A DNA stretch of 64,000 nucleotides. It comes from Uranotaenia lowii. Its lineage: Eukaryota > Arthropoda > Insecta > Diptera > Culicidae. The position numbers and the translations under genes are program-made. Below are positions 1 through 64,000 of this stretch, in pieces. How positions within the stretch are numbered: position 1 is the stretch's first letter; each line of letters starts with the position of its first letter. The notes beneath the pieces are model-generated. The model worked only from the letters and a program-made list of their open reading frames with translations. It was not told the origin of the DNA and ran no database searches. The stretch is from positions 233,383,102 to 233,447,101 of the forward strand of contig NC_073693.1 in NCBI RefSeq assembly GCF_029784155.1, in the 5' to 3' direction.

Positions 1-2102
1 GTTAAAACAGCCATTTTTATGACGCCTTTTTTAAGCACACAATGTCAAGTATTTGAAAAGAATTTTAGGCCTATTTTCAATCAATTCCATTATGTATGCG
101 ATGTCATTTAGTCATGTTTCACAATCATATTTATTGAAAAATGTTTTTCGTGAAATATTTTTAATTTTATTTTTTCCTATTGAAATAAATTTTTCATTAA
201 AATTTCCTTATTCTAAAGATTCGACGAGGCGCGTTTATTTTAAAATACTATTTCATACACATTTGACCTAAAATCTCAACTGGCAGTAGAAAAGATGCTC
301 ATAGTATGGTTAAAACATAGCTTTTTTTTATTAATTTTACCAGCTCAATAATGCAATCACCATTCATCAACTATCATGGTCTACAGAAAAAAATCGGAGA
401 ACCCACGAAATTTAAACAAAAAAAAAACAAAAATTACTAACATTTTTTAAAAGCTTTATAAAAGCTTTGGTGACAAAACATGATTTTACAGAAGATTAAA
501 AAATTAGTCATGATGACATTTCGAGAACAGGACCAAAAAGATTTTAGCTTTATTAGAGTTCTATTGAAGTATAGAATGCGCTTTAGCTTTTTATGAAGTG
601 CAATGCTATAGGTAGCTCTAACGAAGTTCTGTTGCCCATAATAGAGCTGAAATTGTTATTTAGGATCGTCGTTGATTTTTTGCAAACTTAGGATTTTTTT
701 TTAATTTGGGAATTTTCTTTAAAATGTCTTAAAAGAATTTTTTTACAATTCTATAACGCAAGGACAAAAACAATCCGTTAACGGAAACAAAACATTGACG
801 ACGAAAAAAAATTCTCAGAGTTTTAATTTGAAGCCCTGGGAGTCAAAGAGAGTCAAAGTGCATAAACGCTTCTTTCGAGGAAACACACCTTAAAGTTGTC
901 ATCTTTGTTCATTTTCTATATATTTTATCGAAATTTAGCTTTTTCCTTTCGTGGGATCGAAGTAGTCAACGACAGGAAAATGACGTGTTTTTCCCAGCTC
1001 CAGTTTTCTTAATTTAATTTGAAGACAAAATATTACAAAAATTAAGTGTTGTTATCGTTATTATGCCGATATGGAAGGCTTCAAATGGAGCAAACGATGT
1101 GTGTGGATGGATCTTACAGAACAGGCTAACGGTCATAAGCCACGTGAGTACCCTTCGGCCAAACAGACAAACGGTCAGCAATTTCGAGCGAGCTGATCAA
1201 GTTGCTGAAAGTTGTTCCCTCCTGACGGTTGAAGTCTTGCGGTACACCGTTGGTCATTTCTGGACACCATGTTCCGAAGGTCCTTTCAAGCCTGATTCAA
1301 ATATGTTCTTGAAAGAGTTGTAAGAAGTCCTCAACTCAAGCTAAGTATTCAGTATTCTATCAACTTTTACATCAGCAGTTTTATCGATCGATCTCTATTT
1401 CGTTTTAAGTTAACTTCGATTTAAATTCAATTAATAGTTCTTTGCGGTTTCAAGCATTAATTTTTCTTGAGAATATTTAAAATCAGAGCTAAATAGGAGT
1501 TTTTATAGTTTTCTGTTTCGGTCAAAAGAAACAATCGCTTACATTAGCGTTTAAATTCTGCGCAACTTAAGACATAACTATTTTATCACAATTTTAATGG
1601 GCTGAAAGAGTTGCTTCGAATGTAAGAAAATATTGATGTATTTTTCCTTTTTCTATTTGATTTTTACATTTGTTGATATTTATGTTAGGTATATGTTGTA
1701 ATAAATGTTCTTTTCAAAACAGTAAAGCAAGCCGAAAATTTGAAGACCAGCAACATGGTTCGTATTCATGTCTAATCGGCAGACAAATAAAAAAATGACA
1801 AAAACGATTCAAATCAAGAAGCTTGATTCCTGACAGGAAAATAGATTTGTGTAACTTTACTACGATTTCATATAACATCGATTAATTCGACATTTTTTCA
1901 GATCTTAATTTTGAGATCATACAATATATTTTTAACTACTCTTGTATGAGAATAAATAATAAATTGAGGTTAGCTAGAAACTGTACCATAAATTTTCAAA
2001 ACACTAATGTAATCATAATTTTTAAGATCTAATTTACTACTACTTTGTTCAGGTAAATTATAAAGTTTCTAATTCATCATGAATATGTTATCTTATTTTA
2101 AT
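1..2102. other. AT-rich intergenic or intronic DNA, no gene recognised
   Basis: The stretch is AT-rich with many homopolymers, and I recognise no gene in it. A short GC-richer patch at about 1060-1325 differs from its surroundings. Read on the minus strand it gives a coding-like run interrupted by a frame change and stops, so it could be a decayed coding fragment of unknown origin. Nothing supports a functional product. Confidence 0.5.
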
Positions 2103-2920
2103 CGCCGCTGCAAGGCCGGATTAAAGGGGGGGCAAAAGGGGCAATTGCCCCGAGGGAAAATAAAGTTTTATCATTACTTTAATCATACTACAGTGAAGGA
2201 GCTCTTCCACATTTTGCGAGCTGAGAATATCAAAATCTTCTGGTCAAAATCCAATTTGAAAAAAAAAAAATAAGAAGAATATGAGGCACCTCGAATGTTA
2301 ATTTTTTATCTAAACATATCAGTTACGATATTCTGTACAGAACAGGTAAAATAAAAAAAAAATTCAATTCATTGGAATTTTCAAGTCTTGTGTTGTTTCT
2401 TCAGGTGCAGAAATTCAGTTTCTTAATTTTTCTGAATATTGAAAATTCAGGAGCTTTGTTTAAGATACTAAACTCATTTGGATTCCTTATCTGATTTTTT
2501 TCAATGATAACTGATTGTGTGTTTTAAACATTTAATATTTATTCTCAATTTTTTTTTCAACCGATATTTTTTGCACTCTGGTTTGGAAGGCATCGAATGA
2601 AACTTTCGTCACATTTAGAATAACAATTTCAAAAAAAAATATCTTATGAGAATCATATTCAAAAACATCTTATGAAAAGATTTTTTTGTGCTTCAAAGAC
2701 ATAGAATTGAAATTCACATTTGGTCCAATTTCTGCTTTTGCTCTGATTGTAACTTTGTATCTCTTTTTTTAAATTAATTCATATTTTGTTTCTCAAAACT
2801 TGATTTGAAATTATGATTTATATTTGAGACACCGAATTTTGGTTCTGAATATAACGTGATTTAAAGTTTTGAATTCTCAAACTCTTATATCTGTATCTCT
2901 ATGGAATGTGGATTAAATTA

Positions 2921-4338
2921 CCGTGAACGGCCCTAATTCTGCGCAGTTAAGGATTTTTCAAATGTTTTTAGTTATAAAAAATTGAACTTTCAATAAATTT
3001 CCTCAAAATTTCGTGTACAGTGTGGCTAACTAACAAACTTAACGGCAAAAATAATGAGAGCTCGATTTTGGAGCAAAAATGTGGATTATTTACAACATTT
3101 GGAAAAAAATGCAAGTGGCCCTTATTCTGCGCACTATTTTCTATTTGTTCCTAATTCTGCGCATATGTCCCATATTCTGCGCACCCAAATAAAACCAATA
3201 TACCACCCCGTACTGGTAAGACCAATATTTGATTTAGTTGAAACGTATTAAAAAGCATGTTTTACGCTTAGTGAAGTGATGCAAATTATGAAAAAGGGCC
3301 AATTCAAGCCTTGGATCTTTGAAACTTATGTGACACTTTCTTTCACTATTTATTACACTTGCTATATATGTTACTTGCAGATGCTTTTTTCCTACAGCTT
3401 GCTTACTTTAGTAAGCAAATATTTAAATTTGTTGACCGATCATGTTCTTCGCCGGATCTAGTCAAATTAACTTGTTTCGTTGGTGTGCAGTGGCAGTTCC
3501 GGCGGACAACAAAATCGCCCCAGCTGGGGGAACTACGTGCTGCTTCATTTGGCTTACTATTAGTCAGTATCAGTTAGTCAACGAGTGCGAGTAAGCGTGT
3601 AAACCGAGAGAAGGTTCGCGTAGTTCCTCCCGCTGGGGCGATTTTGTGGCCCGCCGGACCTGCTTCTGTACGTCGGAACAGTCTGTACAGTTGAAATTGA
3701 ACGATTAACACGCGAACACGATAGAGAACGCAAATCAAGATTTTCTTTTTTTTTGTCGACAAAACATGTACTCCCAACAACTTTACCCCTATCTTCATAA
3801 AACTTCTTAGAAAACTCTAATTAAAAGTCTTCTAACTCCCTGCATTCAATTCCTTGCAGCTTTAACATCAGTTCTCTCCGGTGCTTTTCATTCTGCGCAT
3901 TAGGAACATAAGTAAACAAATGGTGTCAAATTCTGCGCATTGCTTAAATCATTGTTTTGGTTTGAAAAACCATTTTTTCTCAATTTTTTTTGGCAGTCAT
4001 GTTCAGAATGACTTTATCTTTCACGTAAAGGCATTTCCAATGAGAAAATTGTGTTAAACACTGTTTCATTTGATCTTTTCGTTTTCCCAACACTTAAGCT
4101 GTACTGCTAACGGCGGCCATTTTTCAACGTTTGCTTCCTACATTTATTTGGATTTATTCCATTTCTCGCGAACAATTCATCAGATTTCAAAATAATTGGA
4201 AGCATTTTGAAGATAAACAGTAACTGAAGAGATTCAGCTTGCTTCATGGATATTTTGTTCATCACATCTTGAAATATTTATGTTTGAATATGAAAATGCG
4301 CAGAGTTTGGGACTGCGCAGAATTAGGGCCGGTCACGG
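2921..4338. mobile_element. TA-flanked terminal-inverted-repeat element with repeated ATTCTGCGCA motifs
   Basis: The ends are inverted copies: the left starts CCGTGAACGGCCCTAATTCT and the right, reverse-complemented, starts CCGTGACCGGCCCTAATTCT. TA lies directly outside both ends (2919-2920 and 4339-4340), as expected for Tc1/mariner-type insertion. The decamer ATTCTGCGCA or a close match recurs near 2937, 3125, 3153, 3172, 3889 and 3933, and inverted near 4313. Such subterminal repeats are often transposase-binding sites. I see no transposase ORF. It is nested in the hAT-like element 2111-4767 and itself contains a foldback at about 3496-3659. Confidence 0.75.
3496..3659. repeat. Small foldback (MITE-like) nested in the TA element
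   Basis: A left arm at about 3498-3540 and a right arm at about 3617-3658 are inverted copies; both contain ACAAAATCGCCCCAGC when read in the same orientation. They flank roughly 75 bp. The arms are much more GC-rich than the surrounding element, which suggests separate arrival. No target duplication is obvious, so an internal hairpin of the host element is also possible. Confidence 0.55.
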
Positions 4339-5062
4339 TATTTTGTTTATTTTTTTTTATTTTGTTCTTCATGTTCCAAATCTTCATGATACTTCCTAAT
4401 TGTCACTAGGTAATTTTTTCTCTAATAAGCACAAAACAAACGATCAATGATGATATGAAAATCATTAAAAATATCTATCCGGTAATTTTTTCAAAATAGA
4501 GGATTTCAGTTGGTGATAAAGGTTTAAAAAAAAATGAGAATCAAATTTAGCATTTTGCGTTTTCATTTCTAAGAAACTTCTAAACTCTTCCGCAATGTTT
4601 GCACGTGATAGATTAACAATTTTTATTTGAAGATACCAGAAACTATTTGAGGATAGTATACTGAACTCATCTCCAGTTTGTTTACATGTTTAAAAGGTTT
4701 TGTATTTTCTGGGAAAGCATTTGAAAAAAATCGGGGCCCCCCCGAGAAAAATTCCGGCTCGGCCCTGCGCCGCTGGGATATATTCTTATTTTAATTTTTG
4801 GCATTTCGGCGAGTTGTGAAAATTCAAGGTAGAATATTTAGAAAGAACATGAAAGTATTATAGGTGGAAAGATCAAAGCTAGAGCGCTTTGGGTAGAAGA
4901 AATTGAATAGTTGGTGAAAATGTGAGCAGGGCTTTTGTTTTGTGAACAGCTTTTGAACTACTTGCGTGATTCTTTGCCGCGCGCCGTTTCAATGTTGATA
5001 GGAAGCGATGCTTCCTATGATTCTTCTTGAATCATTTAAATTTTTTAAAGTCATGAACTTAC

Positions 5063-5532
5063 CCTATTGAACCGTTTTTCAGATTATCCACCAGCGTCGG
5101 GGGCGATTTGCAGCGGACATTCTGGGTATAGGAATTGTACGTCACCGCCGGCAGTTCCGCTCCATTAGAGAGATTGTAAAGATTACCCCCGAATCCACCG
5201 ACTTCGGCGCCACTGCTTCCTTTTCCGGCCAAGGCCAAGGCCGGCGTCGAGGACAGCTGTAGTTGATGGTTCTGACGTGCCACCGTTTGGCACTGGGGAC
5301 GCTGATGAGCCGGAAGTATGACCGGTGAGGCCGTACTAGCTGCGGTGCCCAATGGCGTCGGCAAAAGTGGAGCGGAAGCTGCCAGCGACGCGTTGATATC
5401 CACAACCGACACCTCGGTCAATTCGTATCCGTTTGGCGGCGCCGCCGTTGCTGCCGACGACGAAGACGACGTCGTATTGGGATTGTTCATCAACATCGCA
5501 CTGTCACTGCCACTTAAGCCCAGATCGGTCAT
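5063..5532 (-). CDS. 5' coding exon of an unrecognised host gene (partial)
   Basis: The minus-strand reading frame is open and strikingly non-repetitive and GC-rich compared with its flanks. I chose the ATG at 5532-5530 (context AGA-ATG-ACC). The frame continues upstream only to a TAA two codons beyond a GTG at 5613, with no earlier ATG, so 5533-5613 is probably 5' UTR or contains a splice acceptor. The product starts MTDLGLSGSD and is rich in Ser, Ala, Pro, Asn and Gly, with a run of five serines, a pattern of disordered cytoplasmic N-termini. No domain, signal peptide or membrane segment is visible. The exon ends at 5063 with a consensus donor (AATAGG|GTAAGT), leaving two bases of a split codon. 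No further exon is visible downstream in the window, so the rest lies beyond position 1. I do not recognise the family. Confidence 0.6.
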
Positions 5533-6741
5533 TCTGTGTGGCTCGCAAATAAACTGGACTGATCCAGATTTTGGTTGAGAAAAAAATGCTGATGCTTCTA
5601 CTTTCTGTGACACATTTTACTTTTTTTTATTTGAATACACTAGGGTTACACACAAACACACATACACAGACAAAACTAGCCTATATTTTTGATTCACTAT
5701 ACACTAGGAAGGTTGTCGACTTTTTTTTCGACCTCACTAAAAGCTAACTGAGCAGCCGGTTGTTGATTGTGTAGCCTCCCCGAAACAGATCTGGAAAGAT
5801 AAATGAAACATAATAGATATTGATTAAACGAGATGGGAAAATGCTTCTCATGTTTCGGTTTTAAATAGTCCTCGACTCGATGTCGACAGTATGAGCTAAA
5901 TAAATAGGTACGTATGTTTGTCCGTTGGTATCCAATTAAACTGTTCTTTCTGTCATTGCGTAACGTTTGTTTGAGTCATTTGCTCGTGAAATTTCTGGAT
6001 CATCAACTTTCACAGTTGGAATTTCATAAAAGGCCAAAGTTAAAACTTAACACGAACCAGAACGTATAAATAATGTTGTTTTTTCTATAGAACTCAATAG
6101 AATATTCGACTAAATATTCGATCGAATGTTCGTTTGGCCGAATAGTTGAAAAGGTCGTTCGCTGAATACCACTATTCGGTACATCTCTAGTTTTACAGAT
6201 AAATTTAAAAAAAATGCCATCATTTCTAACTTGCTTTAAGAGCTTGAATTTTCCCATTTGATAAGGCAAATACTTCATTTGGGTGTGCTTATGCCAATTT
6301 CACTTTTCTAGAGCAGAATTTTCTTTTAAGTTTATAAACTGCAGCTTTCTGATATTTGTTTACCCTAGAAACACGTTTTTGGATATTTTGATTTAAATGA
6401 GTACCTAAAACGAAACTTCTATTAGAATTACACTTTGCTATCATCATCTTCTGAAGAGGGGACTTGCTTTATTTTCATACAATTTATACCAGAATTCTTC
6501 CGATTTCACTAAAATTTTATAATTTGATTCATTTTGGCAGCTAAGAACTAATAAATGTTTTTAAAAAATTTTTTGTAAGAAAAATTGCATCATTTTTTAA
6601 GTGCAAATTTTTTCATAACTTTCAACATAAATTCAATTTAAATCAGCACATCAAAACATGTTAAATTTAAACATCTACTCAAAAAAATTTTTTTTTTATT
6701 TAAGTAGTAAGTTTTTACAGGAATAATAGTCAATAGTGGTA
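5533..6741. other. Sequence upstream of the exon; AT-rich, no clear gene
   Basis: This holds possible 5' UTR or intron next to the minus-strand exon, then AT-rich DNA. Around 6090-6195 there are several copies of ATTCG-type words (AATATTCGA, CTATTCGG) ending near ACATCTCTAG, resembling the end of a small hAT-type repeat, but the partner end was not found. No coding region is supported. Confidence 0.4.
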
Positions 6742-7710
6742 AAGCTTAGTTCTTTTAGAAATGGGACACTTTCATTTGCCAATAGCTCGTTAACTAGTTA
6801 TTGGATATTGAAAATTTTGACAGCATTTTGTTGCCTGTAAAAAGTACTATTCGACCTATTTTTTTCAAAATTTAATATTTACGCGTTTTTGAGATATGTA
6901 CGATGCAAGAGAAAAAGAAAAAAATAATTTTGCACAGTTTCCTTGAAAATACGTCATTATCAAATTGATAGCTGACAAAACCGTTGATTATTCAAAGAAT
7001 TACTGAGTTTCTGTGGTGGATAAGTATGCAAACACTGTCAATAATGTCCACAAAGTTCAAATCAAGCATTGGAGAGAAGCACATGATCGGCAACAACGGT
7101 TCAGGCTCATCAAGGAAGTCGAGTCTCATACCAGCATTTTTAATTTTCAATAAACGAAAAACTAAGGGTAGATCGCTGAAACGTCCAAAACAATTTTCTC
7201 CGATAAGCTGAAAGTGTTGCCTAGTGATGACTCATTGAAATCCAACCTCAAACAACCATTTTTTGATAGTTCCAAAGCTCTTAAGCTGAAAAACCGGTAC
7301 CGAAAAAAAACGTTCAAAAATGTGGTCAAAAATATTCAAATTTGTTCATTTCGAAACAACTGTATCCACTAAAATGCTTCCAGTTTCCAGTGTCCAGAGA
7401 AGAATTGGACCAAAAAGTATCAGAAATTGAAGAAGGAGGGTGAAGCTACCTAAAATATAAATTTTACGAAGTATAAGTTGGAGAAACTGATCAATACCAT
7501 GACTGAAAAAAGTGTGCGCCGGCCAATGGGAGATACCACGAATAAAGTAGAAATTTCTTTAACAAAAAACGGTAAATATTTTTTTTCAAATTTTTTCATA
7601 AAAGTTCATAACATTACCTTCTTTTTCTTCATAGAAAGTATTTCGTTCAAACGAATGGTTTTTTAGATACAGGCATTCGTAAATGTCCCATTTCTAAAAG
7701 AACTAAGCTT
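6742..7710. mobile_element. TA-flanked inverted-repeat element with decayed coding-like insert
   Basis: Both ends read AAGCTTAGTTCTTTTAGAAA inward, continuing for about 8 more matching bases (ATGGGACA), and TA lies outside each (6740-6741 and 7711-7712). This fits a Tc1/mariner-type non-autonomous element of 969 bp. Internally, about 6985-7290 reads on the plus strand as a mostly continuous, charged and Asn/Lys-rich polypeptide interrupted by a few stops. It could be a transposase remnant or captured host sequence; I cannot assign it. A stretch at about 7512-7550 recurs at 8753-8790. Confidence 0.7.
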
Positions 7711-8002
7711 TAAAATGTACTATCTGTCTCACCGAATATTCAGTGTAAAAATTTGATGTTGCTCTCGGACTCAATTTTGACTTGCGTTTGTTCCAAAGGT
7801 TTGATTCGGATGAATAGTGGAAAATGTTTGAACACTAGATATTTGGGCATGGTTCGACTAGACGCCATCAGCAGTTAATAAAGTCACCTGAGTTTGTGCA
7901 TTTTGAGCTAGAGACGATATTTCTGATATAAAAAACCTATAATAAGTTATTTTAAATTCAAGAATTTTATAATATTGTTTTATTTCATTTAAGAAAAAAA
8001 CT

Positions 8003-8050
8003 TATCCGTTACTAGTGAACCTTCATATAAGAGAAGCGACATCTGATCCC
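8003..8050 (+). repeat. Fragment of the SINE 3' region
   Basis: This plus-strand segment (TAGTGAACCTTCATATAAG and on to GACATCTGA) matches, with a few differences, the body of the minus-strand SINE at 8462-8607. It is therefore a second, truncated copy without the tRNA-like head. Confidence 0.5.
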
Positions 8051-8461
8051 TCTGAAAATAAAAAATGTGACAACATCGCCTAAATCTTGGACAAAAAAAT
8101 CCCCAGCACTGTTTTCTGGCTCAATGTTCAAGCTCTACAGTGAACGCTCCTTCAATTTAACAAAACAACATTGAACTCGATGCCCGAAGGATCGCGATAA
8201 ACGGTATGAATGACTTGAATTTCGTTAATAATCAGTTAGTTTTCTAACTAGAAACACGATTCACCAAAGAATTGAAAAAAATTGCACCTAATCATAAATT
8301 CATATGACCAGCTAAAAAAATTATCTGTTTGAACTATAACAACAATCACAATACCTTCCTTGGTTGAGTTTTCAATAAGAAAGGTAAAAGCTCTGAGATA
8401 AAATGCTCGGATCGATTGGAATCGATTTTGACAGTTCTTTTGCTCGATTGGAATTTTGTGT

Positions 8462-8607
8462 TTCAGATGTCACTTCTCTTATATACAGGTTCACTATCCG
8501 TTACAACTGTCATCAGTATTTACTCTTGGGCTCGAACTCACGGACATCGGCTCAGGAAGCAACTGACTTGCCAACTGAGCTATATCATAAGCCACTCTGT
8601 TGCGGAT
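8462..8607 (-). mobile_element. tRNA-derived SINE
   Basis: On the minus strand the sequence contains a tRNA-type box A (TAGCTCAGTTGG, plus-strand 8571-8582) and box B (GAGTTCGAGCC, plus-strand 8529-8539), about 30 bp apart, with an anticodon-arm-like stretch between. These are internal RNA polymerase III promoter elements. A tRNA-unrelated body follows down to about 8462. Intact acceptor-stem pairing is not evident, so this is a SINE head and not a tRNA gene. Transcription, if any, would run leftward by Pol III. A partial second copy lies at 8003-8050. Confidence 0.7.
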
Positions 8608-8752
8608 ATGAAATTTATAAAAACTTAGAAACGTGTTTGACAAGTTTGAATTTTGAATAAAATTTTACCACTTACTTCAACGAATCTGATCAGGAAAATT
8701 ATATACTTTCATAACAAGGAAACATTTGAACAACAAATGTTTTATTATTTCT

Positions 8753-8815
8753 AGTGTGCGCCGGCCGATGAGAGATACCAAGAATAAAATATGTCTTACA
8801 AAAAAACGATAAATC
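8753..8815 (+). repeat. Repeat fragment shared with the element at 6742-7710
   Basis: The segment beginning AGTGTGCGCCGGCC and continuing through GAGATACCAAGAATAAA is a near copy of 7512-7550. It is a short dispersed piece of the same element; no ends are visible. Confidence 0.5.
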
Positions 8816-10038
8816 TCGCGTGAGCTTTCATTACGACGTATGCAACATCTTAAGAATTCATAGAAAACTGTTGCAAAAGTTATCAAAACAACTTTAAAAT
8901 TTTTTATTTAACATATAGAACATGTCGTCCAGACTACAAATATTCTAAATGGAAAGAAGTTGCGATTAGTTTATGTCAGTTTTTGTATTTTTTCGTAATA
9001 AAACTATTTGTTTACATTATGTTTCATACGACGCACAGTGGTCCATTTCTCAAAAAAGCTGGCAAAAAGTCTGTTTTCAACAATTTTTGCTCTGAAACCT
9101 TTCAAAATTGTTTACTAATCATAATTTCAAAAAATAACATATTATTTTCATATTTTTTTTTAAATTTCTTTTTTTATTGTAAGAATTCGAAAAATTTAAT
9201 TCATTTTAATATCTTAGTAAGTAAATTCTTGTATTAAATTTTTCCAACAGATTGCTGCAAAATCTATCACATCCTACAAAAGTTAATTGAATCTAAAATT
9301 ATCTCAAAATTACAATACATATGAAATTTAATCTATACAGATTGACCTGACAACGCTTTAGTACTGATCACTTTTTTTTTTAATTTTTCATTAATTAACG
9401 AGTCAATATAGAAATTTTATGATAGATGAGAACTGTTCAACAATTTCCCCATTACCGATCAAAATTTTGAAATTAAGGTTTGTAGGCTTTTTTTTGAATG
9501 ATCATTAAGTATATCAATGGTTGTTTTAACACAAAACACTTAATTTACATTTTAAACGAGAAATACAAACTGTTTGCTTAATTTTTTCTAAATTTTTAAT
9601 GTAACATTTAATATTTATTTTTAAATTAATTTCATATTTTTAAAATAAAACCATAAAAGTTTTTAACAATTTTAAAGTTTCAATTGGTTCTCATGAATAT
9701 TGAACAGCAAAAATGGTTCTATGATTTGAACAATATTCAGAAGAATATTTGAGAAACCGTATTTGATTATGTTTTGGGAGTTTTCCTAATAGTAAAAATG
9801 ACACAGAAATTCATACTGATAGTGCTTCAAAATTTGAAAAGGATGTTTTATGAATGGATTTTTGAGAAAAAATCAACCTAGAGATCCAATTAAATATCAA
9901 TTTAGCTCGTGATCCGGGAGGTTATTGGCTTAGAAGTCAAATTTGATGAAAAAAGTGGTTCAACTCTTTGACATCGTTCTCCAAAAATGGCAAAAATAAC
10001 AGCCCAATTTACCATATTTTGTAGCCTAGAAATGTGAA
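8816..10038. other. AT-rich non-coding stretch
   Basis: Very AT-rich, with many poly(T)/poly(A) runs. I see no reading frame, inverted termini or RNA gene that I can support here. Confidence 0.6.
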
Positions 10039-10215
10039 AATCAATCCAACGTAAAATTAGAGTGGAGTTCTGAGGAGTTTTTTTAATCTCTGGTTGAAGT
10101 TATAAAATTCAAAATATTTATCGTTTTTGCAACTAAATTCCATGTAGAAAATTTCAACTTTATTCCAAATCACAAATTTTTATTAGATAAAGAGAAAAAT
10201 ATGCCTAACAAAAAT
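10039..10215 (+). repeat. Left 177-bp direct repeat flanking the retrotransposon block
   Basis: It begins AATCAATCCAACGTAAAATT and ends ATGCCTAACAAAAAT. A copy in the same orientation with roughly 8 differences lies at 16138-16315. The pair brackets exactly the block of minus-strand retrotransposon sequence, as an unusually long target-site duplication would. Confidence 0.85.
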
Positions 10216-10722
10216 ATAAAAATAATTTTTTTTTCTTTTTGAGCAGGGAAAAGCCCGCGGGAGTGCTCCTCTAGCTGAGGCTCTTCTCCAGTGGGCGCAA
10301 AACCTCCTCATCATTCTTTATTAATTTTTTTTTTTGATTTTTTCGTTTTTTTGTTTTACAATATTGTACATGACTTTCGTTTGTATAGCAACACATTTCA
10401 CTTTTCATTCATTTTTTCTTTAAATTGTGGATGGGCGGGGGTGATGGTGATTGGCGGGTGGTGGCGGTGGCTGGTGGTGGCGGTTGGTGGTGGTTGGCGG
10501 CGGTTAGAGGCGGTGGCGGTTGGGCGGAAACGAACAAGAAATACAAACATTGTAAAGCTTATAAAAACAGCTTGTAGGGTAGGTTCTCGCAATTCTGGAC
10601 ATGTGAATGATGGGAAGTGCGTATTTCACATTGCTTCCAGTGAGATAAATCTCTTTGAAGGAAGCGTTTATCGGCTATGGCTCACAGTTATGAGTCATCG
10701 GGTACTTCAACATAAGAGCTAA

Positions 10723-13700
10723 TTAGTTAAAGTAACTTTCTATCTTGGTTCTTATGTATTGCTTCAGCTTTGTTTTAAATTTCTTGACATTCGTTTCTTC
10801 CCTGAGAGTTCCAGGAAGATTGTTGTAAACGTGTTTACTATAGTTGGGAAATGCTTTTCGAGCCATTTCAGTAGGCGGTCGATCAATTGTGAGGGCGGCC
10901 TGGTTACGAAGCGTGTATTCGTGGCTTGGTTGTTCGTACACAACATTGTGATGAGTTCGTTGGTCATAAAAGTGCGAGTGGATGATCGATGTTGCTTGAA
11001 GTTCTCTTAAAGCTTTTATTGGGAGCGTTGAGTTTAAAGCTTCTGAGTATAGGAGGCGTGTTGGGTACATCCAGGCGCTATCGGCTTCCACAGAATTCTG
11101 GCGACAAAACACTAGCGCCGAATGAGGGTTGACGGGTTGAGATCTAAGCTCGAGTTTGATTTTTCATACACACACATGCACCAGTGCAAATTGCATTGTG
11201 TGAGTGAAGTCACGCTTGATTTTCAAAGTATTAGTGTGATGATGTGCTTCCTCTCAAAGTTTGAATGCAAAGCTGCAATGCTTGTGTGAAAAGCTGCAAA
11301 GCTTGGATCCCATCTCGCAGGATGCCAGCACCATACACATAGTGTAGGTGACGCCAACGATTTGTTCGAAAAAACAACAGCCCGACTATCTTGATACTTG
11401 GAGATCTTTGGTACATCCTAGGCCGGTTGTGGACAGCTTTCAAACATCGATTTTGTGCAGCTTGGAGTTTTTTCAAATGGATATCCGCTGATGCACCCCA
11501 GATGAAAACTTGATATTGCAGCTTTGATTGGACGTATGCTTGGTACATCATGGCTAAATGTTTCCGTGGAACAAATCTCTTGATTTTCTACAACAAACCA
11601 CAGGTTGCACTAACTTCTTTATGTAGTTTCTCTATGTGCTGTGTCCATTTTAGTCTGTTGTCGATGTTGAGTCCTAGATATGTGAAGTTTTCTACTCTTT
11701 CAATTGGTATGAAGTCAACAGTCAGATCATCGTGTGATCTCCTGGATGTTGATACGATCATATACTTGGACTTCGCCAGATTTAAGGACAACAGGTTCTC
11801 GTCGAAATATTTCTGCAAAACTTTTAGGTCCTCATGCATGCTGTTCACTATTTGGTTCTCATCATTCCCAGTATAAAACAAAGAAGTGTCGTCGGCGAAT
11901 AAACGTGGTTTACCATTTAAATTGAGATTGGGCAGATCGTTGATATACACCAGGAAAAGGAGTGGACCTAGGTTACTGCCTTGGGGTATTCCAACTCTCA
12001 ACGATAGGTAACAGCTTCGAACTCCGTTTATAGACACATACTGGCTTCTATTGATAAGGAAACTTTTCAATAATTCTAGCGATATCCCCCTTATGCCATA
12101 GAAAGCTAATTTTTCGAGTAACATTTCGTGGTCTATAGTATCAAATGCCTTTTTAAGGTCGAGGAAAAGAAGTCCAACATGATTTTTTGATCCAACGATT
12201 TGTATACATCTAAGAAGAGTTCGCAAGTAGCTGATGCCGTGCTAGATCCTTCTCGAAATCCATATTGGCAATCGTATAGAACGTTTTGGTTCTTGAAAAA
12301 CGTCGTAATCCTCGAAACCAATAGTTGTTCTAGGATTTTGCTGAGGGCTGGCAGAACTGAAATCGGCCGGTAGTTGTTCACATCGACTTTGGACCCCGCT
12401 TTGTGGATCGGTGTGACTTTGGCGACCTTCAAACAGTCCGGATATTTTCCAGTACATAGACTTTCATTGAAAACATCCCGCATTAATTTAGAGAAGAAGC
12501 TAAAATGGGTTTTGATGAAGTGTGTAGGTATTCCATCAGGTCCAGCACTTTTCATCGAGTCAAGTTCTCGAATCTTCAAGATTACTTCTTGATCGGTAGC
12601 CGGTTGCAAAAATATAGAATTTCGCAGATGTGACAAGGTTCCAAATCGATTTGGATTCCGCTGACTCGTAATGGTGGAGGCAAGCTGGGGTCCTATGCTG
12701 CTAAAGAAGGTATTGAAGGTATCGGCGACAGTCTTCTCATTACTTATCATGTTTCCATCTACTGAAAGTTTAAGTGTATCATGCTGCTTGGATCTGTTTC
12801 CGGATAAATTATTAAGACATTTCCAAATATTTTTGCAGTTTGAGTTACTAAGCAAATTACAATTGTAAGCTTTTTTCGCATTTTGTTTACACCAGTTTAG
12901 TTTTCTTGATGCGTGCTGTAATAAGTTACGAGTGTTTTCATCGACTGGATTTCTTTTATATTTAGCGTAGAATTTATCTTTAATTTTCATCCATTCCCAA
13001 ACATCAACCGTCATCCACGGGCATATTCCTTTCACTTTGGCATGAACTTTGAAGGTCGTCGAACATTGGACCTTAAGTTCTTGGTATAATATTATTATTT
13101 TCGCAAGGAGTTCTTCTGCAGAATCAGCTCTAAGGTTATAGGCTTTCTCTGCAAACAGCTGGTTGAGCATCGAGTTGTTTACAAGGACTTTTTCAAGTTT
13201 GCGGGCGAAAACCTTTTTTTTTCAAGGATATCGAAGAGATGATAATGCAGTGGTCGCTTATGTCTGAACAAATAGTTTCATTTACAACATTGGGACGATT
13301 TCGGAGCAGACTACATGATCTAGGATATTATTACTAGCAGGTCTTGTTGTACAGGAATTCGTAACTTGAAAATTGAAGCAATTTAATAGATCCAAGTATT
13401 CGACTGTATCTGGGTTGGAAGGTTTATTTGTTGGTATATTCATGTCTCCTACTATGACACATGAAGAAGTTGAACCGTTATCGGACAGTATGGCTTCCAA
13501 ATTTTCAAAAAAGTGGGTTACATTGGTTGAGGGTGGTCTGTAGATAGCGTGGATATCCATTTTTCCTTCACTTATTTGCAAGCGAACGTGAATGTGATGA
13601 TATCCACCAAGATGTATATTATTTTTTTCATCACAGTCTATTCCATCCTTCACGTATACAGCTATTCCTCCTCCTGCACTATTTTCCCGACATGAAAAGA

Positions 13701-13950
13701 AGGCCTTATAACCAGGCAAATGGGCTTGTTTGGTGCGCTCATGCTTTAACCAAGTTTCTCCTAAGACAACAACGTGAATTTCTTCGGCAATCTGGTTCAA
13801 CAATAACTTTATATTATCAAACTTATCAGGATTGTTGATACCTCTTGCATTAAGCTGGAGAATTTTTAAAGAAAAACGACTTGATTTATTACTATTTTTA
13901 TTTAATTCTTCGATTGTATTATATAAATAGTTTTTAGATGTAATATTCAT
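10723..13950 (-). pseudogene. Retrotransposon ORF2 (endonuclease-reverse transcriptase), disrupted
   Basis: The start is the ATG at 13950. The N-terminal AP-like endonuclease shows LNARG, GETW, IYRPPS and GDMN, and the SDH motif is readable near 13250 only in another frame. The reverse transcriptase follows with SAGPDGIP, NYRPISVLP, a DLKKAFD motif, GIPQGS and the catalytic FADD (about 11.9 kb), then a thumb and a typical C-terminal tail ending at 10723. Full length would be roughly 1,075 codons. I see a frameshift near 13290, a second at an A9 run (13211-13219), a third at an A6 run near 12183, an in-frame TAG near 11590 and another frame change between 11231 and 11112. The element therefore cannot make the enzyme from this copy. 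Confidence 0.85.
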
Positions 13951-13992
13951 GATTTATTAAATGATTTTACATAGAACGGCAGTGGCTGGAAG

Positions 13993-15111
13993 CTAATTCT
14001 GCATATGATGACGCTTTGGCGACGACATGGCAAACGATGATGTACTAGAGAAGTTCAGTGCACGCTTTTTTGATTCCATCAGCTTCACCAAATCCTGCTT
14101 CGAGCTTACTTTTTCAACTCTTGCACCATCTGTTCTTCTAATCAGAATTTTTCCATCTCGTCCCGGCCATACGTATTTAATTCCCATACCTTCTTGCAGC
14201 TTTCTGGTTTCATTAAGCAGATCCTTTCCAAAAGCTGTCATTTCATCACGCATTGTAACAATTTCGGAGGATTGGTTGAATATGTGTCCCACCGATGATG
14301 TTTTAAGTACTCCATGAGCACGCTTTTTGTCGAACAAATTGTTTTTAGTTTCTTCCGAGTTGAAAACAACCAATATTGGAGGTATACTGCTGGACGATTT
14401 GCTTCCTACTAGACGTCTCGCATTTACTATCTCATTTTCTTCTATATTGCAGCCTACAGCCACTCCCATTTGCTGAATGAGAGCACGAGGGTTTTCTTCT
14501 TCTGTTATGGGAACACCCAGGACAATTGCGTTACGAGATAGCTCCTTACGATTTATGCGATCAAGTTCTACCTCAAGCACATCTATTCGTTCCGAGCGAG
14601 GCCCGTTTTGCTCTTTGCAAGTGACTATTTCCATTTTAAGCTCTTGGTTTTAAGTTCTCAATGCTACTAGTTCCAGTTTAAATTCCTCAAATCCTTTGCT
14701 TATCTGGTCGAATTTTTCGGCTAAGAATTCTTGCGAAGATTCTATGTGTCTATTTGTTTCGAGTAATTCTCCTATTTGTTGCCTAGACTGCTCGAGTGCG
14801 ATGCGAACATTTGCGGATTCTTGTCGCGATTCCCTTACTGATTGCCCTAATGAACGTAACTCCTCAATAATTTGATTATAATCTCCTTGCTGTTGGGTTC
14901 TGGGTAATGAGTGTTGTTCAAAACATTCTGGTGAACAGTAAAAAGCTTTTTTTCTAGCCCGCGCAATAGCATTTCCACGAATTTGTTTACATCGGAAATG
15001 AACAGATCGGTTACATGATACACACTCGATAACGCGCATTGGATCTTTTTCCGTTGAACCACACATGTAGCATATGATTGCGCTATCGTCATCATCATCA
15101 TTGAAATTCAT
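13993..15111 (-). pseudogene. Retrotransposon ORF1 (PHD finger + coiled coil), one internal stop
   Basis: The probable start is the ATG at 15111, since upstream in-frame sequence has only a GTG at 15225. The product begins with an Asp-rich stretch, then a zinc-binding PHD-like finger (CYMC, CVSC, HFRC, CSPEC; about residues 13-65), then a Gln/Glu-rich coiled coil, then a globular region beginning near NAIVLGVPI that resembles the RNA-binding domain of non-LTR ORF1 proteins. ORF1 proteins bind element RNA and act as nucleic-acid chaperones. An in-frame TAA at 14652-14650 falls within the coiled coil; the same frame continues to the natural stop at 13995-13993. ORF2 starts 42 bases later. Confidence 0.8.
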
Positions 15112-15811
15112 ATTTGTACACCTTTTTAACTTTGAAGAGATTTTGGCAACCCTGTTAGCATAAATCTGTCCGTGAGATGAAGCGTCGCGACGGATTCGGC
15201 GGCGCGCAATATTATCTTTTCTCACGTCTCACTTGTTGACAATCGATCGAGACGAACCAAAACAATGGACGATCTACGACGGTGTAAGTTTGTTCGGGTT
15301 TTTCAAGTGATTTTGTGCATAAATACCTGCTATTTATGTACGTTTACCAAGCCGATTCGAGTTTTCCGGGACCCCAGGTATGCCAAGCGATTCCACAAAG
15401 CGGCCAAGTATATTACGGGTATGTTTTCGATAGTTATTTTTTGTATTTTCTTGAGCGCCTTTAAGATTGAGCATCCGATGACTTCACTTCTTCTTCTTGC
15501 AAAGCAATATATATTCGCGATTTGAATGTCTATTCGTTTATCAATGTATCAGGTATCAGAATGGGAGTAGGCTTAATGGCGGCACGTTATCCAAACATAC
15601 GGGAAAATTGTGCCTAGCCTTTTTTTTAATCCAAGATTTCATCATTTACCTGAGAAACCTGAAAAACCTATAAAAGGAAGAAATAAATTCAATCTATTTA
15701 AGATGGCATAAAGCCTTTCCACTAGGGATTATTAGCATTAAAGCCCTTTTCTACATTTGGTAAGGAATGATAGCATGTCTTTTAAGTTTAATTTCTTAAA
15801 CTCAGATTCGC

Positions 15812-16137
15812 TTATAGCGTAAGATCCCAGAGTACAAAACGTAGTCTGGCAAATGAGGGACAGTTACATATAATATGGAAGGGATCTTCCACATCTGATT
15901 CACAACTACCACATACTGGAGATTCAGCACGCTGAATGTTGTGCATGTGATAGTTGAGTTTACAATGACCGGAGAGTGCTCTGATCAGGATGCTGCAATG
16001 AGATTTACTTAAAGTTAACAAGTAACTCGATATGATTGGAGATGGTTTCTCTAAAAATAATTTCGTTTGGCGACAAGTGTCCAACTCTTCCCAGTATCGT
16101 TTGTGCTGGTTAGAGGACCAAGTTTGAATTTGGCTGG
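15812..16137 (-). pseudogene. 3' end of an I/R1-like retrotransposon ORF2 (5'-truncated)
   Basis: The minus strand encodes a C-terminal ORF2 segment with the pattern C-G-S-C ... H-I-I-C-N-C-P-S-F preceded by GHCKLNYH, the zinc-knuckle tail typical of I-, R1- and LOA-type elements. The frame is open from the truncation point at 16137 to the stop at 15812, and the RT core is missing. Its break coincides exactly with the start of the right 177-bp direct repeat, so this is the 5'-truncated edge of an insertion. Its 3' UTR continues toward about 15550. Confidence 0.7.
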
Positions 16138-16315
16138 AATCAATCCAACGTAAAATTAGAGTGGAGTTATGAGGAGTTTTTTTAATCTCTAGTTGAAGTT
16201 ATAAAATTCAAAATATTTGTCGTTTTTCGCAACTCAATTCCATGTAAAAAATTTCAACTTTATTCCAAATCACAAATTTTTATTAGATAAAGTGTAAAAT
16301 ATGCCTAACAAAAAT
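16138..16315 (+). repeat. Right 177-bp direct repeat flanking the retrotransposon block
   Basis: Same-orientation copy of 10039-10215, about 95% identical by eye, starting immediately after the truncated I-like ORF and ending ATGCCTAACAAAAAT. Sequence beyond it diverges from that beyond the left copy. Confidence 0.85.
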
Positions 16316-18908
16316 CTTTGCGAATTTTTCAAAAAATATTCAATCTTTTCTTAACATTTCTTTGAGAACTCCAAAACGGGTAAACTTAAGACTATCATTT
16401 TTATGGTTTCATTTAGCTTGAAAATGCCGGAACACGATGAAATATTTGAATCGATAATTATGAGCGCTTCAAAAACCGACTTTTACAGGAAAATGTTTTT
16501 AGTGTTAGATGACCGCACTAGTCAAAAGGGCCGCACTAGTCAAAAGGGAATCATATTTTTTCACCCATACCTTTAACAACACATTTTTTGCTAGGATGCA
16601 AAGGTGACCTCGGTCTTAATGCACATAATTGATCTTTCACCCCTTTCTCTCTTTTCCAAACTATCTATTGACTACTAGGATGTGGCCGGCGCCATTATTG
16701 ATAATCAAAGATAGAAAGAGCATCATTTTTGGGCATTGTGAATGCACTGCCAATCCCCGGCAGTGACCTTATTTTAAAAATTTATGGCCTCCGTCAATCA
16801 CGAAGTGGCAACCATTGGCGATGTGGAACTAGTTCTAGTTCTAGTGAGCCACGCCAACGATCATGGAATTCGAAATGTATTTACCTTCATTAAAATTAAA
16901 TTATTAAAAAAATTCTACGAACACTGGATCATCCATTGTTCTATAAATTGTAATAATCATTTCGGGTTTAATGATTTAAGATGGATGTTAGTAGTACGAC
17001 CGAAGAGAATTCCCAAGGGACTAGACGGACAATATCGACCTCGCGGCTTTTCGATCCTTCTTTTATCTGTGCAAAAAAAATTCCAAACATATATAAAAAA
17101 AATCTAATAAAATATTTTTATTCTTCAATTGGTAATATTATTAAAATCCGAATTATATTTGTTTACACAACACTGGCAAATCGCCTAATCCAATACTCAA
17201 TATTTTTCGAATCATACATAACAGACACGGTATAAATATACAAGGTAACGGTGCCAAAAAAAAATTTGAACTGACGCCGTCAACTTGCCTTGATGACCGT
17301 CGTTTGAAAAATAACATTCGTCACGCGAACAGAAATCCATGACGATAGTCAAGCTTTTGCAGTCTCTTGAAGCTTGACTAGTAGTCGAATGAGATTTGAA
17401 ACGTGATGATGAAAGAAAATCAGCACCATGTCAACTGTGATGTTTGAAAAATGTATGCTCTGGTTAGTAGTCAATCAAGCTAAGCTAAAAAATAATCGAT
17501 ATATGCTTTAAAACTCGAAGTTGTAGGAATCTATAGTCAGATGAGATAAGTCACTTCATCAATAAATCGAGTTCATAGAAACGTGAATCACAAACTAAAT
17601 TACATTAAAAAATTTGTCCGTCTACCCTATCCCTAAATTATTTGCTCAAAACATGTTGTGTAATGCATTCTACCTGACATACCTAGAAGCATACAAACTT
17701 TTCACTTTCCTACTTTGGTCCGAATAGAACCGTCAAAAACCCAGGTTTGACAGGAAAGACAACAAAGAAATATGTGCTCATATATTTTGGGCTATTATTA
17801 TTCCTAACGAGAGAGAAAATATGTATAAACCTAGCTAGGAGAAGTTACAATCCAAAAGGGTAGAACATATCTTTATTTTGTAGAAACAATGAAGTTTTAA
17901 AGTCCCTGAAAGAAAATTGTTTCTAGTGTCACAAACTTCACCGATCGTGTAAAGGATGAATGTAGCCCTTTTGAAATCAATGTCATCAAAACAGGACAAT
18001 GTTGCAAATGTTGTTCCCTATTCTTTTGCTTAGCTGCTTGTTATTGATGCAATTTTGCTGCAGCTCTTCAGTTGCTCTGACACGAAACACAACTTTGTTG
18101 GTAGGTACCACGGAAAAACTTTCACGAATCAAAGTCACGCGAAGTTTCCGAGAATTGACCGGTCAATGCAATGGCCAATGGCCACTGGAGCGGCGATGTT
18201 TTACAACACAAGTTTCTATTTATGTTTTTTGCTGAACATGAGAATTTGAGTGGAGAGAGATGGGAGGACTGAGCTACTTTTATTTCCGATAAGTAATAAA
18301 CTGTGGGTAAAATTTATTCAGCGGTGACGAAACACAACCCTCTTTTATTGATCCTTGGATGTTTGGGGCAGGTCGTGAGAACTAATTTTATTCCTTCGGA
18401 CTCGACTGAAGAATGGACGAAATGAGGTGAGAAAAAGTATAGTTGATCCAACAATATCCCGTTTGTATTTTATTATAAAGCTGGTGAGTTTTCGACCATC
18501 TGTAAATATTTAACATTTAATTTGTCGTTCAAGGCAACATGAAAATGATGAATAGAACTAAATTAATTGAACTTATGTATTCAACTCTTAATATAGTACC
18601 AAGCAAACATGAAATCGTATCAGAAATGATAACTTAAGTCGTTTACGATCGTGTTGCAAATCGCAATTCCAACTGCATAGTGAAAAGATCGTATAAAATG
18701 TCGTTCTAAGTCAGTTTCAATCGGACATGGTAGGAAGTCCGCCATGTTTGTAAATTTTGAAATGATTTTGCTCCCACGCGGGCTTCAAGTGAGAAAATCA
18801 TCGTCATATTCACTCTGCAACCAGCAGTGCATCCAGATGGCTTGAAATCAGATGGGAATTGAGTAATATTGAACAATGAGAGAATTGGAAAATATTGTCG
18901 CTCGCAAC
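16316..18908. other. Non-coding stretch with a short tandem repeat
   Basis: CCGCACTAGTCAAAAGGG occurs twice in tandem at about 16513-16548. Elsewhere there are only short frames. One at 17999-18235 begins with a hydrophobic Leu/Cys-rich run like a signal peptide, but nothing else supports a gene. Confidence 0.5.
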
Positions 18909-19005
18909 GATTTGGAGGCTATGAGAGCAAAATCTCGCGCTAGTTTGCTAGTTTACTAGGTACGAATAAGGTGTCGGATAACGCGCAATTGGTGTAGTTT
19001 TCACA
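18909..19005 (+). repeat. Direct repeat, intact copy (paralogous empty site)
   Basis: It starts GATTTGGAGGCTATGAGAGC and includes GTCGGATAACGCGCAATT. The same sequence occurs at 19257-19295 and resumes at 21257-21330, where the copy is split by the hAT-like element. The origin of the repeat is unknown. Confidence 0.65.
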
Positions 19006-19295
19006 AGCGCTTGAAATCAAGGGAGAATTTTTTGCATTTGGAGTGGTAATGATCAAAATTCCACAACTGATTCACAAATTGCAACAATTTGCAACAATGA
19101 GCACATTTTCACTCTCTTTGAGCACTGGTTTCTCTCATTTGAACTCAAACCTTCTAATTTTCTCTAACAAATTGCCACAAATTACCACAAATTCAATCAT
19201 TGGCTGCACAATTTGTGTGATCATTGACGGATTTTCTCCCTTCATTTCAGCTCCCCGATTTGGAGGCTATGAGAGCAAAATCATGCGCTCTCTTG

Positions 19296-21256
19296 CAGGC
19301 CCGTGCGAAGGAAACATCCATGGGGGGGGTTTTCGAATTTTAAATTTAGCTAGAAATAATAACAACACCAAAAATGCACAATAAATCCGATAAGTCATTG
19401 AAAAAATATTCAAAATTATGTCGTTCCATGTTTTGTTGTAAATGTATAAAAAATAAAGCACTTCAAAAAACAGATTTTTTTCTTTAAAGTTGCTACTTGT
19501 AATCATTTTTGAAACTTTTCATAGATGAACTGAAATTATGATCGATTCAAAAAAGATGATTGAAAACAATAAAAATAAGTGAAACGTTTATAAATTTTAA
19601 AATGCCTATCATATAGTTTAGAATTTTAAACTCTGAAATATTTCTTCGCTGCCAATTAAGATACTGAGTTGTGACAAGGTCTTGTTTTTCGAAATTGTGT
19701 TTTTCTTAATGAAATATATTGAATATTTTGTTTTCAGAAAACAAAAATTCAGAATTAAAAAACAAATACAAACTTATTATTAAATATTAAAAAATTAAAA
19801 TCGTTCTTTCACAATTTATTTGAAAATTTAAAAAAAACTATACAATAAAATTCGGTGAAGTTATTCTAAAAATACAAACGAGATATGAAGTTCAAACACA
19901 TTATCTTTAGGAAGAATTTTTTTAAATTAAACTGTTTACGATTTCGAAAATGAATTCATAGGATTCAATTGATAACTAAAGAAAACAGCATTTTATGCCT
20001 TTGTTAATTTGGTAAATTTCGAATTTTCCAGAAATTTCCTAATTTTTTTGAATCTTTATTCTTAACACAGATTTTGTCAATCACTTCTAGTTTTGGTGAT
20101 ACAGAGTTTATAAGTTTTAAAATCAATCAGTATTTAGTTAAATTAATCATTGATAACTGATGACCTAAGAAATCTACATGAAGAACAAACACTGACTCTG
20201 AATTTGTTTATTTTATTTGACTAAGAAGAAAAAAATATTCTGACCATGTTGATGATGAATAATCTATTTAAAATTAATAAATTCAACAATTTTTAAAAAT
20301 TAAACAAATATCATAACAATACAAAGGTTTCATTTAATTAAACACAACAAAAATTGAGAACTGCTGTTTTGAGCCTGCAAAATTATCTGTTGTTGCTAAT
20401 ATCTAAAATTCAATTTACGTTGAAACTTTTTTTAAAAAAAATTAAATTAAGTTTTAAAACAGAAACTTGTCTAACTTTTTTCGCAGAAGTCAAAATAACT
20501 TGCAGTCTTGGAAAAAGTTGGTAATTAAATTTAAACTTTCATTGAATTTTTTTTCTTAAAGTTTTAAAAATTCTCTAAGAAAAATTGAATTTTCTAATAT
20601 GATTTTTACACTTTTAAAAGTTATGTTAATTTTTTTTTAACCTTGTGTAATTCATAATAAACCTTTTGAATGTTGAGTTGAGTATTAGAAAAACAAAAAA
20701 AAACATAAAACAAAATTGAAGCTATAATTTGTTTCTTGTAGGACATATATAATAAGTAGAAAAAAAAGTAATGCCGCTTTTCAATAATCAAAATGATTAA
20801 TAATAAAATTGAAGTTAAAGTTTTTTTTTTTGGCTAATTCTGATGACTTTCGCAAGTATCAAACGCCTGTCACATTACTACCGATTTGTCGACATGTAAT
20901 GTAAGTATTCGATGAATGAATTTTGTTAGCTTCAAACTCTGAGTTTAGTTGGTTACACTTCTTAACAAACCCATTCCTTATACAATCCAGTTTTGTGTCA
21001 AGATTTGAGTTTCAATACAGATGGACTATTGAAACTCAAACTGAAACTTACAATTAAACATTAGTATCAATTTGTAAACGTCTAAAAATTAAATTAGTTG
21101 GGCCTTGAGTACTTTAGCATTAAATTCCGCCGGAGGCGAGAAAATTTTCTGACCTATACGGCAAATTCCTTTCTTGAACTAAAAAAATTTGCTTGAAAAA
21201 AATCTCCATGGGGGGGGGGTTTAACCCCTAAAACCCCCCCCGTTCGCACGGCCTTG
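19296..21256. mobile_element. Non-autonomous hAT-like element, G-tract family, copy 1
   Basis: The left end is CAGGCCCGTGCGAAGG and the right end, reverse-complemented, CAAGGCCGTGCGAACGG. An exact 8-bp duplication CTCTCTTG flanks it (19288-19295 and 21257-21264). Long G/C tracts sit just inside both ends. The 1.96-kb interior is AT-rich with no transposase. A second copy lies at 37626-40203. It split one copy of a local direct repeat, whose intact partner is at 18909-19005. Confidence 0.85.
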
Positions 21257-21488
21257 CTCTCTTGCATTCTACTGCTATGTACGAAAAAGTTGTCGGATAC
21301 CGCGCAATTAGTATAGTTTTCGTCGCTTAAAAAAGAAATAAAATTTATGTATGTATATTGCCTCCACTTTGGTAGGAAAATGCTGTTTTTTTGACTTTCA
21401 TACGATCTTTTCAAATGTATTTTGAAAGTATTTTAAAAAAAGCATAAGAATATACCTGTATGCATTGAAAAAATAGATATTTTCTACA

Positions 21489-21990
21489 TTTTTTTTATTT
21501 TTTTTTTTATTGAATTTTATATACAGATACATTTAAAATTTACATTTCCAGATTAACTTATGCGTTGTCTTGATTACTATTTCACTTATTTCACTTGATC
21601 ACTTTCTATTCTATTTTCATAACATATTTACATAATTTTGAAAATGAATCTGGAATAAATATGTATTATTTCATCTTGCTGAAAGTATTCGCGCTTTCAT
21701 TCCATTTATATCATTAGCTTCTCTGTCTTCCAATATATACGGAATACATCCTAGTGTTAACCATAATCCTGCTTTTAACTAATAATCCTTTTTCTTTATT
21801 GCATATTGGAATAAATCTTCGGCATCGTTAACATTTATTTTAAATTTTGTTTTCAACTCTTTGTTGAGCCATGTCCAAATTGTTTTTGATGCTACAGAGT
21901 CTTTTATTCTACGTAAGGTAGTGTCATTATTATTGCATAAATTACATTTATTGAGAAAAATATAGTTCAATTTATCAAATTGTTACTTTC
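21489..21990 (-). pseudogene. 5'-truncated non-LTR retrotransposon tail
   Basis: On the minus strand, codons from about 21970 to 21720 encode a C-terminal ORF2 piece with a CNLC zinc-knuckle start, a TIWTWL stretch and, after a stop at 21779, a further open run containing GLWLTLG. This resembles the extreme C-terminus of several non-LTR RT proteins. An AT-rich 3' UTR follows, ending in an A-rich tail (T-rich on the plus strand at 21489-21511). The 5' break is near 21990. A dead insertion, by truncation and by the internal stop. Confidence 0.6.
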
Positions 21991-22661
21991 ATTCTAAAAA
22001 TCAATCAAATAATAGTAGTTAAGTTTATCATATTTATAGTTGAATAATATCCAAAAATATATAAGCTTGTTAAAAAAAATTTAATTTAAAGACACTTTTA
22101 TTTTTGGTAGAACTAGATCAAAGTGTCGCAAAAAACAATTAGGTTTTTTACGTTTTTTATGTAGAATGTTTTTATGTAAGAATGTTTTTATGTAAGAATC
22201 TTATCACCAAATATTGAGTCAGCCTAAAATGTTAGAAAATGGTTGAGTGTTTTAACACCGAGACATAAATCCTCACTGACACGTTCCAAATTGAATCAGA
22301 ATTGCATTAATAATGATGTTGCAACATCAACCCTCTGTTAAAAAACATTCCGCACCCGAAGATACAGAGAACCTACGATAATTAATTGGATTTGCCGAAC
22401 GACGTCGAAGGGCAGCAAACATAGCAAAGGTTCCCAAAAGAAAAAGAAAAGAGAGTGGACAGTGCTGAATAATTGATATGTTTGTTACCGGTGTTGCCGG
22501 AGGAAAATCGGATTGTTTGTTTTGAAAAACATCATTCTATGTTTTGTTTATACTTCCCAAATACTTTCTGAAGAAGCCGCTTCCAATTAAGATGGTGAAT
22601 GGAAAATAAATGGATTTACTGCAATACACATATACTTTTCATAGACTTAAAATAACAAAAA

Positions 22662-22752
22662 GTTCACAAAAAAAAAAATCTTTATAAATTCAAAATATTG
22701 AAAGAAAGAACTCTTTCAATATTTTGAATTTATAAAGATTTTTTTTGTGAAC
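22662..22752. repeat. 91-bp near-perfect palindrome
   Basis: Starts GTTCACAAAAAAA and ends with its reverse complement TTTTTTTGTGAAC; arms of about 42 bases meet at a short GAAAGAAAGAACTC loop. A small foldback element or slippage-derived hairpin. No gene lies nearby. Confidence 0.75.
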
Positions 22753-23696
22753 TCATCTTTCCTAAATTTTTCAGATTTTTCTGATTTTTCAACCATCACT
22801 CTTAGCAACCATCTAAAGTGAGGGATTAAATTTCCATTATCTTTATCTTGAAGCTAGTGACCGTTCCCACTTTCTTATCGTTTCGTTCATTATCGTCTTC
22901 AATCAATATTATTGACCTTGAGGAGAATCCTCGTCCATATCCCAAGTACGAATAAGGTACCCTAGCTAGCACTCCACTGAAATAAATTATCCCACCAGGA
23001 GGGGCAGCAGCTACGGTTAAGGATCCGTCTGGTGTGCGGTTCTCTGTGTGTGTTTTTATGTCAATCTTGACTTTTGGCAGTTCCTAACCAAACCCTCGTC
23101 AACGTTTGGTCGTCCTCATTTCCCAAATCTCTATAATCAAATTTCGGTTTACGACGAACTGCTGCCATGCCACCATCAACGTCCCACATTTTCATTAGCA
23201 ACTATAGTTTTTGCATTCAGTCACCTTGTCAACTTATGCTTTGACTAATGATGTTTATGCTTTAAGGATGCCAATAAATGGTTTACAATGTTGAGTTTAC
23301 TAAATTGATTTCATTGCATTGAAATTTGTGCTGATTTTTTTTGAAACTTTGACACGATTTTTTTTAAACGGACAGATATATTCCAAATTTAAAAAATCAG
23401 TTAATAACAAAGATCGTAAATATGGTGAAAAAACGTCTATTTTCAAAGAGCAAATCAGGAGGTAGGGGAGGGAAGGAGAAGAGAAGGGAGGTGGGTCAGT
23501 TACAAATGAGTGTACTGCAGCCCACTGCTCATCCTCCTTTCTTGAATTGTTTTGAATTCAAATTAAATTGAAATCTTTTTATCATCCTGCGTTCAATCAA
23601 GGATTCAGATATGCTTAGATTTTAGATATTTAGGTTTTTAAATAAACAATGATAAAAAATCATAATGTGTTACTCAAGGGATCGACTGTTTATATA
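22753..23696. other. Non-coding stretch, nothing recognised
   Basis: AT-rich with a purine-rich patch at about 23459-23495. No frame, inverted termini or RNA gene stands out. Confidence 0.5.
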
Positions 23697-24411
23697 TTGA
23701 TGTTAATTTTTTACGGCAAATCAGTCCAAGCTTTTTATGACAAGAAATTGATTACATTCCCGATGTTTCGGTGTCGTATGACACCATCTACAGAGATTCT
23801 AAAAAGTGTAAATTACAGAAAATGTGTGATGTTGTTATATCGAAATAATCTAACCCTACTTACTCTTGCTTTTGTAAAAGCGTACTCTTTTAGGTTTCGT
23901 TAATGGAATAGTTTCACTGCAAATGGAGTTTTTTTTAAATTTAGATCATCCATCAAACTAATAAAGGAATCTACTATTTGAAATTTTTAAATTTGAAAAT
24001 CTCATCAAATATCGAGAAAACATTTAGCCGTAACTTTTAGGTGGCAGAGCTCTGTGAAATCATATCTTCTCCGGTTCCCCTCGGCGTGTTGTCGTTTTCA
24101 ATATTTTTGACGGATAGCGAATTTGATTTTCGGAGTTATGTTTGTTTACAATATCAACAGCTGAAGAAAAGATGGAATTCAAGTTATTCACTGGTTGACA
24201 GTGTAAGGGGTATTAAATTTATGACACATTTCCAAAAAATCAAGGTGTGTTTGTTGCTAGCGATATAACACAACATCACACATTTTCTGTAGTTTACACT
24301 TTTCAGAGTCCCTGAAGATGGTGTCATACGACACCGAAACGTCGGGAACGTAATAAAATTCGTGTCATAAAAAGCTTGGACTGATTTGCCGTTAAAGATT
24401 AACAAAAATCA
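23697..24411. mobile_element. Inverted-repeat element with hammerhead-like motifs (Penelope-like remnant?)
   Basis: The left arm, 23697-23842, and the right arm, 24261-24411, are inverted copies with scattered differences; both begin and end with matching sequence (for example GGCAAATCAGTCCAAGCTTT and its complement). About 420 bp of unique sequence lies between. Each arm carries a motif pairing GGTGTC with GACACC beside CTGAAGA or CTGTAGA and GAAAC. Penelope-like retroelements are known to carry hammerhead ribozymes in their terminal repeats, often in inverted arrangement. No reverse transcriptase or GIY-YIG domain is present, so this would be a remnant. Confidence 0.5.
24306..24349 (+). ncRNA. 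Hammerhead-ribozyme-like motif (putative)
   Basis: CTGAAGA (24312-24318) matches the CUGANGA core. A 6-bp stem with an ATAC loop (GGTGTC / GACACC) serves as stem II, followed by GAAA (24336-24339). A tiny stem III at ACGT precedes the GTC cleavage triplet (24341-24343). GTCC before the core can pair with GGGA after it as a short stem I (two GC pairs and a GU). This fits minimal type I hammerheads with very short stem III described from Penelope-like elements. The inverted copy at about 23757-23800 (minus strand) has CTGTAGA, which breaks the core. Activity is untested. Confidence 0.4.
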
Positions 24412-24902
24412 TAATTTCTTTTATTTTTTAAAGATAGGTACTATTACAATTATTTTAGCCATCACTAAAGAAAATGGAGAAAGCTATATAAAAGAATCAA
24501 ATTCATTAAACAACTTTGTTCAAGGCTGCAAAACGATTTGAATTATGTTTTGAAAATATCTTGAATTAAATACCAAAGCTGAAAATTCAATATTTGTGTG
24601 CACTTTTAAGAGGAGAAATCACCGTGAATTTGTTTTATGAAATGAATTTGCGGCTTTATCGGTGAGGGTTAAAGAGTTGAAATGAAAGACGGATAGAAGA
24701 TCAGAAGAAAATTCTAAGGTGGTGAAAAGAGCGAAGAGCATTTGAAATAGAAGCTTGACCACATGCTAAATTCTTTGTCCCGCATCAATTAACTGTATTG
24801 AAGAAGTAGTACCCAATAGAGAAGGCACTGCATTTTTCGATACAGTTAATTATGGATGGTTCGACCGCCATGTGAGTGTGCACATGTGCCGAACGGACAC
24901 TG

Positions 24903-25291
24903 CACTTTTTGTGCAAAACTGTAAAACAGTAAAACATTCAGAAAGTAAATTTTTTAATTCAACTATCAACTCTCCCAAAGACCGCGAGTAATTTTGACTC
25001 CTAATTAAAAAGTTATAGATTTTTTTTTGTTTATTTTTCCTAAATTACGCAAAATGCAAGAATTTGGATGGAAATTTTTTCAATGGAGTTTAAATGGATT
25101 TAAACTCCATTGAAAAAATTTCCATCCAAATTCTTGCATTTTGCGTTATTTAGGAAAAATAAACAAAAAAAAAATCTATAACTTTTTTATTAGGAGTCAA
25201 AATTACTCGCGGTCTTTGGGAGAGTTGATAGTTGAATTAAAATATTTACTTTCTGATTGCTTTACTGTTTTACAGTTTTGCACAAAAAGTG
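24903..25291. repeat. 390-bp near-perfect palindrome
   Basis: CACTTTTTGTGCAAAACTG at the left end is answered by its reverse complement at 25273-25291. The arms match almost base for base to a centre near 25097 (TTTAAATGGATTTAAA). The RNA or single strand would form one long hairpin. The right arm from 25139 is the beginning of the 1,832-bp tandem unit, while the left arm is not duplicated. Confidence 0.85.
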
Positions 25292-26970
25292 AACACAAAT
25301 ATTTGAATTTTCAGCTTTATTCGAAAGATTTATAAAAATCAAGAGGTAATAGAAAAAAAAATCAATTGTTTTTTTTTAAAATCAGCGCCCCCAAATATGT
25401 TAAAATGTGGATTTTTTTAAGACTTGTGTAATAATCGTAGTTTGTATTGATATCTTATAGTTTAAAAATTATCATTTTATGAACTCTCTTAAGAATCTCT
25501 CATTATAATTGTTATTTTTCAAATAGAAATAATACACACATTTTGGGAGCAGACAGCGTTCACGCAGACAATCATCACGCAATCTACACTATTTTAACCT
25601 GTGCATCTTCATATCAACACTTGGCTCACAACAATTTTTTTTATTGATTCTCAGTTTGCAACTATACGTTAGAAAAATCAATCATTTGAGTAAAGTGTTT
25701 GTAAATAAATGTTACGAATTTAAAAGTGATTGTAAATATCTGAAAATGAATTATTTCTGAAGTATTTGTATTGCGATTTGAAAATATCGTCTCATTATTA
25801 TCAATTCTTGTTTCAATTGTTCAAACCTTCAAGATAAGCTTTATACTGAAATAAAATTATCAAATTCAGGTTCTGAAGTTTGAAGCTATTGGAACTTTAT
25901 TTTTTCATTGATTTTTCCTTGAACTGCAAGCTTTCTTAAAAGATTAGTAATTTTATTTGAACTGAAACGAATGAAAAAGGAACAAATGTGCAAAAATGAA
26001 CTCAGAAAAAGGTGATTTTTTTTTATAAACAAGTCATTTTAAAAATTTTAATATAATTTTCAAATAAAAAAAATGGAATAAAGGGTTCATTTCTGATAGG
26101 TAATATTGATGTTTTTGAAGAGTCTGAATCATTTGCAATTTAAAAAGCCAATTTTTCAGAGTAAGGGTGGCTTTTGCACTTAGAAGCTGAAGCTGAATTT
26201 CTATATAAAATTTTACTTATTATTGTATGGATGGAAAAATTAAAACATAAGCCACTTTTTGGTTCTGGCAATTCTTAATGTTTAAAGAACTAATAATAAA
26301 TTAACATTTATAACAATATTTTTAACACACAATCCCCTCTTATGATTTATTGTTGATGACCAGTATTTTTCGTTCCTCCCGGGCAAAATACCTTAAAATT
26401 TTATTCACGTTTGAGACTCAAGCAACCCCTCCCTACGGCCAGATCTTCCTGAAACTTGGCATGTGACCTTCTGGTAAGCTAATAAATAATTTTGACTTGG
26501 AGCGAGTGAGATTGATCATGTTTTATTCTTCCTATACTATGATAAGTGTACTGCGGTTCGTTAAATTATGAAAAACTACAAAAAATACTATTATGGTAAA
26601 GTAGCCATAACTTCTTCAATTTTCAACCGATTTTAATAAATTACCACTTGAAATCTTTGTTTTAAATTGACATTTAAGCGCAAAAGAAAATCAGATTTTT
26701 TAAATGCTACCGTTTAGTCTAAAACTTTCGTTGAAACAAAATTTTCTCGAAAAAAATGCTTTTTTTTATTTTCACTAATCTAATATCAACAATACTGTTG
26801 GTCAAACGAAAAAACAATGTTCAGATGATCGATAGAAAATTTATTCACCTGCAATATGCAAAAGAGGGATTTCAAATTACTGTTAATCTAAGTACAAGGA
26901 CTTTTTTAATTTTTTCGAAATTTAATATTTGGAACATAACTTAAAAACGGTTCTACTGAGATTTTTTTGA
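25139..26970 (+). repeat. 1,832-bp tandem duplication, copy 1
   Basis: Every stretch I compared with 26971-28802 is identical at an offset of 1,832. The unit is AT-rich, with no gene; the short frames inside it are repeated exactly. It starts within the right arm of the palindrome 24903-25291. The absence of differences means either a very recent duplication or a duplicated contig segment. Confidence 0.9.
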
Positions 26971-28802
26971 TTTTGCGTTATTTAGGAAAAATAAACAAAA
27001 AAAAAATCTATAACTTTTTTATTAGGAGTCAAAATTACTCGCGGTCTTTGGGAGAGTTGATAGTTGAATTAAAATATTTACTTTCTGATTGCTTTACTGT
27101 TTTACAGTTTTGCACAAAAAGTGAACACAAATATTTGAATTTTCAGCTTTATTCGAAAGATTTATAAAAATCAAGAGGTAATAGAAAAAAAAATCAATTG
27201 TTTTTTTTTAAAATCAGCGCCCCCAAATATGTTAAAATGTGGATTTTTTTAAGACTTGTGTAATAATCGTAGTTTGTATTGATATCTTATAGTTTAAAAA
27301 TTATCATTTTATGAACTCTCTTAAGAATCTCTCATTATAATTGTTATTTTTCAAATAGAAATAATACACACATTTTGGGAGCAGACAGCGTTCACGCAGA
27401 CAATCATCACGCAATCTACACTATTTTAACCTGTGCATCTTCATATCAACACTTGGCTCACAACAATTTTTTTTATTGATTCTCAGTTTGCAACTATACG
27501 TTAGAAAAATCAATCATTTGAGTAAAGTGTTTGTAAATAAATGTTACGAATTTAAAAGTGATTGTAAATATCTGAAAATGAATTATTTCTGAAGTATTTG
27601 TATTGCGATTTGAAAATATCGTCTCATTATTATCAATTCTTGTTTCAATTGTTCAAACCTTCAAGATAAGCTTTATACTGAAATAAAATTATCAAATTCA
27701 GGTTCTGAAGTTTGAAGCTATTGGAACTTTATTTTTTCATTGATTTTTCCTTGAACTGCAAGCTTTCTTAAAAGATTAGTAATTTTATTTGAACTGAAAC
27801 GAATGAAAAAGGAACAAATGTGCAAAAATGAACTCAGAAAAAGGTGATTTTTTTTTATAAACAAGTCATTTTAAAAATTTTAATATAATTTTCAAATAAA
27901 AAAAATGGAATAAAGGGTTCATTTCTGATAGGTAATATTGATGTTTTTGAAGAGTCTGAATCATTTGCAATTTAAAAAGCCAATTTTTCAGAGTAAGGGT
28001 GGCTTTTGCACTTAGAAGCTGAAGCTGAATTTCTATATAAAATTTTACTTATTATTGTATGGATGGAAAAATTAAAACATAAGCCACTTTTTGGTTCTGG
28101 CAATTCTTAATGTTTAAAGAACTAATAATAAATTAACATTTATAACAATATTTTTAACACACAATCCCCTCTTATGATTTATTGTTGATGACCAGTATTT
28201 TTCGTTCCTCCCGGGCAAAATACCTTAAAATTTTATTCACGTTTGAGACTCAAGCAACCCCTCCCTACGGCCAGATCTTCCTGAAACTTGGCATGTGACC
28301 TTCTGGTAAGCTAATAAATAATTTTGACTTGGAGCGAGTGAGATTGATCATGTTTTATTCTTCCTATACTATGATAAGTGTACTGCGGTTCGTTAAATTA
28401 TGAAAAACTACAAAAAATACTATTATGGTAAAGTAGCCATAACTTCTTCAATTTTCAACCGATTTTAATAAATTACCACTTGAAATCTTTGTTTTAAATT
28501 GACATTTAAGCGCAAAAGAAAATCAGATTTTTTAAATGCTACCGTTTAGTCTAAAACTTTCGTTGAAACAAAATTTTCTCGAAAAAAATGCTTTTTTTTA
28601 TTTTCACTAATCTAATATCAACAATACTGTTGGTCAAACGAAAAAACAATGTTCAGATGATCGATAGAAAATTTATTCACCTGCAATATGCAAAAGAGGG
28701 ATTTCAAATTACTGTTAATCTAAGTACAAGGACTTTTTTAATTTTTTCGAAATTTAATATTTGGAACATAACTTAAAAACGGTTCTACTGAGATTTTTTT
28801 GA
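26971..28802 (+). repeat. 1,832-bp tandem duplication, copy 2
   Basis: Abuts copy 1 directly at ATTTTTTTGA|TTTTGCG and ends at 28802 where flanking sequence diverges (GAATTTCATT). It contains only the right arm of the palindrome, not the left, so the duplication happened after or together with the foldback formation. Confidence 0.9.
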
Positions 28803-30233
28803 ATTTCATTTTCGGATTCAGCATACGATTTCACATTAGAAATGACCTTCAGTTTACTGAGTTCAAAAATGCTGTTAACTAGTGTAATTAATGTAATGGA
28901 TTTGGAACGGAATAAAATCAAATCGGTTCCAAAATTTAAACTATGATTTTAAGAATTTAAAAGGGTTATTAATTTTGAGAACCTAATTTTTTATTTGCAA
29001 ACTAATCATGAATTCATTGTAAACGCAAGTGAATATAGTATTGATACTAGTGCTTAAGATTTTTTTATGAGTTTACCATCAGTTTAGACATCGGTTTTGA
29101 ATTTTTCATGATTTAATTTTTTTATCTTTATAAGCTTTTCTATTCTGAAATCAAATTAATAATATTTCCCTTTATATTCTGAATGTGTGATTTCTTCAAT
29201 TTTAAATATATCTTTTAAAAAACAAAAAAAATACTGATAGGGAACGTTCCATTCCCCGAAACTTGAATGCGACATCAGCATTCGTTGTATATTACGTTTG
29301 AAACTTTATGGTAAAATATCGATAATAGAAATTTGATTTCAAAATTGTAATCGTCATTTGGTCTCAGAACAAATTTGGCGTTCTCATTTACTACTTAATA
29401 ACTATGATTTTTTTTTTTTATATTTTAGGATGTAAATTTTTGATGAAAACTATAAATGAATATTAAAATTGTTCGATTGTGATAATGGCTTGAAATATAG
29501 GTCTACCTCTGCCAAGAGAAATACAAACAAAAATCATTTTCCTTTAAAATTTTCAAAATGAACATCTAAACAAGATTTTTTTTTGTGTGTGAGGAAAATG
29601 AAACTCTTATATTTTTTTGGGAACAGTACTCGTTCTATCTGAGCTTATCTTTAAATCTCTTAAGTCGATTTGTTGTTTATTTTTTTTATTTTTAAGATAT
29701 TCTGAATTTTAAATGAAAAAAAGGGTTTGTGTAAAAATCGAAACTTGCATTAAAAATACAAACAAATTTGAAAATGAATATTATTGAAAAGTTACCATAA
29801 TGAAAAAATAGTTTTAAACCCTACTTGAGAAAAATTTTGTCGCTTTTTCAATGTTATACATATCTGTTGTGAATTGGTAACTTCCGAATTTCATGTTGTC
29901 CCTCTCAGGCGGTTTTTAAAATTTTAAAGTTGATTTTTGTCTAAACAAAATCTTTTCTAGATAACACTAGATTTCGAAGTTTTATTTATTTTCAAGTAAT
30001 TTGGCATCTAAATTAAAATTTCAATTTTTCCACTTTCCTTTGCCCCCCCCCCCCCCCTTTGATCATTTTTGAGGGTCGGAAAACCGAAACTTTGAGCGCT
30101 TCGAGGCACCCCTAAAAAAATATGCTCATACGCTTATGATCTTAGTTTTGTCAAGTTCTTTCACGTGGGAAAGGAATTTTTGATGAAACATCAATAAGTC
30201 ACACGAACGCAACCAATTTGCAAATCATTGCTT
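28803..30233. other. AT-rich non-coding stretch with a poly(C) tract
   Basis: No gene seen. A run of C residues at about 30044-30057 followed by GAGGGTCGG-type sequence resembles the C-rich end of the G-tract elements in this window, but no matching terminus or target duplication was found. Confidence 0.45.
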
Positions 30234-30552
30234 GTGGGGAATCGTGGGCCACATTTTGTGGAGTATCTTGGGCCACCTTTATTTTGGTGTTTACACATTC
30301 AGAACTTGAAATACGTTATTACCATATGTAAAGTTTTCTTATGCCAAATGAAGAGGTATGAAAAATGTTTTGTCCATCTTTTCTGATGCGACAGAGACGA
30401 ACATAAATCCTATATATGTAATTTTGCCGAAACGTTCGCGAGCCAGGAATTAGGAATCATTCGAATGAATTACAAAATTTCAATGTTGGGTCAACTCATA
30501 AACTTTGCACGTTATCTAGTCAATTAAGATTTGGTGGCCCACGTTTCCCCAC
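30234..30552. repeat. Small inverted-repeat (MITE-like) element
   Basis: The left end GTGGGGAATCGTGGGCCAC and the right end (30534-30552), reverse-complemented GTGGGGAAACGTGGGCCAC, differ at one base. The 319-bp interval is non-coding. A target duplication is not evident, so the superfamily is unassigned. Confidence 0.6.
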
Positions 30553-31088
30553 AGTTTTTCAAAATAAAAAAAAAAAAAAAAAATTTCAAACAGTCAGAAC
30601 TCGGGAGATTAATGTATTTAAAAAATAATAAAAAATGCCTAATGATACCTTAAAAATGTAGAGAACCTTACCATTTTTTTTATTTTTATCTTTCACTAGC
30701 TGACCCGGTGTGCTTTGCTACACCTTTCAAAATCAAATGATATTTTCAGAATTTACTCAATTTTTTTTTGTTTTGTAGCATTATTTGAAATCAAAATATA
30801 ACATAATTCATAGTTGTCTGCGGATACGTGTACATTGCAACTCTAAGTTATGAAAATTGTTTTACTTGTTGTGATGTGAAATATTCCTTTGAAATCAAAA
30901 ATATTTATTGAATTAGAAAGCGATTTGTATTTTCTTTCTAATGAAATAAAAGAGTCGTTGAAAAATAAACGGTGAATGTACTGAAATTGTAGTCAAAGAT
31001 TATAAAATTCTCCCACTGAAGTGTGCATCACAAAGCGGTGCAATTTAAAGCAACGTGTGTGGCCGACAGGCCAAAAATCGGCAGTGCG

Positions 31089-32417
31089 ATGTCGTCGACC
31101 TCGACGTGCTGCGCGTGTGTAAAGCCAATACGGGATGAAACAATGAAAGTCAAATGTTTCGGGACGTGTGGCTCGTTCTTGCACTTGAAATGCTGTGATG
31201 GGATAGACGAGAATGGTCTCAAATATATGGAAAAAAACCGCGGGATGAAGTTTGTGTGCAGAGATTGTCGTAATGGGCGATTGGGAAATGAAAACTTAGT
31301 TGTGAAATGCAATGAGTTGATTCAATCAGTGGATGACAATTTTAATAAATGGAAAAAGGAAATTGAACTACAGTTGAAAGAAAATGAGGAAATAGTGAAA
31401 AATATGCTAAAAACTGAAGGAGAAAATATTGTTGAAAATGTTAAAAGTGTTTTAAAAGAAAATTTAACAGTGCAACCAAAACATGTCATAAATATAGAAA
31501 CCCCTTCCGGTCCGAGTACTAATTTGCGATCGAGAAAAAGAGCTCGTTTAGAAAAGGGTGATGATAAAAATCCAGAAGATGATCCCGTACAAATGATGTG
31601 TGCTCGAACCCCTACTTTTGCTGATTTAATGAAAGGAAATAATAAATTCGTTACAAAAACACCTATCAAAAAAAGAGAGCCAATGGTCATAGTTAAGCCA
31701 AAAGAAACTGATCAGACTTCCAGGGCAACTAAAGAAGATTTACGAGCCAAGATCGACAGGTCTGCCGTAAAAATTCAAACCGTAAGAGAAGGGAACAACG
31801 GTAGGGTGATCCTCGGCGTCAATGATGAAGCAAATTTGCAATCTGTTATCTCAAATGTAAAAAATTTAATGGGTGAAAATTATGATGTCACGATTACAAA
31901 GCCAATAAGACCTCGATTAAAAATAACAGGGTTATCTGAAAAAATGACGGCAGAGTATCTGAAAGAATGTCTTACCGAACAGAATGAGTACTTGTCCATA
32001 GAAAGTTTAGAACTTGTTACTATGTTTGCAAATAAATTTAAAGATTTCACACAATATACGGCAATTATAGAAGTTGATGTGGTCTCACTGGAAAGCATGT
32101 TAGAAATGGGTCGAGTAAATATTGGTTGGGACAGATGTAGAGTCGTAGAAAGTTTTAGCATTACACGTTGTTTCAAGTGTTGTGCTTATGGCCATAAAAG
32201 CATAGAATGCAAAAACAACGAAATCTGTTCCCGTTGTGCATCTAACCATAGAACGTCGGATTGTGAGTCAAATTTTAAGAGCTGTGTCAATTGCAGAAAT
32301 ATGAATATAGAACGAAAAATGAATTTGGACACCAATCACTTTGCATACAGTGAAGAATGTCCAGTTTACAAAAAACTAGTAGCAAACAAACGTCGTCTCT
32401 TGAATTATGGCCCATAG
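31089..32417 (+). CDS. Retrotransposon ORF1: PHD-like finger, coiled coil, CCHC knuckles
   Basis: The start is the ATG at 31089 (442 residues); in-frame sequence upstream to 31023 has no earlier ATG. Residues 8-57 form a C4HC3 PHD-like finger (CACV ... CFGTC ... HLKC ... CRDC). A long charged coiled coil follows to about residue 130, then a basic segment containing RSRKRAR, an RNA-binding-type domain, and two CCHC-type zinc knuckles near the C-terminus (CFKCCAYGHKSIEC, CSRCASNHRTSDC) followed by a CVNC ... H pattern. This composition packages element RNA into an RNP. It ends at a TAG (32415-32417) directly followed by CAA CTA, with ORF2 in the same frame. Confidence 0.85.
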   Translation: MSSTSTCCACVKPIRDETMKVKCFGTCGSFLHLKCCDGIDENGLKYMEKNRGMKFVCRDCRNGRLGNENLVVKCNELIQSVDDNFNKWKKEIELQLKENEEIVKNMLKTEGENIVENVKSVLKENLTVQPKHVINIETPSGPSTNLRSRKRARLEKGDDKNPEDDPVQMMCARTPTFADLMKGNNKFVTKTPIKKREPMVIVKPKETDQTSRATKEDLRAKIDRSAVKIQTVREGNNGRVILGVNDEANLQSVISNVKNLMGENYDVTITKPIRPRLKITGLSEKMTAEYLKECLTEQNEYLSIESLELVTMFANKFKDFTQYTAIIEVDVVSLESMLEMGRVNIGWDRCRVVESFSITRCFKCCAYGHKSIECKNNEICSRCASNHRTSDCESNFKSCVNCRNMNIERKMNLDTNHFAYSEECPVYKKLVANKRRLLNYGP

Positions 32418-32423
32418 CAACTA
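32415..32423 (+). promoter_or_regulatory. Putative leaky stop codon: TAG CAA CTA
   Basis: The ORF1 stop and following six bases, TAGCAACTA, match the UAG-CAR-YYA context that permits readthrough in tobamoviruses. The frame is open on both sides. A 5-codon frame starting ATGGCC (32406) overlaps the stop and could alternatively cause reinitiation, but no in-frame AUG sits at the ORF2 beginning. Confidence 0.55.
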
Positions 32424-35246
32424 GAAGAACAGAAAAAAAATCAACCAACAGTGATTTATTTGAATTGTGGAGGTATGACAGCAAACTTTGAAGATATTCG
32501 TTTGATGGTGCAATCGATGAAACCGAAAGTAGTAATGCTGACTGAAACGCATGTGACAGAAACATTAGACGTTAACCTTTTCCAGCTACCAGATTTCCGT
32601 TCCGTTATTTGCTTCTCTGATTCGAGGCACACTGGAGGAGTTATGATTTATCTCCATGCAAGCATAAAATATAAGGTCCTATTGAATGCTAAAACAAATC
32701 GAAATTGGTTCCTCGGTATCGAAATTTTCTCTGGAATAACTGCGGGTCGATATGGTGTGCTGTATCATTCACCTAACGACAGTGATGCCATTTTTCTAAA
32801 AGTCTTAGAGGAAACTTGGTTGGAGGAATTTGTTGACTTATCTAAGTTTAACTTGATAGTCGGAGATTTCAATATAGATTGGGTAAATCCTGCAGATTCC
32901 GCAAACCTGAAAAATATGATGAATTCGTTCTATCTCAAACAGCATGTTAAAGATTATACTCGCATAACACGTACTAGCCAAACACTGATTGACTTGGCGT
33001 TCTCAAACTGTGATATTCATGTTTGTGCCGTTAACGATTTTAAAATCTCTGACCATGAAACTTTATGTTTGTACATTGGTAACAACAGTATTGATTGTGA
33101 TGAAAAATTAATTAGGGTACAGAGTTGGAAAAATTACTCCCCTGACAAATTACTTACATTGCTGAGAAGTCATATAGAACAAATAAATTCAGAATGGCTG
33201 CTAGATAATCTGCATAATAAAGCAAAATGTTTAATCGAGAATATTCAAAAATGTGTAAATACATTAGTGACCGTTGAATTTAAAAAAACCAAAGAATCAA
33301 TCAAATGGTTTGATACTGAACTTGCCCAGATGAAAAGAAGAAGGGATAAGTCGTACCAGAAATTTTTGCAGTGCAACACTGATCTTACATGGTCACTCTA
33401 TAAAACGTACAGGAACGAGTATTCATGTAATCTGCGAAGAAAAAAGCGAGAATATATACAGCGCTCTATTGACGCGAATAAAACGAATAGTAAGGAGCTA
33501 TGGAAAGTCCTCAAGAAGCTCATAAAACCAGCTACACCTTCAGCTAAATCAATTGAATTTGATGGAGTAGAAGAATATGAGCAGTTGAAAATCGCCAATA
33601 TGTTCAATGAATATTTCATATCAAGCATTGAAGAAATTAGTAGTTCCATTGAAACAGAGCCTGAGCCCATTCAACTTACAGGAATGTACACCCAAAGCCA
33701 ATTAGCCAATTTTTCCCCTATAACGCTTGAATGTTTGAAAAAAATTGTCTGGACAATGGGATCATCTTCTGGTGCCGATATAGTGAACTGCAGAATATTG
33801 AAAGATGGATTTGAATTAATTGGTGGTAAACTATTGCACATCATCAATGAATCATTGTTGACGGGAATCGTTCCGCAGTCCTGGAAAGAGTCTCTAGTCG
33901 TTCCGATTGAGAAAGTCAATGGAACATCAAAAGCAGAGGAGTTTCGACCCATTAATATGCTTCCAGTTTATGAGAAGGTTTTGGAGTTAATAGTGAAGGA
34001 GCAGTTATTATGCTACATAGAAGCAAACAAAATACTGGTTGCAGAACAAAGCGGATACCGTAAGAATCACTCTTGTGAAACAGCTCTCAACTTATTACTG
34101 GCTAAATGGAAAGGAACATTGGATAAAAAAATGAAAATCATTGCCGTTTTTCTCGATTTAAAGCGAGCATTCGAAACTATTTCACGCAAAAAACTTATTG
34201 ACACGCTTTCGAAATACGGGATAAAAGACACAGCTCTTAAATGGCTCCAATCCTATTTAGAAGGCCGATTTCAAAGAACCAAATACTCCTCTGTGATATC
34301 AAATACCAAAGAAACCACGCTTGGCGTACCCCAAGGAAGCGTTCTAGGACCACTGCTTTTTATTTTATATATAAACGACATGAAGAAAATTCTCAAACAC
34401 TGTGATATTAATTTATTTGCCGATGATACTGTGATATTTATTGCTTGTGATGATGCTGGTGCTGCTGTCCATAAATTGAACTGTGATCTCGTGAATTTGA
34501 ACAAATGGCTGAATTTTAAAATGTTAAAACTAAATGTCTCTAAAACTAAATGTTTGGTCGTCTCTAACAAGCATATGAACTATGATTCAGTAAACGTTTG
34601 TATCGATGGTGTACGTCTCGATATAGTTCATGAAATAAAGTATCTCGGTGTAATAATAGATGAGAAATTAAACTTCAAAGATCACATCAACAATTCAGTG
34701 AAAAAAATTGCCAAAAAATTTGGTTTAATGTGTCGTTTACGTAAAGATTTGTCACAGTGGAGTCTAATTTATTTGTATAAAGCAATCATATCCCCGCATT
34801 TTGACTTCTGTCCGTCTATAATATGTTTCGCAAACGATCAGCAAATGGCTCGGCTACAAAGGCTTCAGAACAAAATCATGAGGTTGATCCTCAGATGCCA
34901 TCGAAGGACCCCTGTTCAAAATATGCTAAATGCTCTACAATGGCTATCAATTAGACAAAGAGTAACCTACCTCACATTGATTTTAATTTTCAAAATCGTG
35001 AAAGGAATAGCACCAGAATATCTTCAAGAACGGATAGTAAGAGGAACGGACCTGCATCACTATGGAACACGTTTTGCTTGTGAAATACGATCTGCATCAT
35101 TTTTATTGGCATCTTCGCAGAATTCATTGTTTTATCGAGGCATAAGATTATTTAACAATCTACCAACGGAAATCAAAAGAGAAGAAAATTTTAATCGTTT
35201 TAAGATTAAGTGTTTGGCGTTTGTAAAAGTTAATTTTAGTTTATAG
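32418..35246 (+). CDS. Retrotransposon ORF2: AP endonuclease + reverse transcriptase
   Basis: Open for 942 codons after the ORF1 stop, in the ORF1 frame. Counting from the GTG at 32451, the endonuclease shows LNCGG (4-8), TETH (31-34), GDFN (138-141) and SDH (200-202). The reverse transcriptase shows SSGADIV, FRPINMLP, DLKRAFE, GVPQGS and catalytic FADD (656-659), followed by thumb and C-terminal domains typical of CR1/L2/Jockey-type elements. It nicks target DNA and primes reverse transcription there. There is no ATG between the TAG and the first catalytic Asn; the first ATG (residue 9) lies after LNCGG. Translation by readthrough of the TAG is therefore proposed, with a non-AUG start as the alternative. 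Confidence 0.85.
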   Translation, partial: QLEEQKKNQPTVIYLNCGGMTANFEDIRLMVQSMKPKVVMLTETHVTETLDVNLFQLPDFRSVICFSDSRHTGGVMIYLHASIKYKVLLNAKTNRNWFLGIEIFSGITAGRYGVLYHSPNDSDAIFLKVLEETWLEEFVDLSKFNLIVGDFNIDWVNPADSANLKNMMNSFYLKQHVKDYTRITRTSQTLIDLAFSNCDIHVCAVNDFKISDHETLCLYIGNNSIDCDEKLIRVQSWKNYSPDKLLTLLRSHIEQINSEWLLDNLHNKAKCLIENIQKCVNTLVTVEFKKTKESIKWFDTELAQMKRRRDKSYQKFLQCNTDLTWSLYKTYRNEYSCNLRRKKREYIQRSIDANKTNSKELWKVLKKLIKPATPSAKSIEFDGVEEYEQLKIANMFNEYFISSIEEISSSIETEPEPIQLTGMYTQSQLANFSPITLECLKKIVWTMGSSSGADIVNCRILKDGFELIGGKLLHIINESLLTGIVPQSWKESLVVPIEKVNGTSKAEEFRPINMLPVYEKVLELIVKEQLLCYIEANKILVAEQSGYRKNHSCETALNLLLAKWKGTLDKKMKIIAVFLDLKRAFETISRKKLIDTLSKYGIKDTALKWLQSYLEGRFQRTKYSSVISNTKETTLGVPQGSVLGPLLFILYINDMKKILKHCDINLFADDTVIFIACDDAGAAVHKLNCDLVNLNKWLNFKMLKLNVSKTKCLVVSNKHMNYDSVNVCIDGVRLDIVHEIKYLGVIIDEKLNFKDHINNSVKKIAKKFGLMCRLRKDLSQWSLIYLYKAIISPHFDFCPSIICFANDQQMARLQRLQNKIMRLILRCHRRTPVQNMLNALQWLSIRQRVTYLTLILIFKIVKGIAPEYLQERIVRGTDLHHYGTRFACEIRSASFLLASSQNSLFYRGIRLFNNLPTEIKREENFNRFKIKCLAFVKVNFSL

Positions 35247-35849
35247 TACGTGTTAAATGTGAGTAATTTATTACCAGATGATGATGAAGTCAACTGAACA
35301 AACGTCTCTGAGCCGCACATGACAAATATCAAAAGCAACGCGATCTGGGGCGCGGTAAAACCCTGAAATGGACTCATGTGTGTGTGGGAAGGGTTGAATA
35401 TCCTGAAATATCCCTTTTCTCAGATGGTCCCTGTTCAAAAGTTGAGAATTAATAGCACCAAAATAAAAAGCAGATAAAAAGGCAATGATGGACGTACATG
35501 GGAATACATTCACAGAAAAACAGCAAACTAAAAAATCGACCAAACATGAGGAGACTGTATAAAATATCTTACAAGATAATCCAGCCCAAGATCCCATGTA
35601 CGGGGGAAAGTGGAGGGCCATCATCATCATCATAAGCAGCCGCTATAAAATGAGAGCTGCAGCTGGAGTTTCGGATTGCTGCACCAAAATAACTTAAATT
35701 TATATTCTGAATCTTCATTCGTGTTAAAGATCTGATAATTTTAATCTGTTTCTATAAGCTTCGCCCTAAAAAAGGAGGGTTCCAAATAAATAGTACGCAA
35801 ACAATCCAACTGATAAAATATGGTTATTTTTGCTTGATATGTTCTGGTT

Positions 35850-37310
35850 TTATGCTAAAAAACTGATAAGAGAGACCACCCCCTCCCCCTCGTGGCCTTC
35901 CCTTCCCCCTGCTGAATGGAGATCGTGATTTTTAATAATCATACCCATTTTTTTCGTTCCCAAAAATCTTCTTGTATCAAATATTGTTCCATTGGTTGAT
36001 AATTTTTCAAGCTTTACAACAAAATTTATATGGAACCCCTTCCTTTTTTCTCCTCTCTACACTGTGAAGCGTTAGGGTCTATCGTAGAAACATATCTCTT
36101 AACCAAGTACCTTTCTATGCCATATTTGTTTCCATTTGATGGCTTCGTTAGCATAAATTGAAAACTTATGATATCAAAATTGTATTGGGCTCACCTCCCT
36201 CCTCCTATGTACATACTCACTGAAAGGAGGATGGTGTGTCAGCTCTGTTTGCTCTAATATTTCTCAAGATATGCAAAAAATTGTATGGTAGCCTCCCTTG
36301 CCCCCTTAATATCTTTCCGCTGAAAAAAGTGGGGCTTCAACTTATAAAAGAAACATTTCTCGTATCCAAATACCCTCAAATGCAAAATTTGGTTCAATTT
36401 GCTCGATCAGCTCTCCAGTTATACTGAAAATTGTAAGGGAGACCTCTTCCCCCCTTTTCATCCATCTTTTTGAAGGAGTGAGGGATACCAAATATTCACA
36501 GAAGCATTTCTCGTACCGAAATATTCCATGCCAAATTTTGTTCCATTTACTGTTTTAGTGCTTGAGTTATGCAGTAAAAAATGTATGAAACTCCCCTCTC
36601 TTTTTCCTTTCTCCCCGCTGGAAGAAGGAAAGAGTCTCAAACAATCATTAGAACATGTCACGTTCCCAAATACCCGCCCATGCCAAGTTTGGTTCCATTT
36701 GCATAATAAGTTTTTGAGTTATGTAAAATATATATAAAAGAGCCCCCCCCTTTTGAATCTCCCTACTGGAAAGAGGGAGGGGTCTCAAATAATCATAGAA
36801 AAAATTTTCGTATCCAAATACCCTTCTATGCTAAATCTGGTTCCATTTGCTTTATCAGTTTTTGAATTATGTAAAAAAAATATTAAAGGCCCCCTCCCTC
36901 TTTTTACTGGAAAGAGGGAGGGGTCTCAAATAATCATTGAAACATTTTTCGTATCCCAATACCTTCTCATGCCAAATTTGGTTCCGATATCTTGATTAGT
37001 TTTCGAGTTATATAAAAAAATGTACCGTAGCCCCCCTCCCTCCTTCCAATCACCCCACTGAGAGGAGGGAGGGGTACCTTATATTCATAGAAATATTCCT
37101 AGTTCCTAAATGCTACCCCATGCCAAATTTGATACCATTTGCTTGATGGGGGCTCGAGTTATGCAAAAAATTGTCTTTTGTTTGGGAGGCCCCTCCCTCC
37201 CTTATCGAGAGAGGGAGGGGTCTCAAACCATAATAGGAACCTTCCCCGGCCTCCAATACCCCCACCTGCCAAGTTTCACGCAAATCGGTTCAGTAGTTTC
37301 CGAGTCTATA
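35850..37310 (+). repeat. Array of ~145-bp hairpin-bearing tandem units
   Basis: The landmark TGCCAAATTTGGTTCCATTT or a variant recurs near 36115, 36389, 36530, 36679, 36829, 36970, 37121 and 37267, a period of about 141-151 bp. Each unit also has a CCCCTCCCTC...GAGGGAGGGG inverted repeat forming a strong stem-loop, and a segment near TTTTCGAGTTAT. Units are well diverged. The array is followed by (CAGA)n and TATATATAGAT. Reverse-orientation arrays of the same unit occur at 45.0-46.7 kb and after 63.36 kb. Non-coding. Confidence 0.8.
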
Positions 37311-37311
37311 G

Positions 37312-37338
37312 GGAACAGACAGACAGACAGACAGACAG
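37312..37338 (+). repeat. (CAGA)n microsatellite
   Basis: Six CAGA-type repeats terminate the array. The mirror form (TCTG)n occurs at 45013-45037 beside the inverted copy. Confidence 0.9.
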
Positions 37339-37625
37339 AAATCCATTTTTATATATATAGATAATAAAGAAGTTATGAAATAAAGAAAAAAGTGGCCCAA
37401 GAAGAATCTTTTTGTTTTCTTTTATGTAGAAACGAATATAAAATATATTGCTTGAAGGCAATACATGTATGTCGTCAGCAGAAAAAAAATGCCTTTTAGT
37501 CCAGACCGGTTACTGAATCACAAAATTATTTATTTAAAAAAAATGATTGGCCGAAAAATATATTTATACCAACAGTGTTGGTATAGGATTATAAAAGTAA
37601 TATAAAGTTGGTTGGTGGTATCATT

Positions 37626-40203
37626 CATCCCCGTACGAAGGACCCGTCCAGGGGAGAGGAGGGATAGGGGTTTCGAAATTCAAATGGTAAATGCAGAAAT
37701 TGATTTTCAAGACCATTTTCTTACTTATGACCATAATACAGAATGAGTGAGAATCAAAGTTTCGAATCAATGCTTTTCCCGGAAAGTCATCAATAATTTA
37801 TTTATAATGATATTCCTTATTCTGAACTACACATTTGCTTGAAATAAAATTTTCAGCAGCCAAATTTTCGATTTAAACATCAATATTTCCGAAACCCTAG
37901 AAATCGAAATCGAATTTAAATTTCGAATTAAACCAAAACTCAAAGCTTTGGACAAAAGAAACACAGGAATAAAATACATTAATTTTAACCCTGATTTAAA
38001 AAGTAACTAAATTCAAATTCCAAAATAAATTCCAGATCAGGTAAAAAATCAATCATGATTAAAAACTCTTCAGCAAAATGATTATGATTATTGGTTACTA
38101 ATCGTCTTAATTTACATTCCTTTTCTTCATTTTCAATTGAAGGCTTGATTAAAAAAAATTAGCTGTAATATTTTGAATTTGAAGAAATATTTAAGCAAGA
38201 TTTAAATTGTAAATTCTTCATGAGGAAATGAAATTCCATTTTCATCTTCAGAGAGAATTCATTCGAAACACATTATTGAAATTAAATTTTATTCCATACA
38301 AAGAAGACAAACAATATTATTTCAAGAGTGCGAGTGATCAAAATTGGGATATCATCATTTTTCAAATTTAAAATTCTCCAGTTATTAAAATGTCAAAAAC
38401 AATCTTTTCACAGTAATAACTTTAAATGTTTATAAAACAACATTTTCAATTCATCATTGAAAGCTAATTCTGACAAAGAACAGGTGTGGAAATGGGTTAC
38501 TGATAAAAATCAAAATAATGAATTTCAATATTTGTTGTGAATATTGAAGCACAATTCAAAGTTAATTAACGTCGCGCATTAAAATTTAGCTGCTACTTCG
38601 ACTTTTCATAGATTAAAAATAATGAAAGATTCAAAAAAGGTTAATTAAAGTAATATGAATACGTGAATAAGGTTTAAGACTTTAAAACTTTAAGTTTTGA
38701 ATATTTTCTTGCCGTTAAAATACTAGGTCTTGTAAAAAACAAAAGGATCCTGTATAAAAAGTTAGGATATAAATATAATCTTTCTAGAACATAACTTTTC
38801 AAAACACAAAATTGATCATTCATGCTTTAATAAATCTTCATAAAAAAGATTTTTATTTAAAGAAAAAATTTAAGCAGGTATATTCAATTTCGGAATAATG
38901 GTGATGAGGATGTTACTGATTAATCTAAAAAAAAATCTGATTTCTGCAGTTAAAAAAATTAAAGATATCATTACAAGCATTTCTAATACAAGTGAAGAAA
39001 TTTAAAAAAAAATGTTCTATTTCGTTTAAAATTTTTGTTAAAGCCTGAATTTGATTTTTGTTTTAAAAATATCATTCAATACGGTTTATACGGAGTAAAG
39101 TAAACAAAAGAAGACTTCTATATTTTTTTGCTGAAATCAAAATGACTCGCTATCTTTTGGAAAATGGAAAGTCGATTTTATACCTATTTAGATTTTGTTA
39201 GATTTATGTTTTGTAGTTTTGTCAAATAACAAAAAAAAAAGTTTTATCAAGTACAAAAGCTGTCAGACAAAAAAACTTATTACAAATTTGGATTCAGGGC
39301 GCCCAAATCAATCGAAACCTGCTTTTACATTATTAGCCCCATGGAAAATGCGCCTCGCCTTGAGTCCTTTATAAAAATCCTTTCAAATATGAAGTCTAGC
39401 ATTCAGAAGAATGAGAAATACAAAATATAATTGAGACTGAAACTGGTTTCTTGAGGAATATTTCATATCAGCATAAAATTTGGAATGACATTAACTATTT
39501 TTTTTACAATCAAAGTGATTAAATGGATACTAAGTTTTTGCTTTTATTTTGCTAAATCTGTTGACTATTGTGAGTATTCAATACCTGTAACATGGTAACC
39601 AACTTGTGTTGTGTGAAATAAGTATTCGATGAATGAATTTTGAACACATTTTCAAAGGTGATGGGAAATATTTGGAAAACATGAAACATGAGATTTAAAA
39701 GAAAGAAAGAACATAAGCCGTAAATACCATAAATTTCTCGGAAAATACACAACGGCTCACCGGCAGGGACTTAAACCCGCAATTTCCACTTCAGTACAAC
39801 GAAGTTCAAATGGTTGGTTTTAAACTTTGAACTTGTTCAATTACAATTCTTAGTAAAAATCCATTTTAAACACGAGGTGGGATTTTTGTGTGTCAAGATT
39901 TGAGGTTTAAAACAAAAGCCTAAGTGATTTGCAAATCTAAAATTTATAATTAGTTTAAATTTGTGAACATAATATAAAATCGTATTATGAAATGTTTCAA
40001 GCGTAGAGTGATTCAAGACTAAATCCTGCTGGACGCAAGCCAATTTCCTCACATGTATGTTAAAACTTATTTTTTAACACCTTTTGGGATCAAGTGATTT
40101 CCTAGTAAATTAATTTCTAGTACTGAAAATTTTACTTGGAAAAATCTCCATAAAGAAGGGGGTTAGCCTCTAAACCCCCCCCCCCCCTGTTCGCACGGCC
40201 TTG
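37626..40203. mobile_element. Non-autonomous hAT-like element, G-tract family, copy 2
   Basis: The left end CATCCCCGTACGAAGGACCC is a variant of the copy 1 left end (CAGGCCCGTGCGAAGG). The right end, reverse-complemented CAAGGCCGTGCGAACAGG, nearly equals copy 1. The target duplication is GTATCATT / ATATCATT (7 of 8). Internal segments also match copy 1, for example AAGTATTCGATGAATGAATT near 39619. No transposase. A decayed tRNA-like sequence lies at about 39745-39800. Confidence 0.75.
39745..39800 (-). repeat. Decayed tRNA-like (SINE-type) sequence
   Basis: On the minus strand a CTTCGTTGTACTGAAG anticodon-arm-like hairpin is followed by a box-B-like GCGGGTTTAAGTCCCTGC arm. The box A side is not recognisable. 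Probably part of a SINE absorbed into the hAT-like element; not a functional tRNA. Confidence 0.35.
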
Positions 40204-40416
40204 ATATCATTAAGCCAATCCGTCGTACTGGGTAAAGTTTTGAAAAAAAAATTGTACCTCTATTGCAAGATTTTTAAAAATTTTCTATGAGAATCAAAAA
40301 CTTAAAAAAACTACCCCATGACGTGAGAAACCGTGTCATGATAATTAAATGATAACTTTATTACATTACATTAGTATAAAAATGTAATATGTGATCTAAT
40401 GACGTTACGGTTTTTG

Positions 40417-40651
40417 ACAAAGTTGTGCAGCGGAGATTTCCTTCAGAGAATCTAAAAATTGGCACAAAAACCAGGCTCGGTTCCACAGAAGAAACAAATA
40501 TGATGATGATTTTTCTGTACTAAATATAAACCTAAAAGTTAAAATTTACTCATGTCAACGTTACTAAAAAATTCTAGAAAAAAACATTGATGAGAAATTC
40601 AAAGTTTGGTAAAAGGTCAAAATTTGAGAAATTCAAAAATGACCCCAAATC
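40417..40651 (+). repeat. Partial copy of the GACTGAGTCGATTTGGGG foldback family
   Basis: Matches the right arm of the element at 42202-43006 in the same orientation (AAAGTTGTGCAGCGG, TTGGCACAAAAACCA, then ATGACCCCAAATC), and stops just before where the terminal repeat should be. Confidence 0.65.
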
Positions 40652-42201
40652 ATGCACTTCTAAAGTAGACAATGCAATGGTATATTTTGTGGAATCAAAT
40701 TTTTTCGAAGTTTTTCAAATGTTCGTCAAAACGATTAGTTCAGCGTCACGCAGCTCAATAAAGAAGTTCAACGATAATATTCATGGAGTACTATTTCAAA
40801 TTGTTGATTTATTTAGAATTTTAAGCCTTTTGGGTTTATTAATCCCATTCCTGTGTTTTTCTCTAAATTGTAAATTTTTCATTTCATTTATGGAAGAACA
40901 AAGATTATCGGTTCAGCTTGGGATTCAATGGAAAATTAATAACCCAATATCGTATCGTTTTAGTTTATACTTATTCAATATCTAGAACTCATCGATATTA
41001 ATGGTAGCCATTTTTAAATTCTCCATTGAACTGTTATAATAACAAAATCCTTCAATGAACTCGAAGATCGGGACAACCTCGAATCGGTCGATTGCATTTA
41101 ATGAGGTGAGAATTTGTAACAGCTGACGTGCAAACGAACAGCACAAAAGATTTTCCTAAGGGATCGAAGATTTTCTTTTGCACATGGGAGTCATTTCCTG
41201 GTGTGCTTTTTTCCTCTATTCCTATTGAAGCAATTCCTATCGACATGTCTCGTTGCATATTCATTTGCTCGGGTGAAGTGGTTGTCAAATATTTATCACG
41301 GAAAATAACACTGTTTACCGAATGAAAGTTGAATATAACCCGTTCATGAATATGGTTGATCATTTATGAGGTTATGTGCTCTTAGTTTTTTTTATTTCAA
41401 AGATCTAAAAATCTTTGAATCTTAGAAAAGGCAAATGATGCTAAAAATAATGCTATTTAAAAAAACAGTGTCAGAATTCAATATACAAATTTTTAGATTT
41501 TAAATCAAAATTTTGTAAACCAATTTTCCTCTGAAATTGAATGGATAAAATAAATCTAAGAATTGGTCCTAGGAAAAACGGAAACGAATGGAACACATCT
41601 TTCATTGTAATGCCACTAGACTTCTATCGTGTGAAGTTTAAATCATTCACCCTCTATCCTGCCTCTATCTATAAACATAGGCTACTGGCAAACGTTCTTT
41701 CAACTATCCGGGTGTAGCGTAAACATAGACTAAACAGTCGGTACCTTATAGTGGCAGAAAAATGTGTTTCGTCCATGCGATTCCTCAAAGTGCGGCTATT
41801 CAACAGAAATGTCTAATGACAAAGAAAACTTTCCACGCGGCCGACTGCTACCAAACAATTATGGTTGTTAGGTGTAGTTGCCATAAAAATGTGTAGTTGT
41901 TCGAAGCGTGGCGTCTGTCATTTGAAGCAAATGCTAAATGTTTATGTTTTGAAGTGTTGAGGAACATTTTGCTTTGCTTGTGGAGTATCTAAAGATATTG
42001 AAAAAAGTATTTTTTTTGGCTCAAACTAAATTAGCAATCGCTAAAGCATAGATCTTTCCTACTTCAGTCATACGACCAAAGATTTAGAATCGTCTCGTAA
42101 GCCTTTCTGTTACGCTTTTTCCGTCTCTTCTGTCCTGTCGACCTTACAAGCAGATAGAGAAAAAACACCTCCAGAACCAGCACCAGTCATGAAGAGTTAT
42201 T
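40652..42201. other. Non-coding stretch
   Basis: A 132-codon open frame at 40587-40985 starts inside the foldback fragment and has no recognisable feature, so I do not call it a gene. The rest is AT-rich DNA of normal complexity with no termini or RNA genes that I can support. Confidence 0.45.
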
Positions 42202-43006
42202 AGACTAAGTCGATTTGGGGTTATTTTTAAGTTTCTTAAGCCCGGGTTTCTAGAAAGCTTCGTTTTGGTTCAAAACTCATCCATGATTTTTTGCAGAATT
42301 TTTAAGTAGCATTTACGTGTACATGAGTTAATTTGAACTTTAAGGCTTGGATGAAAAAATTGAATATTTCTTTTGAAATAATCAACATGATTTTTGTTTC
42401 TTCTGTAGAACCGATTCTGCTTATGGTTTTTGTGCCAATTTATAAAATCTTTGAAGGAACTTTGTGCAAGACCGTATCTTCGAATTTTTATTAGACAAAA
42501 AAGTTATTAGGTGTGGAATAGGGCCATGTCTTTTGGCGTTGAAAAATAATTAATTCAATTGACATCACTGCCGGGTGCCTAGCGCGGTATTGCATGACTA
42601 CTTTTCAAACAGTACTTCGATAGGCACAAGCAGTGATGTCAGTTGAATTGATTGATTATCAATGCCAAAAGACATACTCCTATTCTACTGTTCATAAATT
42701 TTTTCAGTAAAAAATACGAAGTTACTAACTTGCACAAAGTTGTTCAGCGGAAAATTTCCTTTTGAGTATTTATAAATTGGCACAAAAACCATAAGCAGAC
42801 TAGATTCAACGGAAGAAACAAAAATGATGTTGATTTTTCAGAACAAAATATTCCATATTCTCATACAAACCAATAAGTTCAAATTGACTCATGTAAACAT
42901 TACTTAATAATTCTGAAAAAATCATGGATGAGTTTTTAACCAAAACGAAGCTTTTTAGACACCCGGGTTTGAAAAATTCTAAAATGAGCCCAAATCGACT
43001 CAGTCT
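42202..43006. mobile_element. 805-bp foldback element with long inverted arms and TA flanks
   Basis: The terminal repeats are GACTAAGTCGATTTGGGG (left) and GACTGAGTCGATTTGGGC (right, reverse-complemented), each with TA just outside. The inverted similarity continues through nearly 390 bp per arm (GCTTCGTTTTGGTT and AACTCATCCATGATTTTTT in both) to a centre near 42600. Other copies are partial at 40417-40651 and 54317-54500. Non-coding; a TA-specific (Tc1/mariner-like) origin is inferred. Confidence 0.8.
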
Positions 43007-45002
43007 AATGAGGTATAGAATAAAGAAATTGCTTTAAGTCCGGCGACTCTTCTTCCGTACTTTGAGGTTGAGGTTTAACTGTTATTACCTTTTACCTACT
43101 AGTTTCCATCATTATGAAGTAGGTACACATCAGCTCAGCTCCCAACCCATAGGAGGAGAGATTCCGCAGAACGTAAAGTATCGTTAATGATTCATAAAGC
43201 TAGTAATCATCACATCGGTAACAGGTTGTTCATATTTCTTTGTGATTGAAGCCCTTTTTGTTGTCGCTGTTGCTCCACTCTTTTTTCTATGGGAGCAAAT
43301 AAATGTGGTGTTCATTTGTTGCAGCGAATTGTAGGTATAGCAATAATTGAGAGACAGTCGATTGCCAGGAAAAATCAGTGGACCAGACTCAACACTGAAC
43401 TGTCGATCGACTAGACTCAACATAAGCTGACCTCAACATGAATACGATAAAATGGAAACTTGAAAGATCCACCAACCAGAAAATTCGATATAAACAATTG
43501 TTGATGGTTTATGATTGACATTTGTTCTGTAGTTACAGATAAACATTGAAAATTAAAAGAGAATTACTCAAGAAAATGGATGGAGGTTCAAACCGCTAGT
43601 CTCAGGTTTAAAATTAATCTGGAAATGTCTGGAATCAATTCCTCGACAGCTGATGTCGTGAAACTTTCGGGAATAATGTTATAGAATCCTTAATTTAATA
43701 AAAAATCTTCATTGGGGATGAAGCTTTCCAGAAGGTATTTACAGCACAGCAACGTTCGAACTGCTCGAACGATTCTCTATTTCTTATCATGCTTCTAAAT
43801 ATTACTTAATGTTTAAGCGTTTCAATTTATGTCTCTCAAAATTTGTTCAGTATTAAATTTGTGATAATTTCAATTGCCAGTGCTGTGAAAATGCTTTTCT
43901 TAAGTGAAAATCTTTTTCTGAATTCGATATTGTGATACTAAATTGAGAATTTACATTTTCAAAATTAATTGAAACTCAAGTGGTTAAACTTTGATTTCCT
44001 AGAAGATGGAAAAACTCACTGAAAGGTTATAACATTTGGCCTTGTAAAAATAACTAAAGAAACCAATAATTTTTCTTACTATGCCAATTCTATGTCCCAT
44101 CATCCTTAAAACTTATGATGAATAAGGGGTAGGATTAATTGTGAACATAAGTTTTTGAGAAGCCATTGAAGTTGAAAATTTTTGCATGGTGCCCCCGTTG
44201 ATTACATGTTTATTTTTATATAAACCAAATTTCAAACAAGTATTAAAACACACACCAGTATTTCGTCGTGAAGTTTGCTAAATATTTTGCCAGTCAACAG
44301 GGCATAAAATTAAAGCTTAATTGCGTACAAAAAAAAAAAATTAAATGTGTAGGTTAGGGTAGGGTTACCATACCCCGCAATGCTAAAAAGAGTACAATGA
44401 AAAAAAAATCCGAAAGAGTAAGGAAAACTTTATAAAACTAAAAGAAACATAGTTGTTAAGAATCGTTCAAATACTGCTAATTTGTTGGAAGTAATAGGTA
44501 TGATTAAGCTTTCAAGAACGCCTGCTTGTTTAAAGAAAAAAAAGGAAAAAGCCCGGTCCGGCCCGGTTGCCCTGGTATCGAAGAAGAATACCCGGGTTTA
44601 GTAAAAATCTAAACCAAAACTACATTTTTTACACAAGGTATGATTTTAGGGGCTTGTTTTATCGAAATACACATGCCACATTTTTTTGGAAAAATAAAAT
44701 TTAAATTGAACACCGCCGATGTGACTCAAAAGAGAATAATTTTTCATGTGTTCATTTATCACTTTTTCTTTTGAAGTTTCATGAGAAATGCCTGAATTTC
44801 GGTCAGATTTGCCCAGATATTGCCTGTTTTTTTTTTATTGAAAATTGTATAGTCCAATACCTGGATTATGCCAGGTTTTTGGATAAAAATGCTCGGATTT
44901 GCTCGGCCCTAATACGCTCATTGAGAGGGGTGGAGTGGGCGTCTGGTTTGAAATTCAAATTTATCTAAAAATCATAACAATACCAAAAATCTATTTATTT
45001 AA
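43007..45002. other. Non-coding stretch
   Basis: AT-rich with short frames only. Near 44566-44900 there are CCCGG-containing words and GCTCGGATTTGCTCGG repeats that look like subterminal parts of small DNA elements, but I could not pair ends. Confidence 0.4.
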
Positions 45003-46690
45003 AAATAAATTTCTGTCTGTCTGTCTGTCTGTCTGTTCCCGATAGACTCGAAAACACTGAACCGATTTGCGTGAAACTTGGATTGGAGGCCGAGGAAGGT
45101 TCCTATAATAGTTTCGGACCCTCTCTATTCCTGGAAGGGGAGAAGGGGTCTCTTACATAAAATAAATAAGTCTTCATAGCTCGAGAACTGATCATGCAAA
45201 TGGAATCAAAATTGACATGAGAGTGTATTTCGGTACGAGGAATCTTATCGAGCAAATGAAACCAAATTTGGCTTGGAGTGGTATTTAAATACGAGAAATG
45301 ATCGAATGATAAATTGAGCCACCTCCTTTCTTCCAGCGGGGAGATATATATGGAGAAAGCGGGCTACCTTACAATTTTTTTGCATAGCTTGAGAATTAAT
45401 TCAGCAAATGAACCAAGTTTGGCATCAAAGGGTATTTGAGCACAAGAAACAATTCTATGAACATAAAGTACTTACCCCTGCATTATTTATATGGAGAAAT
45501 CGAAAGGGGAAATCGGACTCTCTCACATGTTTTGGCATAACTCGACTCACCAACCTACTATGCAAATAGAACCAAATTTGGCATGGGATGTAAATATTTC
45601 TATGATTATTTAAAACCATTCCAGTAGGAGCATACACAGTAAACGAAAATTACCGAGTTCGGTAATTTTTTTTACCGAAATCCTAACATGTGTAAATCGT
45701 TAAACTGTTCGGTAATTTTTTCGGTAAAAAATAAACGAACATCGGTAAGTCGATTCTTCATTTACCGATGTTCGTTTCATTTTTACCGAAAAAATTACCG
45801 AACAGTTTAACGATTTACACATGTTAGGATTTCGGTTAAAAAAATTACCGAACTCGGTAATTTTCGTTTACTGTGTAGGATTGACGATACAAGAAAGGAG
45901 GAGAAGGGCTTCCATACATTTTTTTTGCATTTCTGCATTTATCTAACAAATGGACAGTTTTTGACATGGGAAAATTATTTCGATATGGTTATATGATAAT
46001 TTGAGACACTAGCCTTCTTACAGTGAGTAGGAACACAGGAAGAAGGGAGGATTTAACCCAATACAATTTTGTTAGCATAAGTTCTCAATCAATGTTGACG
46101 AAACCAGCAAATGGAATCAAGTATGGCATTGAATGGTATTTGAGTACGAGATATGTTTGTACGATTACTATAAGTAGATCCTACGCCTTGCAGTGTGGAG
46201 AGGGTAGGAAAGAAAGGGGTTCTATATAAATTTTGTTATAAAGCTTAAGACTTATCAACCAATGGGATTAAATTTGATATGAGGGGGGGGGGGGGGATTT
46301 TGGATACAAAAAAAATTAGTATGATTATTTGAGATCCCGACTTCATTCCAGCAGTGGGGGATGGAAAGGGCAGTAGAGTTCCCTTACCAATTTTTTTTGA
46401 CATAAATCGGGAACATATCAAGCAATGGGATCATCTTTTATATGATAGGGTGTTTGCATATAAATTATTTGAGACACTCCCGTTTCAGGGCGAAGTCGGG
46501 GTGAAAGAGGCAGGTTTAATTTAAATTTTATTTGACATAACTCGAAAACTCTTATCAAACAAATGGAGCCAAAAGGAGCATATAACATATTTCAGATATT
46601 TTAAATATTTGTAATGTATAGCTCGAGAGCCGTTTCCCCATTGGGAAGGGGAGAAGATGAGGAATTAAGGAATAACTGATTAATTATCAA
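45003..46690 (-). repeat. Inverted copy of the ~145-bp hairpin-unit array
   Basis: Read on the minus strand, the order is units, then (CAGA)n (TCTG on plus at 45013-45037) and an A/T end, mirroring 35850-37364. The landmark appears as GCAAATGGAACCAAA-type words near 45198, 45250, 45404, 45561, 45945, 46108, 46259, 46412 and 46556. One spacing is shortened and one lengthened by a 245-bp MITE at 45633-45877. The head of this repeat is missing. Confidence 0.75.
45633..45877. mobile_element. 245-bp palindromic MITE with TA target
   Basis: The ends read TACACAGTAAACGAAAATTA inward on both sides and the arms pair along almost the whole length, including ACCGAACTCGGTAA and TTACACATGTTAGGATTT. TA at both edges indicates Tc1/mariner-type insertion. 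The arms are almost unmutated, so it is young. It interrupts the hairpin-unit array. Confidence 0.85.
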
Positions 46691-47710
46691 ACATACGTTT
46701 TAAAAATCTGACTTTGATTTTGTTTATTATACTTCATTCAATTAAGGAATAATTTTTGATACTGCATGATCTTAAAAAAGTATAATTCAATAGTTAAAAA
46801 AAAAATTGGAATATAATTAGGAACAAAGTTATTTGAACCCCTTTTCTTATTTTTATCATATCTTTTTAGGAAAATTTAGCAATACGCCGTCTTTTGCATT
46901 TACTGATAGCGTGTAATTTCATGTTTATATGCTCTGAAAGTAAGAACGATACATGAACTCGTAGATGAACTAGAAGCATTTCCGTGAGACTAAAAAATTT
47001 GTGATAATTTTTAAGTTACAGGAGACTTGATCCTTTACTAAAAGAAACATGATCCTTAATTCAGGGTGCCCTGACCCTGGGCAGAAATCTAGTTGGAAAA
47101 CTTCTTCTTTAAAAAATTGAGAGTTTACTGTTGCTTTGAAAATATAGCATTATGAAGTTTATATTATACTGTAACGATTGGCATTTTGCAATAAATATGT
47201 TTTTTATTAAATATTTTTTTCATGTGAGTAACATTTTAAAGTGATAAAAAGATCTTTAAATCACATTTTGTTAAATTTTTCAAACAAAGTTCAATAACTC
47301 GGAAAATATTTATTTTAAAATTTGTTGAGATAACAGCATGTTTGTTTTGTAATATTTGGCACATTTTTCTAGAACATTTAAAATTTTTAAGACATTCCTG
47401 TTTCGAAATATAGCGAAGGAATCAGGTATCCTCAGGGATCAAGTATCTTCACTCTCCCCTACTGCAGAAAGTTAAGAAAAACTTGATTTCATTCACAAAT
47501 TTGCTGAAACCTGCAAAACGATTAGATTTATATCAAAAATTAAATTTGGTTTGAAATGAGAAAAATTAAACAAATAAAAAAAGTCCTATAACTTTTTTCG
47601 CAGAACTCAAAATTACTATATTAAAATGTTATGTTTTTGTTTAAGAGTTTTGTCAAAAAAACAGAACTTTCTAAAATAATTTGAACCTATCTGAATCTGA
47701 TAGTCTAAAA
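46691..47710. other. AT-rich non-coding stretch
   Basis: Nothing recognisable beyond AT-rich repeats-like sequence. Confidence 0.5.
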
Positions 47711-48829
47711 CAGTGATTTTCAAAGTGGTCCCTACCTTCCAGGGGCTTCCAAGGGGGCGGTGACCTCAAATTTGAAATTTTGGGGCGTTGTAAAAACTCA
47801 GAGGGACGGTGAGGTGATATTAAAATTCACATTTTCATAAATTTCTAAAAAAAACGTAGAATCGAAATGACAACGTGTATGTCTAATGCACAACCATGAA
47901 ATAACAATGCATAACTAAACACAAAACTGTTATCAGATTTAAGACTAGATTATCTATATTTCTATAGCGTAAGTTTTGATTAAAAATACTTGAAAATTTT
48001 CTTTTTCTGTAATGTTGTAACAAATTTACTGGAAAAAATGCTTTCTTAAAAATCTGCGTGAAAAGCCATCACAGATTGGATCATAGATTTAAAAAAATGA
48101 CAAAATTCTGACTTTTTTAGCAAAGAGCTTCTTTTGTAGATTGTGTTTCAAAGTTCAATGTTTTCTTAAGTCACTTTCTAGACACCGGCCGGGGTTTTAG
48201 AAGTAATATTCAATAATCTCTGAAAAAATTGATTAACAATCTTATTGTTGAAGTTGAATTCAAGCTCAATAATCAATTGAATAAGAAAGGTTTTAGCTCG
48301 TTAAGCACTTTTTCGGACGAGTGGAGAACAGATTGAAATTCAAACCAATTTCAGTGTTGATAACCTTTTCAAATCATTCTGATGTTTTTTCATTCCTCTA
48401 AATATATTCTTTAGTGTCTATTTCATCCCAAAAATAATATCAATATACTCTATAATGATGTTTCAAAAACTGCACATCTAAAGCTAACTAAATATCTAAA
48501 TGTTTTGGCACCTTATCATATTTTACACCCACTTTAACTTTTTGGAGAGAATTGTCGTTGTTTCAATTCAACAATATGTAACAGATTTTATTTGAAGGTA
48601 GCATTTTTAACAAAATTCAGAAATTGAGATGTTAATTTAGAAAAATTTAATACATTTCTTTTGCTGTATAGATGTTAATAAAAAAATGAAAACGTATTAG
48701 ATGAAATTGTATTTGATTTTCAGAAATTCTGCTAGCGTTTTGTATTTCAAAGATGTTTTTAATGGGGGGCGTTAAGCTCAAAAATTTAGCAAAAGGGGGC
48801 GGTGAGTGTAAAAAGTTTGAAAACCACTG
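47711..48829. mobile_element. Non-autonomous hAT element with CAGTGGTTTTCAAA termini
   Basis: The left end is CAGTGATTTTCAAAGTGG and the right end, reverse-complemented, CAGTGGTTTTCAAACTTT. This is a classic hAT terminal motif. The flanking 8-mers are GTCTAAAA (47703-47710) and GTCTCAAA (48830-48837), 7 of 8 identical. Both subterminal regions contain GGGGGCGGTGA. The 1,119-bp interior has no transposase. Confidence 0.85.
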
Positions 48830-50954
48830 GTCTCAAAGATTGGAAACAGCTACAGATTCTGTAATCAACCGAAAAGTGCCGTCCGGATCTGGTTTAACAG
48901 TTTTAAGGGAAGTTTTTACAAATCAGTATAACGATCGATATTGCACGAGCCATTAAAAAATGGAACAGACTCACCAGTTTTTTGAATAAGATTTGAGGTT
49001 TCCAAGACAAGATTACTCGATTATCCCTGGACTAGCTGCTCTCACGAATCTTTGAGAAACAGATGGCCATCTATTTTTTTGATGTCACTCCTTTGATCTA
49101 TTTTCGGGGCCCGGCTCTGAAGCATTTTCCGAAAAAAAAAATGGATTTGGGAAAAGCAAACACTCCTGTCACTTTCCAGCACAGCCTCCCCTTGCCAAAG
49201 GTAAACAACTATTGAACAACATACATTTTGTGGATTGACCAAAAAACAAACAAATCTGTGCAAAATTTAAGCTCAATCGAACTTGATGTAGTGACGCTTC
49301 CAAGCGCTCAAAGTTTCGAATTTTTCACTCTCAAAGGTCAACAAAAGGAGGAGGACAAAAAAAAATCGTTTTTTTTTTTTAAATTTTGATGCAAAAACAC
49401 TTAAAAATGCCTAAAACGTTAAAATTGGTGTTATAACGAAAAATTCTCTTTTGTCAAAGATTGACTATAAAATATTAAACAATTACATTAAAAAAAACAT
49501 AATTCAATCGGTTACTATTGTTTGAGTCTTACATCAAATGATCTATGCTGAATGAATCGGTGCCATTAAAGATTTTTGTGGTGGCTAATGAAAGTTGGAT
49601 ATTACATCTGATTCTTAAATATTTTTTTCAATCATTGTACGCAAACTAAAGAATAAAAATAAGAAAACTTATACGGACGGTATCCCTGATCAACCTTTTT
49701 TGTGATTGTCGAACAGAGGAACCAAGACATTCCTAGATTGCATAAACAAAGCATAAACGGGTGATATAGATACATAATACATGCAACAAAAGTGAGCATC
49801 TTCTTGGCTGTACTGCAGTTCATATCGAAAAACATCATCTAAATATCAGTTGAAGCTAAGATTCCCGTCGGTTAAATTCATCTATTTAATTGCAGATTTG
49901 TTCGATGTTCTCATAACTTAAGTACAAATGCGATCCTTATTGAGATTTTATTTTTTGAAAATCGGGACAATTCAGGACATCTAAAATAACATTTGTCAAA
50001 AATCAGGACAATTCTAAAGTTTTTCAAAAAGGTCTATGAAAATCAGACAAATCCTGAAAAATCAGGACACCTGGCATCTCTGATTAAAGCTCCGAAAAAA
50101 AATCACAGTGTAATCAGGCGGGTGACATCCTTATCCTTTTTCATTGATTTTGACAACCATCAAAATTACCGGCCCACGATTTTTGGGCCCATAACAAACC
50201 TGACATTTTGCTGTCAAGGAACCGGACTAGATATCAAATCCTAGAGAATTATGAATGATAGCACACTAACACAACAATCATTCTGGTTCCTCATTGGTTG
50301 AAATTTTGACTTTTTCAATTCTGTACTGCTTTGAGAGGAAAACACCATAAACGTTTCTCCCGATGGATAGAAAAAAAAGAAAAAGATTCTTGTTTGCAAG
50401 AAGAACCAGATTGCCACCCCCCTGAGTGTAATACTTCCATTCAGGGATGCAAGGTGTTGAAGATGAAAAAATCTGGGCAATTTGGAAAAAAAAGTCTCAT
50501 AGCCCATTCGTGTTTCCCGTTTTCTTATTAATTATGGTATATCGGTTAAAGTAAATATCTGGTAGAACATAGTTTTTACATCACAGTTAAAAGAATACGC
50601 CGGTTCTTGTGTTTAAGCATATATTGCGAATGAACGAAATTCTCTAATATTAGGACTTTAGGAAACCTCTTCGTTTAAGCCAGAAATTATAAGGGGCAAA
50701 TTTTCTTTAATTTGCGGAATTATTTGCAGAATGCAGAATTTTTAAACTACAAAAGAAGAAAATAACTCAAGAAAATTATTCAAAGGTTATGTGTAACTTA
50801 AAGAATCAAGTTGACACATATGACAAATTTTAATTTCGGCGTAAATTCCATGCTCAATTTCCATTATTGTCTCGGACCAAAAATTAGTCAAAATATTGAG
50901 AATTATCGGCCGTTTGAAATTGCTAGAAACTTATTTAATTAGTCGAAACATGTA
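48830..50954. other. Non-coding stretch with GGGACA/CAGGACA-type repeat
   Basis: At about 49959-50075 the words CAGGACA, ATCAGGACAATT and CAGGACACCTGGCATCTCTG recur, resembling the end of a dispersed inverted-repeat element of the same style as the TCCCGC repeat at 57.3-57.7 kb. The partner end was not found. No gene is supported. Confidence 0.4.
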
Positions 50955-51523
50955 CAGACCCCGTTCGTTTTTGGCAACATTCGATTTTGGCAACATCCGA
51001 TTTTGGCACATGTGCCAAAATTGAACGGTTACCTTTACCTTTTTGTTTTCGTTATAACAGGACCAATTTAATTAAGACAAACACCATAAATACGTTTTTA
51101 TATTCTGAAATGGTGATAAAATGCAACAATAAAATCAAAAGTTTTTTAAAAAATGTATAAAGTACTCAAAAATGACAAAAATATGAAAAATTCAAAAAGT
51201 TGAAAAACAAATTCAAGCATAAGACTGAAAATGACAAAAAACAACAAAAAAATGATGAAGAATGACAAAAACAGCAAATATGACAATTGAAAACAAACAT
51301 TATAAACACAACAAGAAAAGTGGAAAATGAACATAATGAAAAAAATTAAAAAATGACTGAAAAAGGTCGAAAATTGACCAAAAATAGCGTGTTTGATAAT
51401 AATAACATTATTTTGTAAAAATAACTGAAAAAAAAAGTTGAGAAAAAACCGTTCGATTTTGGCAACATTCGATTTTGGCAACACAAAATGTACGGGCGTG
51501 TTGCCAAAATCGAACGGGGTCTG
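50955..51523. mobile_element. 569-bp TA-flanked element with CAGACCCCGTTCG termini
   Basis: Both ends read CAGACCCCGTTCG inward with TA outside (50953-50954, 51524-51525). Subterminal copies of CGATTTTGGCAACA occur two or three times at each side in both orientations. The interior is A-rich, with no transposase. A solitary terminus of the same family lies at 54285-54308. Tc1/mariner-type by target, class otherwise inferred. Confidence 0.8.
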
Positions 51524-51888
51524 TACATAATAAACATTTTAAAACTTTTCAAATAACTTTCCATTTATTGCATTTTTTTGTACTATTTTTTCTGAAACTC
51601 AACCTATCAGCAAAAATCCTTTCTTTTCTTTACTTTTCTTGCTAGGTACAAATCCCCTTACTAAGTTTTCAACTCTCATAGGGAGGGCGTATTCGGATGA
51701 TTTAATCATACTGCAGGCTGTCTGCAGCAAAAAACAGCCGACAAAGCTGGCTCGGTGCACTATTGGAAATATGTAAATATCTACCTACATAATGTATGTC
51801 TCGAAAGAAAAGTTTTTTTTGTTTAACAAATTGAGAGGGTTTTAGCTAACAAGTTAATTTTTATGTTTAGAATTATTAAAGTACTTAC
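51524..51888. other. AT-rich spacer
   Basis: No features seen apart from the splice-donor-like site at its right edge on the minus strand (51883-51888). Confidence 0.4.
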
Positions 51889-53581
51889 ATAGTCGAATTA
51901 TTTTAAATCAGACACATGATGACGATTATATCCTTTTCGGATAGCGTATCCAACGCAAAGTGTAACTCCAACAAATATCCAACTACAGCGAAAGCACTCG
52001 AACGATATCTCGGTACACTTGCACTCGGAATAAAGCCTACATCAGCAGCAGCTCTGCCTTTGAGAAAATGGTACGATTCGAACACTAACACAAAAAACAC
52101 CAATGTAGGACTACAAATTCTTCACCACACACTTGCTCAGCAGAGGGATGTTTTTGTTGGAGAAATGTTTATGTTTTCAGGATCCCCGTCCTTCCGTGCT
52201 TCGGGTTTTGGACTTGGGTGAACCTCCCCTTTCCGAGATAGAGCGGATCTCGGAAAAACTCGGGAAAAGTTTCTCTCCAAGGAGAGGACAAATAAAAGAG
52301 AGAGAGTTTTCCCAAGAACACTCTCTTTCTCTCTGGTTAGATTTTCCTCCGGCTTCCTAACACGTGGTTGATGGTGATCCCTGACACACGCAGAAGTTAC
52401 CGGCAAATTGGGAAGTGGAGAAGGGTCAGTTTTTCCAACCCCGTTTTGACGGATCGAGAGTAAACACTCCGCTCTTTGGTTAGCGGGTTTTGTTTTGCAC
52501 TTTTCCCGGAACAAATACACCCAAAAAAACTGACTGGCTCTTCCGACGAACAACACAGGGGGACCAAATACATTCACCGATTTTTGGACTCACGGAATAT
52601 TGTACGTGAAAGTACACCACAATTCAGCAGCAGCAGTATCACAGGGCCTACAGGATCGATTTCTATAAAGATTTCAGCTTTTTTTGCTGCTGTTGTTGGA
52701 TTTTTGCCCAGTTGGTTTCCCGTTGATATACTTAGATGAGAACTCTTTTTCCCGTTGGATTAGTGGATAATCCACAGTTTGATGCTTCTGGCAAGTCCTG
52801 ATGCTAAGTCTCCACCAGGCAGCTTAGCAGCTTCAATCAAGCATAATCCCCCTACTGCCCTACTGCTGCAGTAGTTTTGTTCTATTTTTAAATCTCATAA
52901 GAATGTTTTTCCTTTCGCTCTAGGGAATTTAATTGCACCTTTCAGCAGGAAAACTGGAATCACAAATCTCACCCACTCACTCACCTTCGACGACAAAGAT
53001 TTGTCCTCGAAAAATCGAGTCCCAGTCCTTCACCGCTAGAAATTATTCCGTGGCCATGACAAGTGGTCGCTCAAAGGTCATCGCATCATCTTTGCACAAA
53101 CCACTTTCCTGAAAAAACTTTCCTGCACCGCGCTATCAATCAACCATTAACCCCGAAAAATCCAATCGAAGCTCCTCGAAGATGTTTACACTTCAATCTT
53201 CACCGTTTTCGGCTGCCAAAATTCTGCACCAACACTGACTCTGGCATCTCTCGCGCGCGGATTGATACCAAAAAACCGAAAACCGTGTCGTCCATTGGGG
53301 GTCCACAATCTGCTGCAGGTGGCAAAAGCAACCGAAATCGAAAATTATACCATCCGCGCCCTGGCCCTGGTTCTGGTTCTGCTTTTGCTGCTGAGGGTGC
53401 TCGCGCACTCAGTGTTTCTGGCCGTTCGTCCGTCCGTGGTGCAGACTCCTCTCAGACTGAAAAACCCAAAACCGTCTTCTCAAGTCTCAACTTGGCAACT
53501 TGGCAGAAGGTGCTTCTCTTCAGCTCATCTTGTACCTAGTAGGTACCAAAACCAAGAGAACCAGCTTCTGCAACCAGGAAC
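51889..53581. promoter_or_regulatory. GC-richer, repeat-poor island: candidate promoter / first exons
   Basis: Base composition shifts to higher GC and normal complexity, unlike the repeats on both sides. On the minus strand a GTAAGTAC donor follows position 51889; on the plus strand a GTAAGTACG donor follows 53581 (AGGAAC|GTAAGT). GAGA-type words occur at 52294-52335. Open frames here (for example 53063-53539 plus, 52137-52577 minus) lack domains or convincing starts and could be untranslated sequence. The island could hold divergent first exons, including the upstream exon of the gene whose coding exon lies at 5063-5532. This is inference from splice sites and composition. Confidence 0.35.
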
Positions 53582-53625
53582 GTAAGTACGTACATATATC
53601 GGCATGAACCAAACCAACCAGCTAA

Positions 53626-53650
53626 ATAATAATAATAATAATAATAATAA
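53626..53650 (+). repeat. (AAT)n microsatellite
   Basis: About eight AAT repeats just downstream of the plus-strand donor at 53582. Confidence 0.9.
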
Positions 53651-54284
53651 GACTTTCCGAGGGAGAAGCTTCTCTCAGCTGTTGGAGAATTTGGGAACCA
53701 TAATGATTTCCTTAGGGTGGATAATTATGACTATTTTTAACATTAACTCTGAACCATGTTTTTGCGCTACGACGTTTATTATCAAAGTACATCGATAGGC
53801 CTGCGTAGCATATTTTACAAATATGGTGCTAGTTTACAGCAGGTTTAAGTGTATCAAGTTAATTATGGCAGTAGCTTGTGCGTGCACGTGAGACTTAATA
53901 GGCCGCGGGGTTCCTTCTACCTGTTTCAATACGGTGACGCTAAACTAATGGCCTTACGAAACTTTTCTAGCTTTGATAGTGCTGTGGCATTGCGGAATAT
54001 GGATTGCTTTAAGTAATTGACATAGGATACAAATGCCTTGGGAATCGAAATGTTTGAAGTTTTTTTTTCTGTTACAGATAATTTCTGGTATATTATGATT
54101 TTTCAATGCAGTTACTTTTGTCAAAGTTAATTCTTAATTTTATTTTATTTAAATCTTATTTGTTTAAAGCCAGTTTTGAAAAAGTGCGATGTTTTGCATT
54201 GAAGATTTGCCGGACTCCACATCTTAAGAATGCAATATGACGAATACCTTGGTGAATCCGTGCACTCATGGCGGATTATCTGTA
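53651..54284. other. Non-coding stretch
   Basis: No gene or repeat termini recognised. Confidence 0.45.
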
Positions 54285-54500
54285 CAGACCCCGCTCGTTT
54301 TTAGCATATATGGCTAGACTGAGTCGATTTGGGGTAATTTTTCAATTTCTCAAACCCTGAGGTCTACAAAGCTTCGTTTTGATTCGGTATGTATTTTGGC
54401 TTTGATAAACAATAAATTCAATTGACACCACTTGCTCGTGCCCGCGAAGTATTGCATGAAAAGTAGTCATGCAATACCTCGCAAGGCATTGATCTATTCT
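54285..54500 (+). mobile_element. Solo TA-element terminus followed by a truncated foldback copy
   Basis: CAGACCCCGCTCGTTTTTAG (54285-54304), preceded by TA, is one end of the 50955-51523 family. At 54317 GACTGAGTCGATTTGGGG, also preceded by TA, starts a deleted copy of the 42202-43006 family: CAAAGCTTCGTTTTGATTC and TTCAATTGACACCACTTGC match, then similarity fades near 54500. The right terminus is not seen. Confidence 0.65.
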
Positions 54501-54573
54501 TGTGAGCGACAGACGTGTCTGAGTGAAACTCTGTATTGAGATTCGTAAAATCACGACAATGATTCATTGATTT

Positions 54574-54930
54574 GATTTGTTCTTCCGGTGGATAAAGATG
54601 GAATTGGCTTATGAAGCGGAGATTAGCAAGGCAGCAGCTGCTGTATGTTTGTTATGATTTGGCCTTCTCGGCGGATTGGCCAAGAGAGCGCAGATTTTGA
54701 AGACTGCTGCTGTTGTTTGTTTGTTGTGATTTGGCATTCCGGTGGATAAAGACGGATTGGCTCAGGAAGCACAGATTTTAAAGGTTGTTGCTGCTGTTTG
54801 TTTGTTGTGATTTGGTCTTGCGGTGAAAAAGACGAATTGGCTTAGGAAGCACAGATTTTTAAGGCTGCTGCTGTGCTGCTTTAGAAGTGCAGATTTTTGA
54901 GGCTGCTAATGGTTGATTGATTTGATTTGG
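54574..54930 (+). repeat. ~80-bp tandem repeat
   Basis: Units contain GATTTGG...TTCCGGTGGATAAAGA, GGATTGGCT...AGGAAGCACAGATTTT and GCTGCTGCTG...TTTGTTTGTTGT. Unit starts are near 54574, 54656, 54728, 54808 and 54919. The copies are diverged. Non-coding; a diverged minisatellite. Confidence 0.7.
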
Positions 54931-55350
54931 CCTTAATAATATTCAATATTAAAATCAATGAAATAAACCTAGATAGACTGGCAATCTAACAATCTGCCAT
55001 CTGTTCATCAGAACAATATCTTGATAAATGCAATCTCGTACCGCTACCGTTTTCTTTACGTGCGGCTTTCGCTATCGTAAATCGAAGTGTTTTATCTCGC
55101 ATTTGTCGCTCAAATTTGTGCAAGGCTTTAAAGAAACTTCCGACTTACCCCGAACGATTGAAATACAACCAATTGGACTGAAATTCGTTGGTTTCGAAGC
55201 CTTTTTCTGTTGTGAATAATTGGTGAATTTCCTTCCCATTGTTTTTGGCCATTATTTCGGGATCGCATCTCTCCGTTACGGGATGACAAAACGCAACAAA
55301 AACAAGCTGTAAACAAACAATTCCACTGATAATACGCTCTCGCCGGACAA

Positions 55351-55713
55351 GCAAAAAGACATGATGATCATCATGAGCTGGATGCAGCTCAGGGTGGTTC
55401 AGAGATTACTCTTCTGGAATTGCATCGCATGATAAAAGAGGATATCATGAATGCCAGCTAATCAACTAATTTACGGATTGATAACATCGCGCAAAATATT
55501 GAGAAGTCAATTGAAAAGCTACAGCATAAAATTGAAGAAGTGAAGTCCTCTCAACAATTAATTTCGGATGAGTTCGAGCACGTTAAAATTTCACTTGATG
55601 ATCAGAAATCGATGGTTTCCTCAATGAAATGAGAAATAACCGAACTGAAGAATGACCAAGATAAAGCTCAACAGCATATTGAGGAGTTGAACTATGAGCT
55701 AAACACAAATGAA
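55351..55713 (+). pseudogene. Coiled-coil ORF1-like remnant of a retrotransposon
   Basis: One plus-strand frame stays readable across this stretch, apart from a TAA near 55459 and a TGA near 55629. It encodes a heptad-rich, Glu/Lys/Gln-rich coiled coil (for example IEKLQHKIEEVKSS). Composition resembles the coiled coil of non-LTR ORF1 proteins such as those elsewhere in this window. No zinc finger or RT is attached. A host coiled-coil pseudogene is the alternative. Confidence 0.5.
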
Positions 55714-56581
55714 ACAATATTCCATAAAGAGCCACTTATTAATCTGTTGTGCAGCTGCATCGATATAGGACAGAACATCGACCAATGAATCTATTTTACC
55801 CACCGATTGACGAGCTTGAATCAACGGCTGCTGGGAATAGCGAGGAAATTCAGGAATAAAAACAATTATAAGTTTGTTTGGTTCACGAATGGTTCTGTCT
55901 TCATAAAAAAAAGATGAAAACTCAAATGCATTAAAAATTAGTGACGTTCATGATTTTCCAGATAACAATTGTTAATTCAAAATATTTTCTGTTCTTTTTT
56001 TTGATTCCCTTTCTATATACTCATAAACTCTGATGCTGTGTACCATATGAATTATAATAACTGAAGAGCTAAATAGTTGGATTATATACAAAAAAAACAG
56101 TTAGTTAGTAATACTTGCACACAAAATGTTTCACCAGTGTGCTGGCTTCAACAGTTGAAAAACTTCTTAGCTGCAAACTGAATGAATAAATAAAAAAAAA
56201 CAATCTGTTAACCTGTTCTTCGACAGGCTCAATAGCATTCTCTTCAGCCACTCTAATGAACCTCAAAGTCTATTTTAGATTTCAAATTTTAGACTGACTA
56301 GCATTATCTTCATACTTCTAGGAGATTCTGGTTGCTTGGGTGACCTGTGCAAAATTCCAGCTCAATCGGACTTGATTTGGGTGTCTCCAAGTTTCGGTTT
56401 TTTTGGCCAAAAATCGACTTTAGGATTTCAATAATCACCTAAGGGGGACCAAATAGTTCCACAATATATCACAAAAAGTTGGTCGCAGTGGTTCTTCTCA
56501 TACAAAAAAGGGGGACCAAAGCAAATCCGGAAAATTTTATTAGTTGATCACCCAGGTGGTAAATCTTTTTAACGGATTGCA
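55714..56581. other. Non-coding stretch
   Basis: AT-rich sequence after the coiled-coil remnant; no ends or genes recognised. Confidence 0.4.
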
Positions 56582-57240
56582 TTGCAAGGCATGGCGAGCC
56601 AGTCTAACATCCGCAAAGAGGTCCGCGAAAAACTCGCCAACGTGATGTCACTTTTAGTCACGGCGAACCGAGCGGTGAAGAACCTCCTGTCTCACCGAAG
56701 ACGTGTAGCGTCTTCGTGCAGATCGATAGCGAAGCGAATTTTGCCGGAAACGGCAAGAGAAAAAAAGAGTCTCCAGAGGAGACGACACCTGAAGCCCTGA
56801 AGAAAAGAGCCCAGGATCGTAAGGTCCGGCAGAATCCGGGTGAAAATAGGGAGGGATGCCAAGTTCCTAAAGCGCCAACTGGATTGCAGACAGTTGAGCG
56901 AAAATGAAAAAAAAAAGCCTACGAAAACTCAAGTCCAAACCCAAATCCAACCGGGTCAGGGATAAGAGGGAGACGCTAGAGGAAAAGGCATCTGAAGGAA
57001 TCTAGTGGGCCTAGGAGAGTATGATGATCCTTGAGCTCAGACGCGGCTCAATCAACAAGGGCGCATAGTAAAGCGTTTTTTGCAAGAGATGCTCGGTGAA
57101 GACTATGGAAATCTTGGAAGGATTGCCACAGAAAGCGAGGTGAAAAACGCTCTGAAGGACCTGCGTAAGATCGAAGCGGACCAGATCCCGATCAGGATGC
57201 GGAAGGTTCTCCCTCATCTGGAACACAGGTAGCGTTTGCG
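56582..57240 (+). pseudogene. Degraded basic ORF1-like region of a non-LTR element
   Basis: Several overlapping plus-strand frames give Lys/Arg/Glu-rich polypeptide that shifts frame repeatedly, ending in a better-preserved segment near 57065-57230 (LQEMLGEDYGNLGR and KNALKDLRKIEADQ). This arrangement resembles the basic ORF1 of R1/LOA-type elements. It precedes RT fragments on the same strand, so it may be the 5' part of one dead element, but the link is inference. Confidence 0.4.
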
Positions 57241-57337
57241 AAACTCCCGGTTGTTTATTAGAATAAAATCAATGGACCATATGTAGATCCTTATAATAAC
57301 TTAATAGTAATTACAATACAAGATAAAAAGTAACACA

Positions 57338-57740
57338 GGTCCCGCAAAAGCAGGACATGTCCCGCTTTTTTGTTGAATATCCCGCTGTCCCGCTTTTTCC
57401 TCAAAATGTCCCGCTTTTTTTTCTTGGTAAAAATTTACAAAGTTAACTGACTAACAATGAAAAAAAAAATAAACTTTAGTCTCATTTTGAATTATGTGAT
57501 GAACATAAAATCTTTTAAATACATACATCTTTCCCAAGTAACACTGAATGATTTATTTATGAGAATCTTTAGGCCACCTATGAAACTAAAGTGTACTTTC
57601 TATGAACAACTTAACTGATGATAAAATTTTAAGTTTGGCTACACAATTAAGCTGTTTTTTAAGATTTTCTTAAATGTCCCGCTTTTTTCGGCTATGTCCC
57701 GCTTTTTCTTCGTGAAATGTCCCGCTTTTTTTCTGAAAGT
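57338..57740. repeat. Element with repeated TCCCGCTTTTT motifs
   Basis: TCCCGC occurs five times between 57340 and 57415 and three times between 57675 and 57725, most followed by a T-run, flanking an AT-rich middle. Motif clusters at both ends of a ~400-bp unit suggest subterminal binding repeats of a small DNA element. The right end continues into CTGGCAAGCCTAGTC. It sits between the ORF1-like and RT remnants. Confidence 0.5.
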
Positions 57741-57751
57741 ATCTGGCAAGC

Positions 57752-58500
57752 CTAGTCTATACAGTTCTTGAAACAGTTAAAAAAATTTCTTCGGAACACG
57801 TTCCTCGAAACATCGAAGTGGAAATGCTCAGACAAGCGATTGAACGTTTTCAATATGCCGCTAAAGGCTCTGTTCGCTCCATAGTTGTTAAGACGAGAAG
57901 GAACATAGAGCTGCATAAGCTGGTTTCTCAATCCTCGGGGACGCACGCTGAGAGGAATGGCCTCCAGCAAAACGGGACAGTCAACTCTGGACGTCAAGAG
58001 ATCAGCAACAACTAGAGCGCGCGTAGCGTTTCTGCAGGCTTGAGGCGGCAGCGATTCTCATAGCTTGGTGAACGGAAAGAGTCTTGCCAGTTAAGATGAC
58101 GCAGATACCGCATGAAGCGACGCCGGATAGCCTCGATTCGTTCAGTCCCATTCTGGTAGAAAGGGCACCAAACAGCTGAAGCATACTCGAGGATGGAACG
58201 ACCTATACAGCAGTTCAGGCAATACACGTCTTTGAAGTCTTTGGCCATGCGAAAAAAGAATCCAAGGTTTCTGGATGCTTTGTCGACGATGTAGTTTGTG
58301 TGAGTTTTAAACTCCAGCCGTTGATCGAGAATAAAGCCCAGATCGTTGATGTGGTCCACTCGCGATTTCGTCTCCGAGAGCATACTCCGCATAAAGAAGG
58401 TGTCGCTTACGAGAAAATGATACGACCGAGCATTTACTGCGATTCAGGGGCAGGCAGTTCAAGTCAATCAGACGAGCAAAAAGGCACATTTTAGGCAACT
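57752..58500 (-). pseudogene. 3' fragment of a Jockey/CR1-like RT, minus strand
   Basis: Reading leftward from 58500: an RT thumb segment (LNRSKCSVVSFSRKR), a frame change near 58390, then VDHINDLGFILDQRLEF through RRRFMRYLRHLNW, another frame change near 58012, and a C-terminal tail with RLNNYGANRAFSG and the typical aromatic-rich end at 57752. It is 5'-truncated and in opposite orientation to the surrounding plus-strand remnants, so it inserted into them. Confidence 0.7.
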
Positions 58501-58572
58501 CTGCCAGGACGCTGTATCATCCATCACCTGTTCCCACAGCACGAAGAAATCAGGTAGCCGTGGGTCCCATAT

Positions 58573-58990
58573 AACTTGGATACGAATGAGGAGGAGCAGA
58601 TCTCGCTAGAGGATCTGCGGAACATTGCTAAGTCCCTCCAATTGAATAAAGCTGCGGGACTGGATGACATCCCGAACGTGGCAGTGAAAACCCTTAAATG
58701 TTTCGGTCATCTCTGCAACAATAAATACGTGAATGAGAGGCTCTTCTCAGATATGTGGAAGCGGCAGTGATTGGTGCTCCCGCCAAAACCCGGAAAGCCA
58801 CTATGTGACCCATCAGCATATCGCCCGATATAACCCCTGGACACGGCTGGCAAGAAGGTAGTCCAGAGAAGGATACATCGTCAGAGTCGTCGTTACGCTG
58901 TCGGGATCGTGCGTGTCACACGTCGCAAGTCCCACGTTCAGGGGACTTTCGAGTAGGATGCGTTCAATCCTACAAGTTAATCTCCAAAGA
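58573..58990 (+). pseudogene. R1/LOA-like reverse transcriptase fragment
   Basis: The plus strand encodes ISLEDLRNIAKSLQLNKAAG followed by LDDIPNVAVKT, then beyond a TGA at 58768 and in neighbouring frames LVLPPKPGKPLCDPSAYRPI, which are the fingers motifs of R1/LOA-type RTs. Stops and shifts follow quickly. The catalytic FADD region is not recognisable. Confidence 0.6.
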
Positions 58991-59099
58991 TATGGCGTCA
59001 TCTTCTCCGTAGTGGATCTCGGGGATAAGTCGCGTGACTGGTAGGATAGCTCTATCGGCGGGTTATATCAGTTGTGCCGTGATCTACGAATGAAGCTGG

Positions 59100-60010
59100 A
59101 CGGATGAGAAATGAACTTCTTCGCAGTGGATATTGTAGGGATACGGGTAATCACGGTACGGGAAATACTCTCTATGTATACTCTACAATACATAGAGAGT
59201 CTCAATCCTGGATGAGCAGTTTTCTCTGTGCAACATGGGTTGGATGTTTATGCAAGTTTTTTTTATCAACTTGTTCAAACAGAACTGTGATGATTAATAT
59301 GTCCAAGACAAAGTTTAGGCTGGTCTGCGAGTCTGAGACTGACCGAGCCCGCTTGTCTAGAAATAACAAGGTCACGACACGAGCTGGAAATAGTCGAAGA
59401 CTTTGTCTTTCTCGGCTCGCTGGTAACCGCAGACAATGACACCAGCCTTGAGATCCGGCGGCGAATGATCATCGGAAGTCGTGATCACTATGAACTCTAC
59501 AAGCAACTTTGGTCTAAAAGGCTTAGCCCTCGCACGAAGGGTAAACTGTACATGGCGTGCATTAGATCGGTTGTTCTCTTCGGGCACGAGATATGTATAT
59601 TGCTCATGGAGGACCTGCATACACTCGGAGTATTCGAGCGACCAGTGTTAAGAACCATCAATGGCGGCGTGTTGGAGAACAAAGTATCGAGGCTATGGGA
59701 GAATCACGAGTTCGTGCGACTCTACGGCGAACTTTGTATATAGCAGGTGGCGAAGGTTGGCCGTTTACGTTGGGCAGGACATGTTGCAAGAATGCCAGAC
59801 GACTGCCCTGCAAAACAGGTGTTCGTTGCAAATCCGGTAGGAACGTGACGTTGCTCGTCACGCAACGAGCGAGATGGTTAAACCAAGTGAAGCGTGATCT
59901 GGCGAATGTGGGATGCCCGAGAAATTGTAGAACGGTTGCCATGGACAGAGTGAATCGGGGAATATTGTTCTTCAGGTTATGTCGTGAGAAGGAAATCCAT
60001 GTAAATAGAA
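59100..60010 (+). pseudogene. Degraded RT thumb and C-terminal region
   Basis: Across three frames: MSKTKFRL near 59299, IRRRMIIGSRDHYELYKQLW near 59454, RTKGKLYMACIRSVVLFGHE, then KVGRLRWAGHVARMPDDC (about 59754) and WLNQVKRDLANVGCPRN (about 59876). The GHVARM-type C-terminus is typical of a dead non-LTR RT (RTE-like or related). It may or may not be the same element as 58573-58990. A small hairpin lies at 59167-59202. Confidence 0.6.
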
Positions 60011-60099
60011 TAAATTGTTCACAACAAATTACTTGTATTTGTTGCATAAATTATTCTTCCAAATAATGTACGATTAATCAGTTTTGAAATAAGCCTTCG

Positions 60100-60262
60100 G
60101 CCTAGTCCGCACTAGGAGACGGCTCGTCTCGAGACGGTCTCAGCGTCTCCCATTTTATTCGGGAGACACTGAGACCGTCTCAGGTTTTCAAAAACAACAA
60201 CAGACAACAAAGTTCGTCTCATAACAAAAATCGCAGTTCAGGTTGCCTAGTGTGGACTAGGC
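60100..60262. mobile_element. 163-bp MITE with GCCTAGTCCRCACTAGG termini
   Basis: The left end GCCTAGTCCGCACTAGG and the right end, reverse-complemented GCCTAGTCCACACTAGG, differ at one base. An internal nested inverted repeat (GAGACGGTCTCAG / CTGAGACCGTCTC) adds a second hairpin. The target duplication is not clear, so the superfamily is unassigned. Confidence 0.75.
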
Positions 60263-61954
60263 TTTACCGATTTGCGAAACATGACATTTCCATTATTTCT
60301 TCAGTGTTATTGTGCACAAAATGAAAATTGTTTTTGTAACTCAAACAAAAATAATAGGATAATTTTATGAGGATAGCCACCCTGCTACGCATGGATTCCG
60401 TGGGAATCCCCACATGCTCCCATAATGTGAGGTCTATGATCCATGTCGGTGGTGGGCGGAAGACCGAATCAAAAATCCGGCCATCTTTTTCGCGTTTGTT
60501 CAGTAAATAGTGTATGGAGGATTCAGCAAGCTCTCTCTCGCGAATTTCACAATCCCAACGAAAAACATCTCTTCTCTGGGGCAGCCAGGCAGCACCACTA
60601 CCAAACAAAAACCTGTTCCCATCAATCGGTGGAACCAAAACATTGCCGACAGCTCAACAAAAAAAACAACAAACAACAACAAACAGCAACATCAAAATAA
60701 AACAGTTGAGTTGAGACACAAAATAAAACAAAAATACATTCTGCTGCCCGATAATGAATAATTTTTGCGTTTCGTTTTATTTAACAGAAAAGCGTCTTTT
60801 GTCGTCATGAGTTCGATCAGAAACTTTATGGCTATGTGTGCATGTTTAGAGAACTTGGAACACTTATCGCGATCGAGGTTTCAATAATTGTTTTGTTCCT
60901 CACCAAGAGCGAAAATCCAAGCAAAGTTGCACAAATAAAGCTGAGCAAACAAAACTTTTATCTTCAGCATGGGAAAAAGAACAACACAATCGCTGGTTCA
61001 ACTAAGAATATGTAGAAGGAAAAGCAATCAACAAAAATATTAGAAATGCAGGATGTTATGACAGTTAGAAGATAAAACTGAACAAGTAACAATTTCTAAA
61101 CATCGGCTAATTAACTGGTTTTGATAAGGAACTTACAACTTGTATGACTCAACTCATCTTCTTTCCAACCCAAGATTCAGAAAATGGCATTTTTGGCAGT
61201 TATTAGTGCAGTTTCATTACGATAATAATCATTTACACATTTTGAGTGAACGTTTTCAAGAAAATTACATCGTCCTTCCTTGGCAGTTGCCTTCACAGCC
61301 CTGCGCATAAACTAGATTGCATTTTCAAGCTCAATGAATTAACTGCATCAGGCAGTGATAAGTTCACTAGTCGATAGGCCGGTGGGTAATTAACCTGGTT
61401 TAGCTATTTTTTCACCTAGAACTGTAATCAATTTTTTTAAATTACCGGAAGAATATTGAACTAAAAACGGAAACTTCATAAAATAAAACTAAGTTCGATT
61501 CATTCACCAATTTCTGGTTGGTAAAAGTTGGGAAGTCTTCTATGAATTCAAAACAACCACCTTCAACGAAACAGAACCAGCATTGAAGTCGGACTTTGTC
61601 TTTGAACTTCAATCATGGTGAGAGCGAAATTGAAACACCCAAGCCAAGATATACTTAGGTTGGCCTTCCCAAATCGTCAATGTTAAACATCATCATTGGA
61701 CTTTTTTTTTCGTGTCCACTCGTTTCGCTTCCATTCAGCTTCATTCCGTCGTCGGCATCAATGTGTGTCAATATATGGTGCGTGTTTTTTTTTCTCCATT
61801 TTCAGCACCAACAACGTATCATCAAGGGAAATATAGCCACTGGTAGTAGAGTGATACCGGCAGCAAATGCTGATCATATTTACGTCACAATCGCACAGCT
61901 CAGCATGAGACAGTCTGGTCAATACGATAGCATCAGGCTCTCTCCGCCTTAAAT
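60263..61954. other. Non-coding stretch of moderate complexity
   Basis: Composition is less AT-biased around 60360-60720, but the overlapping short frames there have no domain or convincing start. Nothing else recognised. Confidence 0.4.
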
Positions 61955-62090
61955 TTGCCATATATATTCGAAACCGGAAACGTAACCTTAGTGGCAGTGA
62001 GTCGGACAGTGTTGAAAACTATCTGTTACAAATCTCGGAACTAAGGGATGAATCTATCGAAAATGCTAAACTGCAATGCCATTTTCAGTT
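61955..62090 (+). pseudogene. Coiled-coil ORF1-like fragment fused to the RT tail
   Basis: A basic stretch (RNRKRN) followed by an acidic, heptad-like stretch (SESDSVENYLLQISELRDES) is open in one frame to about 62090, where RT thumb sequence takes over in another frame. It may be an internally deleted element or sequence captured at the 5' truncation point. Confidence 0.35.
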
Positions 62091-62891
62091 TGTCATCCTA
62101 TCCATCATTTTAACAAAGTCAAGCGTTCAAATTTGGAATTCACTTCGAAAAATTTGAATGTAAAAATAGAAAAACTCAACTATACGAAAACCAAATACAT
62201 GTTATTTCATTCTTCACATAAAAGATTACCTCCGAATATTGACCCAACGATAAATGGAAATGTTATTGAGAGGGTAAAATGCTTTAAATATTTAGGAATC
62301 TACCTAGATGAAACTCTTTGTTGGAGTCGTCACACAGAATATCTAGAGAAAAAAGTTTCTCCTCTTTGTGGTATCCTATGGAAATTGAGAAATTTTGTGC
62401 CTCAACATGTTTTATTGAAATTTTACTTTGCGTTTATTCACTCTCATATTAACTATCTTATTATGATATGGGGAAGAGCTTCCTTGTCAAATTTACAAAA
62501 ACTTCAAACTCTCCAGAATAGATGCTTAAAAAATATTTATAGACTACCGTTGCTCTTTCCTACCCAACAGCTCTACACCTTAAGAGCCCATAACATTCTT
62601 CCATTAAAAGATCTTTGCGATTTACAAACTGTAATATATGTCTACGACAATTTACACACAAGTTTCAGTAATCAAAACATCCATTTTACAACGGGATTGC
62701 GTACTCATAACACTCGCCAGTCAGATTTTTTACAACGAAGCCGATCCGTGACATCCTTAGGTCAAAAAAGAATATCATTTATTGGTCCAACTAAGTACAA
62801 TGCCTTGCCTAATGAAATAAAAACCATCAACAACCGTTCCACGTTCAAAATCAAAGTAATACAGCTATTAAAAGAAAAATTGAGTCGTTAA
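62076..62891 (+). pseudogene. 5'-truncated CR1/L2-like ORF2 C-terminal region
   Basis: From about 62109 the frame encodes the RT thumb (YTKTKYMLFHS, INGNVIERVKCFKYLGIYLD), then LQKLQTLQNRCLKNIYRLP and a C-terminal tail ending at 62891. This is the same arrangement as ORF2 of the element at 10.7-14.0 kb, so the same clade. The endonuclease and catalytic RT core are absent. The frame is open to its natural stop, so the truncation and not decay has killed it. The 3' UTR follows to a poly(A). Confidence 0.75.
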
Positions 62892-63298
62892 AAACCGATC
62901 GATCAGTGACCAGTTTTCTTCTTTTATAATTAATTTTTGTAGCAATTTAGTTTCTTTGTGTGTTCTTTTTTTTTTTATTAATTATTTAAATTATAATGTC
63001 TTATTTGATTAAATGTTTGCTTAGTAGTATCAATATCAAATAGTGGATCTCTTTAAAGGAAATCTGTTTTCCATTGAGATCCATGTAGTATTTAATTTAG
63101 TATTATCATTACATTTCCTCGCACTAAATTTAAACATTTCAGTTCTCAGCATGAGTAAAATTTTGCCCGCGTTTTTTATTAATTTTTGTTGCTGCCAGAC
63201 ATGCTGAGAACAGTAGCGTCCATTACCAGGGGGCTCTAATGAGCTTTTTGGTGTGGGGGAGTGTGGTGGGCCGCTACAAAAAAAAAAAAAAAAAAAAA
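62892..63298 (+). mobile_element. 3' UTR and poly(A) tail of the truncated CR1/L2-like copy
   Basis: Contains an inverted pair GTTCTCAGCATG (63141) / CATGCTGAGAAC (63200) that can form a 3' hairpin, a G-rich segment (GTGTGGGGGAGTGTGGTGGG) and a 20-base A run at 63279-63298. A 3' hairpin followed by the tail is a usual recognition layout for non-LTR RTs. Confidence 0.65.
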
Positions 63299-63358
63299 TA
63301 ACAATTATGAGCTTAGTTTCAGAATTTCAAGATTAAATTAAAATGAGTCTTTTTTGAT

Positions 63359-64000
63359 ATTTTTTTTATTGGAACGGTTTCCGTCTTTTACCCATAGAAT
63401 TGGATACTATTGAATCAAGTTGCGTGAAACTTGGCAGGTGGAGGCTTTTGAAGTCGAGGAAGTTTCCTATAATGGTTTGAGACCCCTCCCTTTCGCTGGA
63501 AGTGTGGGTATTTGGGTTTGAGACATGTTCCCTTGAAGACTTGATACCCGTCTCATCTTCCATGCATAACAATTCAAATTTGAAGCGGAGGATATTTGGG
63601 TACGAGAATTGCTTCTCCGATGTTTTGAGAGTGGTCCTCCCTATTTGTAGTGGGGAGAGTGGCTTCCTTACAATTTTTTTCATAACTCGGGAATAAGTCG
63701 AGCAAATGGAACCGAAATGGACATGGAAGGGGCTATGAATTCGGGGAGTTCTTCTATGATTATTCGAGACCCCTTCCTGCTTTCTGAAGGGTGACCGGAA
63801 GGGGAAAGATAGAAAAGAAAGATAGAACAATCGGTGCATGTGCATTAGACTGCCCTAAATTTGTATGGGAAATTTAAAACCTGTGAAATGTTATACGCTG
63901 CAGGCTAAAATTGATCCTGGGCCTAGTACAAGATCTCATGCCAAATTTGGGCCAGATCGGACCACGGGAAGGGGTCGCTCAACGAGCCTGAAGTTTGTAT
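63359..64000 (-). repeat. Third copy of the hairpin-unit array (runs off the window)
   Basis: Minus-oriented: the end-type unit (GTTGCGTGAAACTTGGCAGG near 63418) is followed by units with GAGCAAATGGAACCGAAATG (63699) and GAGACCCCT...AGGGTGACC hairpins. The (CAGA)n tract is replaced by T-rich DNA. A 159-codon open frame across it (63366-63845) is repeat-derived, not a gene. Confidence 0.7.

Follow-up and report, generated by a model that had tools for sequence, protein, structure and literature searches.

Conserved in-frame UAG-CAR at the ORF1–ORF2 junction of a CR1-type LINE is consistent with readthrough expression of ORF2

In tobamoviruses, the polymerase is encoded 3′ of a readthrough stop codon, which is also the arrangement proposed for the LINE junction described here. 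The type I readthrough context of these viruses is UAG CAR YYA (as described in the relevant part of PMC2754532); our junction shares with it the UAG, the CAA and mostly the YYA, and also the lack of need for an RNA structure. However, tobamoviruses are plant RNA viruses, whereas the present element is a DNA-encoded LINE of an animal, in which the second triplet is looser. Two in-phase frames split by a stop codon are likewise found in MuLV, SIRE1 and Tca2 (covered in sections of PMC2194720), but these are retroviruses or LTR retroelements, unlike the LINE, and MuLV requires a pseudoknot. According to the same sections, the sequences around the in-frame stop of the LTR element Tca2 are insufficient for readthrough, which counts against readthrough in the LINE.

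How ORF2 is produced from the two-ORF RNA of LINEs is an open question, for which the known solutions are reinitiation and AUG-independent starts (passages of PMC5972666 and PMC5009743). The stop–start overlap coupling of SART1 and the reinitiation of L1 share with our element a bicistronic LINE RNA, but yield a separate ORF2 protein, as opposed to the fusion proposed here (PMC5972666, same passages). The CR1-lineage LINEs with a type IC ORF1 (CR1_3; Metcalfe and Casane 2014, PMC4120745, main text) have the same ORF1 order of PHD, coiled coil, two RRMs and CCHC, and likewise an endonuclease-RT ORF2, many families per genome, 5′ truncations and a short 3′ repeat. UAG readthrough is not described there, and neither "stop codon" nor "readthrough" appears as a term in that main text. 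We found no earlier report of such UAG readthrough in a LINE in the literature searched, which covered few of the subscription journals. For mosquitoes, more than 600 readthrough stops have been estimated (in the part of PMC5100048 dealing with them).

The window, that is, the whole stretch of 64,000 nucleotides analysed, carries a full-length LINE copy of 4.8 kb (30812..35633) on the + strand, on which all the features given below lie. Its start was placed where the genomic copies cease to match and its end is an (ATC)n tail (35620..35633) common to other copies; no target-site duplication of at least 6 bases was found at these ends. The ORF1 frame is open from 31020 and has its first ATG at 31089; an inferred 5′ untranslated region (30812..31088) ends just before this ATG, and ORF1 runs from it through 442 codons plus TAG (31089..32417). 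The TAG (32415..32417), a putative readthrough stop given its conservation among copies and clusters, is followed by CAA CTA (32418..32423), in agreement with the type I consensus CAR-YYA (as stated in parts of PMC2754532 and PMC2194720). The same frame then stays open for 942 codons (ORF2, 32418..35246), encoding an endonuclease followed by a reverse transcriptase, and closes at the TAG at 35244–35246. A 14-codon ATG-free spacer (32418..32459), the sequence of which differs among subfamilies with the frame unchanged, precedes the LNCGG motif, whose Asn codon (32463..32465) we take to specify the catalytic residue of the endonuclease. The first ATG in the ORF2 frame (32475..32477) lies 3′ of this Asn. 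The TAG, the CAA CTA, the open frame and the absence of an ATG before LNCGG had all been pointed out in an earlier note on this DNA, and this observation is confirmed. Close before or at LNCGG, the window also has in-frame GTG, ATT and TTG codons.

The two enzymatic domains claimed for ORF2 were recovered by Pfam: Exo_endo_phos with an E-value of 1e-4, slightly below the curated cut-off, and RVT_1 with 3.6e-31 (ORF2 residues 506–747; 33933..34658). In ORF1, the Cys/His residues of the N-terminal finger are invariant across 7 sequences; the label PHD refers to their spacing, as Pfam gave no PHD match in ORF1. The predicted structure of ORF1 (mean pLDDT 68.8) has a coiled coil and two RRM-like units, and its top Foldseek matches were tandem-RRM proteins with low TM-scores (0.15–0.21 by query among the matches listed); the model is moderate in quality and was employed for domain order alone. 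The traits of CR1-type LINEs are present: an APE endonuclease and an RT in ORF2, 5′-truncated copies, and an ORF1 with a PHD-like finger, two RRMs and CCHC knuckles. The element is an autonomous LINE, probably of the CR1 type.

It is very likely that ORF2 of this LINE is expressed through programmed type I readthrough of the ORF1 UAG, resulting in a fusion protein. The majority of ribosomes would terminate at the UAG and release the ORF1 protein, RNA-binding and Gag-like, while a minority would decode the UAG with an amino acid and produce an ORF1–ORF2 fusion comparable to Gag-Pol. The 3′ CAR-YYA would aid this decoding with no requirement for an RNA structure, and at the junction no stimulatory structure beyond chance was found (z-scores −0.08 to +1.27). 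The earlier note had interpreted the junction in this way; the comparisons below support this reading, which withstood both of the refuting observations that the note had named. Readthrough itself, its rate, the product ratio, the inserted amino acid and the fusion as the working enzyme are inferred. The features that the comparisons reveal, all at the level of sequence, are a conserved in-frame UAG-CAR, an open frame across it, selection on both ORFs and, in most clusters, no AUG 5′ of the catalytic site.

We surveyed the junction at 108 loci of the same genome, the window included, and observed TAG-CAR at the end of ORF1 in 102. Among those not counted, L103 and L173 have the motif out of frame, L084 and L178 have a deletion at the junction (which in L178 fuses ORF1 to ORF2 in frame), and L169 has an ambiguous junction. 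The earlier note had named a sense codon at this site in most copies as evidence against its reading; in the DNA alignment of the close subfamilies, TAG-CAR was kept in 28/29 loci (L025, whose junction was not reached, is left out), the single exception being the decayed copy L013, which reads CAG. In two further sets, the first ORF1-frame stop was TAG-CAR in 63/65 and 11/14 loci. The window copy and its near-identical copies with different flanks all have TAG. Truncated copies and copy ends were seen among the genomic copies; in the 21 elements inspected (the window and 20 others), the ORF2 frame was uninterrupted in 12, and five had both ORFs fully open with the TAG as the sole stop between them.

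In the comparison of subfamily A with subfamily B, ORF2 has a dS of 1.43 and a dN/dS of 0.11, and ORF1 a dS of 2.13 and a dN/dS of 0.18; judged by these ratios, both ORFs are under purifying selection. TAG CAA is identical in A and B despite near saturation of synonymous sites, a comparison that the earlier note had proposed as a check. The note had asked this of the whole hexamer CAA CTA, of which the CAA half held in 23/23 clusters and the YYA half proved looser than it had implied: the full CAR-YYA is present in 61/85 copies and 17/23 clusters, the window copy among them, and six clusters deviate, including sister subfamily B with CAATCC. The set of 85 junctions leaves out L084 (site deleted) and L103 (motif in another frame) and includes the indel-shifted L041 and L051, aligned by a search for TAGCAA. 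The window has 7502 stop trinucleotides on both strands, with 40 TAG-CAR and 5 TAG-CAR-YYA. At a single site, TAG-CAR-YYA is thus rare by chance, not impossible, and it is the conservation in relatives that makes the junction context exceed chance. The candidates scored in the two surveys were 98 of 4420 and 100 of 3675, and hence farther families lie outside the sample. Junctions of the relatives include TAGCAATCC and TAGCAATCA.

For comparison across families, we took one representative from each of 23 clusters, 22 of them from a single genome and one being an element on a soil-MAG contig. TAGCAA (+1 to +6) was invariant in all 23 with varying adjacent bases, and position +9 was A in 21. The endonuclease motif, sought in each of the three frames and in every member of a cluster, was found in the ORF1 frame with no stop in between in 19/23 clusters, 9 to 209 codons past the TAG, and additionally in the soil element in variant form. 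In cluster L121, the sole piece reaching the motif (L141) is interrupted: its ORF1 frame contains stops, and the motif then follows in a different frame; clusters L119 and L122 were not scorable for the ORF2 frame. Eight long linkers, amounting to 1142 codons, contain no stop in the ORF1 frame versus 39 and 61 in the other frames, a count that leaves out L139, L141 and L142 (in-frame linker stops; 3/12 long pieces) and also L138, which is open. The expectation that relatives have no AUG-started ORF2 was borne out in 14 of the 19 judged clusters, where the first in-frame ATG is 3′ of the catalytic Asn, and failed in five (L133, L125, L143, L140 and L138), where one precedes it.

As a control we used 20 elements from a sister group of LINEs that the same genome contains, two of them with no ORF2 found and one (L146) ending by a premature stop. 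Their stops are variable, with TAG-CAR in 1/20; among the 18 with ORF2, it is in the ORF1 frame in two and has its own ATG in 17. Fisher tests gave 2.5e-11 for the TAG-CAR context (23/23 versus 1/20) and 2e-6 for ORF2 in the ORF1 frame (19/23 versus 2/20, undetermined rows taken as failures), p-values that overstate independence because 22/23 clusters are related and come from one genome.

Termination followed by reinitiation just 3′ of the ORF1 stop, with a non-AUG restart as proposed for mammalian L1 or an overlapping start as in SART1, would find precedent in LINEs (passages of PMC5972666 and PMC5009743) and possible start codons in the in-frame GTG, ATT and TTG of the window. We regard it as unlikely: it leaves unaccounted for both the invariant UAG and CAA and the frame retention over linkers of 9–209 codons, a conserved start of the SART1/L1 type at or just past the ORF1 stop is absent, the ORF2 frame having no ATG 5′ of the Asn in 14/19 judged clusters, and it is the sister group, with its own ORF2 ATG, that has variable stops. 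The 5-codon frame ATG GCC CAT AGC AAC TAG (32407..32424), which overlaps the ORF1 stop and had been put forward as a rival reinitiation device, does exist; as a device we rejected it, since one close subfamily reads GAATACACTCAATAG and has no such minicistron, and an ATG of any frame occurs between −30 and +45 in 14/23 representatives. Synthesis of ORF2 from a separate RNA, which either starts from a promoter within the element at the junction or has lost the stop by splicing, has a precedent in the gag-pol junction promoter suggested for Tca2 (PMC2194720, in part), but seems to us quite improbable, as such an RNA would still be devoid of an AUG 5′ of the catalytic site in 14/19 judged clusters and offers no cause for the UAG-CAA conservation. 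A nonsense mutation private to one decaying copy, with either a sense codon at the site or an AUG start for ORF2 in the ancestral frame, has the CAG of L013 in its favour, but is refuted by TAG-CAR in 102/108 junctions, by codon 32451 being GTG or GTT and not ATG in subfamily A, and by the purifying selection on ORF2, and its probability is negligible.

Other candidates were tried and rejected. A Met at this position in the relative P0006 suggested GTG 32451 as a mutated ORF2 start, which was ruled out as the copies at 96% identity have GTT, and the other subfamilies mostly GTT or ATC. Met-led ORF2 homologues were dropped as evidence for an AUG start with no conclusion drawn, because gene callers choose any available Met and predicted starts are therefore uninformative. 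A 2A-like sequence was considered at NYGP 5′ of the stop; the 2A pattern, DxExNPGP, is absent.

Beyond this locus, readthrough at UAG-CAR probably characterises a family-rich clade of CR1-type LINEs, would predate the divergence of its families and is perhaps invertebrate-wide; the enzyme would be the ORF1–ORF2 fusion, tethered to its RNA-binding partner as in the Gag-Pol strategy. If so, a large animal LINE clade would use the retroviral solution, with a set ORF1:fusion ratio and ORF2 supplied in cis with ORF1, and LINE activity would be tied to the termination efficiency of the host. Gene and TE annotation would truncate such proteins at the stop or begin ORF2 too late. A small reporter would then suffice to probe this question of ORF2 expression.

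The possible wide distribution is suggested because TAGCAACTA of the soil element is identical to that of the window. This distant element (35% ORF2 identity) has ORF2 in the ORF1 frame and no ATG 5′ of its variant motif, which has His at the position of the catalytic Asn. A search of limited reach for sense-codon-fused homologues near the clade gave 4 matches, none spanning the junction, and one short match in Viral_contigs was left out of the evidence. Against the readthrough reading stands the far relative P0100, which encodes a PHD finger, endonuclease and RT within one sense frame.

The LINE of the window, 4.8 kb long with an (ATC)n tail, lies at about 30812-35633, its bounds being drawn from a comparison of copies. 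The ORF1 frame is open from 31020, has its first ATG at 31089 and stops at the TAG at 32415-32417. CAA CTA stands directly 3' of this TAG, and the same frame is then open for 942 codons of ORF2, which encodes endonuclease and reverse transcriptase. The first ATG in the ORF2 frame, at 32475, is past the LNCGG motif of the endonuclease, and none lies in frame before the motif; the window sequence thus bears out all that the earlier note had described at this junction. In the assembly (1.08 Gb; three contigs of 216, 437 and 370 Mb), the copies look like independent, recent insertions, because their flanks differ, some are 5'-truncated and the two nearest match that of the window at 99.8-99.9% identity. 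In ORF1, the Cys and His residues of the N-terminal finger and the C-terminal knuckles are invariant. Its structure is predicted with moderate confidence as a long coiled coil with two RRM-like units, and the best Foldseek matches of the model were tandem-RRM proteins, with low TM-scores. This domain set agrees with type IC in the ORF1 scheme of Metcalfe and Casane (PMC4120745).

The junction was covered by 29 loci of three close subfamilies, window among them: A, the window's own (96-100%; TAGCAACTA), B (TAGCAATCC) and C (TAGCAATCA), both B and C being about 73-75% identical to A. TAG-CAA was present in 28 of them and CAG in one decayed copy; hence the TAG is not a private nonsense mutation, the outcome by which the earlier note would have fallen. 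Among 21 elements (the window and 20 fetched), ORF1 and ORF2 are both complete and open in five, and the ORF2 frame is uninterrupted in 12. Between A and B, the only pair so compared, synonymous change approaches saturation (dS 1.43 in ORF2, 2.13 in ORF1; dN/dS 0.11 and 0.18, respectively), and despite this TAG CAA is identical, the conservation against synonymous change that had been proposed as a check. A GTG at 32451 was also considered as a mutated ORF2 start and was ruled out, since the copies at 96% identity carry GTT.

We then used the related ORF1 P0001 as a query, which gave 101 matches (98 of 4420 candidates scored) and 65 further junctions. TAG-CAR is the first ORF1-frame stop in 63 of these; in the other two, the motif is out of frame in one and has been lost through a deletion in the other. 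A second query, from a long-linker family (100 of 3675 candidates scored), added 14 junctions, of which 11 are in frame; of the other three, one is out of frame, one has an ORF-joining deletion and one is unclear. In total, TAG-CAR is found in 102 of 108 loci, 28 of the 102 judged by DNA alignment alone. The locus with the ORF-joining deletion is L178 (G000 C2 near 406272836): having lost its stop, it reads from ORF1 into ORF2 in frame, a natural fusion.

At 80% identity, 85 junctions fell into 23 clusters, of which one comes from a soil contig and the other 22 come from this genome. TAGCAA is the same in all 23 representatives, most bases on either side being variable, and base +9 is A in 21; two copies of one cluster have CAG, against CAA in the representatives. 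The full CAR-YYA is present in 61/85 copies and 17/23 clusters. Of the CAA CTA hexamer expected to be conserved, the CAA half therefore held and the YYA half was looser.

The endonuclease motif was sought in all three frames. It is in the ORF1 frame without an intervening stop in 19 of the 23 clusters, 9 to 209 codons beyond the TAG. The other four are cluster L121, whose sole piece reaching the motif is an interrupted copy with the motif in another frame after in-frame stops; two that could not be judged; and the soil element, whose variant motif is in frame. Over the 1142 codons of eight long linkers, the ORF1/ORF2 frame has no stop, versus 39 and 61 in the other frames; among the four remaining long pieces, only L138 has an open frame, L139, L141 and L142 being interrupted. 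The earlier note named an AUG-started ORF2 in relatives as contrary evidence; the first in-frame ATG lies past the motif's Asn in 14 of the 19 clusters (in L144 almost 300 codons beyond the stop) and ahead of it in five. Read by eye, the linkers of the long-linker families L133-L144 (e.g. L135, L142, L144) carry a recurring motif of ~20 residues, roughly PV(D/E)(S/T)PG-x-x-GK...SIC-x-(A/V)EA, once or twice on the way from the ORF1 stop to the endonuclease.

The soil element (L052), a LINE with 35% ORF2 identity, lies on a contig catalogued as part of a soil bacterium MAG (LDIY01000043.1) and gives the sole junction of the clade readable outside this genome. Its ORF1 ends in TAG CAA CTA, nine bases identical to the window's, followed in the ORF1 frame by 955 codons with no ATG before the motif. 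His replaces the motif's Asn, so this copy may be defective or divergent. The window's distance from the last conserved Cys to the ORF1 end is matched by the related proteins P0001, P0002 and P0003, not by P0004. In P0100, a far relative, PHD finger, endonuclease and reverse transcriptase share one sense frame, so not every related LINE keeps the stop.

As a control, we used a second LINE of the window (10723-15228, minus strand), which has a PHD-like ORF1, frame breaks and an ORF2 with its own ATG. Its ORF1 ends in TAG CTT; in 20 junctions from its relatives, the stop is TAA (12, one premature), TGA (4) or TAG (4). TAG-CAR occurs in one of the 20; ORF2 is in the ORF1 frame in 2/18 and has a Met at the expected place in 17/18. 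Fisher tests gave 2.5e-11 for the TAG-CAR context (23/23 clusters vs 1/20) and 2e-6 for the frame (19/23 vs 2/20, undetermined rows scored as failures), both values being descriptive because the clusters are related.

From the sequences, UAG readthrough most likely yields an ORF1–ORF2 fusion beside the ORF1 protein: the majority of ribosomes would terminate at the UAG, giving ORF1 protein, and a minority would decode it as an amino acid, giving the fusion. CAR-YYA 3' of the stop is described as sufficient (PMC2194720) and essential (PMC2754532) for tobamovirus-type readthrough, and stop readthrough is estimated to be common among mosquito genes (PMC5100048). A stable RNA structure was looked for at the window junction and none was found. 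AUG-independent reinitiation could instead give ORF2, but would leave the fixed UAG and CAA unexplained; so would a separate ORF2 RNA. The LTR elements MuLV, SIRE1 and Tca2 have in-frame stops between ORFs; that readthrough was unsupported for Tca2 (PMC2194720) calls for caution here. We found no report of LINE ORF2 expression via UAG readthrough in the literature searched; most subscription papers and Repbase notes lay outside it, so an earlier mention is possible.

Other stops and repeats were also observed. UGA-CUA(G), a type II readthrough context, was seen in a single copy. In another LINE (L066:1459-1467), an in-frame TAG (GAA TTT) separates ORF1 from ORF2, and the endonuclease motif has no Met ahead of it; to our knowledge, TAG GAA TTT is not a readthrough context. 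Just downstream of the window LINE, at 36250-37300, are diverged ~148 bp repeats, with inverted copies within 44989-46279. The stretches 25131-26974 and 26964-28806 form a 1.84 kb head-to-tail duplication (99.8% identity), adjoined by an inverted repeat at 24903-25291. Palindromic stretches at 42199-43009 and 45633-45877 (77% and 94% self-complementary) are possibly foldback or MITE-like elements.
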